The notes under the pieces are model-generated. The model saw nothing but the letters and a program-made list of their open reading frames with translations, searched no databases and was not told the origin of the DNA. Position numbers and translations under genes: made by a program. DNA of 64,000 bases from Lignipirellula cremea (GTDB lineage: Bacteria; Planctomycetota; Planctomycetia; Pirellulales; Pirellulaceae). Within the stretch, counting starts at the first letter, position 1. Every line of letters begins with the position of its first letter. Below are positions 1 through 64,000 of this stretch, one piece after another. The stretch is from contig NZ_CP036433.1 in NCBI RefSeq assembly GCF_007751035.1, positions 5,933,001-5,997,000 on the forward strand. The letters run 5' to 3'.

Positions 1-1337
1 TGGGAGTGAGTGGCCTCAGTTTGGCGGAAGTCATGCGCATGCAGGCCGCGGCCGGCACCACCAGCGCCGCTCCTGATACGTCCGTCATCTTCGTCTGGCT
101 GGCCGGCGGGCCTCCGCACATGGAGACGTACGACATGAAGCCGGACGCTCCGGAGGATTACCGCGGGCAGTTCCGGCCGATTTCCACCAACGTGCCGGGG
201 ATCGAAGTCTGCGAACACCTGCCGCTGCATGCCAAATGCGCCGACAAGTACACGCTGATTCGTAGCATCGCCCACACGTTCAACGACCACGGCGGCGGCA
301 GCAAGCGATTCATGACCGGACGCATACCCGCTACGCCGACGGGCACGTTGAACGATTCGCCCTCCGTCATCTCGATAGTCAACAAGATGCGGGAGCACGT
401 CGACGCTGGTGTGCCCAACTGTGTGACGATGGCCAACGGCGGCCGGTCCAACGTCGACACGTATGCCCAAGGCGCGGCATATCTGGGGATGAAATACAAC
501 TACTTCCCGATTGGGGACGATCCGAGTTCGCCCAATTTCGCGGTGCGAAACATGTTCCTCGGCAAGACCGCCGAGGAGCGTCTCGGTGACCGCAGACAAC
601 TACTCAGCAGCCTCGACCAGTTGAAGAGCGAAGTCGATTCCAGCGGCACGATGGAGGCGATGGACGAATTCAGCCGGAAGGCTTTCGGTCTGTTGACCAG
701 CGCGCGGATGCACGAGGCGTTTGATCTGTCGCGTGAACCGCAAGCACTTCGCGAGCGATACGGGATGCACGCCTGGGGACAGCGGGCGCTGATGGCTCGG
801 CGGCTGGTCGAAGCGGGTTGCAGTTTCGTCACCGTGGCCATGGAAAACCCATATATCTCCGGCGTAAAGTATCCCAAGAACGGTTTTTACAACTGGGATT
901 CGCACGCCGTGAACTGCGATCTGTGGACCGACGCCCGCCACCGTTTTCCGATCTACGACAAAGCGATCACGGCGCTGATCGAAGACCTTCACGCCCGGAG
1001 TCTGACGAAAAAGGTGCTGCTCGTCGTCACCGGCGAGTTTGGACGTTCGCCGAAAATCAGCGTGTCTCAACAGGCGGACGGCACCCGCTACGGCCGAGAG
1101 CACTGGCCGCAAGCGATGTCCGTGCTGGTCTGCGGTGGCGGCATGCGGCATGGTCAGGTGATCGGCTCGACCAACGACAAAGGCGAACATCCGCACGACC
1201 GCCCGCTCACTCCGAACGACCTGTGGGCAACGGTCTACAAGCATCTGGGTATCGACCAGGACGCGACGATCACCGACTACACCGGCCGTCCGCAGATGTT
1301 ACTGCCGTTTGGAGAACCGATCCGGGAGCTGATTTGA
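1..1337 (+). CDS. DUF1501 family protein, 5' end cut by window edge
   Basis: Reading frame open from the window edge, so the N-terminal leader lies outside the window; the first in-window start codon (GTG at 6) is probably internal. The protein shows the DUF1501 pattern: an early hydrophobic strand with the glycine/proline turn AGGPPHMETYDMKP, then NVPGIEVCEHLP, a histidine/glycine segment FNDHGGGSKRFMTGR, and near the C-terminus GEFGRSPKIS followed by GREHWPQAMSVLVCGGG. These resemble the metal-binding layout of alkaline-phosphatase-like enzymes, the superfamily in which DUF1501 is usually placed; the substrate is unknown. Members are normally exported by Tat and found beside DUF1549/1553 genes. 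Here it is followed after 129 bp by a DUF1552 gene and probably belongs to the same transcript. Family assignment is secure; function is not. Confidence 0.9.
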   Translation, partial: GVSGLSLAEVMRMQAAAGTTSAAPDTSVIFVWLAGGPPHMETYDMKPDAPEDYRGQFRPISTNVPGIEVCEHLPLHAKCADKYTLIRSIAHTFNDHGGGSKRFMTGRIPATPTGTLNDSPSVISIVNKMREHVDAGVPNCVTMANGGRSNVDTYAQGAAYLGMKYNYFPIGDDPSSPNFAVRNMFLGKTAEERLGDRRQLLSSLDQLKSEVDSSGTMEAMDEFSRKAFGLLTSARMHEAFDLSREPQALRERYGMHAWGQRALMARRLVEAGCSFVTVAMENPYISGVKYPKNGFYNWDSHAVNCDLWTDARHRFPIYDKAITALIEDLHARSLTKKVLLVVTGEFGRSPKISVSQQADGTRYGREHWPQAMSVLVCGGGMRHGQVIGSTNDKGEHPHDRPLTPNDLWATVYKHLGIDQDATITDYTGRPQMLLPFGEPIRELI

Positions 1338-1348
1338 AAATGGACGTC

Positions 1349-1427
1349 ACTCGCCCGACGCGCCAGCGAGAGAACGCAGAACGTCGCCGACGAGGAATCC
1401 CTCTCTGGCGCGTCGGGCTCGTGTGAC
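1349..1427. repeat. Palindromic repeat, copy A (intergenic)
   Basis: Arms CGCCCGACGCGCCAGCGAGAG (about 1352-1372) and CTCTCTGGCGCGTCGGGCTCG (1401-1421) are imperfect inverted repeats enclosing about 28 bp. It lies between the first DUF1501 gene and the following DUF1552 gene. Three further copies with the same arms occur at 2890, 8726 and 12359, all in the first 12.5 kb. Read on the minus strand it would encode TSPTRQRG, a peptide I recall from many planctomycete hypothetical proteins. Confidence 0.8.
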
Positions 1428-1466
1428 AAACGTCATCCGTGGCGAAAGGCAAAAGGAGAAACCCGC

Positions 1467-2852
1467 ATGAATACGAATGTGTTGAACATGTTGACCCCCG
1501 ATGATCTTGACCGTCGCACGTGCCTGAAAGGCATCTCGCTCGGCGCGGGGGCAGTCGTGTTGCAGCCGTTCGTCAACGCCCTGGCGGCCGAGGCGGCCGG
1601 CGAGGCTCCACCGCTGCGGGTCGTCTTCTTGATGCAAGGCAACGGGCTTTGGCCACACCACGTGCAGCCCAAAGGAGTCGACCGGCAGCAGGCAGATCGT
1701 CTGATCGACCTGCCGCTGGCCGAGTTGGAATTGCCGGAACCGATTGCGGCACTCGAGCCGTTTAAGAATCGGCTGGGGATCATCCAGAAGCTGTCGCACA
1801 AGATTTCCGGCGGCGGCGACCACGGCAAGCATTATGGTGCCCTCGGCTGTTTCAATTGGCGGCGCGGTCCGCTCGCGCAGACGATCGACCACGCGATCGC
1901 GGGGGCGCAGCCGAGCGTCATACCGGTCGTTGGCCTGGGCGTGGAGGGATCGCCGGAGGCAGTTGTCGTCAACACGGTGTCGGCCATCGGCCCCAAACGC
2001 CCGCAGCCGATGATCTGTCAGCCGGACGTGGCGTTTCAGTCGCTGTTCGGCAGCGTGGCGGAAGGCAACGTAGGCAAGGTGTTCCAGGCGCGGAACACAC
2101 TGCTCGACTGGATTCGCTCCGACATCAAGCGGGTCGAGCGGTCACTGCCCGCGATGGACCGCGAGAAGCTGGACGTCTACCTCGACACCTTCGAACAGAT
2201 GCGGACGCGGCAGGATCAGATCGCGACGATGAAGGACGGGCTGAAGGCCAACGTGCCGGCGATCGACAAGTTCAACAGCCAGCTCGCGACCGAACGGTTC
2301 GAGGCTCAGAACGCGATTGCGGCGGCGGCGATTGCGTCTCGGCTGACGAACGTGGTGAATCTCGATGCGTCGGGCGTCGCGTACTACACCTGGAAGGAAC
2401 TCGGCGTGATGACCGACGGCCACGCCATCGGCCACATGCATCCGGATCAGCCGGAGCGCGACAAGCTCTGCATCCCGATCCGCAAGTTCCACGCCGAGCG
2501 GATCGCCGACATCGCCCGACGGCTCGACGCGGTGAAGGAAGGCAACGGTACGGTGCTCGACAACACGCTGATCGTCTGGATGAGCGATTCGGGGGAAGAG
2601 CACCACGGCTTTTGTGCGGAGTGGCCGCTGGTAACGCTGGGCAATCTCGGCGGGCGATTGAAGACGGCCGGGCGGTTCCTGCAATTCCCGGCCTACCAGG
2701 AGGAAGCGAAGGAAACAGCGAACCGGACCGTTCGCAATTTTTACCTGGCCTTGCTCCACGCCGTGGGAGACAAGCGAGAGCAGTTCGGCGAGCTGGACCC
2801 GAAAATGCGGGCCGCCGCTCAAGCCGGGCCGCTGGCAGAAGTGTTGGCATAG
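1467..2852 (+). CDS. DUF1552 family protein, variant type
   Basis: 461 residues, ATG preceded by AAGGAG at a normal distance. A twin-arginine-like leader (LDRRTCLKGISLGAGAVVL, about residues 13-31) indicates Tat export or anchoring. The rest matches DUF1552: VVFLMQGNGLW, a repeated helical region with MDREKLDVYLDTFEQM near residue 230, a C-terminal LDNTLIVWMSDSGEEHH and GNLGGRLKTAGRFLQFP. The motif that gives the family its name (HxxSHH) is altered here to HAIGHMH near residue 317, as in the other variant copies at 10909 and 45015. Followed after 17 bp by a DUF1549/1553 gene, so the two are probably co-transcribed. Activity unknown. Confidence 0.92.
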   Translation: MNTNVLNMLTPDDLDRRTCLKGISLGAGAVVLQPFVNALAAEAAGEAPPLRVVFLMQGNGLWPHHVQPKGVDRQQADRLIDLPLAELELPEPIAALEPFKNRLGIIQKLSHKISGGGDHGKHYGALGCFNWRRGPLAQTIDHAIAGAQPSVIPVVGLGVEGSPEAVVVNTVSAIGPKRPQPMICQPDVAFQSLFGSVAEGNVGKVFQARNTLLDWIRSDIKRVERSLPAMDREKLDVYLDTFEQMRTRQDQIATMKDGLKANVPAIDKFNSQLATERFEAQNAIAAAAIASRLTNVVNLDASGVAYYTWKELGVMTDGHAIGHMHPDQPERDKLCIPIRKFHAERIADIARRLDAVKEGNGTVLDNTLIVWMSDSGEEHHGFCAEWPLVTLGNLGGRLKTAGRFLQFPAYQEEAKETANRTVRNFYLALLHAVGDKREQFGELDPKMRAAAQAGPLAEVLA

Positions 2853-2869
2853 CCAGAAAGTAACTCGCC

Positions 2870-4552
2870 ATGTGCAATCACGAAGAATCACGCCAACCCA
2901 ACGCGCCAGCAAGGGATCCGCGTTTCGCCAGCCCGGCAATTGGGGCGCTCGTTCCCTTGCTTGCGCTGCGGGCTAGTGTGCTCTGCATCGTTTTCCTCTT
3001 GCCGACGCTCACTCGGGGCCAGGACGGGGCGTTACGTGACACGATCGATCGCGAAGTCAAAGCGGCCTGGGCGAAGGATAATCTCGCAGCGCCGGAGCGA
3101 TCGACGGACTCGGTGTTTCTGCGGCGAATCTATCTCGACCTGGTGGGCATGATTCCGACGTACGAAGAGGCGACTGCGTTTCTGGGCGACGCCGATCCGC
3201 AGAAGCGAGAAAAACTGATCGACAAGCTGTTGGCCGATCCGCGGTACGCGCGCAACCAGGCTCAGGTGTGGGACGTGAACCTGCTGGGCCGCAATCCGCA
3301 GGGCATCCGTTCGACCAACCGGGATGCTTTTCGCAACTGGCTGGCGACGCACTTCGAGCAAAACGTGCCGTACGATCGCATCGTCCACAAACTGTTGAAG
3401 GCCGAGGAGGACAACTCGAAGTTGTTCTACGTGGCCTATCGAAACTCGGACGATTTGACGACCACCGCGATGCGGTTCTTTCTCGGCACCCAGTTGCAAT
3501 GCGCCAAATGCCACGATCACCCGTACGAGTCCTGGACGCAGCAGGATTACTACGGCATGGCTGGGTTCTTTGTACGCACTTACGTTGTCGAAACCGACGG
3601 CGCGAATGAGCACATCAAAAAATTCTATGTCGGCGAGAAGAGCACGGGCGACGTCAGTTTCACGGTTCTTCCGAAAGACGCCCAGCCGGGCACGAAGGGC
3701 GAGCCGGTCAAGCCGAGATTCCTGGGGGGCGAGGAACTGCAAGAGCCGGAACTGCCGGCCGACTTCAAAGAACCGAAAGTGGAACCCAAGCAAGCTCCGC
3801 CCAAACCGCTATTCTCGCGCCGTGAAAAGATCGTCGAGTGGATCACTGCCAAGGATAACCCGTATCTCGCGCGGGCGGCGGTGAATCGAATTTGGGCCCA
3901 GTTCATGGGCCGCGGGTTCGTCCATCCGGTCGATGATTTCAATTCGGAAAATGATCCAAGCCATCCCGAATTGCTCAAAGCGATCGAGGCGGGGTTCATC
4001 GCCCACCAGTTCGATCTGAAATGGCTCATTCGCGAAATCGTCAACAGCGCGGCGTATCAGGCCGCGGACGTCGGCCCGGTCACGGATGCGTTACCGAAGT
4101 ATTACGAAAGGGCCCGGATTCGCCCGTTGAGCGTCGAAGAGTTGACGGCATCACTCCACATTGCCACCGGGCTCGGCGTCGAAGCGGCACTGAAGAGCAA
4201 GCCGTCCGGGGACATGTTGAAGTATCTCGGCGACCCGACCGACGGCCAGGGCAGGTTTCAGGGAAGCCTGACGGAGCACCTGTTCATTCACAACGGGGAC
4301 ACGTTTCGCGGACTGTGTTACCCACGCAACGGCAACCTGGCCGAGACCCTGCTCAAGAGCGAAGAGGACTGGAACGCCAAGGTCGAGCGGATGTTTTTGT
4401 CGGTTTTGAGCCGGACGCCGACCACCGAAGAGCGAGAGCGGTTTGTCAATTATCTGAACGTCGATCCAAAAGACACGAAGCTCGAATCACAACGAATGGA
4501 AGAGGCGCTGTGGGTGCTCGTGGCGACTTCGGAGTTTCGGTTTAGTCGATAA
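2870..4552 (+). CDS. DUF1549/DUF1553 (PSCyt2-PSD1) exported protein
   Basis: 560 residues. The N-terminus contains a translated palindromic repeat (about residues 8-37) running straight into a hydrophobic export signal (RASVLCIVFLLPTLTRGQ). The PSCyt2 domain begins near residue 65 (SVFLRRIYLDLVGMIP) and contains the haem-type motif CAKCHDHP near residue 207. The PSD1 domain begins near residue 315 (SRREKIVEWITAKDNPYLAR, then NRIWAQFMGRGFVHPVDDF) and ends with LVATSEFRFSR. There is no N-terminal PSCyt1 domain with its own CxxCH, unlike many relatives. PSCyt2-PSD1 proteins are almost always encoded beside a DUF1501 gene, and one follows here after 57 bp. It is presumably a periplasmic redox or binding partner of that protein; this role is inferred from context only. 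Confidence 0.92.
   Translation: MCNHEESRQPNAPARDPRFASPAIGALVPLLALRASVLCIVFLLPTLTRGQDGALRDTIDREVKAAWAKDNLAAPERSTDSVFLRRIYLDLVGMIPTYEEATAFLGDADPQKREKLIDKLLADPRYARNQAQVWDVNLLGRNPQGIRSTNRDAFRNWLATHFEQNVPYDRIVHKLLKAEEDNSKLFYVAYRNSDDLTTTAMRFFLGTQLQCAKCHDHPYESWTQQDYYGMAGFFVRTYVVETDGANEHIKKFYVGEKSTGDVSFTVLPKDAQPGTKGEPVKPRFLGGEELQEPELPADFKEPKVEPKQAPPKPLFSRREKIVEWITAKDNPYLARAAVNRIWAQFMGRGFVHPVDDFNSENDPSHPELLKAIEAGFIAHQFDLKWLIREIVNSAAYQAADVGPVTDALPKYYERARIRPLSVEELTASLHIATGLGVEAALKSKPSGDMLKYLGDPTDGQGRFQGSLTEHLFIHNGDTFRGLCYPRNGNLAETLLKSEEDWNAKVERMFLSVLSRTPTTEERERFVNYLNVDPKDTKLESQRMEEALWVLVATSEFRFSR
2890..2980. repeat. Palindromic repeat, copy B, inside the DUF1549/1553 gene
   Basis: Left arm ACGCGCCAGCAAGGGATC (2901-2918) pairs imperfectly with TTCCCTTGCTTGCGCTGCGG (about 2952-2971). 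It is in frame and translated as part of the N-terminal 40 residues, supplying residues directly before and within the start of the hydrophobic export signal. It is more diverged than copies A and C, suggesting an older insertion that now serves as coding sequence. Confidence 0.72.
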
Positions 4553-4609
4553 GTTACAAGTCGAGATTTGCAAGTTCCACGTTGCGAACCAAGAAGATCG
4601 GAGGAAAGT

Positions 4610-5920
4610 ATGAATCCAAATCAACAATCTTCAGCTTTTAACTTGCAACCTGGAACTTGCAACCTGCAACACCACCTCAGCCGCCGCCAATTGCTCAAAG
4701 GCACGGTCGTCACGGCGGGCGGAATGGCGGTCGCGAATTGGGGTGCGCTGTTCCACTCGCAAACGATCGCGGCCGAGGCCAGGCGGACCGGCAAGCGCTG
4801 CATCATGCTTTACATGGAGGGCGGCGTAAGCCAGATCGACACCTTCGATATGAAGCCTGACCGACCGACCGCCGGTGAATTTCGCCCGGTGCAGACCAAG
4901 ATCCCCGGCATCCAGGTTTGCGAATTTCTGCCGAACATAGCACGCCACGCCGACAAGCTCGCGATCATTCGCAGCATGCGAACGAAAACGCCCGATCACG
5001 GCCCCGGCGGCTATTACATGCACACGGGTTACCATCCGAGCGAGCGTTTTCCGCACCCCGAAGCCGGCGCGATGATCGCTAAGTACTGCGAAAACCCGGA
5101 AAGCGACCTGCCGAGCTTCGTCAAAATCGGGAGCAGCAGCGGCATCTACGGAGCGGGTTATCTTGGCCCGCAGTACGATCCGTTCGTCCTGGGTGACGAC
5201 GGTCGGCTTCCGGGGTTCGCCAATCCTTCCGTAGCGCCGGAGATTCAGAGCCGGCGCGGCGAGCTGCTGAGCTTCATGGAACAGCGATTCGCCGAGCAGC
5301 GTCCCGGTGATCCATTCGCGTCACACCGCACGGCTGAATTGAGGACGATCCGCCTGATGCGAGCCCGCCAGACGTTTGACGTCAGCGCCGAGTGGGAAAA
5401 GGCCAAAGACCGTTACGGCGACACTCAGTTCGGCCGCGGTTGTTTCACGGCCCTGAAGCTCGTCGAGGCTGGCGTATCGTTCGTGGAGGTCGGGCATGCC
5501 GGCCACGACACTCACATGAACAACTTCCCCATCTCCAAGGCGCTTTACTCGACCATGGATCCTGCTTGGGGTTCGCTTCTGGACGACCTGACGCAGCGTG
5601 GCCTGTTACAGGACACGCTGGTCGTGTGGACGAGCGAGTTCGGCCGTACGCCGGCGATCAACGTCCGAGCGGGCCGGGATCACTTTGGCCGAGCGTGGAC
5701 GGTCGTCCTGGCCGGCGGCGGCATCAAGGGTGGTCAGCATTACGGTTCCACCGACCCCGATGGCTTCGAGGTCGCGGAGAATCCGGTCAGCGAAGCGGAC
5801 TATATCGCGACCATCTACAAGGCGATGGGCGTCGACCATCGGGCCAAGCACTATCTTGGCACACGCCCGATCTGGGCCACGGCGGAAGGGTCCAAGCCGA
5901 TTGAGGAGTTGTTGGGATAG
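4610..5920 (+). CDS. DUF1501 family protein
   Basis: 436 residues from the ATG at 4610, chosen because GGAGGAA lies immediately upstream (4600-4606); an upstream in-frame ATG at 4568 lacks this signal. A twin-arginine leader (LSRRQLLKGTVVTAGGMAV, about residues 23-41) follows a repeat-derived N-terminal tail. DUF1501 motifs: MEGGVSQIDTFDMKP, IPGIQVCEFLP, the histidine segment TPDHGPGGYYMHTGYHPS, GHAGHDTHMNNFP, and TSEFGRTPAINVRAGRDHF. The paired histidines and aspartates in the last two segments fit the metal-site layout of the alkaline-phosphatase-like fold. It directly follows the DUF1549/1553 gene, the standard family pairing. Substrate unknown. Confidence 0.92.
   Translation: MNPNQQSSAFNLQPGTCNLQHHLSRRQLLKGTVVTAGGMAVANWGALFHSQTIAAEARRTGKRCIMLYMEGGVSQIDTFDMKPDRPTAGEFRPVQTKIPGIQVCEFLPNIARHADKLAIIRSMRTKTPDHGPGGYYMHTGYHPSERFPHPEAGAMIAKYCENPESDLPSFVKIGSSSGIYGAGYLGPQYDPFVLGDDGRLPGFANPSVAPEIQSRRGELLSFMEQRFAEQRPGDPFASHRTAELRTIRLMRARQTFDVSAEWEKAKDRYGDTQFGRGCFTALKLVEAGVSFVEVGHAGHDTHMNNFPISKALYSTMDPAWGSLLDDLTQRGLLQDTLVVWTSEFGRTPAINVRAGRDHFGRAWTVVLAGGGIKGGQHYGSTDPDGFEVAENPVSEADYIATIYKAMGVDHRAKHYLGTRPIWATAEGSKPIEELLG
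4641..4670. repeat. Short direct repeat coding for the N-terminal tail of DUF1501
   Basis: ACTTGCAACCTG occurs at 4641-4652 and again at 4655-4666, followed by a partial third unit. It is translated as part of residues 11-20, just before the twin-arginine motif. Degenerate related text (ACAAGTCGAGATTTGCAAG) lies at 4556-4575, upstream of the start codon. Repeats of this kind recur in planctomycete genomes as I remember them, but I cannot verify copy number here. Confidence 0.6.
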
Positions 5921-5926
5921 AGATAG

Positions 5927-5996
5927 GTAGAACGGGTCTCCAGGCCCGTCTCGATGTTATGTCATGATGAGCGACGGGCCTGGAGACCCGTCCTAC
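5927..5996. repeat. Long inverted repeat between DUF1501 and WD40 genes
   Basis: The 19-bp arm ACGGGTCTCCAGGCCCGTC (5932-5950) is perfectly complementary to GACGGGCCTGGAGACCCGT (5973-5991), with outer GTAG/CTAC bases also pairing. The loop is about 22 nt and no U-tract follows, so it is not a classical terminator. A shorter hairpin with the same GTAGGACGGGC/GCCCGTCCTAC ends lies at 14154-14181. This is probably a mobile palindromic spacer that could act in mRNA processing or attenuation. Confidence 0.85.
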
Positions 5997-6014
5997 AACC
6001 TGAATTCAACGACC

Positions 6015-7118
6015 ATGAACGACTTCGCTGATGCCAAAGTGATTTTAACGCTCCCCTGGAATAGCGACGTGGTTTCCGCCGTTGCGTTCATCGGCAACGA
6101 CAAAGTCGCGGCCGCCAACCGACGCGGCGACATCTTGATCTGGAACCTACCCGCGCCGGGCGACAAGAGCCCCGATCCGGTGCGGCGGCTGGTCGGACAC
6201 ACCCGCGCGATCAATTGCCTCCTACTCAGTCCCGACGGCAAGACGCTGATCTCCGCGGGTAACGATCGGACCGTGAAATTCTGGGACGCCGCGCTGACCA
6301 CCGGCGAACCGGGTCAGGCCGTCCTGAATGACGGCGTCGTGCGCAAAGATCAAGGCGGCACGATGGGGCTGAACAAGATTTCGGATCCACCGCCGCCCGT
6401 CACGGCAAACGTGGTCGTGCAAAAGCCGCTCCGCGAACTGACGGCGCACCAAGACTGGATCTGGGGCCTCGCCCTCTCCCGTGACGGCAAAACGTTTGTC
6501 ACGGGCGACGACTCCCGCGAGGTGATCGTATGGGACGCGCAGACAGGCGCTCAGCAGCATCGCTGGAAGACGAAGCTGTGGGTTCGCGCGCTGGACATCT
6601 CTCCGGACGGCAAGACAGTGGTAACTGCGGAGAATTTCCCCCAGTTGAAGTTCTCAGAAAAAGATGCAGGCGTGCGCGGCTGGGATGCCGAGTCCGGTGA
6701 GCTGAAGTTCGACGTAAGCGAAGAGCTTAAGTTGGGTATGGCCGCGGTTCGATTCTCCGACGACGGCAAACACCTGGCGATCTGCCAGGGCAACATCGAC
6801 CGGGAAGGTGAGGCGGGGAAAGTGTTCCTGCTTGATCCCCAGACCGGTAAGACGCTCCGCGAATTGAAGCCGCCGCACTTTCGCGGGGCTACGGATCTCG
6901 CCTTCCACCCGGACGGCCAGCACCTCTTCACATCCGGCCGCGACCGACTTGTGAAAATCTGGCGGCTGAGCGACGGGGAACTGGTCCGCGACCTGGGCGA
7001 GCAAAACAAAGGGCAAAGTGAACCGTTGTACGCAATTTCGATTACCCCCGACGGCAAGCTTCTGGCCGCGGCCGATGGTACAGGGCAGATTTTGATTTAT
7101 TCGTTGATGGCCACTTGA
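6015..7118 (+). CDS. WD40-repeat protein
   Basis: 367 residues from the ATG at 6015. An upstream in-frame ATG at 5964 falls within the inverted repeat and is unlikely to be used. About seven beta-propeller blades are visible, each ending in an FWD/VWD/IWR-like tryptophan, for example GKTLISAGNDRTVKFWD, GKTFVTGDDSREVIVWD and GQHLFTSGRDRLVKIWR. No signal peptide is obvious, so it may be cytoplasmic, unlike its neighbours. Its TGA stop overlaps the earliest possible start of the next gene, indicating translational coupling within the locus A operon. WD40 propellers act as protein-binding platforms; the partner here is unknown but is plausibly one of the adjacent gene products. Confidence 0.9.
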   Translation: MNDFADAKVILTLPWNSDVVSAVAFIGNDKVAAANRRGDILIWNLPAPGDKSPDPVRRLVGHTRAINCLLLSPDGKTLISAGNDRTVKFWDAALTTGEPGQAVLNDGVVRKDQGGTMGLNKISDPPPPVTANVVVQKPLRELTAHQDWIWGLALSRDGKTFVTGDDSREVIVWDAQTGAQQHRWKTKLWVRALDISPDGKTVVTAENFPQLKFSEKDAGVRGWDAESGELKFDVSEELKLGMAAVRFSDDGKHLAICQGNIDREGEAGKVFLLDPQTGKTLRELKPPHFRGATDLAFHPDGQHLFTSGRDRLVKIWRLSDGELVRDLGEQNKGQSEPLYAISITPDGKLLAAADGTGQILIYSLMAT

Positions 7119-7120
7119 AT

Positions 7121-10100
7121 ATGCACAGAAACGGACGCGCGATGATGCGGAAAATGACCCTTAGCTTGTACTGCCTCTTGTTCTGCATCGGATCGCTCTG
7201 CGCCGAAGACACGAATCAGTTTCAACAACTCACCGTCGAACAGGCCCAAGCGCTGGCCCAGGACAAGAGCGGCAGACTGTTGCTCGACGGGCTGAAATCG
7301 TTGTCGCCCGAGGTGGCAACGGAATTGGCGCGGCATGAAGGGTGGCTGTCGCTGAACGGTTTGACCACCATTTCGGATGAGGCCGCCGCGGCGCTCGCGC
7401 AACACAAGCGTGCGTTGCATCTGAACGGTCTCACGAAGATCTCCGACGCGACGGCCGTAGCGCTGGCCTCGCATCGCAGCGAGTTGTCACTCAATGGTTT
7501 GACAGCGATCTCGGATGAGGCGGCCAAGGCGCTGGCGCGGCACACCGGCGGGCGGCTGTTTCTTAACGGACTGACAATGCTGTCCGGCGAGGCGGGTAAG
7601 GCTCTGGCGAAGCGCAACGGAGGCGGGCCGTCGTTTGCAGTGTCGTTGGAGGGGCTGACCTCGCTGTCGCACGAAGCGGCCGCGGCTCTGGCGGACTCCC
7701 ACGGTCACAACTGGCAAGGCCGTTTACCCGCGTTCAAAACGGTTTCGGTCGAGGTGGCCCAAGCATTTGCGAAGGAGGGGGCGAACATCCGTTCGATGCC
7801 GGGGCTGACGACGATCTCCGACGAGGCGGCCCGATTGCTGCTGCCGAAAATTGGTGGCAATTTGCCGGTTCTCAAAACGCTCTCGCCCGAAGCCGCCAAA
7901 GCGCTGGCACAGGCTCGCGGGTCTCTAGTCCTTAACAGTTTGACGAACCTTTCCGGCGAGACGGCCAAGGCGCTGACCGAAAACGCTCAAAACCGGGGCG
8001 ATCTGTATCTGAACGGCCTGACGGCGGTCACGCCGGAGACGGCGCGGGCCATCTGCCGGCGCGAAGGGGATCTGTATCTAAACGGGCTGACGTCGATCCC
8101 GATCGAAGTACTGAAGGCGCTCGCCGAACACAAATCGCCGGGCTATGCCAAGCCCGTTGTCCATCTCGACGGTCTGACTACGCTTTCCGACGAAGCGGCG
8201 GCGGTGCTCGCGTCATGGGAGAAATGGAGCGGCGAACTGCCTGCGCTGACGGCGATTTCGGAACCGTCGGCGACGGCTTTGGCGACGTCGCGGAAGTTCC
8301 AAGGCAACCTCCCGTCGCTCAAGAAACTTTCGCCGGAAGTGGCCCGCGCGCTCGCCCAGCGGAAGGGAAATCTGTCGCTCGACGGCCTGACAAGCCTGTC
8401 AGACGAGGTTGCTGCGGCGCTGGCGAAACATCAGGGTGGAACACTCTCGCTGGGTGGTCTGACGAACCTGTCGGACAGCGCGGCCGCGGCGCTCGCCAAG
8501 CACAACGGACGTTTATCACTCGGCCGCCTGATAACGCTTTCCAATGGCGCAGCCCAAGCGCTGGCCGGGTACAAGGGCGACTGGCTCATGCTCGACGGCT
8601 TGACCAGTCTGTCGGACGACGCGGCGAAAGCGCTGGCGCAGCGGCATGGCGTGCTGTCCGTTGTCGGCCTGAAAACGCTCTCGGATGAGGTGGCCCAGAT
8701 GCTGCAAGCCAATCCGATGATCATCACTAGCCCGACGCGCCAGCGAGGGAATGTGGCGCACGGGAATGCGGCGGACAGTTCCCCTCGCTCGCGCGTCGGG
8801 CTGGTGTCCGATGAAAAGTTCGTCCGCTCATTCTTTGCCTCTCACTGTGCCGACTGCCACGATGACGGCGCCAATGAGGGTGAATTCGAACTGAAGAAAC
8901 TCGCCAGCGACGACGTCACCGGCCGTGTCGCGTATGCGTCAATCTTCGAGCGGCTTCGCGCGGGGGACATGCCACCGCCGTCGGAACCAAGGCCGAAGGC
9001 GGACGCCGTGGCCAAGGTGGTGGACTGGATCGCGGCGAAACTCGACTCGCCGCTCCCCGCGCCGCCCACGTACTACGCCGTCAAGGAAAAACCGGTCGAT
9101 GGCAACCGGTTGCCCAACGCGATCTTGTTCGGCGGGCCGCGCGGGCCGAGCGTCCCGCCACCGCCGCGGCTCTGGCGGCTCTCGCCCGAAGCCTACAGCA
9201 CCTGGGCGGCATCCACGTTCAACGTCCACGGGTTGCAGCAGCCGTTCGGTTTGATCCAGGAAGCCGGCTTCCGCGACTTTTCCGCCCTCTACGCGCCCGA
9301 CGAAGGCGCAACCGGCCTGCTGTTGTCCAATGCGGAACAGATCGTGGCGGCTCAGGTCCGCGGCCATCAATTAGTGAACGTGAACGAGACGCCGGAGGCG
9401 GCCAAGGAGCAACTCTGGCCAGGCGAAGGTCGCATCCAGACCGCCAGCCAGGCCGAGCAACAAATACTGAGAAGCGGGTTACGGGTTCGGCAAGGCAACG
9501 GCGTCTTTGCGCCGCTCATGCATCCGGACGTGAAAGCCAACGAGGACGAATTGAAGCGGGCCATCTCGCAACAATATCAAACCGCTCTGGCCCGCCCGCC
9601 GAGCGAGCAAGAATTGGCAAGCGTGGTTGCGCTCTACAACGAGATCGCTGCCGACGGGGATTGCTCGATTGCCGGCAAGACCGTCCTGATGGCGCCGCTG
9701 ATGGTCCCAGAAGTGATCCTCCGCTTCGAGGTCGGTTTGGGCGCTGAGGTACGGCCGGGCGTGCGCATGCTCTCGCCACGCGAAACGGCCATGGCGCTCA
9801 GTCTGGCGCTGTCGCGAAAACGTGACCCCGGCCTGCTGGGCGCCGCCGCCGAGGGCAAGCTCACGACAAGAGAAGAAGTCGCCGCGACCCTCCAACGCAT
9901 CCTGGAAGAGCCGCGGATTGAGAAGTCGCGCGTGGTGTGGTTCTTCCGCGAATACTTCGACTACTACCGCGCTCCCGACGTGTTCAAAGACCCGCTGCCC
10001 GATTATTTGACACGGCGCGGCGCGTACTACAATCCGCGAGGCTACGTCGACGACACCGACGTGTTGGTCATGAGCATTCTGGCCAGTGACCGGGATGTGC

Positions 10101-10912
10101 TCAAGCAACTGCTGACGACGACCGAGTCATTCCACACGCATGAGTTGTTTGTCCCAAATGGCACGCTGGACGATCTTCGCTACGCGGACAGTCCGCTCTT
10201 TCGTCCGTTCAGTCCCCTGGCGTCGGATCACCGCCGCGAGCAGCAAGGGGAGCGCATCGGCGTCCTGATGCAGCCGAGTTGGAACGTGGCATGGTCGACA
10301 AATTTCCACAACGACATCGTCCGCCGCGGCCGCTGGGTGCGCGAACATCTGCTGGGCGGGCGGGTGCCCGATCTGCCGATCAACGCGGCCGCCATGATTC
10401 CCGACGATCCGCACCACACGCTGCGCCAGCGGCAGATGGTCACGCGGGCCGCCGAGTGCTGGAAGTGCCATCACAAGATGGACGAACTGGGGCTGCCGTT
10501 CGAGAACCTCAACCACTACGGCTTCGCGCGGAACGCCGAAGAAGTGCTCGACCTGGAGGCGATGGAGCAGAGCGGCAATAAGGACGCCAAGATCTACCGC
10601 GACGCCCCGCTGGACACGACCGGGTTCATCCGGAACAGCGGCGACCCGGCGCTCGACGGACCGGTCCGCGACGCCCCCGAGATGCTCCGCCGGTTGGCCG
10701 AATCCGACCGCGTGCGGCAGATCTTCATTCGCCACGTCTTCCGCTACTTCCTCGGCCGCAACGAAACCCCCGGCGACGCGGTCAGCCTGCAAGAATCCGA
10801 ACAGGCGTATCTCGACGACGGCGGCAGCTTCAAGGCGCTGCTGGTCTCGCTGTTGTCATCCGAATCATTCCTTTACCGAACTGTACCGTCGATTACCAAG
10901 GCCCCCCAATGA
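7121..10912 (+). CDS. LRR-like repeats fused to a PSCyt-DUF1588-DUF1585 protein
   Basis: About 1260 residues. Start uncertain: TTG at 7115, or ATG at 7121 or 7142; all give a signal peptide (KMTLSLYCLLFCIGSLCAED). Residues about 30-530 are some twenty 23-24-residue units of the form LxLxGLTxLSDEAAxALAxHxG, a leucine-rich variety. An in-frame palindromic repeat (8726-8808) encodes the linker. Then comes a cytochrome-like domain with HCADCHDDG (about residue 577) and MPPP, followed by a DUF1592-like middle region. CWKCHHKMDELGLPFE near residue 1113 marks DUF1588, and FIRHVFRYFLGRNE to the C-terminal SSESFLYR marks DUF1585. The corresponding C-terminal protein at 40999 lacks the repeats, which are encoded there by a separate LRR gene. 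The next gene starts within its stop codon. Confidence 0.88.
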   Translation: MHRNGRAMMRKMTLSLYCLLFCIGSLCAEDTNQFQQLTVEQAQALAQDKSGRLLLDGLKSLSPEVATELARHEGWLSLNGLTTISDEAAAALAQHKRALHLNGLTKISDATAVALASHRSELSLNGLTAISDEAAKALARHTGGRLFLNGLTMLSGEAGKALAKRNGGGPSFAVSLEGLTSLSHEAAAALADSHGHNWQGRLPAFKTVSVEVAQAFAKEGANIRSMPGLTTISDEAARLLLPKIGGNLPVLKTLSPEAAKALAQARGSLVLNSLTNLSGETAKALTENAQNRGDLYLNGLTAVTPETARAICRREGDLYLNGLTSIPIEVLKALAEHKSPGYAKPVVHLDGLTTLSDEAAAVLASWEKWSGELPALTAISEPSATALATSRKFQGNLPSLKKLSPEVARALAQRKGNLSLDGLTSLSDEVAAALAKHQGGTLSLGGLTNLSDSAAAALAKHNGRLSLGRLITLSNGAAQALAGYKGDWLMLDGLTSLSDDAAKALAQRHGVLSVVGLKTLSDEVAQMLQANPMIITSPTRQRGNVAHGNAADSSPRSRVGLVSDEKFVRSFFASHCADCHDDGANEGEFELKKLASDDVTGRVAYASIFERLRAGDMPPPSEPRPKADAVAKVVDWIAAKLDSPLPAPPTYYAVKEKPVDGNRLPNAILFGGPRGPSVPPPPRLWRLSPEAYSTWAASTFNVHGLQQPFGLIQEAGFRDFSALYAPDEGATGLLLSNAEQIVAAQVRGHQLVNVNETPEAAKEQLWPGEGRIQTASQAEQQILRSGLRVRQGNGVFAPLMHPDVKANEDELKRAISQQYQTALARPPSEQELASVVALYNEIAADGDCSIAGKTVLMAPLMVPEVILRFEVGLGAEVRPGVRMLSPRETAMALSLALSRKRDPGLLGAAAEGKLTTREEVAATLQRILEEPRIEKSRVVWFFREYFDYYRAPDVFKDPLPDYLTRRGAYYNPRGYVDDTDVLVMSILASDRDVLKQLLTTTESFHTHELFVPNGTLDDLRYADSPLFRPFSPLASDHRREQQGERIGVLMQPSWNVAWSTNFHNDIVRRGRWVREHLLGGRVPDLPINAAAMIPDDPHHTLRQRQMVTRAAECWKCHHKMDELGLPFENLNHYGFARNAEEVLDLEAMEQSGNKDAKIYRDAPLDTTGFIRNSGDPALDGPVRDAPEMLRRLAESDRVRQIFIRHVFRYFLGRNETPGDAVSLQESEQAYLDDGGSFKALLVSLLSSESFLYRTVPSITKAPQ
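8726..8808. repeat. Palindromic repeat, copy C, coding for an interdomain linker
   Basis: Left arm AGCCCGACGCGCCAGCGAGGG (8729-8749) and right arm CCCTCGCTCGCGCGTCGGGCT (8782-8802) form a near-perfect stem. The whole element stays in frame and is translated, beginning ITSPTRQRGNVAHG and ending SRVGLVSDEK. It lies exactly between the last LRR-like unit and the cytochrome-like domain. The arms are better preserved than in copies B and D, suggesting a more recent insertion, or one at the point where two genes fused. Confidence 0.85.
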
Positions 10913-12315
10913 GCCTCTCAAACACCACACTCAAAATGGTCACATCAGATCAACTGGACCGACGTTCGGTTCTCAAAGGCGTCTCACTCGGCGCGGGTGC
11001 GGTGGTACTGCAGCCGTTTTTGAACGCGCTGGCGGCCGAGGCGAGGGGCGAAGCGCCGCCGCCGCGGATCGTCTTCGTTGTCGAGGCCAACGGACTGTGG
11101 GACCACCACATCCGTCCGCAGACGCTCGGTAAGGCTGGCGCGTGGAACAGCCCGTTGGACAAACTCGTCGATGTGCCGCTGGCGGGACACGCTCTGCCCG
11201 AGCCGATCGCCCCCCTGGCGGCGTTCAAGGACCGGATGTCGGTTGTGCTGGGTTTGTCCAGTAAGCATGTCACTCCGAACCACGGCGGCGGATATGGAGT
11301 ATTCAATTGCTGCACGCAAGGTCAGGGCACACACCATGCGGTCCACACGCAGACGATCGATCACGCGCTGGCGGCGACGTCGGCAAACGTCATTCCGGTG
11401 GTCGGGTTAGGCGTTTCCGCATCCGCCGACAGGGTCTTCGCCAATTGGCTGTCGGTGAGTGAGCCGATGCGGCCGCTGCCGTTCATCTGCCAGCCAGAGG
11501 TTGCCTTCCGCATGCTCTTTGGCAGCGTGGCGGAAGGGGAAGCGGGGAAGCTCTACCAAGCGAGAAACAAGTTGCTGGACTGGTGCCGCTCCGACATCCG
11601 GCGCGTGCGGGACGCTCTGCCGCAGATGGACCGCGAAAAGCTAGACGTATACCTCGACACGTTCGAGCAGATGCGGTCGCGGCAACAGAAGCTCAGCGAC
11701 ATCAAGGACCGCTTGCAGGCCAACCTGCCCGCTCTCGACAAATTCGACTGCAAGCGGACGACCGGCCGCTTCGAGGCGCAATGCTCCGTTGCGGTGGCGG
11801 CGTTGGCTTCGCGACTAACAAACGTGGTCGTGATCGACACGGCCTGTGGCTACCAGGGGTATCACATCTGGAAGGACCTTGGGGTCACTCTGGACGGCCA
11901 CTCCATCGGCCACATGGCGGGCCAACCGGATCGCGAGAAGCATGCCGTGCCGGTCCGGCGGTTCTATGCCGAACGGGTCGTCGATCTCGCCCAGCGAATG
12001 GCCGCCATCAAGGAAGGCAACGGCACGCTGCTCGACAACTCGCTCATCATCTACTTGAGCGACGCGGCCGAGGAGCACCACGGGACGGGTCAGCAATGGC
12101 CGATGGTGCTAGTCGGGAATCTTGGCGGGCGACTGAAGACGGCGGGGCGCTTCCTGCAGTTCCCCGGGTACAACAAGGCCGGCCACCGGACGATGTCCAA
12201 CTTCTTCCTGTCGCTGCTGCACGCCGTCGGCGACAAACGCGAAAAGTTCGGCGAACCCGACCGCGAGCTTGCGGACATCGACATTGCCGGGCCACTGGCG
12301 GAGATTCTGGCTTAG
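10909..12315 (+). CDS. DUF1552 family protein, variant type
   Basis: 468 residues. The ATG overlaps the TGA of the preceding cytochrome protein (ATGA), so the two are translationally coupled. Twin-arginine-like leader LDRRSVLKGVSLGAGAVVL (about residues 16-34). It is strongly similar in layout to the protein at 1467: VVEANGLWDHHI, MDREKLDVYLDTFEQM, LDNSLIIYLSDAAEEHH and NLGGRLKTAGRFLQFPG. The family motif is again altered (HSIGHMAGQ). The short gap of 10 bp to the SUMF1-like gene suggests continued co-transcription. It is probably exported and acts with the LRR-cytochrome protein; activity unknown. Confidence 0.92.
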   Translation: MSLSNTTLKMVTSDQLDRRSVLKGVSLGAGAVVLQPFLNALAAEARGEAPPPRIVFVVEANGLWDHHIRPQTLGKAGAWNSPLDKLVDVPLAGHALPEPIAPLAAFKDRMSVVLGLSSKHVTPNHGGGYGVFNCCTQGQGTHHAVHTQTIDHALAATSANVIPVVGLGVSASADRVFANWLSVSEPMRPLPFICQPEVAFRMLFGSVAEGEAGKLYQARNKLLDWCRSDIRRVRDALPQMDREKLDVYLDTFEQMRSRQQKLSDIKDRLQANLPALDKFDCKRTTGRFEAQCSVAVAALASRLTNVVVIDTACGYQGYHIWKDLGVTLDGHSIGHMAGQPDREKHAVPVRRFYAERVVDLAQRMAAIKEGNGTLLDNSLIIYLSDAAEEHHGTGQQWPMVLVGNLGGRLKTAGRFLQFPGYNKAGHRTMSNFFLSLLHAVGDKREKFGEPDRELADIDIAGPLAEILA

Positions 12316-12325
12316 CAGGACGAAC

Positions 12326-13420
12326 ATGGCGAATTCGATCGAGTCACCTTTCGACGTACACCAGCCCGACGTGCCAGCGAGCGGGCCGGATGTTTCCTTG
12401 CTTGCGAAGCGGGCTGGTGTCATTTGCGCCGCTGTTACTTTCGTCTTGGCGATGATCCTGGATGCCCATGCTGCCGAATCGCTCGACACGAAGGAGATCA
12501 AGAACAGTCTGGGCATGAAGCTCGTGTACATCCCGCCCGGAAAGTTCACGATGGGCTCGCCTGAAACGGAACCGGGCCGCGAGGAACAGGAAACTCCGCA
12601 CGAGGTGGAGCTGACCAAAGGTTTTTACCTGGGGGCCTACGAGGTCACGGTTGGTCAATTCAAACAGTTTGTTGCCGATACGAAGTTTCAGACCGACGGC
12701 GAACATGACGGCAAAGGCGGTTGGGGCGTGAACGAAGCGGGATCGATCGAAGTTAAGGGGAAGTACACCTGGAAATCTCCGGGCTTCAAGCAAAGCGATG
12801 ACCATCCCGTGGTGCTGGTGAGCTGGAGCGACGCGAAGGCATTTTGCCGCTGGTTAAGCGACAAAGAGAAGAAAGAATACCGGTTGCCTACCGAAGCCCA
12901 GTGGGAGTACGCGTGCCGGGCGGGAACGCAAACAGCCTACACGTTCGGAAATGATCCCCAGCCGTTGCAGGTGTTTGCAAATATCGGCGATCGGCCGGCG
13001 GGAAATCCCAAAGACGGCTACCACCAGGCGGCCCCGGTCGGTCGATTCAAACCGAACGCCTTTGGCCTGTACGACATGCATGGGAACGTGTGGGAATGGT
13101 GCGAGGACCGGTACGTCGCGAATTCCTACAGACCGGAAAAGCAGACGGATCCATCCGGACCCACGTCTGGCAATGCCCGGGTGCAGCGCGGCGGCGGTTG
13201 GTCGAGCGCCGCAAGCCGCTGCCGCTCCGCCGCCCGTATTGGACGCGATTTGGTGGCCTACCGCGGAAGCTACCAGGGCTTCCGCGTGGCGTTGGTGCAA
13301 GCCGCTGCCGGGGCACCCAGGGAATCAGGAGCCGCCCGGGAAAAGCGCGCCGGCGGACGTGTGGCCTACATGCTGCTCGTCAACGGCGCGGTGACCGACG
13401 CCGTCGTTAAAACCGCGTAG
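12326..13420 (+). CDS. SUMF1/FGE-like domain protein, C-terminus truncated by TAG
   Basis: 364 residues from the ATG at 12326, behind CAGGACGA. The N-terminus contains palindromic repeat copy D directly before an export signal (VICAAVTFVLAMILDAHAAES). Residues about 55-330 form a formylglycine-generating-enzyme-like (SUMF1) domain: NSLGMKLVYIPPGKFTMGS, DEVT-type YEVTVGQFKQF, YRLPTEAQWEYACRAG, YDMHGNVWEWCED and RVQRGGGWSSAASRCRSAAR. In true FGE this last segment carries two catalytic cysteines; here the first is Ser and only the second Cys remains, so sulfatase activation is unlikely. After residue 335 the frame enters the start of an SGNH-like domain and is stopped by TAG at 13418-13420, while the same frame continues to be homologous downstream. 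Confidence 0.85.
   Translation: MANSIESPFDVHQPDVPASGPDVSLLAKRAGVICAAVTFVLAMILDAHAAESLDTKEIKNSLGMKLVYIPPGKFTMGSPETEPGREEQETPHEVELTKGFYLGAYEVTVGQFKQFVADTKFQTDGEHDGKGGWGVNEAGSIEVKGKYTWKSPGFKQSDDHPVVLVSWSDAKAFCRWLSDKEKKEYRLPTEAQWEYACRAGTQTAYTFGNDPQPLQVFANIGDRPAGNPKDGYHQAAPVGRFKPNAFGLYDMHGNVWEWCEDRYVANSYRPEKQTDPSGPTSGNARVQRGGGWSSAASRCRSAARIGRDLVAYRGSYQGFRVALVQAAAGAPRESGAAREKRAGGRVAYMLLVNGAVTDAVVKTA
12359..12420. repeat. Palindromic repeat, copy D, inside the SUMF1-like gene
   Basis: Arms ACCAGCCCGACGTGCCAGCG (12359-12378) and CTTGCTTGCGAAGCGGGCTGGT (12398-12419) are imperfect inverted repeats. The element is in frame and contributes about residues 12-31, ending where the hydrophobic export signal begins. 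Its position before a signal peptide parallels copy B. Confidence 0.7.
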
Positions 13421-14157
13421 GTCGAAGGCCACAAGAGCGTGAACCCACCGTATGTCGGCACCTGGCATTCGTTCCTCAAAGGGATGGATTCGATTCAGAA
13501 AGGCCGACTCGATCCGGTCGAGCGGGGCGAAATCGACGTGATGCTGATCGGCACGCTGTTGTGCTATCCCAACGCCGAAACCTGGAAGAATCACCTGGGC
13601 CCCAACGACTCGACGCTGGCGGGCCTCGCGGCTCTTGGCGTCAAGAACAACCCGAAGTTCCGCATCGTTTGGCAGACGTACGTTTGGCCCGTGGGTCAGA
13701 TGCCGAAGGACGGTAAAAAGACGCTCGACGTGGCCGCCATGAAAAAACGGGCCGCCAATGAGCCGCTGAAAGAGTTGGAAAAGCTGGTCGATGCGATCAA
13801 CGAGAGGCACGGTCGGCAAGTCGTGCTGATTTCGCCGGTCGGTGTGGCCACGATCGAGCTGGTGGAGATGGTCGCCGACGGAAAGTTCCCCGGCATCACT
13901 GATCCGGCCGATCTGTGGACCGAGTTCAACAGGCACTCCAACCGGCACGTGCTGGCACTGACGTCGCCACGATGTACGGCGTCTCACCCGTGGGGCTGAA
14001 GCCGGACTTCTCGAAAGTCACGTACGGCGGCGGCGGAAAAAGCCCAGGCATTCAGTCGATGGAGGGCATCACCGACGAACAGCACGCCATCTTGCAGAAC
14101 ATCGCTTGGGAGACGGTATCGAAGTATCGGCATGCGGGTTTTGCGAACAACAAGTAG
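13421..14157 (+). pseudogene. Broken SGNH-like domain downstream of the SUMF1 gene
   Basis: The frame that ends at 13418-13420 continues without change after the TAG (VEGHKSVNPPYVGTWHSF) until about 13960. Homology then jumps to another frame (VATMYGVSPVGLKPDF, then EQHAILQNIAWETVSKY) and ends at TAG 14157. Both parts align with the two domains of the protein at 15703, which have AAGIEGHK, TSPVGLKIDRF and EQHAILQEIAWETVSKYPHAG at the same places. One nonsense change and one small deletion (near 13958-13966, where homologues have a few more residues) therefore disable what was once a SUMF1/SGNH-like fusion or a separate gene. The alternative, a recoding event, would require two independent signals. 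Confidence 0.75.
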
Positions 14158-14181
14158 GACGGGCACTCCTGCCCGTCCTAC
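14154..14181. terminator. Perfect 12-bp hairpin after the broken gene
   Basis: GTAGGACGGGCA (14154-14165), loop CTCC, TGCCCGTCCTAC (14170-14181). It overlaps the TAG of the broken SGNH-like frame. No T-run follows, so it is either a mobile palindrome related to the repeat at 5927 or an mRNA-stabilising stem between cistrons rather than a strong intrinsic terminator. Confidence 0.6.
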
Positions 14182-14205
14182 GACCATCCTCCCGGAGATT
14201 CATTC

Positions 14206-15666
14206 ATGAAGCGATTATTCAAATATTCGTTGCTGTTCCTCCTCGGCCTGCCGATGCTGCTTGGTCGCGAAATCGAGGCCCAAGGCGACGAACCTGCGAA
14301 ACCCAAAAAATGGCCCGGTGCCTGGGTGCCGGAAGGCAAACCGCTGCGGGGCTTCCTGCATTTCGACGGCAGGCAAGCGGGCAATCCCAAGCCTTGGCAG
14401 CCCTTCTGCCAGCGTCACGGACTGGTCTGGTTTCCCCACGGGCGTGATGGTGACGTAGCCGTATTGGATGAGAAATTTCGCGCGGAAGTCGCCGCGGAGC
14501 TGAATCATCCGGAACTCGTCAACGCTCCGGTGATCCGCGTGGGACTTTCATCGAACGGCGGGTTCACGATGCTGCTTGCTCAACAGCACCCGGATCGTAT
14601 GTTGGCGTGCGTGGCCCATCAGCCGTTGCCGCCCTGGGCCAAGCGAAATGAGAGCTTCCACTTCAACCGGAGGACCGAAACCAAGTCGTCGCTCGTGGGA
14701 ACGCCCCACGACATTTCGCAATCGTTCCGTGTGCCGTGCATCCAGCAAGCAGGCGAGAACGATTCGGTGTGCGGCACCATCATGGCGTATGGCCTCGACC
14801 GTTACGCTCGCAGCCAGAAAGCGCCGTGGACCTATTTCTGCCTGCCCCGTGGCGGACACGGCAACGTCGTCCCGAACGAGCTGTTGATGCCGTGGCTCGA
14901 CGGCGTCATCGCTCAGCGACTTCCGGCCGACGTCGATCTTTCCAAAGGACCGCCCAAGCTCAACGACATCCGGATCGAAGCCGGTTGGATGGCCAATCCG
15001 CACACTTTGGAAATCGCCGAGTATGCGAAATACGACGGCGATAAATCCCAGGCCACCTGGTTGCCGAATGAAGCGAGCGCCCTGGCATGGAAGAAGCTGG
15101 GCGTGGCCATGCCATTCGAACTCCCCGAGCAATCGGTACGGATGCCTTCCGGGCTGATCGACAAATTGGTGATCCACGATCCCAAGTCGAATCGGGTCGT
15201 GCCCTCCGATTTGGTCTATGGTGAGCCGTGGAAGATCGTCGCGAATCTGAAGCCGGGAGACGTGGGTTGGAAAATGTTTCCCAGCGCCGGTCCCGTGGCC
15301 GTGATCGGCAAGGTCCCCGAACTCGTTCGCGGCTGCGACTGGATCGTGGCCGATAATGCATCCCTGGCCTTTGCGGGCGACGTTCTGATGGAGTTTACCA
15401 TGACTGATAACGCAACGGTCTACGTTGCCCACGACGAGAAGCTCGCGAAGAAGCCCGCCTGGCTCGCGGACTGGAAGGACGCGGGGGAGTCGCTGCAGGC
15501 CGGCTATCTGGGGAATGAACGCAGCTTCCGGATCTTCGAGAAGTCGTTTCCCAAAGGGGCCACAGTCAAGCTCGGCCCGAACGGCACGAGTTTAGAGAAA
15601 CAGGAGAAGCCACAGTTGCAACCGTGGATTTACCTGACGATTGTAAAACCCCAGAAACAACAGTAA
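14206..15666 (+). CDS. Exported alpha/beta-hydrolase-like protein
   Basis: 486 residues, ATG behind CCGGAGATTC. Signal peptide MKRLFKYSLLFLLGLPMLLG. The first 250 residues look like an alpha/beta hydrolase: VIRVGLSSNGGFTMLLAQQHPDRM is a nucleophile elbow (Ser in GLSSNGG, near residue 111) followed by the usual helix. PRGGHGNVVPNELL near residue 220 could supply the catalytic histidine. The C-terminal half is beta-rich, with no motif I recognise. It fits the secreted esterase/lipase-like proteins common in planctomycete polymer-degradation loci. It lies between two SGNH-like genes on the same strand and probably in the same transcript. Substrate unknown. Confidence 0.72.
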   Translation: MKRLFKYSLLFLLGLPMLLGREIEAQGDEPAKPKKWPGAWVPEGKPLRGFLHFDGRQAGNPKPWQPFCQRHGLVWFPHGRDGDVAVLDEKFRAEVAAELNHPELVNAPVIRVGLSSNGGFTMLLAQQHPDRMLACVAHQPLPPWAKRNESFHFNRRTETKSSLVGTPHDISQSFRVPCIQQAGENDSVCGTIMAYGLDRYARSQKAPWTYFCLPRGGHGNVVPNELLMPWLDGVIAQRLPADVDLSKGPPKLNDIRIEAGWMANPHTLEIAEYAKYDGDKSQATWLPNEASALAWKKLGVAMPFELPEQSVRMPSGLIDKLVIHDPKSNRVVPSDLVYGEPWKIVANLKPGDVGWKMFPSAGPVAVIGKVPELVRGCDWIVADNASLAFAGDVLMEFTMTDNATVYVAHDEKLAKKPAWLADWKDAGESLQAGYLGNERSFRIFEKSFPKGATVKLGPNGTSLEKQEKPQLQPWIYLTIVKPQKQQ

Positions 15667-15702
15667 CCGGTACCCGGACCCACTTGAATCGGAAGGCTTT
15701 CG

Positions 15703-17538
15703 ATGCGTTTCATAATATCGATTGGAATTGTTTGCAGCTTCCTTTCCTTGTCAACCAACAGTTGGTTCAATTTTGTTCCGGGCGGCGTTGCCGATCAGGT
15801 TAAGGCGGCCGGGATCGAAGGACATAAGGAAGTTAAGGCCGCTAAGCCGAACGACTTCAGCCCCATTGAGACCGGCGACGTCGATGTCTACGCGCATGGC
15901 GTGCATTGGTGGATGGAAGTGCCGTGGTCGCACGGAGTCACGGCGGAAAAGATCGTCGAAATGGGGCTGAAGGCGAATCCGAATTTCCGCGCGTACTTTC
16001 ACGCCGCGTGGCTGGTCGGCGATGGTCGAGCCAAGGAGATCAAGACCACAGCCGACTACGACAGTTCGAACCTCGCCGATGTGCAAGCCGCACTCGACAA
16101 GACGCGCAAAGGTGTCGAGGCCACGGTCGACAAACTGAACGAGAAGTTCGGCAAGCGAGTGGTGTTCCTGGTGCCGGTTGGCGATGCCACGCTGAAGCTG
16201 CGAGCGCTGGTTCTCGAAGGCAAGTACCCTGGCGTCACGAAGCAGTCCGAACTTTGGAACGACGCGATGCCGCATGCCGGCGTGCATGTCATGGCCCTCA
16301 GCGGCTACTGCCACTTCGTCGCGATCTACCGCACCTCGCCGGTCGGGCTGAAGATCGACCGGTTCAAGGAACTAACCGACGAGCAGCATGCGATCTTGCA
16401 AGAGATCGCGTGGGAGACGGTGTCGAAGTATCCGCATGCAGGAATCGTCAGCACCGAAGATCCGAAATCGCCAACCGCCTCAAACTCACCCGCGGGCTTG
16501 CGGGTGCTGAACGGCGGGCACAGTTGGTCGACGGAAAACTCCGCGCCGTTGTGCCAGGCGGCCGGGATCGTCGGGCACAAACGGATCACGGGCATCAACG
16601 GTAACCGCATCGAGGACGTGACGCCGTTGCTGGAGAAAGGCGAGATCGACGTCTACGTCTGGCAGCACAATTCGGTCGGTCCGGAGTTCCCCCGGTTCCT
16701 GCCGACCCTCGTGGACCTCGGCCCCAAGCACAATCCCAACTTTCGCGTCCTCATGCAGATGCCGTGGCTGGTGCATGACGGACGACAAGGCGTCAAGTTG
16801 CCCGAGGAGTACGAAACAACGGACCTCGCGGAATATCAAACCAAGATGGAAAAGTACCGCCAGGAGCAGGAAGCCTACGTGGACGAGGTCAATGCCAAGG
16901 CGGGCAAACGAATCGTGTTCCTCTTGCCGCTCGGCGACGGCATGCTGGAGGTGCGGAAGATGATCGTGGCCGGGAAGTTTCCGGGCATAACGAAAGTGAA
17001 TTACCGAGAAAAGCTGGGCGACCGCGGTTCCATACTGCAGGGCGACATCATGCCGCACCAGGGACATCTTGGTCATCGACTGGGAAACTATATGCACTTC
17101 GCCGCTATTTATCGCATGTCGCCGGAAGGGCTCAAGTTTCCGGGCAAGGACGGTGATGGCTTGACCGACGACCAGCGAGCAATCCTGCAGAAACTCGCCT
17201 GGGACATGGTCTCGAAATACCCTTACGCCGGCATCGCGAAGTTCGAAGCTCTCCGACCTTCCAAGCAGGGCGAGAACGCTGTCCCGAGAACTGGCGCGGG
17301 CGCGATGGCCGTGACCGCAGCTTTGAAGGGTTGGAAGGAAACGAAGGACCTGCCCGCTGATACCGTGGTCACCGCGATCCAGGCTTCAAAATCCCTGATG
17401 ACCGAATCAGCCAGTTTTCCCTTCGGCGGCATCTCGAACTCGTCGTATCGCAGCGCCTTAAGGAGCAGACTTTGCTCAGCCTGCTTTGGCACGATGGCCG
17501 GTCCGCTGTCGCCACCTCGTAGCAAGCCCGCGCGATGA
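15703..17538 (+). CDS. Tandem SGNH-hydrolase-like exported protein, natural stop lost
   Basis: 611 residues, signal peptide MRFIISIGIVCSFLSLSTNS. It contains two copies of one domain, about residues 25-255 and 265-515. Shared elements are VKAAGIEGHKEV / CQAAGIVGHKRI, KRVVFLVPVGDATLKL / KRIVFLLPLGDGMLEV, DAMPHAG / DIMPHQG and ILQEIAWETVSKYPHAGI / ILQKLAWDMVSKYPYAGI. The second copy starts with RVLNGGHSW, resembling SGNH block I, and DxxPHxG may correspond to block V; this is a suggestion only. Both homologous domains and the pseudogene end just after YPHAGI, so the last 95 or so residues here are not native: they are the antisense of a truncated PSCyt1 gene. The original stop seems to have been lost at a recombination junction near 17250-17290. 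Confidence 0.7.
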   Translation: MRFIISIGIVCSFLSLSTNSWFNFVPGGVADQVKAAGIEGHKEVKAAKPNDFSPIETGDVDVYAHGVHWWMEVPWSHGVTAEKIVEMGLKANPNFRAYFHAAWLVGDGRAKEIKTTADYDSSNLADVQAALDKTRKGVEATVDKLNEKFGKRVVFLVPVGDATLKLRALVLEGKYPGVTKQSELWNDAMPHAGVHVMALSGYCHFVAIYRTSPVGLKIDRFKELTDEQHAILQEIAWETVSKYPHAGIVSTEDPKSPTASNSPAGLRVLNGGHSWSTENSAPLCQAAGIVGHKRITGINGNRIEDVTPLLEKGEIDVYVWQHNSVGPEFPRFLPTLVDLGPKHNPNFRVLMQMPWLVHDGRQGVKLPEEYETTDLAEYQTKMEKYRQEQEAYVDEVNAKAGKRIVFLLPLGDGMLEVRKMIVAGKFPGITKVNYREKLGDRGSILQGDIMPHQGHLGHRLGNYMHFAAIYRMSPEGLKFPGKDGDGLTDDQRAILQKLAWDMVSKYPYAGIAKFEALRPSKQGENAVPRTGAGAMAVTAALKGWKETKDLPADTVVTAIQASKSLMTESASFPFGGISNSSYRSALRSRLCSACFGTMAGPLSPPRSKPAR

Positions 17539-17729
17539 TCGACTCGCAATGCGCCCTGCACAATCTTCGCCCCGGCCGCATGGCACTCAAAACAGTGCTC
17601 GACCAGCACCGGACGAATCTTCGTTTCAAAAAATGTGAGCTGCTGCTTAGTGAATTCGCGAGGTTCATCGGCTTCGGCCCGTGAGACCAAACACGCCAGC
17701 GCCAACAGCAGGACTGCCAATCGATTCAT
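17223..17729 (-). pseudogene. Truncated PSCyt1 protein (N-terminal stub)
   Basis: Signal peptide MNRLAVLLLALACLVSRAEA, then a classic planctomycete PSCyt1 domain: FFETKIRPVLVEHCFECHAAGA (haem-type CxxCH), ALRVDHRAGLLRGGDSGPAI and EFEMPPKGKLADSVIRDFEAWI. A PSCyt2-PSD1 protein should continue for another 700 residues or more. Instead homology ends just after GRSFVSFQPFK, and the frame runs into the antisense of the plus-strand gene. Its ATG overlaps the stop of the GntR gene (ATGA), so the two were an operon. Clearly a remnant. Confidence 0.85.
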
Positions 17730-18430
17730 GACGTCTCCCTCGCTAAACGATCAAGCACGGCCTGCATGTGTTGCTGCATCGCGTCAGCGGCGGCATCCGG
17801 ATTGTGTTCTCGAACTGCCCGCAGAATCGCCTTGTGCAGTTTCCGCCCCAACGCGTTTTCCCGCTGCGACGGCGTGGTGCGAACCATCTGCGTGAGGACG
17901 AATTCGTAGATCACCTCGATCATGTTCTGCATCAGCGGATTGCCCGCGATATCAATCAACTTGCGATGGAAGGCAAAGTCCAGTTCGAGTGCTTCCGCAT
18001 AGGGCAAGTCCTCATCGTCGAGCTGCTTCAACAAAGCGGCAAGCTCGGCAACGTCGTCAACGGTGGCCAGTTCCGCGGCCTGCCGCGCAGCCTGTACTTC
18101 CATCGCCGTCCGCAGTTCGGCATAAGAGCGAAGTTCCTGCGGCGAAATCGTCACTGCGGATCGCAACAGCCGCACACAGTTGGTCAGACTGGTCCGATTC
18201 CCGACGAACGTGCCGCGTCCCCGCTGGATATCGAACAGCCCCATGCTCTGCAGTCGGGCCAACGCCTCGCGCAACACCGGACGACTCACCTTGAGCTGCT
18301 CGACGAGTTCATGCTCACCAGGGAGCCGCTCACCCGCTGACAAATTCTGGTCTTTGATGACCCCAGCAATCCGCCAGATCCGCCGTCGTCTGCCGTTCAA
18401 TTGCTTCAATCTGCATGAGCTCTTCTCCAC
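17726..18430 (-). CDS. GntR-family (FadR/FCD) regulator, N-terminus probably frameshifted
   Basis: 234 residues if started at GTG 18430. Winged-helix DNA-binding domain with AGERLPGEHELVEQLKVSRPVLREALARL and GRGTFVG, then an all-helical FCD ligand domain with LDFAFHRKLIDIAGNPLMQ and LGRKLHKAILRAVREHNPDAAADAM carrying metal-ligand-type residues. A better start, ATG 18416-18414, sits 8 nt after GGAG and reads MQIEAIERQTTADLAD, which looks like the real N-terminus, but that frame stops after 28 codons. Restoring one 5-bp CGGAT unit near 18367-18371 would join it to the GntR frame (DLADRIAGVIKDQN). The gene is therefore probably damaged, or is now translated from the weak GTG. Two palindromic operators lie upstream. 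Confidence 0.8.
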   Translation of the reverse strand: MEKSSCRLKQLNGRRRRIWRIAGVIKDQNLSAGERLPGEHELVEQLKVSRPVLREALARLQSMGLFDIQRGRGTFVGNRTSLTNCVRLLRSAVTISPQELRSYAELRTAMEVQAARQAAELATVDDVAELAALLKQLDDEDLPYAEALELDFAFHRKLIDIAGNPLMQNMIEVIYEFVLTQMVRTTPSQRENALGRKLHKAILRAVREHNPDAAADAMQQHMQAVLDRLARETS

Positions 18431-18437
18431 AACCGCA

Positions 18438-18493
18438 GTGTCAACATGTCGGACATGGTAGCAGGAGCAGCAGTGGTGTCAACCTGTCAGACA
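18438..18493. promoter_or_regulatory. Paired TGTCnGACA operators of the GntR regulator
   Basis: Two near-identical 18-bp copies, GTGTCAACATGTCGGACA (18438-18455) and GTGTCAACCTGTCAGACA (18476-18493). Each contains a perfect TGTC-N-GACA palindrome, and the centres are 38 bp apart. FadR/FCD regulators typically bind short palindromes of this type, often in their own promoters. The sites lie directly upstream of the regulator's start, fitting autoregulation. Confidence 0.72.
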
Positions 18494-18942
18494 CGTTAGC
18501 GCTGCCGGGAAAGCCCTAAAGCGGGAAAGAACAGATTCCTCGTCAGCGGCATGGCAAGATTCAATCTCAGAATTACCCGCTGCGGGTCGAGTCTGGGAAA
18601 ACCATCCGGATGAGTGGGCTCTGTCGAGGAGCACGTTTGACAGTCCGACCTCGTCGCCAGTCGCTAAGGCAACCTGACCCCAGCCTCAGGCAATCGAGGC
18701 GGTTTGATCGTCTTTGAATCAGGTCAGATGAAAGGTCACCGCTAACGTTGCGGCATGGCGGCAGCGCTGACTAAGGAGCAATCGCAGTTCCGGAACCGAG
18801 CCAGCAGGCCTTCACTCGGTGTAGCAAAGTGTAGTTAACATTTCTGATTTTCCCTGAATTCGCCTGAGACAACCGCGATCCAAAATCTTAGAAAACCCAA
18901 AAAACAGAGCTTTTCTCAGCGATTCTCGCCAATTGCCCAATC
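18494..18942. other. Gene-free stretch
   Basis: About 450 bp with no convincing coding sequence. It should hold the promoter of the GntR operon at its left end, and at its right end whatever followed the sulfatase stub. I found no terminator or long repeat. Confidence 0.5.
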
Positions 18943-19128
18943 TCACTGACCGTTGTCGTCGGCCATGATCAGTACGAAATTGGGGACGCCTGACGGATCG
19001 GCGGCGGAGGCAATGCTTCCGCCAGCGAGGAGTGCGATCCATGCGAACGCTGCCAGGAGGATCGTTGCGATTCGGTGCGGCGATCGGGCCAGCAGACCCG
19101 GAGGAGACGTGTTCGGCGCGGCGTGCAT
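18943..19128 (-). pseudogene. Sulfatase N-terminal stub
   Basis: 61 codons: a signal sequence (IATILLAAFAWIALLAGGSIASA) followed by VPNFVLIMADDNGQ and TGA. PNxVLIMADD is the invariant first strand of arylsulfatases and holds the first metal-binding aspartates. A sulfatase needs 400 or more further residues and the CxPSR motif, which are absent in all frames downstream. The gene was cut 12 residues into the mature domain. It lies downstream of the locus C DUF1552 gene on the same strand. Confidence 0.8.
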
Positions 19129-19347
19129 GGGGATTCCTTGGTGTCAAACCTGGGGCGGACGAGTAGCTCCTCCCCAGTATCAGGCGGACTCGCCTGCCGG
19201 TCAACTTTGCGGAACCAGGAAAACAGCGCCAAGCGCAGGGGTTACCCTGGCCAGGGATGCGTACCGATGACCGACTTCCAGCCGCTCGGCCAGCAAAGCG
19301 GCGGGCGGCGCTGTTCGATAGAAAGAGCAACGCAGATTACCTGGTTT

Positions 19348-19420
19348 GACGCATCACGAACCGATGAGACGCATCACGAATAGCCGCATTGCTAACCAAT
19401 GGGACGCATCGCTAACCGAT
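19348..19420. repeat. Three short direct repeats at the end of locus C
   Basis: GACGCATCACGAACCGAT (19348), GACGCATCACGAATAGCC (19368) and GACGCATCGCTAACCGAT (19403) are imperfect copies. A related GACGCACCACTAACC occurs at 53838-53852, also just after the 3' end of a minus-strand gene. Function unknown. Confidence 0.55.
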
Positions 19421-20788
19421 TTCAGTGATGTCGCTGGTGCTGTCGCCGAACTTCTCGGCAGGCACGTCCATTTTCTGGACCATGGTGAGCAGCAGGTTGC
19501 TGAGTCGGGCGTTGGAGTTCACCGGCTGGTTGCAGATGGCGTAGTGCTTGCCCGCGTTTTCGAGATCATAGGCGTAGCCTTCCGGCTTGCCGAGGGCGTT
19601 ATAGTCGACATGCTGGCCGTGCCGGATACAAAGGGCTTTTCCGCCGGCGAACAGAATCGGCAGGTTGGCGTTGCCGTGGCCGTGCCCGTAGGCCATACCG
19701 CTGCCGTACAGGCACATGGTGCTGTCGAGCAGCGGGCCGTCCGCGTCCTGCACTTCGGCCAGTCGATCGAGGAAGTAGGCGAATTGCTGAATGTTAAAAG
19801 TATCGCTGGCCGTAAGGTCGCGCATCATCCGCTCATTGCCGTTGTGATGCGACAGGCCGTGCCGCGCCTGGATGCCGATCTCCGGGATGGCCGGGCCGCC
19901 GTTTTCGTAACCGGTGCAGAAGGTGGCGACGCGGGTCTGATCGGTCTGGAAGGCGAGCACCATGATGTCGTACATGGTGCGGAGATACTCGCCAAACTGT
20001 TCCACAGAGACGTTGCGATCGAGCTTGCTCTTGTCGGCGGAATCGATCGTCGGCCGCGGCGTATCGAGCCAGACATTGGCGCGCTGGGTGCGAATCTCCA
20101 CTTCGCGAACCGAGGTAAGGTACTGATCCAGTCGCCCTCGATCCGCCTGGCCGAGCTTGCCGCCGACGGACCTGGCTTCTTCCAGGACGGCGTCGAGGAT
20201 GCTGGCCTGACGCTCGTATCCGCGTCGCTGTTCCGTCGCGCCGCCGGGCGATTCTTCGAAGAGTTCCCGGAAAACGACCGAAGGATTTTTCTGGGCAGGC
20301 AGATGAATGCCGTCGACGTTCACCGCAAGTCCGCCGCGTTCCGCCGATAATTCAATTGAAGAAAATCGGGTATGCGGGGACGTCGACTGCGCCATGAGCT
20401 GGTCGGCCGAGATGGTATTGCGCTCGGCAGGCCCAATCTTCGCCCCGGTCAGCCAGATCTCAATGCCGCTGTGGTGTTTGCCGACGCCGTGCGGATGATG
20501 CAGGCCGCTAAAGGGGGTGATATGGTCCCGATGCCTGGCGAGCGGGGCCAGCGACTTGGAGAATTCGTAGTCCTTGCCAGCGGTGGTGATCTGGTAGTCC
20601 AGAGTGTTCACGCCGTTGGGCAGATACATAAATGCGCTGCGTTTTACCCGCGGCGAGGCTCCGGCCGCCGAGGCGAGAGGCGTCATACAATCCAACAACG
20701 GCAGGGCCAGCGAAACGCCGATCCCCCGGAGAACGTGGCGCCGGTCGAGCAGCCAGCTTTGCGAACGGGTCGAGCTCATGAAATGCAT
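19412..20788 (-). CDS. DUF1552 (HXXSHH) family protein, canonical type
   Basis: 458 residues from ATG 20788; the ATG at 20779 (MSSTRSQ) is better placed 9 nt behind CCTGGAG and is my preferred start. Twin-arginine-like leader LDRRHVLRGIGVSLALPLL. It carries the family's signature as HGLSHHNG near residue 298, plus FMYLPNGVN, DQYLTSVREVE and YGSGMAYGHGHGNANLPILFAGG. It is the last gene of a minus-strand operon after a DUF1592-type cytochrome protein and an exported unknown protein. DUF1552 and DUF1592 proteins are regular partners in planctomycetes. Exported; biochemical role unknown. Confidence 0.93.
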   Translation of the reverse strand: MHFMSSTRSQSWLLDRRHVLRGIGVSLALPLLDCMTPLASAAGASPRVKRSAFMYLPNGVNTLDYQITTAGKDYEFSKSLAPLARHRDHITPFSGLHHPHGVGKHHSGIEIWLTGAKIGPAERNTISADQLMAQSTSPHTRFSSIELSAERGGLAVNVDGIHLPAQKNPSVVFRELFEESPGGATEQRRGYERQASILDAVLEEARSVGGKLGQADRGRLDQYLTSVREVEIRTQRANVWLDTPRPTIDSADKSKLDRNVSVEQFGEYLRTMYDIMVLAFQTDQTRVATFCTGYENGGPAIPEIGIQARHGLSHHNGNERMMRDLTASDTFNIQQFAYFLDRLAEVQDADGPLLDSTMCLYGSGMAYGHGHGNANLPILFAGGKALCIRHGQHVDYNALGKPEGYAYDLENAGKHYAICNQPVNSNARLSNLLLTMVQKMDVPAEKFGDSTSDITEIG

Positions 20789-20835
20789 CTCCAGGAAACA
20801 ATGCGGCTATGTGCGAAGCCGAATACTGAGTCAGG

Positions 20836-21945
20836 TTAATTCCGGATTCGTTCTTCGGGCGGTAATTTTGTGGCAGGAAAATCATTGGGTCGTAAACGGA
20901 CAATTCGACCGGGACGAAACCCTTCAAGCAGTTCCTCAATCGGCACACGAAGAGTCAGGCCGGAGTGTCCAAAGGGCGGCTCAGGGGTTGTCTTCACCTC
21001 GAGCAGCGGGCCGCTCTTCGAATCGTACGCATGCATGTAAGTCCGCAGGTTGGGTTCCGCAACGGCGATATGGATCCTGCTTGCCGATTTCACCTGCTCG
21101 TAAAGCGACGGGTCGCAGCCGTCAAAAAGGGTGACCGTGAGGACGCCCTTGCCGCCGCCCTGGTCTTCGACGTGCTCAATCCAACCGGGGAGCCAATGAT
21201 AGCGCAGGTACCGAATGTTGACCTGTCGCTGAAGTTCCGCAGCGGTGGATCGGCTCAATTCGTCCACCCACACGTCGGTGACGTGCATGCGTCCCATCCC
21301 CCAGTCCATCGCCCAGGTGAAGTTGAACTGCACCGTCTGACCGGGAGCCAGATCGGTGATACTGCCGATCTGCTTTCCCTTCCAGACACGCGTGCTTTCA
21401 TCATAGTTAAACATCTGCTTGCCAAGGGGACCATCTCCCTCCGCGGCGCCCGTCGAAACGACATGAAGTTTTCCCGGCTCGATCGACTCGATCTTCCACG
21501 CCTGCCCAAGACGCTCGTAAAAGCTGAAACTGTCTTCGAGCGTAATCGCGTGATCCTGCTGCTTGACATAAGCCCCCAGCCGCGGCCGTTTTTCATCGGC
21601 CGAGTAGCCCAAAGGGTAAACGCAGTAGGCGTGCAGCACCGTGCCGATGGGAATATCGCGAAGTTCGGCCGGGGCGCCATGGTAGCGAACCGTGGCGTAA
21701 GGCAGCAGGACAAACGGCTGGGAGTCGGACGAGTGGTACTTTTCCAGATCGCGGTTGCCGATGATTCGCAGCCTGCCGTGCCGGTTGATGGCGTCGATCT
21801 CGACCAGCTCTCCCGCATGGTACACGCCGACATTCGCCGGGGGGAACTCGCCCAGTTGCGGCACATATTCTGTGAGCGGGTCGGCGCCGAGAGCAGAGGG
21901 GACGACGCCGACCGCCATCCATAAAACAAGCGGAAGTAATTTCAT
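20836..21945 (-). CDS. Exported protein of unknown function in locus C
   Basis: 369 residues. Signal peptide MKLLPLVLWMAVGVVPSALGA. The mature part looks beta-rich, with several OB- or barrel-like stretches (GRLRIIGNRDLEKY, GTVLHAYCVYPLGYSADE, GQTVQFNFTWAMDWGMGRMH). I do not recognise a family. It starts 13 bp after the DUF1592-type gene and is followed after 47 bp by DUF1552, so it is embedded in the operon and probably acts with the two others outside the cytoplasm. No equivalent is present in locus D. Confidence 0.85.
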   Translation of the reverse strand: MKLLPLVLWMAVGVVPSALGADPLTEYVPQLGEFPPANVGVYHAGELVEIDAINRHGRLRIIGNRDLEKYHSSDSQPFVLLPYATVRYHGAPAELRDIPIGTVLHAYCVYPLGYSADEKRPRLGAYVKQQDHAITLEDSFSFYERLGQAWKIESIEPGKLHVVSTGAAEGDGPLGKQMFNYDESTRVWKGKQIGSITDLAPGQTVQFNFTWAMDWGMGRMHVTDVWVDELSRSTAAELQRQVNIRYLRYHWLPGWIEHVEDQGGGKGVLTVTLFDGCDPSLYEQVKSASRIHIAVAEPNLRTYMHAYDSKSGPLLEVKTTPEPPFGHSGLTLRVPIEELLEGFRPGRIVRLRPNDFPATKLPPEERIRN

Positions 21946-21958
21946 AAACGGCGTCTCG

Positions 21959-24451
21959 TTAGCGCTGCAGGAACAGGTCGGAAGTCACAAAATTTTCAAG
22001 GACGGTCCGCAGCCGATAGTCGTCGGCCTTGCTCGCCTTGGCGATGGCCTGGATGCGAGGGGCGTCGTCCACCGTCATGGCGCGGCGGAGTGCGAACGTG
22101 GCCAGTTGACCGACGAACGCCTCGGCGAAGCGGTCCAGATCCGCAGCGAGGAGGGCCTTGAACTCATCAGGGCCGGCGAACGCCTGTCCGTCGGGCAGCA
22201 CGCCGGCTGCGTTCACCGGGGGATTCTCCCCTTTCCCGCCATCGACCCGTTCCACGGTGCGCCAGGCGCCGACCGCGTCGTAGTGATCGAAGGCAAAGCC
22301 CAGTGGGTCAATTCCACGATGGCACGATGCGCACACGGCCTGGGTGGCGTGGGCTTCGACCTGCTGGCGGATGGTCGCTTTCGGTTCATTCAGCGGCGTG
22401 GGAACCAGCGGCTCCACGTTCGGCGGCGGAGGCGGTGGCGTGCGACCGTAGATCGCCTCGGACACCCAGACGCCTCGGTGTACGGGACGATGCCGTGAAC
22501 CATCGGAGGTCAACGACAGGATCGACGCTTGCGTCAGCAGCCCGCCGCGATGATCCTGGGGGCGAAGTTTCACCTTTTGAAAGCCAGGCGCCGCCGGCGT
22601 CGGCAGGCCGTAGTGCCGGGCGAGCCGCTCGTTGGCAATCGTCCAGTCCGAGACCAGAAACTCTCGCAAGGAGCGATTCTCGTCGAGCATCGTGCGAAAA
22701 TACGCTTTCGTTTCCAGCACCATACTCCGTTCGAGCCAGGCGTCATAATCGGGATAGAGCTGCGGGTCCGGCGCGACGGCGCCGACGCGATGCAACTGCA
22801 GCCATTGCTGCGGAAAGGCGTCGGTGAAACGCTCGATCTTCTCGTCCGCGAGCATTCTCGCAAACTGGGTGCGGAGGACCGAATGATCGCGGAGCTTGCC
22901 GTCGGCCGCCGCGGCGAAGAGCGCCTCGTCCGGCATGGACCCCCAGAGAAGATAGGACAAACGCGTCGCCAGCTCCCAGTCATTCACCTGTTCCCGGTGT
23001 TCGTCTGCGGAGCCTTCCTCGATATAGAAGAAGCTCTTCGAGGTAAGAATGCCGACGAGCGCCGCTCGATACGCGGCAGCGGACGACGCGCCCACGGCCA
23101 GTTCGCTCTCCAGGACTCGAACATAGGGGGCCAGCTCCGTATCCGTTGCAGGGCGGCGCCAGGCGCGCGAGGCAAAACGCTGAAGCGTCGCCGTGGCCTC
23201 CTGCATATTCAGCGGTTCAGGCGACGGCGGCGGGGTAATCGGTTTTCCCTTGACCATCGGCGGCAGCGAAACGGCCAGCGAGCTCGGCCAGGCATGCTCG
23301 CGTTTCTGGCGAACGTCGTCGCTTACCAGCGGGCCTTCCCACTCGACCTTGTCCAAAATCAACAAGGGATAAATGGCTTGCCGTTTGTCGTCGAACAGCT
23401 TGTAGCCCACCGGGTTCAGGTGACCCACTTCCCGCGAACTGGTAAAGACGTTGTTCCGGTTATTCAGCCCGCCAGCTGCGATGTTCCCTTCCCCGTTGGG
23501 GCCGCCAGGGAAGCCGGGCATATTGTTCCATAAGGCGTAGCTGCCGGCCGAAAGTGACTGCGTCCACTCCAGGGTAAGCGGTTCCTCCTCCGGCGCGACG
23601 ATGTCTGCATCGTAGACGTGCGTTCTTAACTGGGTGTTCCAGATCGTGAGGTGCGGAGCCCGGCCGCCGGCAGGACGCACGCCGCTCAAACGCAGTCGCA
23701 GACGATAAGCCCCCGGCTTGTCGATCAGGATCGAGCCGCTCCCGGGGCGCTCGGTTCCCACGCGGCGGTTCGGCCAAAGCAGCGTTCGCACTGGGCCCTC
23801 CAGGCCATGCTCCTCTAGCCAGCGCTCTTTCCCTTTCGTCGGATCGACCTCCGACAGTTTGGCGCCTTCCCCTTGTTCGGGAAAAGCGGAGCCGACGACT
23901 TGCTCGGCCGCCTTGAGGTAACGCTCAATGTGCGACGGCGACAGCGTAAGTTGGGCGCCAATGCGATCAAAACCGCGCCAGCGCGGATCCTCGTTCAATG
24001 CGCCAGGCGCCAGCGGGTCGTAATGCACGCCGAGCAGGTCTTGAACAGTATTGGCGTATTCTTCGCGACTGAGCCGGTAGTAAGCCACGGGCCCGCGCTT
24101 CGCCAGGCGGGCCGCTTCGCCTTCCGCGAGGCGGGCCGAGATAAACTCGACCACCTTGGCGAGTTCGTCCGGCTTGGGCTGAGGCTGCCTCCGCGGCGGC
24201 ATCTCTCCCGTGTTCATCCGGAAGACGACCTCGCTCCAGCTCAGGGCGTCGGCATGCGAAGTGAATGCCCCGCCCAGCGTATCCAGGCGGAAATCTCCCT
24301 CCTGGACGTTGCCGTCATGGCATCGGACACAATAGGTTTTCAAGAAGGGAGCAACGACCGCATCGAACGTGTCCGGCGCCGCAGCCTGCGCGAGTTCCGC
24401 CCCTGCCGCTGCCATCAGGAACGCAGCCACCAAACGCCAGACCATTGTCAT
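21959..24451 (-). CDS. PSCyt-DUF1587-1595-1592-1588-1585 exported protein
   Basis: 830 residues. Signal peptide MVWRLVAAFLMAAAGAELAQA. N-terminal cytochrome-like domain with TYCVRCHDGNVQEGDFRLD (CxxCH at 41-45) and EMPPRRQPQP. DUF1587 follows with YYRLSREEYANTVQDLLGV. A ligand-binding-like beta region (about 220-340) precedes DUF1595/1592 with ATRLSYLLWGSMPDEALFAAA and NERLARHYGLP. DUF1588 has HRGGLLTQASILSLTSDG and CASCHRGIDPLGFAFDHYDAVG, a second haem-type motif. DUF1585 ends in FALRRAMTVDD and VTSDLFLQR. This is the full canonical architecture, paired with DUF1552 downstream. It presumably transfers electrons or binds a substrate in the periplasm; not known. Confidence 0.93.
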   Translation of the reverse strand: MTMVWRLVAAFLMAAAGAELAQAAAPDTFDAVVAPFLKTYCVRCHDGNVQEGDFRLDTLGGAFTSHADALSWSEVVFRMNTGEMPPRRQPQPKPDELAKVVEFISARLAEGEAARLAKRGPVAYYRLSREEYANTVQDLLGVHYDPLAPGALNEDPRWRGFDRIGAQLTLSPSHIERYLKAAEQVVGSAFPEQGEGAKLSEVDPTKGKERWLEEHGLEGPVRTLLWPNRRVGTERPGSGSILIDKPGAYRLRLRLSGVRPAGGRAPHLTIWNTQLRTHVYDADIVAPEEEPLTLEWTQSLSAGSYALWNNMPGFPGGPNGEGNIAAGGLNNRNNVFTSSREVGHLNPVGYKLFDDKRQAIYPLLILDKVEWEGPLVSDDVRQKREHAWPSSLAVSLPPMVKGKPITPPPSPEPLNMQEATATLQRFASRAWRRPATDTELAPYVRVLESELAVGASSAAAYRAALVGILTSKSFFYIEEGSADEHREQVNDWELATRLSYLLWGSMPDEALFAAAADGKLRDHSVLRTQFARMLADEKIERFTDAFPQQWLQLHRVGAVAPDPQLYPDYDAWLERSMVLETKAYFRTMLDENRSLREFLVSDWTIANERLARHYGLPTPAAPGFQKVKLRPQDHRGGLLTQASILSLTSDGSRHRPVHRGVWVSEAIYGRTPPPPPPNVEPLVPTPLNEPKATIRQQVEAHATQAVCASCHRGIDPLGFAFDHYDAVGAWRTVERVDGGKGENPPVNAAGVLPDGQAFAGPDEFKALLAADLDRFAEAFVGQLATFALRRAMTVDDAPRIQAIAKASKADDYRLRTVLENFVTSDLFLQR

Positions 24452-24885
24452 CTCCCCAGAAGCATATCAATCATCGCTCAAAGCGCCGTCGTGAGCAGGC
24501 GACCCACGCTGGTCGCGTACTCGCCGCCCAGGCAGTTTATTTGAGGCAATCGCGCCTCACAAGCGAGGAACCCATCGGAGGGGACCATTGCGTTTCCAGC
24601 GTTTGTCACTTTTTCTGGCAATCGGAGAGGTCATCTTGGCGTCCCTTACTAAAGCTCCCCCAAATAGGGCCACCCATATTTCACCGGAAGATCTCAAAAG
24701 AGACGAAACTGAGTTTTGCGACGCCACGGAATGGTCGCCGTCGCCTGACAGCCTTCGGCACGACGCCATCAGAAACACGGCAGAATCGAGGGTGGGGTTG
24801 CTGCACGACGGCCGACGGCAAGGCAGCGCGCACAGCGATCCGCATTCATTCGGGCCATGAAGAAAAAAGATATCGCCAGCTCAAA
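24452..24885. other. Intergenic region: locus C promoter and left end of RAYT element
   Basis: 434 bp upstream of the DUF1592-type gene. The right part holds one inverted-repeat end (24662-24681) of the RAYT element and its 3' flank. Open frames here have no protein-like features. No clear promoter boxes seen. Confidence 0.5.
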
Positions 24886-26025
24886 CTAACCAGCGAAACA
24901 TTCGCGGGCGGTTTGCATCCCGGCCAGCCAGCGTTTCCCCTGGCGTGCTGCTTCGGCGGCGAGCGTCGCAGGGGCGCCGGCGGCGCGGTGGAAGAGCTTG
25001 CGGAAGTTCTGGACCGTGTCCACCCAGAGGTCGGACGAGATCTGTAGCCGCTCCATAATCGGAGCCAGATCGGAAGGGATACTGCCGCGTTTCCCGCGAC
25101 GGATCTGCCGGCCGGTCCAGTCGAGCAGTTTCAAGTACGCCGTGAGATCCAGCGACAGATACCCGCGGTGCGAGGCCCGGCGTGCGGGTGCGGCGGTTGA
25201 GCGTTCGCTTTGCTCGTCCAGTTCGATCGGGCTGAGCCAGTCGTCGGTTGAGCGCTTCGAGTGTCGAGTTGTGCCACTCGTCGCCTTACGGGCCTCGATC
25301 CGCTCATAGCCCGACGTATGACGGCTCGTCTCCGGCGTGGCGGCGATGCCGGCTCGCACGGGGTTGAGATCGACGTAGACGCTGCATGCGAGCAACGCCG
25401 CTTCATCGAGGAGCGGCTGGCATTTGTAACGGCCTTCCCAGAAACGGCCGGTGCATTCATCCTCTTTATTGGCCCGCCGGGCGATCGGCTCGGCCAGGCA
25501 ACGCATGAACCAGGAAAGGCTCGACAACCGCTGCCGCCGTTCGGCCAGCACCTTGGAGTCGCACAGCAGCATGCCGAGTTCCGCTTCGGTCGGTTCGGCT
25601 GGCGAGCCGTCTTGCTCGCGACGCAGTGGAAACAGATTCCACCATCGCAGGGCGATATCGTCGTCGGACCACTCCGCCACCACATCCGGCCGGGTGCGCA
25701 GGATGACATGCAGATGGTTGCTCATCACGGCAAAGCCGAGCACCTCGACGCCGAACTCGCCTGCCAGAAACTCCATCCGCCGCTGAATCCACGCCCGCCG
25801 ATGGTCAAAATCCTGGCCCGACACCGGATCCCGCCCACACAAAAACGCCCGCCGCACACAGCGATTGACGCAATGGAACACGCCGACCGCCGATTCATCA
25901 ATCACTTCACGACGCGGAGTGCGGGCCATGACGGGACGCCTTGGAACTTATGGGGAAGGGGATAGAAAGATTCAAAGATAGCGAAACTGCGTCGAGCCGT
26001 CAATTAAATATGGATGGCCCCTATT
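24662..26025. mobile_element. RAYT transposase unit bounded by inverted repeats
   Basis: AAATAGGGCCACCCATATTT (24662-24681) and AAATATGGATGGCCCCTATT (26006-26025) are inverted copies of one another with one mismatch and one single-base gap. They bound about 1.36 kb containing a single Y1-type transposase gene. A CCCCC/GGGGG tract lies just outside each arm (24656-24660, 26041-26045). This looks like a RAYT gene with its own REP-like palindromes at both sides rather than a classical IS, since no target duplication is evident. Confidence 0.65.
24886..25929 (-). CDS. REP-associated tyrosine transposase-like protein (Y1/IS200 type)
   Basis: 347 residues. The Y1 transposase fold is shown by GVFHCVNRCVRRAFLCG at the N-terminus and by FAVMSNHLHVILRTRPD (HUH motif as HLH, near residue 71). 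The C-terminal VYVDLNPVRAGIA segment is typical of this family. The candidate catalytic tyrosine (CSVYVDLNP) is present. It is longer than most RAYTs because of a C-terminal extension after residue 230. RAYTs act on short palindromic sequences as single strands. The gene stands alone between locus C and the ABC-F gene. Confidence 0.85.
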   Translation of the reverse strand: MARTPRREVIDESAVGVFHCVNRCVRRAFLCGRDPVSGQDFDHRRAWIQRRMEFLAGEFGVEVLGFAVMSNHLHVILRTRPDVVAEWSDDDIALRWWNLFPLRREQDGSPAEPTEAELGMLLCDSKVLAERRQRLSSLSWFMRCLAEPIARRANKEDECTGRFWEGRYKCQPLLDEAALLACSVYVDLNPVRAGIAATPETSRHTSGYERIEARKATSGTTRHSKRSTDDWLSPIELDEQSERSTAAPARRASHRGYLSLDLTAYLKLLDWTGRQIRRGKRGSIPSDLAPIMERLQISSDLWVDTVQNFRKLFHRAAGAPATLAAEAARQGKRWLAGMQTARECFAG

Positions 26026-26177
26026 AAGCCAGGAAAGTTGGGGGAGGCGACCTTGACGGATGACGAGAAATAGCAGACAACGCCAGAGAATTGCGGCTAC
26101 ACAGCGGTTTCGTTTCAACGGCCGCACCCGTTTATCGCCGCAACGGCAACCCCATCGTCGCGTAGTGAAACACCCAA

Positions 26178-27962
26178 ATGGCCGTATTGTTCCAAATCAA
26201 AGGCGCATCCAAGAGTTACGGCGATCAGGTTTTGCTCGACGACGCAAATGCGACCATTACGGATGACACCAAGGTGGGGTTTGTCGGCCGGAATGGAGCC
26301 GGCAAGAGTACGTTACTTCGTGTGCTTCTCGGTGAAGAAGAACTCGATAAAGGGGAGGTCATCCGCCATCCCCGCCTGCGGCTGGGGTATCTACGCCAGC
26401 ACGACCCCTTCCTGCCTGGAGAATCGTCTCTCGATTTCCTCATGCGCGACAGCGGTCAACCCGACTGGAAGTGTGGCGAAGTCGCAGGGCGTTTTGAAGT
26501 AAAAAACGACTATCTTGAAGGACCCATCGCCAAACTTTCCGGCGGCTGGCAGACCCGTGTAAAACTAGCGGCATTACTGCTGCACGAACCCAACTTGCTG
26601 CTGCTCGATGAACCGACGAACTTTCTCGATCTGCGCACCCAGATCCTGCTCGAACATTTCCTCAAAGAGTACCGGGAAACCTGCCTGATTGTTTCCCACG
26701 ATCGGGCGTTTCTCCACGCGACCTGCAATCAAACGCTCGACCTGACCCGTGGAAAGCTGACCCTGTTTCCCGGCAAGATCGATGCGTTTATCGAGTTCCA
26801 ACAGGAACGCCGTGAACAAGAAGAACGCACCAATGAGGCCGTGCTGTCCAAGCGAAAGCATCTAGAAGCGTTCATCGCCAAGAACAAAGCCCGCGCCAGC
26901 ACCGCCACGCGTGCGCGGTCCAAAAGCAAGCAGCTGGAAAAGCTCGAAGTCATTGAGATCGAGGGGCATGAACCCACGGCAACGATACATCCCCCCACCG
27001 TCGAACCTCGCAAAGGCTTTGCCCTTCGCTGCCAGGGACTTGCCATTGGATATCCCGAACGGACAATTGCGAACGACATCCATCTAGAAATCGATCATGG
27101 CTGGCGAGCCGCGATTGTCGGTGACAATGGTCAAGGAAAGACGACCTTTCTTCGCACCATCGTCGATTCGCTCAAGCCGATCGCGGGCGAGGTCCGCTGG
27201 GGCTATGGCTGTCAGATCGGAACGTACGCCCAGCACGTCTATACGAGCCTTCCTGAGGACAAGACCGTTCTCGACTACCTGGAATACAACGCGGCGCCTG
27301 GCATCAAAGATCAACAGATCCTCGACATGGCGGGCGCTCTGCTCTTTCGCGGCGAAGCGGTGAAGAAACGCATTGCCGTGCTTTCCGGCGGCGAGCGAGC
27401 AAGGCTTTGCCTGGCGGCCCTGCTGCTCAGCCAATACAACATTCTGATCCTCGACGAACCGGGAAACCATCTCGACGTCGACACGATCGAAGCACTCGCC
27501 GACGCCCTCCTGGAATACAAAGGTACGGTAATCTTTACCAGCCATGATCGCCATTTCATGAAGCGTGTCGCCACTTGTATTATCGAAGTACGAGACGCCC
27601 ATGTGACCAATTATCGTGGCGATTACGAGTCCTATCTGTATTCCGTCAACAAAGAGATAGAAGAGGGAGAGCGAGACCTCGCCGCTGGCCTGAGCCAGGC
27701 GCCCAAAACGGCCAAAACAGCGTCTGCCCGCCCGTCGGCGCCTCGCCGTAGCGAAAAGGAGATTCGCAAGGCAATGAAAGCACTCGAGCGCACCATCGCC
27801 GCTCTCGATGATCAGAAAAAAGAGGCGCATGGCAGGCTGATGAAATCGACCGACCCAGGCGAAGCGATGAAATTGCACAGCGAAGTGGAGACCCTCTCCA
27901 CCCAACTGGCGGACGCAGAGAACGGCTGGATGCAACTCCAGGAAGAGATTGACGAATTGTAG
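26178..27962 (+). CDS. ABC-F family ATP-binding protein
   Basis: 594 residues with two ATPase domains and no membrane segments. Domain 1: Walker A GRNGAGKST (38-46), signature LSGGW, Walker B LLLLDEPTNFLD. Domain 2: Walker A GDNGQGKTT, signature LSGGERARL, Walker B LILDEPGNHLD. A charged linker (about 215-265) separates them, and a lysine/glutamate-rich coiled-coil C-terminus (RRSEKEIRKAMKALERTIA) resembles Uup. ABC-F proteins act on the ribosome or, for Uup, in DNA-related processes. In domain 2, Thr of the usual DEPTN is replaced by Gly. It stands as a single gene with no downstream partner on the same strand. Confidence 0.93.
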   Translation: MAVLFQIKGASKSYGDQVLLDDANATITDDTKVGFVGRNGAGKSTLLRVLLGEEELDKGEVIRHPRLRLGYLRQHDPFLPGESSLDFLMRDSGQPDWKCGEVAGRFEVKNDYLEGPIAKLSGGWQTRVKLAALLLHEPNLLLLDEPTNFLDLRTQILLEHFLKEYRETCLIVSHDRAFLHATCNQTLDLTRGKLTLFPGKIDAFIEFQQERREQEERTNEAVLSKRKHLEAFIAKNKARASTATRARSKSKQLEKLEVIEIEGHEPTATIHPPTVEPRKGFALRCQGLAIGYPERTIANDIHLEIDHGWRAAIVGDNGQGKTTFLRTIVDSLKPIAGEVRWGYGCQIGTYAQHVYTSLPEDKTVLDYLEYNAAPGIKDQQILDMAGALLFRGEAVKKRIAVLSGGERARLCLAALLLSQYNILILDEPGNHLDVDTIEALADALLEYKGTVIFTSHDRHFMKRVATCIIEVRDAHVTNYRGDYESYLYSVNKEIEEGERDLAAGLSQAPKTAKTASARPSAPRRSEKEIRKAMKALERTIAALDDQKKEAHGRLMKSTDPGEAMKLHSEVETLSTQLADAENGWMQLQEEIDEL

Positions 27963-28130
27963 GCGAGGGGAATGGGCGGTAGCGCAACACGTCGCATTGC
28001 CGGGCTGGGTTTTCAAAACAGAAGAAGCCGTTAGCCGTCTGCTGAGGATAAAACTTTGTATTATCCGGCGCCCCCCTTCGACACCAACGCACACAAGGAT
28101 TGACTTCCACAACGCTCCTCTGCCCGTCGG

Positions 28131-29219
28131 TCAGTACGGCGGGAGCAAGCGGCGAAATCCCCAGCCGAGTACGATCCCCAGGAACAGCAAGTTCCGCGGC
28201 AGCAAACGATACAGCGGCAGCCGGGGCGGAATCTGGGTCTGCCGGCGGGCCCGACAGTCGGCGAGCGTCTCCGCCAGCTGCGTCATCCAGGCGATCGTCC
28301 GCGGCCATTCCCACAGCCCCTGCCGCCAGGCCGCGGGGACGCCGTTCTTCCCCACGCCGCAGCCCACCACGCCGCCAACAATCGCGGCCGTTGTATCCGC
28401 ATCGCCGCCGCAACGGATCACCGCCTGGACCGCCGCCGGCAGGTCCCGCGGATGGCGAAACCAGGCGTGCAGCACCACCGGCACGGTGTTGTTAATGTAG
28501 CCGCTCACCCCGTGCTGCAGCCCCAGGGAATCGGCGAACGCGAGCGTCGTCTGCCCCTGCGAGGAACTCTCGCGCGCCCGGTCAACCCGCTGCAGCAGTT
28601 CCTCGGCCGGCTCCCCTGCCAGGCTGTTCGCTAGTTCCAATCGGAAGGCGGCCGGCTCCACCACCGTGCCTCCGCTGGCCAGGCGAGACGCGAGAGCAAT
28701 CGCCCAGCTGCCGTACTCGGCTTTGGGATCGGTATGCGTGATCCGGGTGGAGGCCTTTACCAGGCGTCGCAGCAGGTCCCGATCCGTGACGGCGGCTCCC
28801 AGCATCGGGCTTCGCATGGCCGGACCGTTGCCGGCAGAGAACAGGCCGCTGCGGTCCGGCGAAACGCCAGCGCACAGTTTTGCAGCCGCCTTGAGCGTGG
28901 CGAGCCCCGTGCCGGCCGGCAAGCCCAGCAGCCACCCACGGAGAAGCCCGGCGAGCTCTCGCGAAAACAGATCGACGTCGTCGCCCGATGCGATCAGCGC
29001 CTGCGCAACCATGCAAGCGTGCTCCGTGTCGTCGGAGATCATGCCGCGTCCCGAAAGAAAGCGGAAACGATCGGGCTCGCCCAGCAGTCGCCCGCCGCGG
29101 CGCCGGCTTAGTCCTTCGTACGGCAAGCCGAGCGCGTCGCCGACCGCCATACCGAGCAGCGCTCCGACAATCGCATCCTGCGCTCGATCGCCGGCGACGT
29201 CCTGAGGTTTCAGCTCCAT
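28131..29219 (-). CDS. ADP-ribosylglycohydrolase family protein
   Basis: 362 residues from ATG 29219. A longer frame reaches 29462, but its extra 81 residues are arginine-rich noise overlapping the upstream gene. The fold is shown by DAIVGALLGMAVGDALGLPYEG near the N-terminus, MISDDTEHACMVAQAL (metal-binding DDT, about residue 60) and GGDADTTAAIVGGVVGCGVG near residue 280 for the second metal site. These enzymes remove ADP-ribose from protein or DNA. An unusual C-terminal hydrophobic stretch (LLPRNLLFLGIVLGWGF) could anchor it to a membrane. Its start overlaps the upstream gene by 10 bp, indicating a coupled pair. Confidence 0.92.
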   Translation of the reverse strand: MELKPQDVAGDRAQDAIVGALLGMAVGDALGLPYEGLSRRRGGRLLGEPDRFRFLSGRGMISDDTEHACMVAQALIASGDDVDLFSRELAGLLRGWLLGLPAGTGLATLKAAAKLCAGVSPDRSGLFSAGNGPAMRSPMLGAAVTDRDLLRRLVKASTRITHTDPKAEYGSWAIALASRLASGGTVVEPAAFRLELANSLAGEPAEELLQRVDRARESSSQGQTTLAFADSLGLQHGVSGYINNTVPVVLHAWFRHPRDLPAAVQAVIRCGGDADTTAAIVGGVVGCGVGKNGVPAAWRQGLWEWPRTIAWMTQLAETLADCRARRQTQIPPRLPLYRLLPRNLLFLGIVLGWGFRRLLPPY

Positions 29220-29770
29220 AACTTTTGATTCTGTTCTTTGATGCGCCACATGCGGACGATGTCGCAGTAGTTTGACTCGCAAGTCATGTCGGGATGAAAC
29301 AGGTAATATTTCATCATCTCCGCCAGCACGGAGTCGCGGTCCACTCTGAGAATGCGGCAGAGTTTCTCCTGGACGGAATCGTCCAGCAGCGCTTCGGCCC
29401 CGGCCAGGAAAGTCAGATGGGCCGCATCGCCCATCTCGACGCCGGCGGGCGGATCCTTCCAAACGTCGGCCGCATACTGGGCCGCCTCGCCCATCGCCTC
29501 CGACTCCACGATAATGAGATCCGAGAAAAAGTCATAGTGACGCCACTTGGCCAGGTGCGGCGTTTCTGGATCGGAACGCACCCGCAACGCGATCGCGGCT
29601 TGCGTAAACCACGGAAAAATATCGAGGGCGATCCCTCTCACCGCATGCTCATGCGAAGCGTCGTTCGACAGCTCTCCCTCCTCCATCATCCGCTCCACAT
29701 GCGGCCGACAGATCTCCAGGGCGTCCAGCAGCCCCAGCCGAAACAGTTCCTGGCATCGAGCATACGACAT
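29210..29770 (-). CDS. Unknown cytoplasmic protein paired with ADP-ribosylglycohydrolase
   Basis: 186 residues, no signal or membrane segment, ATG behind CCGGAG. Mostly helical and acidic: ARCQELFRLGLLDALEICR, ERMMEEGELSNDASHEHA and SVLAEMMKYYLFHPDMTCES. I do not recognise a family. The 10-bp overlap with the ADP-ribosylglycohydrolase indicates co-translation, so it may be its target, its regulator or a counter-acting component. No ADP-ribosyltransferase motif (H-Y-E or R-S-E) is evident. Confidence 0.8.
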   Translation of the reverse strand: MSYARCQELFRLGLLDALEICRPHVERMMEEGELSNDASHEHAVRGIALDIFPWFTQAAIALRVRSDPETPHLAKWRHYDFFSDLIIVESEAMGEAAQYAADVWKDPPAGVEMGDAAHLTFLAGAEALLDDSVQEKLCRILRVDRDSVLAEMMKYYLFHPDMTCESNYCDIVRMWRIKEQNQKLWS

Positions 29771-29938
29771 ACGGCAGATCTCCGGGAGTCAACAGCCCGC
29801 TGGCGAACCACAGAACCGCCGATAGCCTAACTCTGCCCGTCAGCCCGGGCAAGCTTGCCAGTCGTCGCGAGTTAATCGCCCAGACGCCGCTTGCCGTCTG
29901 CCCGGTCATGTGGATCAACAAGAATGACGCGGCGCCAT

Positions 29939-32269
29939 TCAGTGTGTTTCCCAGCGGGTGGCGTCTCGAGACGCTCTGCGCAAGTGGTGCGGCGGGATCG
30001 GAGAAGCTGCGTCGACCGGCTGCGCCTCAACCGGTTGCGGCTCGACCAGTTCCTGGACGGCCTTCGGCTGGGAAGTTCGGGGTTGCCAGAGTTTCCCCAG
30101 CGGTCCCAGCAGCAGGGCGGGCAAGAGAATCAGATCGCCCAGCAGGGCGGCGGCTAACAGGGCGACCATCATCCAGGCGAACCGGGCGGTGGGAAGAAAA
30201 TCGCTGAGTGCGAACACGGCCATCCCAGCGGCGCAAATGACGGAGGACTGCAGCATCGCCTGTCCGCAATGCTCCAGGGCGGAACGCACAGCCCGACGCC
30301 GGGATACGCCCTCTTCAACGCGACGCTGGAAGTGCGTGAGGAAGTGAAGCGTATCGTCAACGGCGACGCCAAGGGCGACGCTGGCCGTCATGACCGAGCC
30401 AATGTCGACCGACCTGCCTGACCAGCCAATCGCTCCAAACATCAACACCGTAGGGAAAATGTTAGGCAGCATGCCGACGAGACCGGCCGACACGCTACCC
30501 TGCATGATGGTCATGACGACCGTAATGATCGCAAACGCCAGGAGAAAGCTAGCGCGAAGATCGATCAGCAACTGCTGCTGAATTTCATGCACAAGCGGCA
30601 TGACGCCAGTCGCCTGGATCGTAAATTTCTCGGTCCCCGGCGGTTGCTCGTAGACGACCTCCTGTAAACGGCTGCGAACTTCTCGCAGCAAGGCAGCGTA
30701 GTCGGTCTGCTCCAAAGCGCTCACAAAACCTTGCACGCGCCATTTCTGCTCGCCGTCCGATTGCGATAAGAGTCGCATCCGGGTCCATTGCATTTCAGCG
30801 GGAGCCAGCAAATCGGCGCCGCCTGGCGGAAGCGGTCCACCGCTCAGAGGCAGCCCCGCTGGAGCAAAAGTCAAGGCGGAGAGCGATCCCCCAACTTGCG
30901 GACATTCTCGCAGCCTGGCCTCCAACTGTTGCACGATCGCCAGACGCTGCCAGGGCGACGCGGGATGCTGTGGATCAAACGTCACCACCACTTCCAGCGG
31001 CACCAACGGGCCCACATGGTCTTCCAGCCAGCGATAATCAGCCAGCACGCGACTTTCGCCGCCAAACAGCGTTTCAATACGGACCGAGGTCTTCAGTCGC
31101 GACATGTTCCAGCCCAGGACCGCGATGATCAGGACAAAGGCGCCAACAACCGCCTGGTTCCGTTTGCTGAGAAACAGCGTGAGCAGCCGCCAGCCCTGGC
31201 GAGCGCGAGTCGGCGACGCTGCCGGCGGAACGCGTAACGCGGCTAACATGGTGGGCACGAGAAACAAAACAAGAGCGGTCGTCAGTAGTAATCCGGCCGC
31301 CGAATAACAGCCGAACGCGCGAATGGGTGTCAACTCGCTGACCATCAACGAGCCCATGCCGATCGCCGTGGTGGCCGCCGACAGCACGCACGGCAGCCAG
31401 CCAATCCGAAAAGCCCTGCTGGCTGCCGCTGCGGCCGATTCCCCCGGCGCAGCGGCGCGGTAGTAATTGACCATATGGATGCCGCCGGCCAGGGCCAGCA
31501 CCTGTGTTAGCGGCGGCAACACAATCAGCAAGGCGCTCATGGTGTCGCCGCAGAGCGAGATCAGCGCCAGTGTGGCGGCCTGGCAAAACAGCGACACGGC
31601 GAAGACAATGGTCGTCGCACGCCAGGATCCCAGACTCCACAACCCCACCAGAAACACCACCAGCGAGGAAGGCACTGCCAGTTGATTCAAAGCCTGCGCA
31701 CTGGCCACATCGACCGAGAGACCGTCAATAACCGGACCCGCCAGGTGCTGCTCACTGGGCTTTGCTCCACAGTATTTCTGGACCGCCATCTGAATCAAAC
31801 GCGTCAACCGCGCACGCTGCTGCAGTCCGGCTTTGGTAAATCGAACGATGACGCACGTGGCGGCGCCGTCGGGACCGATCATCGCCCCGCGCAAGCGCTG
31901 GACGGCGACACTCTTGTCGACGCCGGTCTTTTGTAATTGCTGCACCAGCTCCCGTCCGCTGATGACCTGGTCAAAGAGCCACTGCTGACCGTCATAAAAT
32001 GCGCTGCTGCCGCGTAACACGGCGACAAGATTATCAAGCCGGGGCTCATCAAGGGTGCAGTCGTCCCAGCTCATGATGACGACATCGCCAGGACCAAACC
32101 TGTCGGCGAACTGGCTGTATTCCACCCGTGCGGGAAAGTCGGCCGGAGCCCAGTCCAGCGGCGAGTTTTCGGAAACCTGGACCGCTTGCATCGCCTGCCA
32201 GACGATCACCGGAAACAGCGCCAGTCCATACAGCCAGGCCAGGCGAAATCGACGCTGTGAAAGATCCAT
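29939..32269 (-). CDS. RND/MMPL-family exporter
   Basis: 776 residues. N-terminal membrane helix (AWLYGLALFPVIVWQAM), then a large extracytoplasmic loop, a block of five to six helices (VVFLVGLWSLGSW, LIVLPPLTQVLALAGGIHM, GCYSAAGLLLTTALVLFLVPTMLAAL), a second loop, and a second block. The second block includes FAIITVVMTIMQGSVSAGLVGMLPN and VALGVAVDDTLHFLTHFQRR, with the acidic pair typical of RND proton relays (GVAVDDT). This duplicated 1+5 topology is diagnostic of RND/MMPL transporters. It is last in a minus-strand operon after YceI and an NnrU-like methyltransferase, so it may export a lipid or hydrophobic product. Substrate unknown. Confidence 0.9.
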   Translation of the reverse strand: MDLSQRRFRLAWLYGLALFPVIVWQAMQAVQVSENSPLDWAPADFPARVEYSQFADRFGPGDVVIMSWDDCTLDEPRLDNLVAVLRGSSAFYDGQQWLFDQVISGRELVQQLQKTGVDKSVAVQRLRGAMIGPDGAATCVIVRFTKAGLQQRARLTRLIQMAVQKYCGAKPSEQHLAGPVIDGLSVDVASAQALNQLAVPSSLVVFLVGLWSLGSWRATTIVFAVSLFCQAATLALISLCGDTMSALLIVLPPLTQVLALAGGIHMVNYYRAAAPGESAAAAASRAFRIGWLPCVLSAATTAIGMGSLMVSELTPIRAFGCYSAAGLLLTTALVLFLVPTMLAALRVPPAASPTRARQGWRLLTLFLSKRNQAVVGAFVLIIAVLGWNMSRLKTSVRIETLFGGESRVLADYRWLEDHVGPLVPLEVVVTFDPQHPASPWQRLAIVQQLEARLRECPQVGGSLSALTFAPAGLPLSGGPLPPGGADLLAPAEMQWTRMRLLSQSDGEQKWRVQGFVSALEQTDYAALLREVRSRLQEVVYEQPPGTEKFTIQATGVMPLVHEIQQQLLIDLRASFLLAFAIITVVMTIMQGSVSAGLVGMLPNIFPTVLMFGAIGWSGRSVDIGSVMTASVALGVAVDDTLHFLTHFQRRVEEGVSRRRAVRSALEHCGQAMLQSSVICAAGMAVFALSDFLPTARFAWMMVALLAAALLGDLILLPALLLGPLGKLWQPRTSQPKAVQELVEPQPVEAQPVDAASPIPPHHLRRASRDATRWETH

Positions 32270-32296
32270 CGAACACTCTCGCAGGACGTTAAAAAC

Positions 32297-33223
32297 TCAG
32301 GACGGGCTGGCAATCCGCTGCGCGGAGGCCGACGCTGCCGGGCGTCGCCGGCCGAGCGGTCCGAAAAACATCCCCGGGTAACCCGCCACTTGCTCTTGAT
32401 ATCGCCGGTAAGGTTCGCCCACATAGCGGGCCAGGCGTTCGTCCTTGAGATAGCTTCCGGCCAGGATATAGCCCGTCCAGACAAACGTCAGCAAGGCGTG
32501 ATCCCACGCCATCCGGGGCGTGAACCAGATCAAACCCAGAAAGCTGAGATAAATGGGGTGCCGCATCCAACGGTAAACGCCGCGAATTTCAAACACGGGG
32601 ATCGGCGGCTTGCGCCGGTTCACCCAGTGAAGCCACTGCGTCAGTCCCGTCTGGCGGCCGAGTCCCGATAAATGAAGACTATAGAACAGGGCGACCCAGG
32701 ACAGATAGAAACCCAGCCGCATCGCACTGGCCGCCAGACCGGTGCAATTCCAGCACTCGCCTGCGCTGCCGCGCCAAAAAACAAAGATGACCGCTAAATT
32801 CAGACACGTCACAACGCAAAACAGGCAACCGTACAGCCCCGCCGGAAACACCTGTGTTAAATATCGACGCACAGGCGGATACAGCAGACTGCTGTGCGCG
32901 GCGGCAAACTGCAAAGCCAGCACCAGGTCGATCAGGAACCAGGCCTGGCCCTGGGCGGGGCGACCGTCTTTCAGGAACGCATACAGATACCAGATCGTAA
33001 TGAGAAAACCGACCTGCGCACCAATCCCAAACACGAAACCCGCAGCTCGACCAAAACGCATCGCGCGATGGTTGCGCGACATCGGCTCGGCGGGAAGATC
33101 GCTGGACTGCGGAAACGTGCTGGCAGACCGCTGAGACTCGGTGAAAAATCGCTGCATGAACCAGGCGACAGGCAAGCCACGGCCGGTCCGAGTTGCGTCG
33201 TCGCCATTCGACTTTACAGGCAT
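32297..33223 (-). CDS. NnrU/isoprenylcysteine-methyltransferase-like membrane protein
   Basis: 308 residues from ATG 33223 (GTG 33232 also possible). Six or so membrane helices (FVFGIGAQVGFLITIWYLY, LYGCLFCVVTCLNLAVIFVF, LLTFVWTGYILAGSYL). The C-terminal GVYRWMRHPIYLSFLGLIWF and YLKDERLARYVGEPYRRYQ match the S-adenosylmethionine-binding region of the ICMT/PEMT/NnrU group, where RHPxY and the following E-R residues are conserved. Methanethiol S-methyltransferases (MddA) belong to the same group, but the exact substrate cannot be read from sequence. 28 bp upstream of the RND gene and 75 bp downstream of YceI: one operon. Confidence 0.85.
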   Translation of the reverse strand: MPVKSNGDDATRTGRGLPVAWFMQRFFTESQRSASTFPQSSDLPAEPMSRNHRAMRFGRAAGFVFGIGAQVGFLITIWYLYAFLKDGRPAQGQAWFLIDLVLALQFAAAHSSLLYPPVRRYLTQVFPAGLYGCLFCVVTCLNLAVIFVFWRGSAGECWNCTGLAASAMRLGFYLSWVALFYSLHLSGLGRQTGLTQWLHWVNRRKPPIPVFEIRGVYRWMRHPIYLSFLGLIWFTPRMAWDHALLTFVWTGYILAGSYLKDERLARYVGEPYRRYQEQVAGYPGMFFGPLGRRRPAASASAQRIASPS

Positions 33224-33306
33224 GGGGATCACAAGCCAAAGATCTTGAAAACGGGCCGATCTGCACCCTTCAAGGCGCTACACCATCGCTTGCGGGAACT
33301 TGCCGC

Positions 33307-34047
33307 TTAACGCTGACTGGAGGGCGGAATCGCCAGACGCTGTGCGGCGATCCACAGATCGCCGTAGATTTCCAGGCGGTCCGCGACGCCAACGGCGCCG
33401 AACGCCTTGGAGAAAGGAGTAATGCCATATTGCGACTGCAGAATGGCGAAGCTCCCGCGGAGATGAATCCAAGGCGGCTTGGCTTCGGAGTCGGCCAGGA
33501 TGCGAATCGGATGCGTAACGCCATGCAGCGTAAAATCACCGTCCAACTGATAGACAGGCAATCCTCGCGAACTATTCTCGCTGGTTTTGGTCGCCGTTTT
33601 TATCGCAAAGGTCGCCGTCGGATGCGTGCGCGTGTCCAGAATCGAGGCGCCATGCATATTGGCGTTGACCTGCTGCCGGGTGTCCGCGTCCGTTGATCCC
33701 GTCAGCCCTACGTAACGGCGAGCATCGTCGCCGTCGGCGTCAAAGGAAAGCATGTCAAATACCAGCCGGCCGCTGGAACCATTTTCCAGGTTAAGGTGCC
33801 CCGCTTTCAAGCGACCTGCAACGCCATGCTCGTGGCCAAAGCCGGTTTTGAAAACGTGGATGTAAACTCGACTGGAACCCAAGTGGAGGTCGCCCACCTC
33901 AAGGACGCTCCCTTTTGCAGCAGCGTTTCCGGCGACGCCGACTTGTTGCGATTGCTGCGCAAAACCGGGTTGCGGAAAACCAAACAACACCAGCAAGCAA
34001 ACCGCAAGGAGGCCGATCGGCATGCGGAAACATGGATCGCGTTGCAT
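33307..34047 (-). CDS. YceI-like exported lipid-binding protein
   Basis: 246 residues from ATG 34047, chosen because GGAG lies 6 nt upstream; another ATG at 34059 has no such signal. Signal peptide IGLLAVCLLVLFGFPQPGFA. YceI pattern: VYIHVFKTGFGHEHGVAGRL, DADTRQQVNANMHGASILDTRTHPTATF, YQLDGDFTLHGVTHPIRI and GSFAILQSQYGITPFSKAFGAVGVADRLEIYGDL. YceI-type lipocalins bind isoprenoid-like molecules in the periplasm. As first gene of the YceI / NnrU-like / RND operon, it suggests that a small hydrophobic molecule is bound, methylated or exported. The promoter region is shared with the divergent ZIP-like gene. Confidence 0.88.
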   Translation of the reverse strand: MQRDPCFRMPIGLLAVCLLVLFGFPQPGFAQQSQQVGVAGNAAAKGSVLEVGDLHLGSSRVYIHVFKTGFGHEHGVAGRLKAGHLNLENGSSGRLVFDMLSFDADGDDARRYVGLTGSTDADTRQQVNANMHGASILDTRTHPTATFAIKTATKTSENSSRGLPVYQLDGDFTLHGVTHPIRILADSEAKPPWIHLRGSFAILQSQYGITPFSKAFGAVGVADRLEIYGDLWIAAQRLAIPPSSQR

Positions 34048-34491
34048 GAGAGACTCCATTCAAAGTTCGAGCAAATTAAGGCGACTTCGAGAGGAATCAT
34101 CCGCAGTTTGAGCACTCAAGTAAACGGCAATCGTTGGATAAATACTGACCAATGGGTGGATAAATATTGAACACCAGCTGCTGTAAATCCCTTCATTGCG
34201 TCTCATGTTTTTCTCATAAATATTGGGGAATCGAGAAAAACCTACAAACAGGGCCGCCTGGAAATGACAACCGCCATTCCTGCACGCGGCCACAGCTGAA
34301 TGGCTGACGCCAACAGGCAGAGAAAAAGGTTCAAATTTTCCTCCCTCACGGCACAGCGCGGCGCAAATATGGCGGCTCGGACGGGAGTCACCGGCCTGTC
34401 TCGTGCGTTAAGAGTGCGTTTCCTTCCTGACTGAGGACGACCGTTTATTTCTCTGGCGCCCTGGGTTTCGTCTTTCCCGCTGGCAGCGACA
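34048..34491. promoter_or_regulatory. Divergent promoter region with three ATAAATAyTG repeats
   Basis: TGGATAAATACTGA (34135-34148) and TGGATAAATATTGA (34157-34170) are 22 bp apart, two turns of the helix. A third core ATAAATATTG lies at 34216-34225. They sit between the divergently transcribed YceI operon and ZIP-like gene. They are AT-rich in a GC-rich genome, so they are either operator half-sites for one regulator or overlapping -10 elements. No further genes in this stretch. Confidence 0.55.
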
Positions 34492-35274
34492 ATGCAGGCT
34501 TGCGTGGGGGATGAACAAGCACCGAGCATCAGGGATGAACTTGTGGAAATGTATCTGGAATCGCTGGCGGGAGCCGTAGTACTGGCCGCGATTCATCTGC
34601 TCGGCGGAAGGCTGCGTTTTCCCGAGGGGATGCCCCGCAGTCGCTGGCTGTCGCTTGCCGGCGGCGTCGCCGTGAGTTACGCGATCGTGCACTTGCTGCC
34701 CGAGCTGCAGTCCCATCACGAGACGCTCAGGGACTCCGCCCGGGACACCCAATTTGCGTATATCGCGGAACACCTGGTCTGGGGGCTGGTGCTGCTGGGC
34801 GTGGTGGTTTTTTATGGTCTGGAGAAAGCGGCTATCCGATCGAAGAAGAGCCCGGATGGTGCGCCCAGCGATGTGTTCTGGCTGCATATCGGTTCTTTCG
34901 CGGCTTACAACATGCTGCTCGGCTATCTGCTGGTGCGGGAAGATCGCGGGCTGCGATCGTTGATCCTGTTCCTGATCGGCATTGGCCTGCATTTCCTGGT
35001 CAACGATCAGGGCCTCAGCCAGCATCACAAGGACCGTTATCACCGCACCGGCCGCTGGGTCCTTTCCGGGGCGGTCCTGGCCGGCTGGATGATCGGCGTG
35101 TTGACCGAAGTCCATGAAGCAGTGATGGCATCGGTCGTGGCGTTCCTGGCCGGCGGGATCCTGCTGAACACGTTCAAAGAAGAATTGCCCGAAGAACGCG
35201 AAAGTCGCTACTGGGCGTTCACCCTGGGAGCATTCGGTTACGCGGCCGTCCTGCTGGTAATGCAGGTCGCATGA
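34492..35274 (+). CDS. ZIP-like integral membrane protein
   Basis: 260 residues from ATG 34492, or 241 from ATG 34549 (MYLESLAG), which begins directly at the first membrane helix and may be the real start. About seven helices (SLAGAVVLAAIHLLGG, WGLVLLGVVVFYGLEKA, LILFLIGIGLHFLVND, LSGAVLAGWMIGVL, SVVAFLAGGILLNTFKEELPEE). Histidine-rich loops (PELQSHHETL, LSQHHKDRYHRTG) and the last EVHEAVMASVVAFLAGG helix resemble ZIP metal transporters. The strict ZIP HNxxDG signature is missing, so transport is only a suggestion. Divergent from the YceI operon. Confidence 0.8.
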   Translation: MQACVGDEQAPSIRDELVEMYLESLAGAVVLAAIHLLGGRLRFPEGMPRSRWLSLAGGVAVSYAIVHLLPELQSHHETLRDSARDTQFAYIAEHLVWGLVLLGVVVFYGLEKAAIRSKKSPDGAPSDVFWLHIGSFAAYNMLLGYLLVREDRGLRSLILFLIGIGLHFLVNDQGLSQHHKDRYHRTGRWVLSGAVLAGWMIGVLTEVHEAVMASVVAFLAGGILLNTFKEELPEERESRYWAFTLGAFGYAAVLLVMQVA

Positions 35275-35334
35275 GTGTGTTCTATCTGCTGACTTGAGAT
35301 GGTCTTGAGCGGATCGGCGGTTCGCCGGGTCTGG

Positions 35335-35727
35335 CTACTCCCGACCGACGAGTCCCATCCGGATCTTCATGCCGAACAGCCAGGAGGAGACGGTCGCCCG
35401 GCGGCGACACGGGCCGTCGAATTGAAACTCCAGGGTATGCGCAGAGACAATCCGGGGAGACGAGAAAACCGCAATGCCTGAGGCAGGTCCGAGCTGTCTT
35501 TTACTTCTGATTTTCCCCTGGCCGGAAAGCAGGAGGATCCACAGTATTTCCTCGTAAGGGCAGTCGTATGACAGGAACAGCAGGTGCAGATTCCCCCACT
35601 CAAGATCCAGCTGGCACTCCAGGCAGGATCCGGGGACTTCGATGATCTGCTGGGTGACGCGGTTCTGCAGGAGCGACTTGCCCGTTTCCGGATTGCCGCA
35701 AAGCAGGAAGTGATTGGAGTACTTCAT
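35335..35727 (-). CDS. Small unknown protein
   Basis: 130 residues from ATG 35727 (an in-frame upstream start at 35757 is possible). The sequence is protein-like: KYSNHFLLCGNPETGKSLL, VPGSCLECQLDLEWGNLHLLFLSYDCPYEEILWI. It appears beta-rich with four scattered cysteines and no export signal. GNPETGKS superficially resembles a P-loop but lacks the surrounding fold. No family recognised. Confidence 0.5.
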   Translation of the reverse strand: MKYSNHFLLCGNPETGKSLLQNRVTQQIIEVPGSCLECQLDLEWGNLHLLFLSYDCPYEEILWILLLSGQGKIRSKRQLGPASGIAVFSSPRIVSAHTLEFQFDGPCRRRATVSSWLFGMKIRMGLVGRE

Positions 35728-35882
35728 CGCGCCGCTTGTCCTGTTCGTTCCTGGCATCCGTCTGATTCTGCAAGGTGGAGGAAGTGGAGTGCTGGAGCCT
35801 CGATGATCGGCCCATTCTCAATCACCCATGGGGTCGATGCGGGGCGAGTGCAAATCGCCTCGCTACGTGAGACTCTTTTCAG

Positions 35883-36296
35883 TCAAGGCAGGAGATCGAC
35901 CAGCTTTCCCGCTTGTTCCTCAAGATCGCCAACCGGAACCCGCCCCTTGAGATAACACTGCAGGAGGCCGCTTATCCAAGGATTCGCCGAATCAACAACA
36001 ATCGCATTGGCGATCAACCCGAAATCGTCCGAAAGGCAGGCGGACAAATCTGGCGACTTCCAACGATCGAACGCCTGCAGATACACCGACTCTCGTAACT
36101 TTGTCACCAGCTCTTCGTACTCTGCACGGGCGGTTTCCGATGCGATGGAATCCTCTGCCTGCATCCAGCGTGACGAGAAGGAATCCTCATCTCTGGCTTC
36201 GAGCAGCGCTGCGAGATCGTCGATTTCTATTCGTGAAATCCACGTACGTTCCTCAACCCATTGAAGCAGGCAATGGAGACCATTCACAACCGACAT
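35883..36296 (-). CDS. Small helical unknown protein
   Basis: 137 residues, acidic and largely helical: GLHCLLQWVEERTWISRIEIDDL, ARAEYEELVTKLRESVYL and EQAGKLVDLLP. No signal, no membrane segment, no recognised family. ATG preceded by AGGGAGATATC, a good ribosome-binding site 7 nt away. Codon pattern is compatible with a real gene. Confidence 0.6.
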   Translation of the reverse strand: MSVVNGLHCLLQWVEERTWISRIEIDDLAALLEARDEDSFSSRWMQAEDSIASETARAEYEELVTKLRESVYLQAFDRWKSPDLSACLSDDFGLIANAIVVDSANPWISGLLQCYLKGRVPVGDLEEQAGKLVDLLP

Positions 36297-36360
36297 GATA
36301 TCCCTCCCGGCGCCTTCAAGAATGCTGCCGCCTGACTCGCCCTTGGGTGTCTGATGGTAA

Positions 36361-36398
36361 CCGGATCAATTTTCTGACATTGGTCCGGTAGTTTTTTT
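36361..36398 (+). terminator. Orphan intrinsic terminator
   Basis: CCGGATCAA (36361-36369) pairs with TTGGTCCGG (36380-36388) with one G-T pair, then TAG and a run of seven T (36392-36398). It is oriented for a plus-strand transcript, yet no plus-strand gene precedes it after 35274. It may end a non-coding or antisense RNA over the two small minus-strand genes. Confidence 0.5.
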
Positions 36399-36501
36399 GA
36401 CACACCTCTCGGCGGCTAATTGTACGTGTGTCGTGTTTTCATCTGGCATCGATTTCTTTTCTTCAATCCTCCATCAGCAACCTGTATCATTATAAGCGAG
36501 T

Positions 36502-36515
36502 TGTCTTGCAAGACA
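36502..36515. promoter_or_regulatory. Perfect 14-bp palindrome TGTCTTGCAAGACA
   Basis: Located in the 370-bp gap between the small minus-strand gene and the lipoprotein, 152 bp upstream of the latter's start. A TATAAG hexamer lies 9 bp to its left (36491-36496 region). Size and symmetry fit the operator of a dimeric repressor. The rest of the gap (36297-36667) holds the orphan terminator and nothing else I can name. Confidence 0.5.
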
Positions 36516-36667
36516 GGCAGATTGGCCGCGGGTCTGTGGAACATGTGGCGTTAGCCGTTCCCTGCCAGGCAAGGTGCAATTCGAACGGATAGGGCAGGTT
36601 GCCTGAGCCAAGGTTCTGGCCGCCTTTGCGTGACTCCGGTTATTTCTTTCGCGGAAGGGAGTCGAAG

Positions 36668-37225
36668 ATGCGTGCTGCTTTTTTTCTCGCCGCCACGTCT
36701 GTCTGCCTGGCAGGGTGCGAGGGGGAGTCGATGATGTCGCTGCAGCAACCGACGGTTGTGAATCCGGTGTCACCCAAATTCCCGCTGGCTGGCGAATGGC
36801 TTCGTGAGTTCGATCCCGACGACAAGCCGGCAGGCGAAGCACCGGTCTTGGTGCGGAAGGTAAAAGAAGGCGTGTTTTCCATCAGCCAGCAGGGCGAAGA
36901 TTCGTTTTCGATCGAACTGCGCACAGCGCCGTTCGGCGATCTCGCGGACTACGCCATCGCGGAAGCCGTGCGTTCGAGGGAGGACAAGCTCTAGGTGCGG
37001 TGTCTGATGATTCTTCGCTACGATGACCGTGGGCTAACGGTGTGGCAGGTCAGAACGGGGAATCTGGCGAAACTTATGCACGCAGACGGCCACTCGGCCG
37101 TGCTTGAGCACGCCACGTTCGCCACCCGGGTTTTTGCCGAACCGGCGGATCTGCTGGACTGTGTCGCCAGGCACGGGAAAGAGCTGGCGAAGTCGCCGAA
37201 TCGATACAAGCGACGCCCCCGGTAG
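36668..37225 (+). pseudogene. Lipoprotein gene split by an in-frame TAG
   Basis: ATG 36668 is preceded by GGAAGGGAG. The product begins with a lipoprotein signal (FFLAATSVCLAGCEG; lipobox LAGC, so Cys becomes lipidated). The frame stops at TAG 36992-36994 after REDKL but then continues in the same frame for 76 codons of equally protein-like sequence (VRCLMILRYDDRGLTVWQV, then LLDCVARHGKELAKSP). TAC to TAG is the simplest explanation (KLYVRCLMILRYDD). The 108-residue front part may still be made as a short lipoprotein. A GTG directly after the stop could restart translation, but no ribosome-binding site precedes it. Family not recognised. Confidence 0.7.
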
Positions 37226-37533
37226 CCAATGCGGTGCGGCGGTCCCGCTGGATTCGTCACGCGCGGATTCTGTACACTTGTCAGATAAATTGTCATTGCT
37301 GAACGGTTGTTTTCTTGTATCCTGATCTGTTTCCGGGGCGATCATGGTATTTTGAAGGATATCGGAATCGCGCCGTATTCTCGGCTGCTGCGCGTCGCAA
37401 ATTTTTCGTCAGGGCAAGCAGCCAGGACGACCTCCTGTTAACACTTCGCTACCCTCCCTGTGCGTGCATGGTTTTCATCAGGCAGGGGCTTGAGTCAGGA
37501 AAATCGATCGTGGGTGCTGTAACTTTTTCCCGC
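37226..37533. other. Upstream region of locus B
   Basis: 308 bp. An open frame extends upstream of the chosen start of the next gene but reads as non-protein sequence. Two TTGTCA hexamers (37278-37283 and 37290-37295) could serve as -35 boxes; no good -10 found at 17 bp. No other feature seen. Confidence 0.4.
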
Positions 37534-39423
37534 ATGAGTCGCACGGCGTTTGCGCCCGTCGGCAATCTCGGCATTTGGCAGGGACTCCGGGGCCTGATCC
37601 TGCTGGTCGCGACGATTGCCGTCGGACCCGCCGCGGCGGCCGAGCCTGAGTTTGTAGAGACGCCTTTTGAAGGAGTGATCAGCGAACTCACCCTTAAAGA
37701 CGATTCGCTCCTTCTCAAATCTTACAACGGCGTTGGCTATCGGGTGTTTTCCGCCGACGATACCGAGATTCTCCTGGAAGGAGAACCGGCCAAACTGGCC
37801 GACCTGAAGCCGCCGTTGCATGCGAATATCTGGTACAAGCCGACGACCCGCGCCTACAAGCACGCGGTAAAAATTGTCGCGCAGAAGGAAAAGCTGCCGT
37901 ATCTGCATCCGGCGCTCCAGGCCAAAACGCCGCCGTTCCCGGCCGACCTGGCAGCGCTGCCCGTGCACCGATCGCAACGAGGCGACATGGCCGCCATGAT
38001 CGATCGCCACGTGGACCAGCGGCTCAAAGCAGCGCAGATCCCTTCCTCCCCGCTGGCCGACGACTCGGAGTTCTTGCGCAGGGTCTATCTCGACATCACC
38101 GGCCGTACGCCCAGCCTGGAACAGACCAAAGCCTTCCTGGCCAGCACGGATCCCGCCAAAAGAGCGCAGCTGATTGACCAGTTACTGGCGAGCCCGCATT
38201 TTGGCGACCACTTCGCCAACCTGTGGCGCGACCTGGCGCTCTATGAAGAGACGCACCGTTTCCAGACCAAATACATCGAACCGTACCGGCAATGGCTGGC
38301 GGACGAATACAACGCCAACCGGGGCTGGAATCGAATGGCCTGGAGCCAGATCACGGCCGCCGGGATTGTTACCGAGCAGCCGGAAGGCTTCTACATGCTG
38401 ACCAGCATGCAGATGGGCCAGACCGACGCCAGCAAGATCGCCGCTTCGACCTCGCGCATGTTCCTTGGCGTCGATATCCAGTGCGCGCAGTGCCACGATC
38501 ACTTTTACATTGACCAGTGGAAGCACCAAGACTTCTGGCGCCTGGCCGCCTTCTTCAGCCACGTTCGCGATGAAGGGAACGTCGGCACGGCCGGCCAGGC
38601 CTCCAGCGTCGCCGTCATCTTCGAAGGCGACGGAGTCCCCCAGGGGAAGAGCAACGATCGCGTTCCTTACTACACGCCTCCCCAGGGCGCCAGAATTGAA
38701 ATTCCCGATCCGACCGACCCTGCTATTTATCTGGAAACGGTCGAAGCGAGTTACCTCGATGGCCCGCAACCGGAACTGGAACCCTCGGGGCCGTACCGTC
38801 CCGTCCTGGCCCGCTGGATGGTCGATCCCCAGAACCCGTTCTTCGGCAAGGCGGCCGTCAATCGCCTGTGGGCGCACTTTTTCGCCCGGGGTTTGGTGAA
38901 TCCGGTCGACGACATGCATGCGTTGAACGAGCCGTCCCATCCGGAGATCCTGCAGCAGCTGACGGCCGAATTCCTCGCTTCGGGAACTGACGTCAAGCAT
39001 CTGATTCGTTGCCTGTGCAACAGCCAGACGTACCAGCGGACGAGCCGCCCCTTGCCGGAGAACGCATCCGACGAAACGCTCTGCAGCCACATGGCCGTGA
39101 AGGTCCTCACGCCCGACATGCTGGCCGATTCCCGAGAGATCATCATCGGGGGGCGGCTGGGAGGACGCGACGCCAAACGGTACGAAGAACTGTTCATCAA
39201 CGACGAACTGGCCACTCAGCTCGGTTATGGCATCCCGCACTACCTGCGATTGATGGTGCTCCACGCCGACGAGCGGCAGGTGCCGGCAACGCTCGACGAC
39301 CTCTTTTTAAAGGTGCTGTCCCGCCTGCCCACGGACGAAGACCGCAAACTAATGGGGGACGAAGACCTGAACGATATCTATCACGCTTTGCTGAACAGCG
39401 CCGAATTCATCCACAACCATTAA
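37534..39423 (+). CDS. DUF1549/DUF1553 (PSCyt2-PSD1) exported protein, locus B
   Basis: 629 residues from ATG 37534, chosen because it gives a clear signal peptide (LRGLILLVATIAVGPAAAAEP); starts at 37468 or 37315 would add an unlikely tail. Residues about 40-125 form an extra beta-rich domain (EGVISELTLKDDSLLLKSYNG) absent from the locus A homologue. PSCyt2: EFLRRVYLDITGRTP and the haem-type CAQCHDHFYIDQW (about residue 318). PSD1: RPVLARWMVDPQNPFFGKAA, NRLWAHFFARGLVNPVDDMH, and C-terminal LLNSAEFIHNH. No PSCyt1 domain. Followed after 95 bp by its DUF1501 partner. Confidence 0.92.
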   Translation: MSRTAFAPVGNLGIWQGLRGLILLVATIAVGPAAAAEPEFVETPFEGVISELTLKDDSLLLKSYNGVGYRVFSADDTEILLEGEPAKLADLKPPLHANIWYKPTTRAYKHAVKIVAQKEKLPYLHPALQAKTPPFPADLAALPVHRSQRGDMAAMIDRHVDQRLKAAQIPSSPLADDSEFLRRVYLDITGRTPSLEQTKAFLASTDPAKRAQLIDQLLASPHFGDHFANLWRDLALYEETHRFQTKYIEPYRQWLADEYNANRGWNRMAWSQITAAGIVTEQPEGFYMLTSMQMGQTDASKIAASTSRMFLGVDIQCAQCHDHFYIDQWKHQDFWRLAAFFSHVRDEGNVGTAGQASSVAVIFEGDGVPQGKSNDRVPYYTPPQGARIEIPDPTDPAIYLETVEASYLDGPQPELEPSGPYRPVLARWMVDPQNPFFGKAAVNRLWAHFFARGLVNPVDDMHALNEPSHPEILQQLTAEFLASGTDVKHLIRCLCNSQTYQRTSRPLPENASDETLCSHMAVKVLTPDMLADSREIIIGGRLGGRDAKRYEELFINDELATQLGYGIPHYLRLMVLHADERQVPATLDDLFLKVLSRLPTDEDRKLMGDEDLNDIYHALLNSAEFIHNH

Positions 39424-39518
39424 CCGCCCGGCCGCACGATCGCCGCTTCGGTTTTGCCATCCCCCATCTTTTCCTGCCGGCAGTTCGCTGGCAGGCCCCT
39501 GACAGGAATGTGTCCCCC

Positions 39519-40775
39519 ATGCCCACGCAGCACTCCCTGCCTTCGCTTTCCCGTCGCGACATGTTCAAGTGGTCGGCCGCCGGTTTAACGGCGACCTCCA
39601 CCTGTGGCTGGTTCGAGCAGCTGGCCGCCCGCGGCGCCGAGGCCGCACGGCAGGGCGTCAAGCACAAGTCGTGCATTTTGCTCTGGATGGATGGCGGACC
39701 GGGGCAGATCTTTACCTTTGACCCGCGACCCACCGGCTTCAAAGCCATCTCGACCAGCGTGCCCGGCATTGAGATCGCCGAGGCGCTGCCCCGCGTCTCC
39801 CAGCAGATGCAGCACCTGGCGTTGCTCCGCAGCATGACGACGACCGAGTTCGACCATGGCCGGGCCCACTACGAAATGCACACCGGCTTTCGCGCCGGCG
39901 CCGGGATCTCCTTTCCCAGCATCGGGTCGATCGTCTGCTCCGAGATCGCCGATCCCGAGTTCGAACTGCCCAACTACATCACCAGCGGCTTTCGTCCTTC
40001 CCGCATCCCCGGCCCGGGCCATCTGGGACCGCTTTGGATTCCGACCACGCTCGACAACCCGGCCGCCGGGCTGGAAGACCTCCAGGCGGCCCGCCAATTG
40101 CCGATCGAAAAGCGAGTCAGCCTGATCCAGCGTCTGGACGCCCGTTTCCAGCAAGAGCACGGCGTCGCCTCGGCCGAGGCGCATCGCCGCGGCTATGAAG
40201 GGATTGTGCGGCTGCTCAAATCGCCCAAAGCGGCCGCCTTTGATCTGGACCAGGAACCGGCCAAAAATCGCGCCCGCTACGGTTCTGGCGAGTTTGCCGA
40301 CCGCTGCCTGATGGCCCGTCGCCTGGTGGAGCAGGGCGTCCCCTTTGTCGAAGTCGTCCTGCCCGGCTGGGACACACATTCCCAGTCGGCCGAACGCAGC
40401 AAAGAACTCACGGCCCAGCTGGACCAGCCAATGGCGGCCCTGATCGCCGATTTGCACGAACGTGATCTGCTCGACGACACGCTGCTCATCTGGATGGGCG
40501 AATTCGGCCGCGATCCTCGCAGTGGTCGCGGGCACTTCCCCACCGCCTGGACTTCCGTCCTGGGAGGAGCCGGCCTGCAGACCGGCCAGGTCGTCGGCCG
40601 CTGCAACCCCAAGGGAACCGAAGTCGTCGACCGTCCGATCAAGACGGGCGACTTCATGGCCACCATCCTGCACGCCCTGGGCATCGACTACCACAAACAG
40701 TACAGCGAATCCGGCGAGCGTCCCGTCACCATGGTCGCCGAAGATTCCCAGCACGTGGAACAACTGTTCGGCTAA
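39519..40775 (+). CDS. DUF1501 family protein, locus B
   Basis: 418 residues from ATG 39519; a longer open frame to 39009 overlaps the DUF1549/1553 gene out of frame and is rejected. Twin-arginine-like leader LSRRDMFKWSAAGLTATSTC. Motifs: CILLWMDGGPGQIFTFDPRP, VPGIEIAEALP, EFDHGRAHYEMHTGFR, LPGWDTHSQSAERS, WMGEFGRDPRSGRGHFPTAW. These are the same positions as in the proteins at 1 and 4610. It is predicted to act outside the cytoplasm with the neighbouring cytochrome-like proteins; activity unknown. Confidence 0.93.
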   Translation: MPTQHSLPSLSRRDMFKWSAAGLTATSTCGWFEQLAARGAEAARQGVKHKSCILLWMDGGPGQIFTFDPRPTGFKAISTSVPGIEIAEALPRVSQQMQHLALLRSMTTTEFDHGRAHYEMHTGFRAGAGISFPSIGSIVCSEIADPEFELPNYITSGFRPSRIPGPGHLGPLWIPTTLDNPAAGLEDLQAARQLPIEKRVSLIQRLDARFQQEHGVASAEAHRRGYEGIVRLLKSPKAAAFDLDQEPAKNRARYGSGEFADRCLMARRLVEQGVPFVEVVLPGWDTHSQSAERSKELTAQLDQPMAALIADLHERDLLDDTLLIWMGEFGRDPRSGRGHFPTAWTSVLGGAGLQTGQVVGRCNPKGTEVVDRPIKTGDFMATILHALGIDYHKQYSESGERPVTMVAEDSQHVEQLFG

Positions 40776-40998
40776 CCGCATGTCGCCGAAGTCGCCAGGC
40801 TTTGAAGGAAGCATCCCTGGCCAGATGCGCCGTGGCCAAACCCTGGCGAGTTCGGCTACGGGACCGAAGGAGGCCATCCCAGGATGCGGACGCTTGCCTG
40901 GCGATTGGACGGGCGCGGAGCTGGAAACGCTCGCACTCCCCCGGCGCAGCGATTAAGATCAACGGATTGACTGCCCGCTTCCACTGGGAATCCCCGTG

Positions 40999-43452
40999 AT
41001 GATCTTCCGTTTCGCCCACGCGCGGCCGACCGTGCTCTGCGCTGCTTGCTGCCTGGCTCTCCAGGCGTGGCTGGCTGGCGGATTCGCCGGCGCCGACGAA
41101 CCCACCGCCATCGAGCCCGCGGCGGCTGAATCGTCGCAGGCGTTTGCCCGCCAGGCCCCGGCGTTCGTGGCGAAGTACTGCACCGACTGCCACGGCGCCG
41201 ACCTGCAGGAAGGCGGCCTGCGACTGGACCGGGCGGAGCTGGATCTGGCGCAGGACGACGCCGCCAAGACCTGGGTGCGCGTGCTGGAACAGGTGCTCTT
41301 TGCGGAGATGCCGCCCGAGGATGCAAGCGCAGCGCCGTCTTCCGTGGAGCGGGCCCAGTTCGTCGAGCTGGTCGAAGGGGAACTGTCCCGGTTCGGCCGC
41401 GGCATCAGTCTGGCGGAGAAAATGCTGCTGCCCGAATACGGCAACTTTGTCGACCATGACCAGCTCTTCAGCGGCCAGATTACCGACCTGCCGTACACGC
41501 CGGCCCGGCTGTGGCGGCAACGCCCTGACATTTACCGGCAGATCTGGGGCAAGCACTACGGTCGCAAGCACATGTATTCCGTCAAGATCGGCGGGACCGA
41601 GCGCGACGGCGATCAGTACACGGTCCATCATGGGCCGCACAAAGGGAAAGCCATCTCCGGCCGGTACTTCGCCGACGAACGCTTCGCGAATCCGTTTTTC
41701 GAATACGTGCATCCGGCTGCCGGCTTTACCGACTACGCCACCATCCCTGCCGACCAGGCCTCGCTCGAGGCGCTGTTAACCAACGCAGAAACGATGGCCG
41801 AAATCCTCACGGTGGGAACCAGCGTGACGGTCGTCACCGAGGTCAAAAGCAAGGACAGTCGCTTCGGCAATAACCACGGCAACTTCGTCGGCGGCGTGGA
41901 AACGATCCAGCATGAACGCCGCGGCCAGATCCCGGTCGCCTTTTCCCGCGTCATGGAATCGCCCGGCAAAGTCAGCCAGGCCGACTTCCGCGAGGCATTG
42001 CGGATCGCCTTTCAACTTTTCCTGCGTCGCGATCCAAACGACGCCGAAGTCGACCATTACTGGCGGACCGTCTTCCAGAAGAACGCCGAACTGGGCAACA
42101 CCATGGCCCTGCAGGCGGTGTTGATCTACATCGCCGTTTCCCCCGAGTTTGTCTACCGGATGGAGACAGGCCTCGGCCCGGCCGACGAACATGGCCGCCG
42201 CATGCTGTCGCCGCACGAACTGGTCTACGCGGTGCACTACGCCTTCCAGAACACGGCCCCGTTTGGCGTTGAAGAGTTTGAACGGAAAGAAATTTACACC
42301 AAGGCAGCGGAACCGCTGGTCGTGGAAGCGATGACCCAGCAGAACGCCGTGACCTACGCCCGGAACGGCTGGCTGGCGGAGGAAATGCTGCTGGGCCAGC
42401 TGCAGACCAAAGCCGATGTCGAACGGGCTGTGCGCAAATACCTGGGCGGTTCCCCCGGCAACATGCACCCCAACCACAACAGCCCGCTGGAGTCGGTCAA
42501 GAATCCACGCGTCCTGCAGTTCTTTCGCGAGTTCTTCGGCTACCACCAGGCGTTAACCGTTTTTAAAGATGTGAACCAGTTCGCCTCGACCCCCGGCTTT
42601 GAGCATTTTCACGACCACACGCCGACCCGGTTGATGTACGACACCGACGCCCTGGTGCTGCACATCCTGCAGCAGGATAAACACGTGTTCGAGGAACTGC
42701 TCACCACCAACAAAGTGTTCGTGTCGTACTGGAGTGGAACCAACGACGAAGGCTCCATTCAAAAGGCCGGCGGCAAGAAGAAATACGCCGCCCAGCACGA
42801 CGCCCAAAGCTATAACCTGGATCCGTTCGAAAGCGAGCACCCGCGAAACGACCCGATCCTGGTCCCTAGCGAACAGCGGTGCGGCGTGCTGACCCAGCCC
42901 AGCTGGCTGGTGGCCCACAGCGGCAACTTTGATAACGATCCTGTCCGCCGCGGCAAATGGATCCGCGAGAAGCTGCTCGCTGGCTACATTATGGATGTGC
43001 CGATCACGGTCGACGCCCAGATTCCCGACAGCGAAACCGAAACCCTCCGCGAGCGGTTCCGCGTGGTGCGCGCCGACTCTTGCTGGCGCTGCCATAAGAA
43101 AATGAACCCGCTGGGAATGCCGTTTGAAGCATTCAATCATGTGGGCCGTTTTCGCCTGGAAGAAATGGGCAAGCCGGTCGACACGCATGGCGGCATCACG
43201 TACAGCGGGACCGATGGTCTCGATGGCGAAGTGGAGAACGTACACGACATGATGCACCGCCTGGCCGCTTCCCCCCGGGTCCGGCAGTCGTTTATCCGCC
43301 ACATGTTCCGCTACTGGATGGGCCGTAACGAAATGCTGAGCGATTCGCAAACGCTGATCGCCATGGACCAGGCCTATGTCCAGAATGAAGGCAGCTTCCA
43401 GGAAGCGCTCGTCGCCTTGTTGACCTCGGACTCTTTCCTTTACCGCAAATAA
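40999..43452 (+). CDS. PSCyt-DUF1588-DUF1585 exported protein, locus B
   Basis: 817 residues (GTG 40996 also possible). Signal peptide with LCAACCLALQAWLAGGFAGA. N-terminal cytochrome-like domain FVAKYCTDCHGADLQEGGLRLD and EMPPED. The middle part corresponds to the C-terminal part of the protein at 7121: RLWRQRPDIYRQIWG, NAETMAEILTVG, and VLQFFREFFGYHQALTVFKD. DUF1588: RCGVLTQPSWLVAHSGNFDNDP and SCWRCHKKMNPLGMPFEAFN. DUF1585: SFIRHMFRYWMGRNEMLSD and LTSDSFLYRK. It lacks the LRR-like front half of its relative. The LRR gene follows 15 bp later, so the two probably act together. Confidence 0.92.
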   Translation: MIFRFAHARPTVLCAACCLALQAWLAGGFAGADEPTAIEPAAAESSQAFARQAPAFVAKYCTDCHGADLQEGGLRLDRAELDLAQDDAAKTWVRVLEQVLFAEMPPEDASAAPSSVERAQFVELVEGELSRFGRGISLAEKMLLPEYGNFVDHDQLFSGQITDLPYTPARLWRQRPDIYRQIWGKHYGRKHMYSVKIGGTERDGDQYTVHHGPHKGKAISGRYFADERFANPFFEYVHPAAGFTDYATIPADQASLEALLTNAETMAEILTVGTSVTVVTEVKSKDSRFGNNHGNFVGGVETIQHERRGQIPVAFSRVMESPGKVSQADFREALRIAFQLFLRRDPNDAEVDHYWRTVFQKNAELGNTMALQAVLIYIAVSPEFVYRMETGLGPADEHGRRMLSPHELVYAVHYAFQNTAPFGVEEFERKEIYTKAAEPLVVEAMTQQNAVTYARNGWLAEEMLLGQLQTKADVERAVRKYLGGSPGNMHPNHNSPLESVKNPRVLQFFREFFGYHQALTVFKDVNQFASTPGFEHFHDHTPTRLMYDTDALVLHILQQDKHVFEELLTTNKVFVSYWSGTNDEGSIQKAGGKKKYAAQHDAQSYNLDPFESEHPRNDPILVPSEQRCGVLTQPSWLVAHSGNFDNDPVRRGKWIREKLLAGYIMDVPITVDAQIPDSETETLRERFRVVRADSCWRCHKKMNPLGMPFEAFNHVGRFRLEEMGKPVDTHGGITYSGTDGLDGEVENVHDMMHRLAASPRVRQSFIRHMFRYWMGRNEMLSDSQTLIAMDQAYVQNEGSFQEALVALLTSDSFLYRK

Positions 43453-43467
43453 ACCGCCAGGCCTCGC

Positions 43468-44952
43468 ATGTTGAAGACGCTGTTTCTCTCGTTATCATGC
43501 CGCATGTTGTCGGTTGTGGTCGCGTCATTGATGATGGGACTGCTGGCCGTCGTCCCGCCGCCTGCGGCATTCGCCGCATCCCTGACGGTGGCGGAGGCCG
43601 AGTCGCTGCTTGCCGAAAAAGGGAACTCGCTGAACGACGCCGATCTGCAGAAACTGGCTGGCGCCGTCGAGTTGACACATCTCGACCTGACCAACTGCGG
43701 CCGGATCACCGACAAGGGGCTCGCTCATCTGCATTCGCTGATCGGGCTCAAATCGCTGGACCTGTCCGGCTGCCGTAGCGTGACGGCCGAAGGCATGCGG
43801 CATCTGCAGCCGCTGACGTCGCTGCAGCGTTTATCGCTGGCGCGGACGGGCTCCGCGGTGAACGGCCTGCGGCATCTGCAGTCGCTGCCGCATTTGGCCG
43901 AGCTCGATGTCAGCCAGAACAACGGCTTGCGCGGCGAAGGCTTGGAACTGCTCACGCAGCTGACGTGGCTGAACGCGTCCTGCGTCCGTGGCGCCTGGAA
44001 CGACCAGAGCATGGGCCGCATCGCCGGTTTGACGCGGCTGAAGTACCTCAACCTGAACAACTGCGACCAGATCACCGACCGCGGCCTGCAGCAGCTGGAA
44101 GGTTTGACGAACCTGACGGAGCTGCATCTGTACGGCTGCCACAAACTGACCGACAAAGGTTTCAACCGACTATTCGCCGCACTCGGTTCGCTGGAAACGC
44201 TCGACATCGCCTTTTGCTGGTGGCATGAAGGCGACAACCTCGACCTGCCGGCCGGGCTGACCCATCTCGACCTGCACGAATCCAAACGTCTGAAAGACGC
44301 CGCCCTGGTCCGCCTGGCCGACAAGCAGTCGCTCCGCAGTCTGAACCTGTTCCAGTGTCTGGTGCTGACCGACCGCAGTCTGGAAAGCCTGGCAGGAATG
44401 AACCAGCTGGAGCAACTGCAGCTGGGCAGCATTCGTGAACTGACCGACGACGGCCTGGCCCACCTGGCAAGCCTGACAAGTTTGACCGAGCTGGATCTGT
44501 GCGATAACGACCGCTTCACGTCGGCCGGTTTGATGCATCTGCGAGGCCTCACGTCTCTCCAGGAAGTGAACCTGTGGAACTGCCGCAGCTTGACCGGCGA
44601 GGGGATCGCCGCCTTTGCAAAGTCCGACCGATTACGGCGACTTAATCTGGCCGACTGTGTTAAAATCGACAACGCCGCCCTGGCCCATCTGCAGGAGTCA
44701 TCCTCGCTCGAAGAACTGTACCTGGACAACTGCCAGGGCGTCACCGATGACGGCGTCGCTCACCTGGCGAAGCTGACGGCCCTGCAGGAACTCACGCTCA
44801 GCGGCTGCCAGCAATTGACCGACGCCGGCCTCGCTCCGCTGAAATCGCAGCCTCGCCTGAAATACCTGGGTCTTGAGAATTGCCCGCTCCTGTCGGCCGC
44901 CGCCATTCAGGAACTTCAGCAAGCATTGCCTGATTGCCAGATTTTGTACTAA
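43468..44952 (+). CDS. Exported cysteine-containing leucine-rich-repeat protein
   Basis: 494 residues. Signal sequence MLSVVVASLMMGLLAVVPPPAAFA. About sixteen 24-26-residue repeats of the type LTxLxxLDLxxCxxITDxGLAHL, the cysteine-containing class also seen in F-box and RNI-like proteins (ELTHLDLTNCGRITDKGLAHL, SLEELYLDNCQGVTDDG). Such curved solenoids bind proteins. It lies between the cytochrome-DUF1588 gene and the DUF1552 gene in the position where locus A has its LRR-like repeats fused to the cytochrome protein. Confidence 0.92.
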   Translation: MLKTLFLSLSCRMLSVVVASLMMGLLAVVPPPAAFAASLTVAEAESLLAEKGNSLNDADLQKLAGAVELTHLDLTNCGRITDKGLAHLHSLIGLKSLDLSGCRSVTAEGMRHLQPLTSLQRLSLARTGSAVNGLRHLQSLPHLAELDVSQNNGLRGEGLELLTQLTWLNASCVRGAWNDQSMGRIAGLTRLKYLNLNNCDQITDRGLQQLEGLTNLTELHLYGCHKLTDKGFNRLFAALGSLETLDIAFCWWHEGDNLDLPAGLTHLDLHESKRLKDAALVRLADKQSLRSLNLFQCLVLTDRSLESLAGMNQLEQLQLGSIRELTDDGLAHLASLTSLTELDLCDNDRFTSAGLMHLRGLTSLQEVNLWNCRSLTGEGIAAFAKSDRLRRLNLADCVKIDNAALAHLQESSSLEELYLDNCQGVTDDGVAHLAKLTALQELTLSGCQQLTDAGLAPLKSQPRLKYLGLENCPLLSAAAIQELQQALPDCQILY

Positions 44953-45014
44953 GCATAAGAGAACCGCCGCGGCCCCTGCCAAATTACGGACGCCCCCTTC
45001 TGAGGAACCCCACG

Positions 45015-46373
45015 ATGCAAACCCGCCGATCTCTTCTCAAAGGCGTCACTCTCGGCGCGGGCGGCCTGGCGCTATCGCCGTTCTTGAATCACTTTACCCG
45101 TTCCGAAGCGGACGACGCCGACGCCCGCATGCCAATGCGATTTGTGTTTGTCGTCAAAGCCAGCGGTCTGCAGGCGGAGTACATCAACCCCGCAGGGCTG
45201 CAGCACGGCGGCGATACGCTGGTGGACGAGCCGCTGGCCGATCGCAAGCTGGCCGACAGCATGCTTTCGCTGGAACCGTACCGGAACCGTCTCACGATCC
45301 TGCAGGGGCTCAGCGGCAAGATGTGCACGTTCGGGCACTCGTCGTTCTATGGGGCGCTGGGCGCCTATAAAGCGACTATGCAGGGACCGCCATCCGCGGC
45401 TACGATCGATGGGCATCTGTCCAATCACGTGCCGTCGGTGTTTAACCATGTAGGACTCAAAATGGGGGACGGCAGCCAGGGCGTTGCTTATCCTTCGATC
45501 AGCGCGGCCGGCAAGAACCAGCAGTTGCCGTTCCAGTGCAATCCCGAACTGGCGTACCAGAACCTGTTCGGCAGCATTGCCGCCGGCGGGAACATCCGCA
45601 AAAAGTACCAGCGCACCGGCAACGTGCTCGACGCCATGGCCGACGATATCCGCGGCCTGCGACGGAACCTGCCGTCCCAGGGAAAAGAGAAGCTCGACCA
45701 TTACCTGAGCGGCTTTGAAACGCTGAAAGATCGCCGGCTGAAGCTGATCTCCATGCAGGAGATTCTCACGAAGCACGCGCCCGAGGTGACCGACAAGTAC
45801 ACATCCAAGTACAGCACGCACCAGCTGGAAGCCCATTTCGACATGGCGACGGCCGCCCTGATCAGCGGCATTACCAACGTGGTTACCGTGCACACCGACG
45901 ACCTGAACTCTTCCTACCAGGGACTGGGCATCACGCCCAAGGTGCACTCCGTCGGCCATGGAGCCAGCAGCGGAGAGCTAAGCTCGCAGGACTGCCGCAA
46001 CCTGATCCGCACCTTCCATTGCGAACTGATCGCCGGCATGGCCGAGAAGCTCAGCCAGATCCCCGAAGGCGACGGCGTGATGCTCGATAACACGGTGATC
46101 GTGTACCTGAGCGACAACTCCGACAAGCACCATTCTTCCGCGACCGAATGGCCCATGTTTGTACTGGGGAACCTGGGCGGCCGGTTAAGAACGAACGGAC
46201 GCTACCTCGCCTGGCCCCGTTACGGGGCGGCCGGACATCATCACACAATCGGCAACTTGTGGACGACGCTTTGCCACGCCGCCGGATTCCCGCTGGAGCA
46301 CTTCGGCCAGCCCGACTTCGCCCTGGGCAAGCCAGCCGACCAGTCCGGCCCGCTGAACGAATTGCTGGGCTAA
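45015..46373 (+). CDS. DUF1552 family protein, variant type, locus B
   Basis: 452 residues from ATG 45015, behind TGAGGAACCC. Twin-arginine-like leader QTRRSLLKGVTLGAGGLAL. It shares with the locus A proteins FVFVVKASGLQAEYI, EKLDHYLSGFETLKDRR, LDNTVIVYLSDNSDKHH and LGNLGGRLRTNGRYLAWP. The family motif is altered to HSVGHGASSG, again lacking the SHH triad. It is the last gene of locus B; it converges with the minus-strand DUF1552 of locus D only 25 bp away. Confidence 0.92.
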   Translation: MQTRRSLLKGVTLGAGGLALSPFLNHFTRSEADDADARMPMRFVFVVKASGLQAEYINPAGLQHGGDTLVDEPLADRKLADSMLSLEPYRNRLTILQGLSGKMCTFGHSSFYGALGAYKATMQGPPSAATIDGHLSNHVPSVFNHVGLKMGDGSQGVAYPSISAAGKNQQLPFQCNPELAYQNLFGSIAAGGNIRKKYQRTGNVLDAMADDIRGLRRNLPSQGKEKLDHYLSGFETLKDRRLKLISMQEILTKHAPEVTDKYTSKYSTHQLEAHFDMATAALISGITNVVTVHTDDLNSSYQGLGITPKVHSVGHGASSGELSSQDCRNLIRTFHCELIAGMAEKLSQIPEGDGVMLDNTVIVYLSDNSDKHHSSATEWPMFVLGNLGGRLRTNGRYLAWPRYGAAGHHHTIGNLWTTLCHAAGFPLEHFGQPDFALGKPADQSGPLNELLG

Positions 46374-46398
46374 ATAGCCCAGCGTAAAGACCGCCGGC

Positions 46399-47751
46399 TT
46401 ACAGCAGCTCGGTGATCTTCCCGTCGACTTCGCCCCCTTGGAAGTTTTCCGGCAGGGGCGTTTGCATCCGGTCGAACACGGTGCTCCACAAGTTGCCCAG
46501 ACGAACATCTTCCTTGACCAGGTGGCCCTGGTGTTTGACGCCCAGCCGGGAGCCGCCGGCCAGCATGGTCGGCAGATGATGGTTGTGGTGGGCGTTGATC
46601 GACCCGCCGCTGCTGCCGTAGGCGACCAGCGTATGATCCAGCAGCGTGGCGTCCCCTTCTTTGATCGACCGCAGCTTGTTCAGGAAGTAGGCCCAGTCTT
46701 CCATGTACCAGACATCGGACTGGGTGAACCACTTGAGCTTGTCCGGGTCTTCGCCGTGGTGGGTCATCTCGTGGTAGTTGTACGGATTGCCCAGATCCCG
46801 CCAGGAACCGGTGCCGTCCTGTCCGTCCATCCGAGCCAGGTAAGAAACCACCCGGGTGCTATCGGTCTGCAGGGCCAGGGCGAGCACGTCGTACATGAAG
46901 CGCTGGTACCGGCGGTATTCCAGGCCGGATTTGTCGGGATCGAGTCCCTGTTCCTTGCCAAAATCAAGGCTTGCCACGTTCGGCTTCGGCTTGCGGAGCC
47001 AGTCCTTTTCCGCCTGCATACGACGTTCCAGATCGCGGATGCCGGTCAAGTATTCGTCCAGCTTGCGACGGTCGTCGACGCCCAGCGCGCCGTTTAACCG
47101 CCGAGCTTCATCGCGAAGAGAATCCAGCAGGCTGGTCCGCTGCACAAACTCGGCTTCCCGCGCGTCGAGCGTGTCGGCCGTATCCTGGCGGAACAGCATA
47201 TCAAACAGCACGTGCGGCCGGTTCTCCGAAGGGATCGGGGTGCCGCTGGGACTCCAGGACAGCGTCTGGTCGTAGAAACCGCCAAAGCCGGTCCCCCGTT
47301 TGATGCCCAGGGTGAGCGAAGGAAAGCGAGTCTGCCGGCCGATCGCCGCCGCCAGTTCCTGGTCGCAGGAAACGCGCAGCTGCGCCCCGGCGCTACGGGT
47401 ATTGGTGCCGGTCAAGAACGTGCGGTCGCCCACATGGCCGCCCGAGTGCGTCAGTTTCAGCCCGGAAATTACGGTGAAATCGCGTTTCAACGGTTCCAGC
47501 GGTTTCAAAATGGGCGACACCGTGTAATCCGGGCCGGTGTCCCTGGGGGTAAAGTCGCGGCCGTTGATGCCGAGCCCGAAAAAGCAGAACACAGCCCGCC
47601 GCGGCGTTTCATCGGCCGTGAGCGAACCGGCCGTTTCCGCCGAATCCGCGCGAGTGCTCATGGCGTCCAGTAGCGGCAGCCCCAGCGCAATGCCGGCCCC
47701 TTTCAGAAACGTCCGACGCGGTAAAACCTGCTGCTTCCGATGAATGTGCAT
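46399..47751 (-). CDS. DUF1552 (HXXSHH) family protein, canonical type, locus D
   Basis: 450 residues. Twin-arginine-like leader LPRRTFLKGAGIALGLPLL. Signature HEMTHHGED near residue 330 (HxxTHH). Other motifs: AVFCFFGLGINGRDF, LDEYLTGIRDLERRMQ, VAYGSSGGSINAHHNHHLPTMLAGG. Its natural partner, the DUF1592-type gene, is at 48565, and the RAYT gene lies in between, so the two may no longer be tightly co-expressed. Exported; activity unknown. Confidence 0.93.
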   Translation of the reverse strand: MHIHRKQQVLPRRTFLKGAGIALGLPLLDAMSTRADSAETAGSLTADETPRRAVFCFFGLGINGRDFTPRDTGPDYTVSPILKPLEPLKRDFTVISGLKLTHSGGHVGDRTFLTGTNTRSAGAQLRVSCDQELAAAIGRQTRFPSLTLGIKRGTGFGGFYDQTLSWSPSGTPIPSENRPHVLFDMLFRQDTADTLDAREAEFVQRTSLLDSLRDEARRLNGALGVDDRRKLDEYLTGIRDLERRMQAEKDWLRKPKPNVASLDFGKEQGLDPDKSGLEYRRYQRFMYDVLALALQTDSTRVVSYLARMDGQDGTGSWRDLGNPYNYHEMTHHGEDPDKLKWFTQSDVWYMEDWAYFLNKLRSIKEGDATLLDHTLVAYGSSGGSINAHHNHHLPTMLAGGSRLGVKHQGHLVKEDVRLGNLWSTVFDRMQTPLPENFQGGEVDGKITELL

Positions 47752-47787
47752 CGCCGAAACTCCTGAAGTGACTTGTGCGTAAATGAA

Positions 47788-47841
47788 AGTCGTCTTTCGC
47801 TCCGCGAAAGAACGCGTCCTTTCGCGGAGCGAAAGGCGACT
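47788..47841. repeat. REP-like hairpin beside the RAYT gene
   Basis: Arms AGTCGTCTTTCGCTCCGCGAAAG (47788-47810) and CTTTCGCGGAGCGAAAGGCGACT (47819-47841) pair at 22 of 23 positions around the loop AACGCGTC. It lies 9 bp beyond the 3' end of the RAYT gene and 36 bp before the DUF1552 start. RAYT transposases recognise exactly this kind of stem. It may also block transcription into DUF1552. Confidence 0.85.
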
Positions 47842-47850
47842 GACGGACCG

Positions 47851-48555
47851 TTAATCGTTGTGTTTACGATAGAGGAACTCACCTGACGAAACTCTGGCTT
47901 TCCTGGGGTTGTCCGCGATATAGTCCCGCAGGTATTCATACTGTTCGGGGCTTCGGACGAGATAATCGAACGGTTCCTGCTGCCAGAATTTTCCGCTCTC
48001 TCCCATTGCTCGATTGATGCTGCAGGCTGTGAAGTGCAGCCATGAATCGCATTGCTCTTTAAGCAGACTCGCGGAACCAAACGCTACCAGCAAGTGCACA
48101 TGATTTGGCATGATGACAAAGTCACCCATGCGATATCGCTCCCCATCGAAATGCAATAACGAATCTGCAACGATCCGCGCAAGTTTCGGCTGCTTCAACA
48201 GACAACGCCCGTGACAGGTATCAAGGAACAACTCGCGTTGACGATTGAAATATCGGAAAAAGTCCTGATGGTCTTTCTCAGAAAGCCTGGCCAACATTCC
48301 TTTCCAGTGAGGTCCTTCGCCATATCCACGGATTCGCAGCCATTCTCCTTTTTCACGATCCCACCGATCGACAACTTCTCGCGGCACCGAGTCATGAGTT
48401 CGAAACGTGATAAAAACTACGCCTCCAGCTTGCGACCAATGTGGTCGGCAGTGTTCGTAGATTTCGAACTCGGCCTTGGGGTCAAATATTTCACCCAGTG
48501 CAACAGGTTTGTTGTCCTGGTCTGTTTCGGTTTGGGACAAGGGACGTTCAACCAC
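47851..48555 (-). CDS. REP-associated tyrosine transposase (RAYT)
   Basis: 234 residues. HUH motif in FVIMPNHVHLLVAF (HVH, near residue 150), preceded by GGVVFITFRTHDSVP and followed by YEYLRDYIADNPRKARV, where the first tyrosines are catalytic candidates. Its ribosome-binding site AGGAG overlaps the stop codon of the upstream DUF1592-type gene, with 5 nt to the ATG, so translation is coupled to that gene. A REP-like hairpin follows its 3' end. Unlike the RAYT at 24886 it has no long C-terminal extension; the two are only distantly similar. Confidence 0.9.
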   Translation of the reverse strand: MVERPLSQTETDQDNKPVALGEIFDPKAEFEIYEHCRPHWSQAGGVVFITFRTHDSVPREVVDRWDREKGEWLRIRGYGEGPHWKGMLARLSEKDHQDFFRYFNRQRELFLDTCHGRCLLKQPKLARIVADSLLHFDGERYRMGDFVIMPNHVHLLVAFGSASLLKEQCDSWLHFTACSINRAMGESGKFWQQEPFDYLVRSPEQYEYLRDYIADNPRKARVSSGEFLYRKHND

Positions 48556-48564
48556 ATCTCACTC

Positions 48565-51213
48565 CTATTTGGAACGGAACGGTTCGCTGGCCACGATCCC
48601 GTAGATGAGTGATTGAATGCGGTAGTCGTGCTGCTGCAGGTCCCCGACGAGCTTGTCGACAAGAGCGTGGTCGGCGTAACCGACGGGACGTCCCAGGGCG
48701 TAGGTCAGCATTTTGACGGCGAGCGCCCTGGCGAATTTGTCTTTGTCCTGCAGCAAGCCTGCTTTGTATTCTTCGAGCGTTTCGAAACTGCGGCCGCTGG
48801 GGAACGAGCCGCTGACATCCAGCACGGGGCCGTTGCGGCCGCGGAAGCCTTCGCCGTTGAAGCGTTCCCGCCAGGCGCCAATCGCGTCGTAATTTTCCAG
48901 GGCCAGACCATAAGGGTCGAGCTTGAAGTGGCACGAAGCGCATATCTGATCGCTGCGGTGCAGTTCCAGCCGCTGGCGAACCGTCAGATCCTTGCCAGCC
49001 GTATTCGGCTGGATTTCACCCGCATTGGGCGGCGGGCTGTTGGGCGGATCGTTGAGCAGTTCCCGCAGCACCCAGGATCCTCGTCGCATCGGCAAAGTAC
49101 GCGTGCCGTCGGCCAGGTAGGTCATCAAACCAGCCATCCCCAGCACCCCGCCGCGATGGTCTTCCGGCTGGATCGAGACCCGTCGGAACTCGTCCCCTTC
49201 GACCCCGTCGATGCCGTAGTGCCGGGCCAATCGCTCATTGATCACCAGGAAGTCGCTGTCCAGGAACGAAGTCACCGGCAGATTATGCTGCAGCACTTCC
49301 GCAAAAAAAGCCAGCGGCTCCTGTTGCGACGCCCGTTCCAGCGAGGAGTCGTAGTCGCGGTACTCGGCGGCCGGCATGATCGAGCCGTAGTCGCGGACCG
49401 ACAGCCACTGGCCGGCAAAGTTACGGACGAACTGCCCAGCCTTGGGATCGGCCAGCATCCGTTTAACCTGCTCCGCGACGACGCCTTGCTGCTGCAGCTT
49501 GCCAGCCTTGGCCAGACCCAGCAACTCCTCGTCGGGCATGGTGCTCCACAGAAAGTACGACAGCCGTGAAGCCAGCTCGTAGTCGCCCAGCGGACGCGGC
49601 TGCTGATGCTCGCCGGCCGGTTCTTCCAGAAAGAGAAACCCAGGCGCACAGAGCACCCGCTGCAGGCCGAACCGCATCGCCTGGTGGAAGGACAGCTGGT
49701 TCAGCGACTGGGCCTGCACGACCACGGCGGTGATCGCGTCGATCTCGGCCGTGGTGACAGGTCGGCGGTTAGCGCGGGGCAGAAAGCGGGTGAAAATCTC
49801 GCGGACGTACTCCGCATCCTGCCGCTCGTCGCCGTCGAAAAAGAGGCTTTGATGGCTGGCGGGCGGCCACTCTTTCTGGATGGGCCCTTCAATTTCAATC
49901 GATTCCAGTAGCAGCCGCGGCAGTTTGTCGATGTCCATCTCCGGGTTGAAGATATTGGCCGGCCCCGTCCAGGCGTTCAGCTTTTTCTCAACCACGGCCC
50001 GTTCCGCCTTGAGGGCGTCGACCTCGGCTTGCGGGGCTCTTTTGGTGGCGGCCCTTTCCAGCAGGCTTCGCAGACGGGTCCACTGGGAGACCAGGTCCTT
50101 GTAGTTCGGCTCGCGGATCACGGCGTCTTCGGTATGGTTCCAGAGCAGGTTGAACACCTGCGGCCCCTTCACTTCGCCATTGACGGGGCCGCGCAGGAAC
50201 AGCACCACTTCGGTCACGCCTGACGGATTAACCGCGACCTGCTCCTCGACCTGGATCGGCGAGTTCATGGCGTACTGCAGCTTGTAAAAGTTTGGGCCCT
50301 GTCGGCCGCGGTTGTCGACTTTGCCATGGATGCGGAAGCGATAGTAGCCGTCCTGCGTGACGGCCCGGGAGACGGCGTAATGGCAGATCACGCCCCAGCC
50401 TTTGTACTCCACGCGATAAGTCGGCCCGCCCTGCAGATGCTCAATGTGCGTGGGATGCACGATCGAGGTTTTGGCGCCGCGGGGGATGGTATGTTCAAAG
50501 TCAGGAAAGACGGCCACCTGCTCCGACGCAGGGCGCGCCCTTTCAATCTGGAACCGGTTCTCCAGCCGATTGACGGGCGGCGGCTCAGTGACGATCGCCA
50601 CGGCCGCCAGCTTCGACGCCACGGCCAGGCTGCGTTCAATCTGCGTCTGGTCGAAAAAGAGCCCCGCTCCCAGTCGATCAAACCCTTCGGCCAGCCCGTC
50701 GGCCGGCATCTCTTCAATCAGCGGCAGGACGATGTTTTCATCCAGATGCAGCAGGTCGCGAATCGTGTTTGCGTACTCGTCCCGGTTCAAGCGTCGCATG
50801 GGGATCCGGCCGCCGGCCTGCTTCGCCGCCAGTTCGACCTCTCGGAGTTGCTGGTTCACCCAGTTCGCCGCCAGGGCCACCTGTCGAGGCTCGGGCCGCG
50901 GCTGGTCCTCCGGGGGCATCTCGCCGGAGTGGATCCGATCGAGCACTTCCTTCCAGTGCTCGGCCACGGTCGGCAAAGTGAAATCGGTCCCCAGTTGGTC
51001 GATCCGGAAGCCGGCCTTGGCGGTCTCCGGCCCGTGACAGCTGTGACAATGCTGCTTCAGAAACGGCTGAACGGATTCCGCAAACCCGGCGGCCTGACGA
51101 GCAGTCTGCGGCTGCTCATTCGCCGGGGGATCGGCATGGACGGCGGAAGCCGCCAGCAACAGGGCCAGGGGAACGACGGTTAGCTTCCACATCGGACGGG
51201 GGTTCCTGTTCAT
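48565..51213 (-). CDS. PSCyt-DUF1587-1595-1592-1588-1585 exported protein, locus D
   Basis: 882 residues (ATG 51192, MWKLTVV, also possible). Signal peptide KLTVVPLALLLAASAVHA. Cytochrome-like domain LKQHCHSCHGPETAKAGFRID and EMPPEDQPRPEP; DUF1587 MRRLNRDEYANTIRDLLHL. A beta-rich, probably ligand-binding region (about 270-380) with GYYRFRIHGKVDN follows, then a coiled segment with LKAERAVVEKKLNAW. DUF1592: ASRLSYFLWSTMPDEELLGLA. DUF1588: HRGGVLGMAGLMTYLADGTRT and CASCHFKLDPYGLALENYDAIG. DUF1585: LTYALGRPVGYADH, ending in VASEPFRSK. Same architecture as the protein at 21959, which it should match in function. Confidence 0.93.
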   Translation of the reverse strand: MNRNPRPMWKLTVVPLALLLAASAVHADPPANEQPQTARQAAGFAESVQPFLKQHCHSCHGPETAKAGFRIDQLGTDFTLPTVAEHWKEVLDRIHSGEMPPEDQPRPEPRQVALAANWVNQQLREVELAAKQAGGRIPMRRLNRDEYANTIRDLLHLDENIVLPLIEEMPADGLAEGFDRLGAGLFFDQTQIERSLAVASKLAAVAIVTEPPPVNRLENRFQIERARPASEQVAVFPDFEHTIPRGAKTSIVHPTHIEHLQGGPTYRVEYKGWGVICHYAVSRAVTQDGYYRFRIHGKVDNRGRQGPNFYKLQYAMNSPIQVEEQVAVNPSGVTEVVLFLRGPVNGEVKGPQVFNLLWNHTEDAVIREPNYKDLVSQWTRLRSLLERAATKRAPQAEVDALKAERAVVEKKLNAWTGPANIFNPEMDIDKLPRLLLESIEIEGPIQKEWPPASHQSLFFDGDERQDAEYVREIFTRFLPRANRRPVTTAEIDAITAVVVQAQSLNQLSFHQAMRFGLQRVLCAPGFLFLEEPAGEHQQPRPLGDYELASRLSYFLWSTMPDEELLGLAKAGKLQQQGVVAEQVKRMLADPKAGQFVRNFAGQWLSVRDYGSIMPAAEYRDYDSSLERASQQEPLAFFAEVLQHNLPVTSFLDSDFLVINERLARHYGIDGVEGDEFRRVSIQPEDHRGGVLGMAGLMTYLADGTRTLPMRRGSWVLRELLNDPPNSPPPNAGEIQPNTAGKDLTVRQRLELHRSDQICASCHFKLDPYGLALENYDAIGAWRERFNGEGFRGRNGPVLDVSGSFPSGRSFETLEEYKAGLLQDKDKFARALAVKMLTYALGRPVGYADHALVDKLVGDLQQHDYRIQSLIYGIVASEPFRSK

Positions 51214-51487
51214 TCGGGATCACTTCGCAAGGGATGCCGGCAGGGATCAGGCGGCGGGAGGGAGGCGACGATGTCTGGCGTGCGTCGGTACGAGGCGTTC
51301 GACAGCCAGCGTCGCTCGTTTTCCGATATGGCAGGCGGTCTGCATGATCCGTGTATCGCTCCCATTCTACCAGCGACAGGACTTTCATGCGCAGGACTTT
51401 TGCGCGGCGACTTGACCCAAAAGCTACGCCCGTCAGCCTGGTGCATGATCTGCTGGACGCGCCCAAGGAAAGCGGCCGCGGCAAGGC

Positions 51488-52045
51488 CTACGCCTTGTGC
51501 AGCCAGGGTCGCAGCAACCGGGTCAGGAAAGGCATGACGACCCAGGCCAGCGTCACGACCATGCAGCCGGTCATTACGGCGGTGGCCGCCAGCGGGTGCA
51601 GCAGGGCCATTCGCCCGCCAATCAACCAGGACCAGAAGAGGACGGCCGGGTAAACGCCCAGCCAGGTGACGCAGGCCATTTTCCAGCGCGGCGGAGCCTG
51701 GGTTCCGCCTTTGAAGAAGGCTTCCAGACCATGCAGTCGCCGGATCACGGCCTCCCCGTCGACGAGGTCGAGCGTTTCGTTCTTGTACTGCTGGAACATT
51801 TCCGACCCGTAGAACTCGCGACTATCGGCCTCACTGGCAAAGGAGCGGAGAATGCCATATTCGCGGTCCGTGCTGCCCGGCGCAGGGCGAATCAGATGCA
51901 CCCCTTCCACGCCAGGGTACGCCAGCGAGCGTTGCACAAACCGCCCCAGCACTTCTTCAAACTCAGACTCCCTGCCGGGACGAACGCGAAGGGTGATTGC
52001 GCAGTGCACGCCCTCCAGGGGCGCATGTTTATCGAGGGTCGCCAT
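51488..52045 (-). CDS. ABM-domain membrane protein
   Basis: 185 residues. The first 110 form an antibiotic-biosynthesis-monooxygenase-like ferredoxin fold (HCAITLRVRPGRESEFEEVL, REYGILRSFASEADSREFYGS). Two membrane helices follow (WLGVYPAVLFWSWLIGG and ATAVMTGCMVVTLAWVVMPFL). This ABM-plus-two-helices form is known in proteobacteria and others, usually annotated as unknown. The membrane part suggests a quinone-related or stress role, but this is not established. It appears to be a single gene. Confidence 0.82.
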   Translation of the reverse strand: MATLDKHAPLEGVHCAITLRVRPGRESEFEEVLGRFVQRSLAYPGVEGVHLIRPAPGSTDREYGILRSFASEADSREFYGSEMFQQYKNETLDLVDGEAVIRRLHGLEAFFKGGTQAPPRWKMACVTWLGVYPAVLFWSWLIGGRMALLHPLAATAVMTGCMVVTLAWVVMPFLTRLLRPWLHKA

Positions 52046-52120
52046 CGGTGCTTTCCCGGAGTGCGTCAGTGCTTGATTTCAGGGTCGTGGATCTCGCTGC
52101 AGATGCGTTCGGCAGCGCGA

Positions 52121-52147
52121 AGGAAAAGGGACTTCTGGCGAAGTCCC
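52121..52147 (-). terminator. Intrinsic terminator, minus strand
   Basis: On the minus strand GGGACTT (52147-52141), loop CGCCAG, AAGTCCC (52134-52128), followed by TTTTCCTT. The nearest minus-strand gene upstream is the isochorismatase-like gene at 53851, now separated from it by the inserted IS element. It most likely ended that operon before the insertion. Confidence 0.55.
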
Positions 52148-52306
52148 CTGCAGCCCGCCCTGACTCCTGGTTGTGAACTGGCTCTCGTGCTGCGTCAATC
52201 TGCAATCTTGGAGTGAGCGATTTCGGCCGTGCTGCTGTGCTGCCAAGAAAACCGTGGGCTAGCGCCCAATGGCACTGTTTTTACCAAATCCGTTGCCTGG
52301 GGTGGT

Positions 52307-52353
52307 TTTTGGCATGAATTTTGCGCCGCATGTTTTGGCATGAAATTTGCGCC
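52307..52353. repeat. Two 21-bp direct repeats inside the left end of the IS
   Basis: TTTTGGCATGAATTTTGCGCC (52307-52327) and TTTTGGCATGAAATTTGCGCC (52333-52353), 26 bp apart with one mismatch. They lie between the terminal repeat and the transposase start, where transposase binding or promoter control would be expected. Confidence 0.6.
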
Positions 52354-52391
52354 CCTTCCTGTCTTCTTACTCATTGATAAGGAGTCTTGCG

Positions 52392-53786
52392 ATGGCGGCC
52401 AAACAGAAACGTAAGCAGAAAGCACAGAAATCCGAGCAGGCGCGGGCGGCGGAGTTTGACGCCGTGTTTGCCCAGTTGGAAGAGATCGTGGATCTCCGCC
52501 AGGCCGATGAGTTGCAGCCCTCCCACGCCCAAACGATTTACACGTCTGGCGTCGTCCTGTGGCTGTTGGTCTTGCAGCGATTGCGCGGCGGTTGCTCGAT
52601 GGCCGAGGCGGTCAAGGCCTTGATCGAGCAGCGCCCGGACATCGTGCCCGACAATAAACGCATCGAAGAAGCGACCCTCTCTTCCAGCACCGCGGCGTAC
52701 TCCCGGGGCCGGAGCCGTTTGTCGCTGGAGACCGTCATGTGGCTCTGCAATGCCGTCTGGCGGTCGCTGGTCGACAACGCTCCGCCCACCTTCGGCGGGC
52801 GACGCGTGTTCGCGCTGGACGGCACGACGATCTCGCTGGGACCGGAATGGGAACTGTACGACGTCTTCCCGCCCGCTTCCAATCAGTACGGAGAGTCGGC
52901 CTGGCCGATGGCCTATCTGGTCGTGGCTCATGAGGTCGAAAGTGGAGCGGCGTTGCCCCCGGAAATCGGTGCGATGTACGGCGACCAGGCGGTCTCGGAA
53001 ACCAGCCTGATCCACGATCATTTACAACGCATCCCGGCCGATTCGGTGATTCTGGTCGACACAGCTTACGGCATTACGCGTGTCGCCTACGAGTTCCACA
53101 CGGCCAATCAACGCTTCGTGGTGCGGATGAAGAAGGACCGCTTTCGCCGGCTGCAAAAGGACGCCGAGTTGATCGAACAAGGCGAGGACTGGAAAACGTA
53201 TCGAGGACAATGGACGCCCAGTCGCCGCGAGCTGCGCGACAATCCTCAATTGCCGGAGGACTTCTCGCTGCCGATTCGGCTGCACGTGTTCGAAAGCGTC
53301 CACGGCGAAACAATCTATCTGGCGACCGACCTGACCGACGAATTGGACGTCATCGCCGATTTGTATAGTCAGCGGTGGCGTGTGGAAACAGATCTCTCAC
53401 AGATCAAGGTGACGCTCGACATCGAGAACATCCTCGCCAAGAGTCCTGAGATGTTCCGCAAAGAACTGATGGCGTCGATCGTGGCCTATAACCTGACGAT
53501 CCAGTTCCGCAAACAGGCGGCGGAACAGGCCAACGTACCGCCGCGGCGGCTCAGCTTCACCGGCGTGTGGGACGTGTTCCGCATCTTCCTGCTCCAAAAA
53601 ACATTCCCCGACGCCGGCGCCTGGCGCACGGCTTACGCACGAGCGCTCAAGTACGCAGCGCGAGAGAAATTGCCGAACCGCCCCGGCCGGAGCTACTCCC
53701 GCGAAAGCTACAAACGCCGCTCCAAATCCTCGCATTTTAAAAAAAGATCTCCACCCTGGAACCAACCCGAAAACGAGCCAAAGTGA
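52392..53786 (+). CDS. IS4-family DDE transposase
   Basis: 464 residues from ATG 52392, 7 nt behind AAGGAG. Catalytic core: RVFALDGTTISL supplies the first Asp, VILVDTAYGITRVAYEF the second, and YSQRWRVETDLSQIKVTLDIEN is the IS4 Y-(2)-R-(3)-E-(6)-K signature with the catalytic Glu. C-terminal lysine/arginine-rich tail (RSYSRESYKRRSKSSHFKKR). The stop lies within the right terminal repeat region. Full length and undamaged. Confidence 0.93.
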   Translation: MAAKQKRKQKAQKSEQARAAEFDAVFAQLEEIVDLRQADELQPSHAQTIYTSGVVLWLLVLQRLRGGCSMAEAVKALIEQRPDIVPDNKRIEEATLSSSTAAYSRGRSRLSLETVMWLCNAVWRSLVDNAPPTFGGRRVFALDGTTISLGPEWELYDVFPPASNQYGESAWPMAYLVVAHEVESGAALPPEIGAMYGDQAVSETSLIHDHLQRIPADSVILVDTAYGITRVAYEFHTANQRFVVRMKKDRFRRLQKDAELIEQGEDWKTYRGQWTPSRRELRDNPQLPEDFSLPIRLHVFESVHGETIYLATDLTDELDVIADLYSQRWRVETDLSQIKVTLDIENILAKSPEMFRKELMASIVAYNLTIQFRKQAAEQANVPPRRLSFTGVWDVFRIFLLQKTFPDAGAWRTAYARALKYAAREKLPNRPGRSYSRESYKRRSKSSHFKKRSPPWNQPENEPK

Positions 53787-53850
53787 GTGCCATTGGGCTA
53801 GCGCCCGGCGGCTGATTTAGAGAAACCTGGTTTTATGGTTTGACGCACCA

Positions 53851-54486
53851 CTAACCTTTTTTGGCTTCCTGCAGCGTGGTGTAACTGGTCATCAGGTTGC
53901 GGTAGTTGGGCAGATGGTTCGACAGCAGGGCTCCCAGTCCTTCCATGTCGTTCCGCCAGTCGCGATGGAGTTCGCAAGCGACGGAAAACCAGTTCATCAG
54001 CTGCACGCCGGCGGACGACATCCGCTGCCAGGCCGCCTGCTGGACCGTTTTGTTGAACGTACCCGAAGCGTCGGTCACCACGAACACGTCGTACCCTTCT
54101 TCAATCGCCGATAACGCCGGGAAGGCCACGCAGACATCGGTCACTACGCCGGCAATCAGCAGCTGCTTGCGGCCGGTGTCCCTGACGGCCTGGACGAACT
54201 CTTCGTTATCCCAGGCGTTGATCTGCCCGGGACGCCGGATAAAGGGGGCGTCGGGAAACCGCTCCAGCATTTCCGGCACGATGGGACCATTAGGGCCCGC
54301 ATCGAAGCTGGTCGTAAGAATGGTCGGCAGCTGGAAAAACTTCCCAATATCCGCCAGGGCCAGCACATTGTTTTTGAACTCATCCGGCGAGAAATCCTGC
54401 ACCAGCGAGATCAGCCCTGCCTGGTGATCGACCAGCAGCAGCACCGCATCCTCTTTGGACAATCGCTTGTATTTCGGGGCCATCAT
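53851..54486 (-). CDS. Isochorismatase-like cysteine hydrolase (YcaC type)
   Basis: 211 residues from ATG 54486, with AGGA 6-8 nt upstream. Isochorismatase fold: AVLLLVDHQAGLI (catalytic Asp), RRPGQINAWDNEEFVQAV, and IAGVVTDVCVAFPALSA with the nucleophilic Cys. GYDVFVVTDASGTFN follows. This matches the YcaC branch closely, whose members are octameric hydrolases of uncertain substrate. It is 48 bp downstream of a MarR gene on the same strand, so it is probably the regulated target. The IS insertion lies 45 bp after its stop. Confidence 0.93.
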   Translation of the reverse strand: MMAPKYKRLSKEDAVLLLVDHQAGLISLVQDFSPDEFKNNVLALADIGKFFQLPTILTTSFDAGPNGPIVPEMLERFPDAPFIRRPGQINAWDNEEFVQAVRDTGRKQLLIAGVVTDVCVAFPALSAIEEGYDVFVVTDASGTFNKTVQQAAWQRMSSAGVQLMNWFSVACELHRDWRNDMEGLGALLSNHLPNYRNLMTSYTTLQEAKKG

Positions 54487-54533
54487 CACATTTCCTGGAG
54501 ACCTGTTGGCAAGTAAAAATCCCGCAGCAACGA

Positions 54534-55016
54534 TCAGGCTTCTGGTTTTCTGGCCTTGAAGAGCAGACGGTTCAAAGTCGCCAGTTCGCGGTCGGTGAGC
54601 TCGGCAAACTGGGCTTCATGGAGTCGCTCCAGCGGACGATCCATTTGCTGCAGCTGATCCTGCGCTTTCTGGGTCAAACTGACCCAGACGACGCGGCGGT
54701 CCTCCTGGCACAACCGGCGATGAACCCAGCCGCCCGTATGCAATCGATGGACCAGCCGGGAGATATCGGTCTGCGTAGAAACCATCCGTTCCGCAATCTG
54801 GCATAACTGCATCGGCTGCGCTTCGCCGCGGAGAATGCGCAGGGCGTTGTACTGGGCGTCGGACAAAGCATGCTGCCTGAAGAACCGGGCGAACTGGCTC
54901 GCTAAATGCTCGTGCGTGCGCACCAGATTCAGGTAGGTTTCCTGCCGCAGGCTGGAGAACGGCTTGCGTTTCCCGAGTTCCGTCGCCAGATTTGATGGAG
55001 GTGATGCTTTCGCCAT
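54534..55016 (-). CDS. MarR-family transcriptional regulator
   Basis: 160 residues from ATG 55016. A longer frame would include the promoter, so this start is preferred. Winged helix: LSDAQYNALRILRGEAQPMQL, AERMVSTQTDISRLVHRLHTGGWVHRRLCQEDRRVVWVSLT, the DxR wing being typical of MarR. Helical ends provide dimerisation. It probably represses itself and the following isochorismatase-like gene by binding the palindrome in its promoter. Ligand unknown; members often respond to phenolic or oxidising compounds. Confidence 0.93.
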   Translation of the reverse strand: MAKASPPSNLATELGKRKPFSSLRQETYLNLVRTHEHLASQFARFFRQHALSDAQYNALRILRGEAQPMQLCQIAERMVSTQTDISRLVHRLHTGGWVHRRLCQEDRRVVWVSLTQKAQDQLQQMDRPLERLHEAQFAELTDRELATLNRLLFKARKPEA

Positions 55017-55022
55017 CGCCAA

Positions 55023-55051
55023 CTTATATGTTGCAACAGATAAATTGTCAA
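55023..55051 (-). promoter_or_regulatory. marR promoter with embedded operator, possibly leaderless
   Basis: On the minus strand TTGACA (55051-55046), 17-bp spacer, TATAAG (55028-55023). The spacer and -10 coincide with a 20-bp palindrome, TTATATGTTGCAACAGATAA on the plus strand (55024-55043; 9 of 10 pairs), a typical MarR operator. The -10 box is 7 bp from the ATG, so transcription would begin at or next to the start codon. Confidence 0.75.
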
Positions 55052-55082
55052 GCAACCGCCGCCAGGCCGGCAAGAAACAGGG

Positions 55083-55110
55083 ACGGCCCCGAATTTTGAT
55101 TCGGGGCCGT
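55083..55110. terminator. Strong hairpin between clpC and marR
   Basis: ACGGCCCCGAA (55083-55093), loop TTTTGA, TTCGGGGCCGT (55100-55110). It follows the stop of clpC (minus strand) by 27 bp. The trailing T-run (TCCGTTTTT) is on the plus-strand side. Reading from clpC the tail is CCCTGTTTCTT, a weaker U-tract. Best seen as the clpC terminator, possibly active in both directions. Confidence 0.7.
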
Positions 55111-55136
55111 TCCGTTTTTACAGCGATTCGCCGAGC

Positions 55137-57701
<2,565 letters not shown>

Positions 57702-57795
57702 GTTTTCAATCCACGGGCTCAGCCCGGCTGAGGTTTGATTCGTCAACTCTCCATCCGTTTGATGCCGCCGGCCGCTGTCAGGTTACAGGCAATTT

Positions 57796-58392
57796 TCAGG
57801 CTGCCTGCGGGTTGCGGTCTGCATCATCCGGCTCGTCAGTGAGCCGATCTTCTTTCAACCGATTGAGTAATTCCTTTTCGCGAAAGATTTCTAAATACCA
57901 CTTCTCCGCTCCGGGCATGCCGGACAGCCGAGTCAGTTGTCGACCGCACTCTTCAAACCGTTCGGTATGTCGAAACAGGGCGGCCAGCATTAAATGAGCG
58001 TCGACATCGCTGGGACGAGAGACAATCGCCTGGTCCAGCAGGCGTTCGGCTTCGAACCAGTTTCCTTTCAAGTATTCCGTTTGGGCCTGGGGATACAAGT
58101 CTACCCCTTTTGCGCCCTCCGCCATATCGGTACAGGCTACCCGCTCCTGCGATTGACGGCGGAACTGCTCCCGTCGAGAACCCCAGAAGCTGATTGCCCA
58201 GAATCCCACCGCTAGAACCCAGGCGGTAATCCGCCAACCGGAGCCCAGCGAGGGCGACTCCAAAAAAGTAGCCGCCAGGGCGAAGTTCAATAGCAGCGTG
58301 AACACGCCTGCCGCTACAAACCCGTTCCATTGACCATAAAGCCAAAGCTTGGTCAGTCCGGGCCAGCAGCAAGTCAGGAGCGAGGCTCGCAT
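57796..58392 (-). CDS. TPR-containing membrane protein
   Basis: 198 residues from ATG 58392 (an upstream ATG at 58440 would add 16 residues). Two adjacent membrane helices (FVAAGVFTLLLNFALAATFL and ITAWVLAVGFWAISFWG) follow a short TCCWPGLTKLWLYGQW motif. The cytoplasmic C-terminal part has TPR-like helices (QTEYLKGNWFEAERLLDQAI, DAHLMLAALFRHTERFEECGRQL). I recall similar architecture in planctomycete proteins of unknown role. The gene is followed by clpC at a short distance. Confidence 0.75.
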   Translation of the reverse strand: MRASLLTCCWPGLTKLWLYGQWNGFVAAGVFTLLLNFALAATFLESPSLGSGWRITAWVLAVGFWAISFWGSRREQFRRQSQERVACTDMAEGAKGVDLYPQAQTEYLKGNWFEAERLLDQAIVSRPSDVDAHLMLAALFRHTERFEECGRQLTRLSGMPGAEKWYLEIFREKELLNRLKEDRLTDEPDDADRNPQAA

Positions 58393-58440
58393 TGAACTTC
58401 CGTATTCAATGGCCCAAAAGCGGACACAGGTAATCGCCAT

Positions 58441-59259
58441 CGTTGCATCGCCAAAGGCTTCGCGACAAGGACAGCGTCGAGGTTAGGAAAAGGCGAACGG
58501 GTCGCCATGGAATTGTAGCCCGCGTTTTGATGCGAGGCAAGCCAAGTAAAAGGGGCAATTGAAGTTAGGTAGTCCTGCACCGATTAAGTTCCTGTACGCG
58601 AATATCCGCTTTGCACCACCCGCCGTCCGCACCATTGCTAGCACCTGACTGCGTCGCCTCGGCAGAAAATCTTCGCTGATGCACAAACTAGCAGCACAAA
58701 CAGGGCCAATTCGCGATACGATTCGCTCCCGGTCGACGTAATCCCCATAATCACCGCGACTTTCGTTTCCTGGCCCGATCAGATTTTTTTTCCCAGACGT
58801 CCTGATCCGCCAATTCGGCCGCGCCGGTTGCGCCAAAATGGCAGTAGAAACGGATGGCAGCAGAAACGCCCATTTCTCCCGTCGCATCAACGAGGCAGGC
58901 AGGAGGGGCAAATATGGGAAAAAAACCGGTAGCGCCAGCGAAGATTTTTCCGCGCCAGACGCACTTTTTTCCCCTCAGGCGGCTTTCCCCGACCGTAAAG
59001 AACGGCTGCGGTGAGGCAAATCCCCCTTGTCGCATGGCAGCTGGCCCGCCCTTTTTCGCGTTTCTCGCGACTCCTGCGCCGATGCTTCACACTTCAGCAC
59101 TCGCAACAGGAGCAGGAGACAGCGCCCGCTCTGGCGGGCCGACGGGACGGATTGCCCGGAGATCGCCCCTGGTCGAACAGCGTTCCTTGGAAATACTACC
59201 ACACGCCACGCCTGAGCTGCTTTGCCGCACGTCCCCCAACCCTGTTACGAGAGACTTTC
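58441..59259. other. Long gene-poor gap
   Basis: About 820 bp between the divergent TPR and SRPBCC genes. Open frames of 60-210 codons cross it on both strands, but they are arginine/serine-rich and lack protein-like pattern. It includes T- and A-runs (58784-58793, 58918-58926, 58966-58972) and mononucleotide-rich tracts. It should hold two promoters; I cannot identify them, nor an RNA gene. Confidence 0.45.
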
Positions 59260-59751
59260 ATGGGCCGCACCCATCTGCTGGAACGGAAGCAGACGCTCGC
59301 TGCACCGCTGGAGAAGGTGTTCGCCTTTTTCTCCGACGCCAGCAACCTGGAGGCGATCACGCCGCCGTCGCTTCATTTTCAGATCGTCACCCCGTTGCCG
59401 ATTGTCATGCAGGAAGGAACGCTGATCGACTATCGCTTGCGACTACTGGGCGTTCCGTTCTCCTGGAAGACCCGTATCGACTGCTATGAACCGCCGGTGA
59501 AATTTGTGGACCGCCAGGTCTCCGGCCCGTACGACGTCTGGCGGCATACGCACACCTTTGCGGCCACGCCCGAGGGTGTAGAGATGATCGACCGGGTCGA
59601 ATACCGCCTGCCCTGGTCGATCCTCGGCGATCTGGCCCATGCCGTTTATGTGCGGCGGACGCTCGAACAGATCTTCGACTACCGGCAGCAGACGACCGCT
59701 CGCCTGCTGCAGGAAACGACGGACCGCAACGAATGGCCCCGACTGGCCTGA
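59260..59751 (+). CDS. SRPBCC-superfamily protein
   Basis: 163 residues from ATG 59260; the longer upstream frame is not protein-like. START/Bet-v1-like helix-grip pattern: LLERKQTLAAPLEKVFAFFSD, NLEAITPPSLHFQIVTPLP, GTLIDYRLRLLGVPFSWKTRI, FVDRQVSGPYDVWRHTHTF and MIDRVEYRLPWSILGDLAH. The same family includes proteins annotated as CDP-paratose 2-epimerase-like or cyclase-like, which bind hydrophobic ligands. Single gene; ligand unknown. Its stop is 83 bp from the convergent end of the WD40 gene. Confidence 0.88.
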   Translation: MGRTHLLERKQTLAAPLEKVFAFFSDASNLEAITPPSLHFQIVTPLPIVMQEGTLIDYRLRLLGVPFSWKTRIDCYEPPVKFVDRQVSGPYDVWRHTHTFAATPEGVEMIDRVEYRLPWSILGDLAHAVYVRRTLEQIFDYRQQTTARLLQETTDRNEWPRLA

Positions 59752-59834
59752 GAACGACCGGCGCCACTCGCCGTTTATCGCCTTCATGCTGGCGAGCGGG
59801 TGTCAGCTTCTGTCAGCCCGCCTGTCGTACGAAA

Positions 59835-62800
59835 TTATCGGGCCGCGGCCGGAATCTCCAGCAAGTAAACGGCTCCATCGCCGGACGCCACCGCCGCCTT
59901 CTCGCCGTCGGGAGAATATTCGACGTAGCTGGCAGAACGGCAAGGACGGGCCGAGAAAGCCTTGGCGCCGTTGGCCACATTCCACACGGCGACCGAGCCG
60001 CCGTAACCGCAGGTGAGCACACGCGTCCCGGCCTTGTTGAAGGTCACACGATAAATGTAATCCTCATGGCCTGGGATGCTCGACAGCAGTTGTCCCGTAA
60101 AGGCGTCGTACAAATGCACCTGCTTGTCCAGCCCGCCGGCGACCACCCGCTTTCCGTCAGGATGAAACTGTACGCTGTACGCGGCCGCTTCGCCCACATC
60201 GATCGATTTCAGCTGCCGTCCGCCCAGCACATCCCACAGGCGAATCGTTTTGTCGGCCCCGCACGAAACCAACAAGGCTCCGTCGGGACTGTAAGCAACC
60301 GCATACACGGCGCCCTGGTGACCGGTCAGCGACAACTGCTGCTGGCCCGTCAAAGGGTTCCATAGCCGGATCGTTTGATCGCCCGAGGCAGATGCGATCT
60401 GCTCCCGGTTGGGGCTCCAGGCAACGCCATACACGCCGTTTCCATGCCCGTTGAATTGTCGGACCGGATCGGGCGAAGCATACGCCCACAAACGGGCCGC
60501 CCCATCGGAACCGACGGTCGCCAGACGACGGCTATCGGCCGTAAACCGACAGGCGGCCAGCGGGGCGGGCGATTCCAGTTCGAACAACGTTTCCCCATCG
60601 GCCGGATTGAGAAACCGGATGCGGTCGTCGCCGCCCAGCGCGGCGATTTTGAGATTGTCGGGACTGTATTGCAAATCCCGCACGGCGGACGGCGCCTGGA
60701 AAGAGGTCGTCACCACGGCGTCGGCCAGGTTCCACAGAAAGACCTTATCGGTCTCGTCGCTGGCAACCAGCTGGGCGTTATCGGCCCGCACCGCCACAGC
60801 CGTCAAAGGCGATTCGCCGGCTGGATACGATCGAACCAGCGCGCCATCGGCCAGATTCCACAACCGCACCTCGGGCTCCGAGCCGATCGTCGCCGCCTGG
60901 GCGCCGGCGGCGGCGATCCCCAGAGAACGCAGCGGCCCGGCAGAAGCGGCCACAGCTCGCACCGCGGCGATCGTCCAGATGCGAGCCGTCAAATCCTCGC
61001 CCGCAGAAACAAGCGTCTTGCTGTCGGCCCCGAAATCGACCGCATGCACGGCGCCTTCATGACCGGCGAAACGTTCCAGCTCTTTCCCGCTGGCCAGATC
61101 CCACACCCGGACCACGCCGTCATCGGCGCTGGAAGCCAGACGCAGCCCGTCGGCGCTGAAACTCACGCTTCGCGTCGCACTCTCGCCCGTAAACACAGCC
61201 AGCGGATCGGCCGCAACCGCCGGGTCCGCCGGGTCCGCCGGGACGGCCGGTTCGACCGCGACCGGCGCCACGCTCCAGATCCGCAGCGACTGGTCTTCGC
61301 TGGCAGCGGCCAGCGACTTGCCGTCGGCGGACACGGCGACATCGGTGATCGCCTTCTCGGCGCCCTGGAAGGAGCGTTTCAGAACGCCGTCGGCCGTGTT
61401 CCACAGACGCACCATCTGGTCGGCGCCGCCGCTGACCAGGCTGGCGCCGTCGGGCGTGAACGCCAGACTGTTCACAGCCCCTTCATGCGCGGCGATTGTG
61501 CCCAGGGCCGAGACATGCAGCACCGCCGCGTTCCCGGCTTCGGCCGCGCCGCCGACCAGCAGCGTGCGACTGTCGGGCAGGAACGACGCTGTCACAAACG
61601 GCGCTTTCTCCGGGGGCGAGAACGTCTCCAGCAGCATGCCGGTCGTTGCTTCGTACACTCTCAGCTTGCCGTCGAATCCCGCCGCCGCCAGCCGCAATCG
61701 ATCGGCCGACCAGGTCAGACCGCGGGGCGTCACCGCGTCCGCCACCGCTGGAGTCGCCGGAGCGGGGCCCTTGATCAGCAGCATCTGTTCGCCCGACTTC
61801 AGGTTCCAGACATGAATCCCGCCCTGGCTATCGAGCGCGGCCGCCTGGGCGAACCCTTCCGGCGCGAGGGCCGGCAGCAACGCCAGTCCGACGAGCGGAC
61901 CCGTCACACCTGCATCGAGCACGGATTCTTTTTCCTCGGCGTCCCACACACGAACCTTGCCGTCGCCACAGGCGGCAGCCAGCTCGCCGGTTGGTAGATA
62001 CGCCAATTGCGTAGCCATCGTCGCAGCGAGAGATCGCAACCCAATGGCGGAAACGCTGGCGACCTGCACGCCGTTATCGGCTCCGCCGGAGACGACCACG
62101 CCGCCGTCGGGCGTCATCGCGACTCCCTGCACGGCAGCCGTGTGGGACGTCCATCGCTCCAGCTCCGCACCGCTGGCCGTGTCCCACAGACGCACGATCT
62201 TGTCATCGCCAGCCGCGACCAGGCGTGCTGCATCCGCGCTCAAGGCGACGCTGCGCAGCGGCCCGCCGTGATCATAAACGGCCGTCGGCTGCAGGGTGGC
62301 CGCAGCCGCCGGCAATGCGGCCGGCAGCACCCAGCGGAATGCCTTTCCTTCTTCCCCGCCGGCGACAACCTGGGCCGGCGAGTCGGCGCTGCCGATGCTC
62401 ACCGCCACGTCGTGCAGCGCCCCGGTCGGTCCGGCGAACGTCAGCGGGACAGGCTCGCCCGTCTCCCTTCGCCATAGTCGCACCGTCTTGTCGGCGCTGG
62501 CAGAGAGCAACAAGGCGCCATCGCCAGTGAAGGCGACCGCGGTCGCTGCGTCCGTATGTCCGGCCAGCAGACGGACCAGGTTCAAGGGACGAATGGCGCC
62601 CTGGTTCGCTTCGCCATAGAGCAGCTGCTCTCCCGCCGCGCCAAAGGCAATCGTCGCCATCGGCCCGGTAGTGGGAGCCGTTTCCAGCAACCCGTGCGTG
62701 GTCGGATCGTAAACGCGTCCGCCAGCGGTGGTCGCCGCCGCCAGTTTGCTGCCGGCCCCGTTATAAGCCACCCGATGAACGGGCGACCCCGTTTCGATCA

Positions 62801-64000
62801 CGACCGGCGCTGGCAACGCCGCCGGTGCGGCAGGCGCCGTCGCCGGCAGGCTGGTCAGATCGCCAAACAGCACTTTCCCCGTTGCATCGGCCCCGGCCCA
62901 CTGCAGACCGTCGGGGCGAAGAGCCGCATCCACCAGCCCTTTCACGAGCAGCGGCGCCGCGAGACGTTCGCCATTCGCGTTCCAGAACGACATCGTCCCG
63001 GTGCTGTCGAGCGTCGCCAGACGCTGGCCGTCCGCGCTGGCGGCCAGCTGCAGGACGCCCGTTTCCGCGGCCGCCACGACGCGCTCCACCTGCAGGGGTA
63101 CCGCATACGTCAACTTGTCGGCGCCGCCTGCGACGATGCGATCTTCTCCAGCGAACGCAACCGACAGCAGCGGCATGGCTCCCAGCGTGACCCGCTGCAG
63201 CTCGCGACCGGCAGGCAGATCCAGCACGCGCAATTGGGCGTCGTCGCTCGTCGCGGCCAGGCGTGCGCCTCCGGGACTGAATGCGAGACTGCGGACGGGG
63301 GCGTCGAACGGATAACTGGCGATCTGGGCTCCGTCGGCCAGGTTCCACAACCGCACCGTTTTATCGTTGCTGGCCGAGGCCGCCGTCTTCCCGGTCGGGT
63401 CGATGGCGATCGCCGTCGCGGCGTCTGTATGGCCCGCCAGGGAACGCGGTTGACCGCCGGCTGCCAGCGGCCAGATGCGTAAGGTTTTGTCGGCGCCGGC
63501 CGTCAACAGCAACGCGCCGTCGGGCGAAAAGGCAATCGCGTTCACGGCGCCGTCGTGCCCGGCAAACGCCTGCACCAAAGCCGAGTCAGCCGCACGCAGC
63601 GAGTTATCCGCGGCGCCAATTAGCAGCCGCGGCGGTAGGTTCGCCGCCGTCGCGCCGAACCCTGCTCCTACGGGAGCCGGTTCCGCCAGCGGCAGAAAAT
63701 CTTCGAGCAGGCCGGACGTACTCCACAACCGCACGCCGTCGGTCGAACTGCTGACGAGCCGACCGCCCTCCGCGCTGAACGTGAGCGAGGCGATCGGACC
63801 CGCATGCCCTGTCAACTCGCCGGCGGCGGCGCCGCCGACCGCTTTCCAGAGTTTGATCGTCTTCCCCGCTCCGCCAACGGCCACCAGCTGGGCGTCGGGC
63901 GAAGCGGCGACCGATGTCACCGCGGCTCCTTGCGCGAGCGTACCAATGGCGGCGCCGGTTGACAGCTTCCAGGTGCGGGCCGTGCTGTCGGCCGCTCCTG
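59835..64000 (-). CDS. Very large WD40-repeat protein, 5' end beyond the window
   Basis: At least 1388 residues; the frame is open to the window edge and the sequence before GTG 63920 is still WD40-like (ADSTARTWKL), so the start lies outside. More than twenty WD40 units are present, for example AFSPDGALLLTAGADKTLRIWP, SVALSADAARLVAAGDDKIVRLWD, AFTPDGASLVSGGADQMVRLWN and AYSPDGALLVSCGADKTIRLWD, enough for three or four beta-propellers. A proline/alanine-rich linker (VEPAVPADPADPAVAADP) interrupts them. Planctomycete proteins of this type often begin with a PSCyt1 cytochrome-like domain and export signal; whether this one does cannot be seen here. Confidence 0.93.
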   Translation of the reverse strand, partial: GAADSTARTWKLSTGAAIGTLAQGAAVTSVAASPDAQLVAVGGAGKTIKLWKAVGGAAAGELTGHAGPIASLTFSAEGGRLVSSSTDGVRLWSTSGLLEDFLPLAEPAPVGAGFGATAANLPPRLLIGAADNSLRAADSALVQAFAGHDGAVNAIAFSPDGALLLTAGADKTLRIWPLAAGGQPRSLAGHTDAATAIAIDPTGKTAASASNDKTVRLWNLADGAQIASYPFDAPVRSLAFSPGGARLAATSDDAQLRVLDLPAGRELQRVTLGAMPLLSVAFAGEDRIVAGGADKLTYAVPLQVERVVAAAETGVLQLAASADGQRLATLDSTGTMSFWNANGERLAAPLLVKGLVDAALRPDGLQWAGADATGKVLFGDLTSLPATAPAAPAALPAPVVIETGSPVHRVAYNGAGSKLAAATTAGGRVYDPTTHGLLETAPTTGPMATIAFGAAGEQLLYGEANQGAIRPLNLVRLLAGHTDAATAVAFTGDGALLLSASADKTVRLWRRETGEPVPLTFAGPTGALHDVAVSIGSADSPAQVVAGGEEGKAFRWVLPAALPAAAATLQPTAVYDHGGPLRSVALSADAARLVAAGDDKIVRLWDTASGAELERWTSHTAAVQGVAMTPDGGVVVSGGADNGVQVASVSAIGLRSLAATMATQLAYLPTGELAAACGDGKVRVWDAEEKESVLDAGVTGPLVGLALLPALAPEGFAQAAALDSQGGIHVWNLKSGEQMLLIKGPAPATPAVADAVTPRGLTWSADRLRLAAAGFDGKLRVYEATTGMLLETFSPPEKAPFVTASFLPDSRTLLVGGAAEAGNAAVLHVSALGTIAAHEGAVNSLAFTPDGASLVSGGADQMVRLWNTADGVLKRSFQGAEKAITDVAVSADGKSLAAASEDQSLRIWSVAPVAVEPAVPADPADPAVAADPLAVFTGESATRSVSFSADGLRLASSADDGVVRVWDLASGKELERFAGHEGAVHAVDFGADSKTLVSAGEDLTARIWTIAAVRAVAASAGPLRSLGIAAAGAQAATIGSEPEVRLWNLADGALVRSYPAGESPLTAVAVRADNAQLVASDETDKVFLWNLADAVVTTSFQAPSAVRDLQYSPDNLKIAALGGDDRIRFLNPADGETLFELESPAPLAACRFTADSRRLATVGSDGAARLWAYASPDPVRQFNGHGNGVYGVAWSPNREQIASASGDQTIRLWNPLTGQQQLSLTGHQGAVYAVAYSPDGALLVSCGADKTIRLWDVLGGRQLKSIDVGEAAAYSVQFHPDGKRVVAGGLDKQVHLYDAFTGQLLSSIPGHEDYIYRVTFNKAGTRVLTCGYGGSVAVWNVANGAKAFSARPCRSASYVEYSPDGEKAAVASGDGAVYLLEIPAAAR

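Follow-up and report, generated by a model that had tools for sequence, protein, structure and literature searches.

A mobile palindrome as an in-frame interdomain linker in a planctomycete fusion gene

The palindrome at 8725-8806 of the window (the whole stretch of 64,000 nucleotides analysed here) is a REPIN, i.e. two inverted 21-nt REPs, and it reads in frame as most of the linker between the LRR-like repeats and the cytochrome part of a single protein ('LRR-like' describes the repeats and has no Pfam match behind it). We consider it probable that a REPIN of a class-3-type transposase family landed in the linker of a gene that was already fused, and that the REPINs were then imported with pieces of the gene cluster in which they lie. 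In a preliminary description of this DNA a repeat-family palindrome was read as an in-frame linker, with the suggestion that it could even have mediated the fusion; the former part of that interpretation is upheld by our data and the latter part is not.

Results

The palindrome and its reading frame

An inverted-repeat search of the window returned two arms of 25 nt each (8725-8749 and 8782-8806), which are 92% complementary and separated by a spacer of 32 nt; the coordinates first given, 8726-8808, were correct to within 2 bases. A 103-nt stretch spanning the arms folds with -62.5 kcal/mol, the mean of its shuffles being -38.4 (z -7.4; 0/200 shuffles equal), and the bare element with approximately -60 kcal/mol (z -7.6; 0/200 shuffles equal); the palindrome is long and imperfect. 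The open-frame translation runs through the element as TSPTRQRG...RVGLV. The peptide coded by the palindrome, TSPTRQRGNVAHGNAADSSPRSRVGLV, follows the LRR-like repeats and is followed by SDEKFVRSFFASHCADCH; its place is between the repeat domain and the CxxCH domain, inside the single open frame of the fusion gene (Table 1). DUF1592, DUF1588 and DUF1585 follow the cytochrome part, all of them above the Pfam cut-offs. The intergenic copy, placed at 1349 in the preliminary description and assigned there to the same family, has similar arms and is 73% identical over the element (E 3e-5).

Table 1. Coordinates of the fusion gene, its parts and the REP elements (positions in the window unless a locus is named)
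Feature	Position	Strand	Basis
Fusion gene, 1265 aa, single open frame	7115..10912	+	ORF, Pfam
Signal peptide (by eye) and LRR-like repeats	about 7115-8720	+	part of fusion gene
In-frame REPIN, AGCCCG family, most of the interdomain linker	8725..8806	+	arms, 32-nt spacer, fold, family pattern
Cytochrome c-like domain, residues 572-639	about 8828-9031	+	Pfam Cytochrome_CBB3, slightly below cut-off
Intergenic REPIN, AGCCCG family, between DUF1501 and DUF1552 genes	1348..1423	+	inverted-repeat search, alignment
Diverged AGCCCG-family REPIN, N-terminal codons of DUF1549/DUF1553 gene 2870-4552	2889..2980	+	arms
Diverged AGCCCG-family REPIN, N-terminal codons of FGE-sulfatase-domain gene (ORF from 12326)	12358..12420	+	arms
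GTAG-family REPIN between DUF1501 and WD40 genes	5927..5996	+	inverted-repeat search, GTAG pattern
GTAG-family REP palindrome, overlapping arms	14154..14181	.	GTAG pattern
GTAG-family REP in the linker of the paralogous fusion gene, in frame, peptide TGKNARST	L092:8724-8747 = G000:C1:21724-21747		GTAG pattern

Many weak palindromes are expected in GC-rich DNA, and 23 inverted-repeat pairs were listed in the window. However, that the element arose as a chance palindrome in GC-rich coding DNA has practically no probability left, because none of 200 shuffles folds equally well and because the arm sequence is common to family members elsewhere, far in excess of a reversed control pattern in REP-rich genomes; the shuffle test and the recurrence of the arms refute this explanation. 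A different inverted repeat at 47788-47841 (27 nt, no spacer, 93% complementary) belongs to neither of the two REP families described below.

The very stable hairpin predicted (-60 kcal/mol) could also be taken for a regulatory RNA element under selection, with a role in attenuation, pausing or processing inside the coding region, and in other bacteria REPs are reported to make mRNA more stable and to influence transcription (PMC6006769). Against this very unlikely function speaks that the hairpin is not conserved, with neither REP family present at the joint in 21 other distinct homologous genes, that an Rfam scan of window positions 1-20000 at gathering scores matched no family, and that inspection of the sequence 3' of the palindrome found no T-run.

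A family of REPs with a patchy distribution

A single arm can form a hairpin in which pair 4-20 is kept, and the unit is therefore the 21-nt REP and the element at 8725-8806 a REPIN. The consensus over 200 distinct arm contexts is roughly ACTAGCCCG(A/C)(A/C)GCGCNAGCGAGGGA, and we refer to the family as AGCCCG. The search left both positions of pair 4-20 free, and 137 of the 200 contexts have C-G and 30 have A-T there (86% standard), and pair 5-19 is C-G in 182 and T-A in 4, i.e. the hairpin of the single REP is kept by compensatory change at these pairs; the contexts are related sequences and hence not independent events, and the remaining stem positions were fixed by the search pattern save for 2 mismatches, so that their pairing proves nothing. 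The family thus has the form of a short imperfect palindrome with many dispersed near-identical copies in some genomes, and two inverted REPs with a variable spacer make up its REPINs. The canonical 5' foot GTAG/GTGG is absent: the consensus foot is ACTAG, not GT[AG]G, and precedes a CCC/GGG stem, and many copies carry the string CCGA inside the arm.

In the source genome (9,565,229 bases, one contig) pattern searches found paired AGCCCG-family arms at eight places. Seven of these lie within 33 kb at 5,912,671-5,945,415 (0.34% of the genome) and the eighth far off at 5,179,978-5,180,033; the genome holds only 12 arms at up to 2 mismatches, and unpaired matches elsewhere are no commoner than those to the reversed control. 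Of 147 genomes belonging to this order, 78 (the source genome among them) have one arm or more when up to 2 mismatches are allowed, and 34 by hand count have at least 20, with a maximum of 362 in one genome and 0-2 matches per genome and strand for the reversed pattern across the 147. Exact matches to an arm pattern with three free positions were obtained phylum-wide in 12/294 genomes, one of which is outside the class and has 400 arms, showing that the distribution is patchy.

Of the other copies in the window, those at 2889-2980 and 12358-12420 have 0-2 mismatches in both arms to a looser family pattern. A GTG at 2978, on the edge of the former, is a possible alternative start of the DUF1549/DUF1553 gene. 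Across the fetched REP loci an open frame of at least 220 codons passes through the REP at 9 of 56 distinct places (from 60 loci), a count to be read with the caveat that GC-rich frames can be spurious; the sole in-gene place checked with Pfam (L055) gave RHS_repeat and has a single arm only, which may be a chance match.

The associated transposase

In the REP-rich relative G018 the arms flank the gene for a small HUH transposase. The transposase used as query matches PF01797 with 28.8 bits (cut-off 23) and NCBIfam REP_Tyr_transpos with 21.6 bits, below the cut-off of 80. Among the matches to this query 30 class-3-type loci were fetched, and for these 30 loci we counted 82 arms in 100 kb: 19 loci have arms, which in 18 cases flank the transposase gene on both sides and in 1 case on one side only, and 11 have none. 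The signature Y----Q is present in 29 of the 30 transposases and H-u-H, by pattern, in 27. No arms were found at 30 loci around the best PF01797 (Y1_Tnp) matches (97 kb), drawn from 19 of 24 genomes picked as REP-rich or REP-poor, nor at 29 control loci (113 kb). By hand count, a transposase match at E <= 0.001 occurs in 26/34 genomes with at least 20 arms, 4 being weak (E 7e-5 to 8e-4), and in 34/113 genomes with fewer; the 8 of 34 REP-rich genomes without a match at this threshold, some of which are drafts, argue against a strict link.

The flanking of a Y1 (HUH) transposase gene, a mark of REPs, is accordingly seen in relatives and not in the source genome. In a tree of 31 proteins both class-3-type transposases of the source genome fall into a supported (96/99) six-row clade without arms, and we detected none there that belongs to the REP-flanked clade. 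Pattern searches near its four Y1 genes found no AGCCCG-family arms, and the inverted repeats near these genes are unrelated to the family. A GTAG REP (1 mismatch) lies approximately 1.5 kb from the Y1 gene at 3,580,739, a weak association given that 13/200 locus shuffles match at 3 mismatches.

Class 3 TnpA-Y1 proteins are described as having a Y----Q signature, as occurring principally in Planctomycetes, Acidobacteria and Proteobacteria, and as being flanked by high-copy atypical hairpins (PMC6006769). Since the class 3 hairpins are reported to be atypical and the foot found here is not GT[AG]G, we file the family with the class 3 type rather than with the canonical GTAG REPs. By these comparisons, the AGCCCG family consists of planctomycete REPs with a transposase that agrees with class 3.

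The fusion is older than the palindrome

A second, syntenic copy of the gene cluster lies at 13-33 kb in the source genome, and pattern searches found no match to the AGCCCG family in it. Its fusion gene (L092) is 74% identical, fused likewise and without an AGCCCG palindrome. Among the close named GTDB loci (L121-L139) 18/19 are fused; the remaining one, L139, joins a signal-peptide-like start straight to the cytochrome part, an architecture that marks the joint as a place of domain exchange without palindromes. In the 18 fused loci and in three genes of genome G113, the 45 codons upstream of CxxCH contain neither REP family when up to 3 mismatches are allowed. These loci and genes make up the 21 distinct genes, to which the paralogue is extra and among which L093, on the same contig as L134, is counted once; L132, L137 and L138 are cut by the contig start with the repeat part still visible, and several of the 21 share a genome, three coming from G113 and others from shared MAGs. 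A strict motif recovered 10 of the 19 close loci and the later comparison covered 19/19; a further 25 of the 44 homologue loci match the cytochrome part alone, weakly, and were left out of the fusion count. In G113 a 1256-aa open frame (L097, G113:C42) apparently consists mostly of the same LRR-like repeats, and the alignment has no cytochrome part for it.

These data bear on the idea that the palindrome once lay between a repeat-protein gene and a cytochrome gene and that read-through of its open frame joined them. Such an origin would agree with the exact placement of the insert at the domain joint and with the modularity of this joint, which L139 with its lone cytochrome part illustrates. 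However, the paralogue and the 21 distinct genes have the fusion at this very joint but no AGCCCG palindrome, the joint of the paralogue having a different REP and those of the others neither family; therefore the fusion is older than the insert. The comparison of homologues with and without the insert, which had been proposed as a check, thus refutes fusion by the palindrome as stated and makes it scarcely credible. A split of the gene in vivo at the palindrome is improbable, given that one uninterrupted frame is found in the paralogue and in the homologues and that a separate downstream product would be expected to lack the N-terminal export signal needed by a c-type cytochrome domain.

Replacement of the ancestral linker

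The insert is in frame in an otherwise homologous protein and missing from its homologues. From the alignment we estimate an ancestral linker of approximately 16 residues, in the place of which there are 27 REPIN-coded residues. The alignment indicates that the REPIN replaced part of the pre-existing linker, and for this reason the exact insertion boundaries are not recoverable. In an AlphaFold model based on an 11-sequence alignment (pTM 0.52) the insert corresponds to residues 112-138, and pLDDT is below 50 at residues 117-138, which are not the sole low segment, between a confident repeat domain and a less confident helical cytochrome part. The model suggests that the REPIN-coded spacer is probably disordered. 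Local alignment of the REPIN spacer with 14 other linkers gave an 18-base match to that of L094 (0/500 shuffles as good), and for the other 13 linkers 10% or more of 500 shuffles were as good. A spacer retained as a relic of the ancestral linker is unsupported, 13/14 linkers being no better than shuffles, with L094 as the exception. Judged by sequence, the insert would be a tolerated linker with no further function to point to.

A second REP family in the same linker

The linker of the paralogue contains GACGGGCAAGAATGCCCGTTCTAC, which is a REP of a GTAG family (Table 1). The GTAG pattern was built from this linker and from window positions 5927-5996, read on the other strand, and it matches the source genome 20 times at up to 1 mismatch, against no match for the reversed control. 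The majority of these matches lie elsewhere than the defining sequences, and hence the family is real apart from its defining sequences. Both linker REPs end at (A/S)DEKF, the start of the cytochrome part. Two unrelated REP families, with an AGCCCG REPIN and a GTAG REP, thus occupy the same linker of the two paralogues.

There are two such pairs of places: the fusion linker, with AGCCCG versus GTAG in the paralogues, and the gap between the DUF1501 and WD40 genes, with GTAG here versus an AGCCCG-family pair in the MAG UBA1662. It is conceivable, if improbable, that REP landing sites outlive the REPs themselves and that the same places of the cluster are occupied in turn by unrelated families. 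If so, one Y1 transposase system would insert into, or recombinationally replace, the repeats of another, and REPIN edges would be recombination borders that shuffle domains and genes as the cluster moves between planctomycetes.

Import versus native origin of the REPINs

Window positions 2977-7107 align with UBA1662 (L121:5379-9469) at 86.5% DNA identity over 4,145 aligned bases. By blocks of 300 bp the identity is 84-94%, save for two blocks that include gene gaps (70% and 79%), and it compares with 63-77% in the syntenic left flank (a DUF1552 gene) and 60-79% in the UBA1662 fusion gene, which lies at the other end of the contig. The 86.5% block starts at the right edge of the REPIN at 2889-2980; this REPIN and the short gap that precedes it have no convincing counterpart in UBA1662, the sequence of which soon becomes N beyond the block. 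The DUF1501/WD40 gap, occupied in the window by a GTAG REPIN, contains in UBA1662 an arm pair of the AGCCCG family that is diverged, with 2 mismatches per arm. This pair, which was missed by the inverted-repeat search and detected by pattern only, is the only one of the family found in the 4.4-Mb assembly. Copies of the AGCCCG family thus track the same gene cluster in two genomes, the source genome and UBA1662. Together, these sequence comparisons make it rather probable that pieces of the cluster moved horizontally with REPINs as passengers.

Alternatively, the palindromes could be the work of a native transposase, now lost, and would survive mainly in this cluster in the absence of any horizontal import. 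A lost native transposase would likewise leave orphan copies, one arm pair is far away at 5.18 Mb, and the paralogous cluster deviates as much in composition as this stretch does. With regard to the last point, 5.84-5.945 Mb stands out in tetranucleotide composition from a background of 15 stretches of 20 kb, and we dropped composition as proof of import because the paralogous cluster is just as atypical. A native origin would, however, have to account for the crowding of seven of eight arm pairs into 0.34% of the genome with none of the family in the syntenic paralogous cluster, for the same confinement in UBA1662, and for the start of the 86.5% identical block at a REPIN edge, and we regard it as doubtful.

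The region G000:C1:5,840,001-5,945,400 (L256, L257, L258, L025, L026 and window 1-12,400) holds many paralogues of DUF1501, DUF1552 and PSCyt type side by side over approximately 100 kb, as judged from N termini, with Pfam applied to the window genes and the L092 fusion gene only. Within it, minus-strand frames at L258:4231-6543 and 8072-10858, L025:1160-3667 and 5211-8027, and L026:3920-5716 have N termini that look like translated dispersed repeats (e.g. NPKSEARNPKQIQMSKFQIQNADSG); another repeat may extend the n-regions of signal peptides here or mislead start calls.

Discussion

Combining these data, we suggest the following sequence of events for the REPIN in the fusion gene: (i) a class-3-type transposase of the REP-flanked clade would have acted in trans in a donor lineage, (ii) transposition in that lineage would have put a REPIN into a linker that was already dispensable, (iii) some 16 ancestral linker residues would have been lost or overwritten and 27 gained, the insert surviving because the frame was kept, that frame has no stop and a probably disordered spacer was encoded, and (iv) the REPINs would have entered the source genome passively, on horizontally acquired pieces of the PSCyt/DUF1501/DUF1552 cluster. 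Passive entry is the most likely route given that we found no transposase of the REP-flanked clade in the source genome and that nearly all copies lie in one 33-kb stretch.

The gene provides a documented planctomycete case of a mobile palindrome turned coding sequence, with homologues that lack the insert, and it separates a palindrome that became a linker from a palindrome that made a fusion. Two unrelated REP families in one paralogous linker suggest that REPs find a natural refuge in interdomain linkers, and the confinement of copies to one cluster in two genomes suggests that REPs could be used as tracers of horizontally moved DNA.

The closest relatives of the element are the repeats of the class 3 TnpA-Y1 transposases (PMC6006769), with which the family shares the Y----Q signature (29/30 loci here) and the arms around the transposase gene (19/30). 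The class 3 hairpins are given a 5' foot of CnGA; in our consensus ACTAG precedes the CCC/GGG stem, and the CCGA inside many arms may or may not correspond to that foot. In-gene copies, as seen here, were not found in the available text of that study. In-frame insertion has been published for other REPs, and the phenomenon is therefore known: REP dimers in open frames encode 20-30 amino acids in many proteins, many of them at N termini, flexible linkers are suggested in the discussion as places in which REPs are tolerated, and GTAG families are reported in R. baltica (Di Nocera et al. 2013, PMC3733652). The intragenic GTAG and CGTC REPs of that study resemble the element as in-frame REP dimers, whereas the AGCCCG family carries neither of these two tags. 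A precedent in orthologues is recB, which in X. campestris and X. oryzae has different REPs in roughly the same position (PMC3733652), whereas here two REP families share the linker of paralogues; the literature searched contained no description of one linker held by different REP families in paralogues and no occurrence of the peptide SPTRKRG.

A likeness to the palindromic elements inside Rickettsia genes had been pointed out at the outset. It is supported in that both are palindromes in frame in protein genes, and it extends to the intragenic REPs of other bacteria (PMC3733652). The Rickettsia palindromic elements (RPE) belong to another sequence family and host phylum, and RPE-1 is longer than the element described here; RPE-4 and RPE-6 are CGTC REPs (PMC3733652). 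Seen against these systems, the element is of an ordinary class of mobile palindromes in a place that is unusual yet precedented, and what remains of particular interest is the double colonisation of one joint together with the confinement to one gene cluster.
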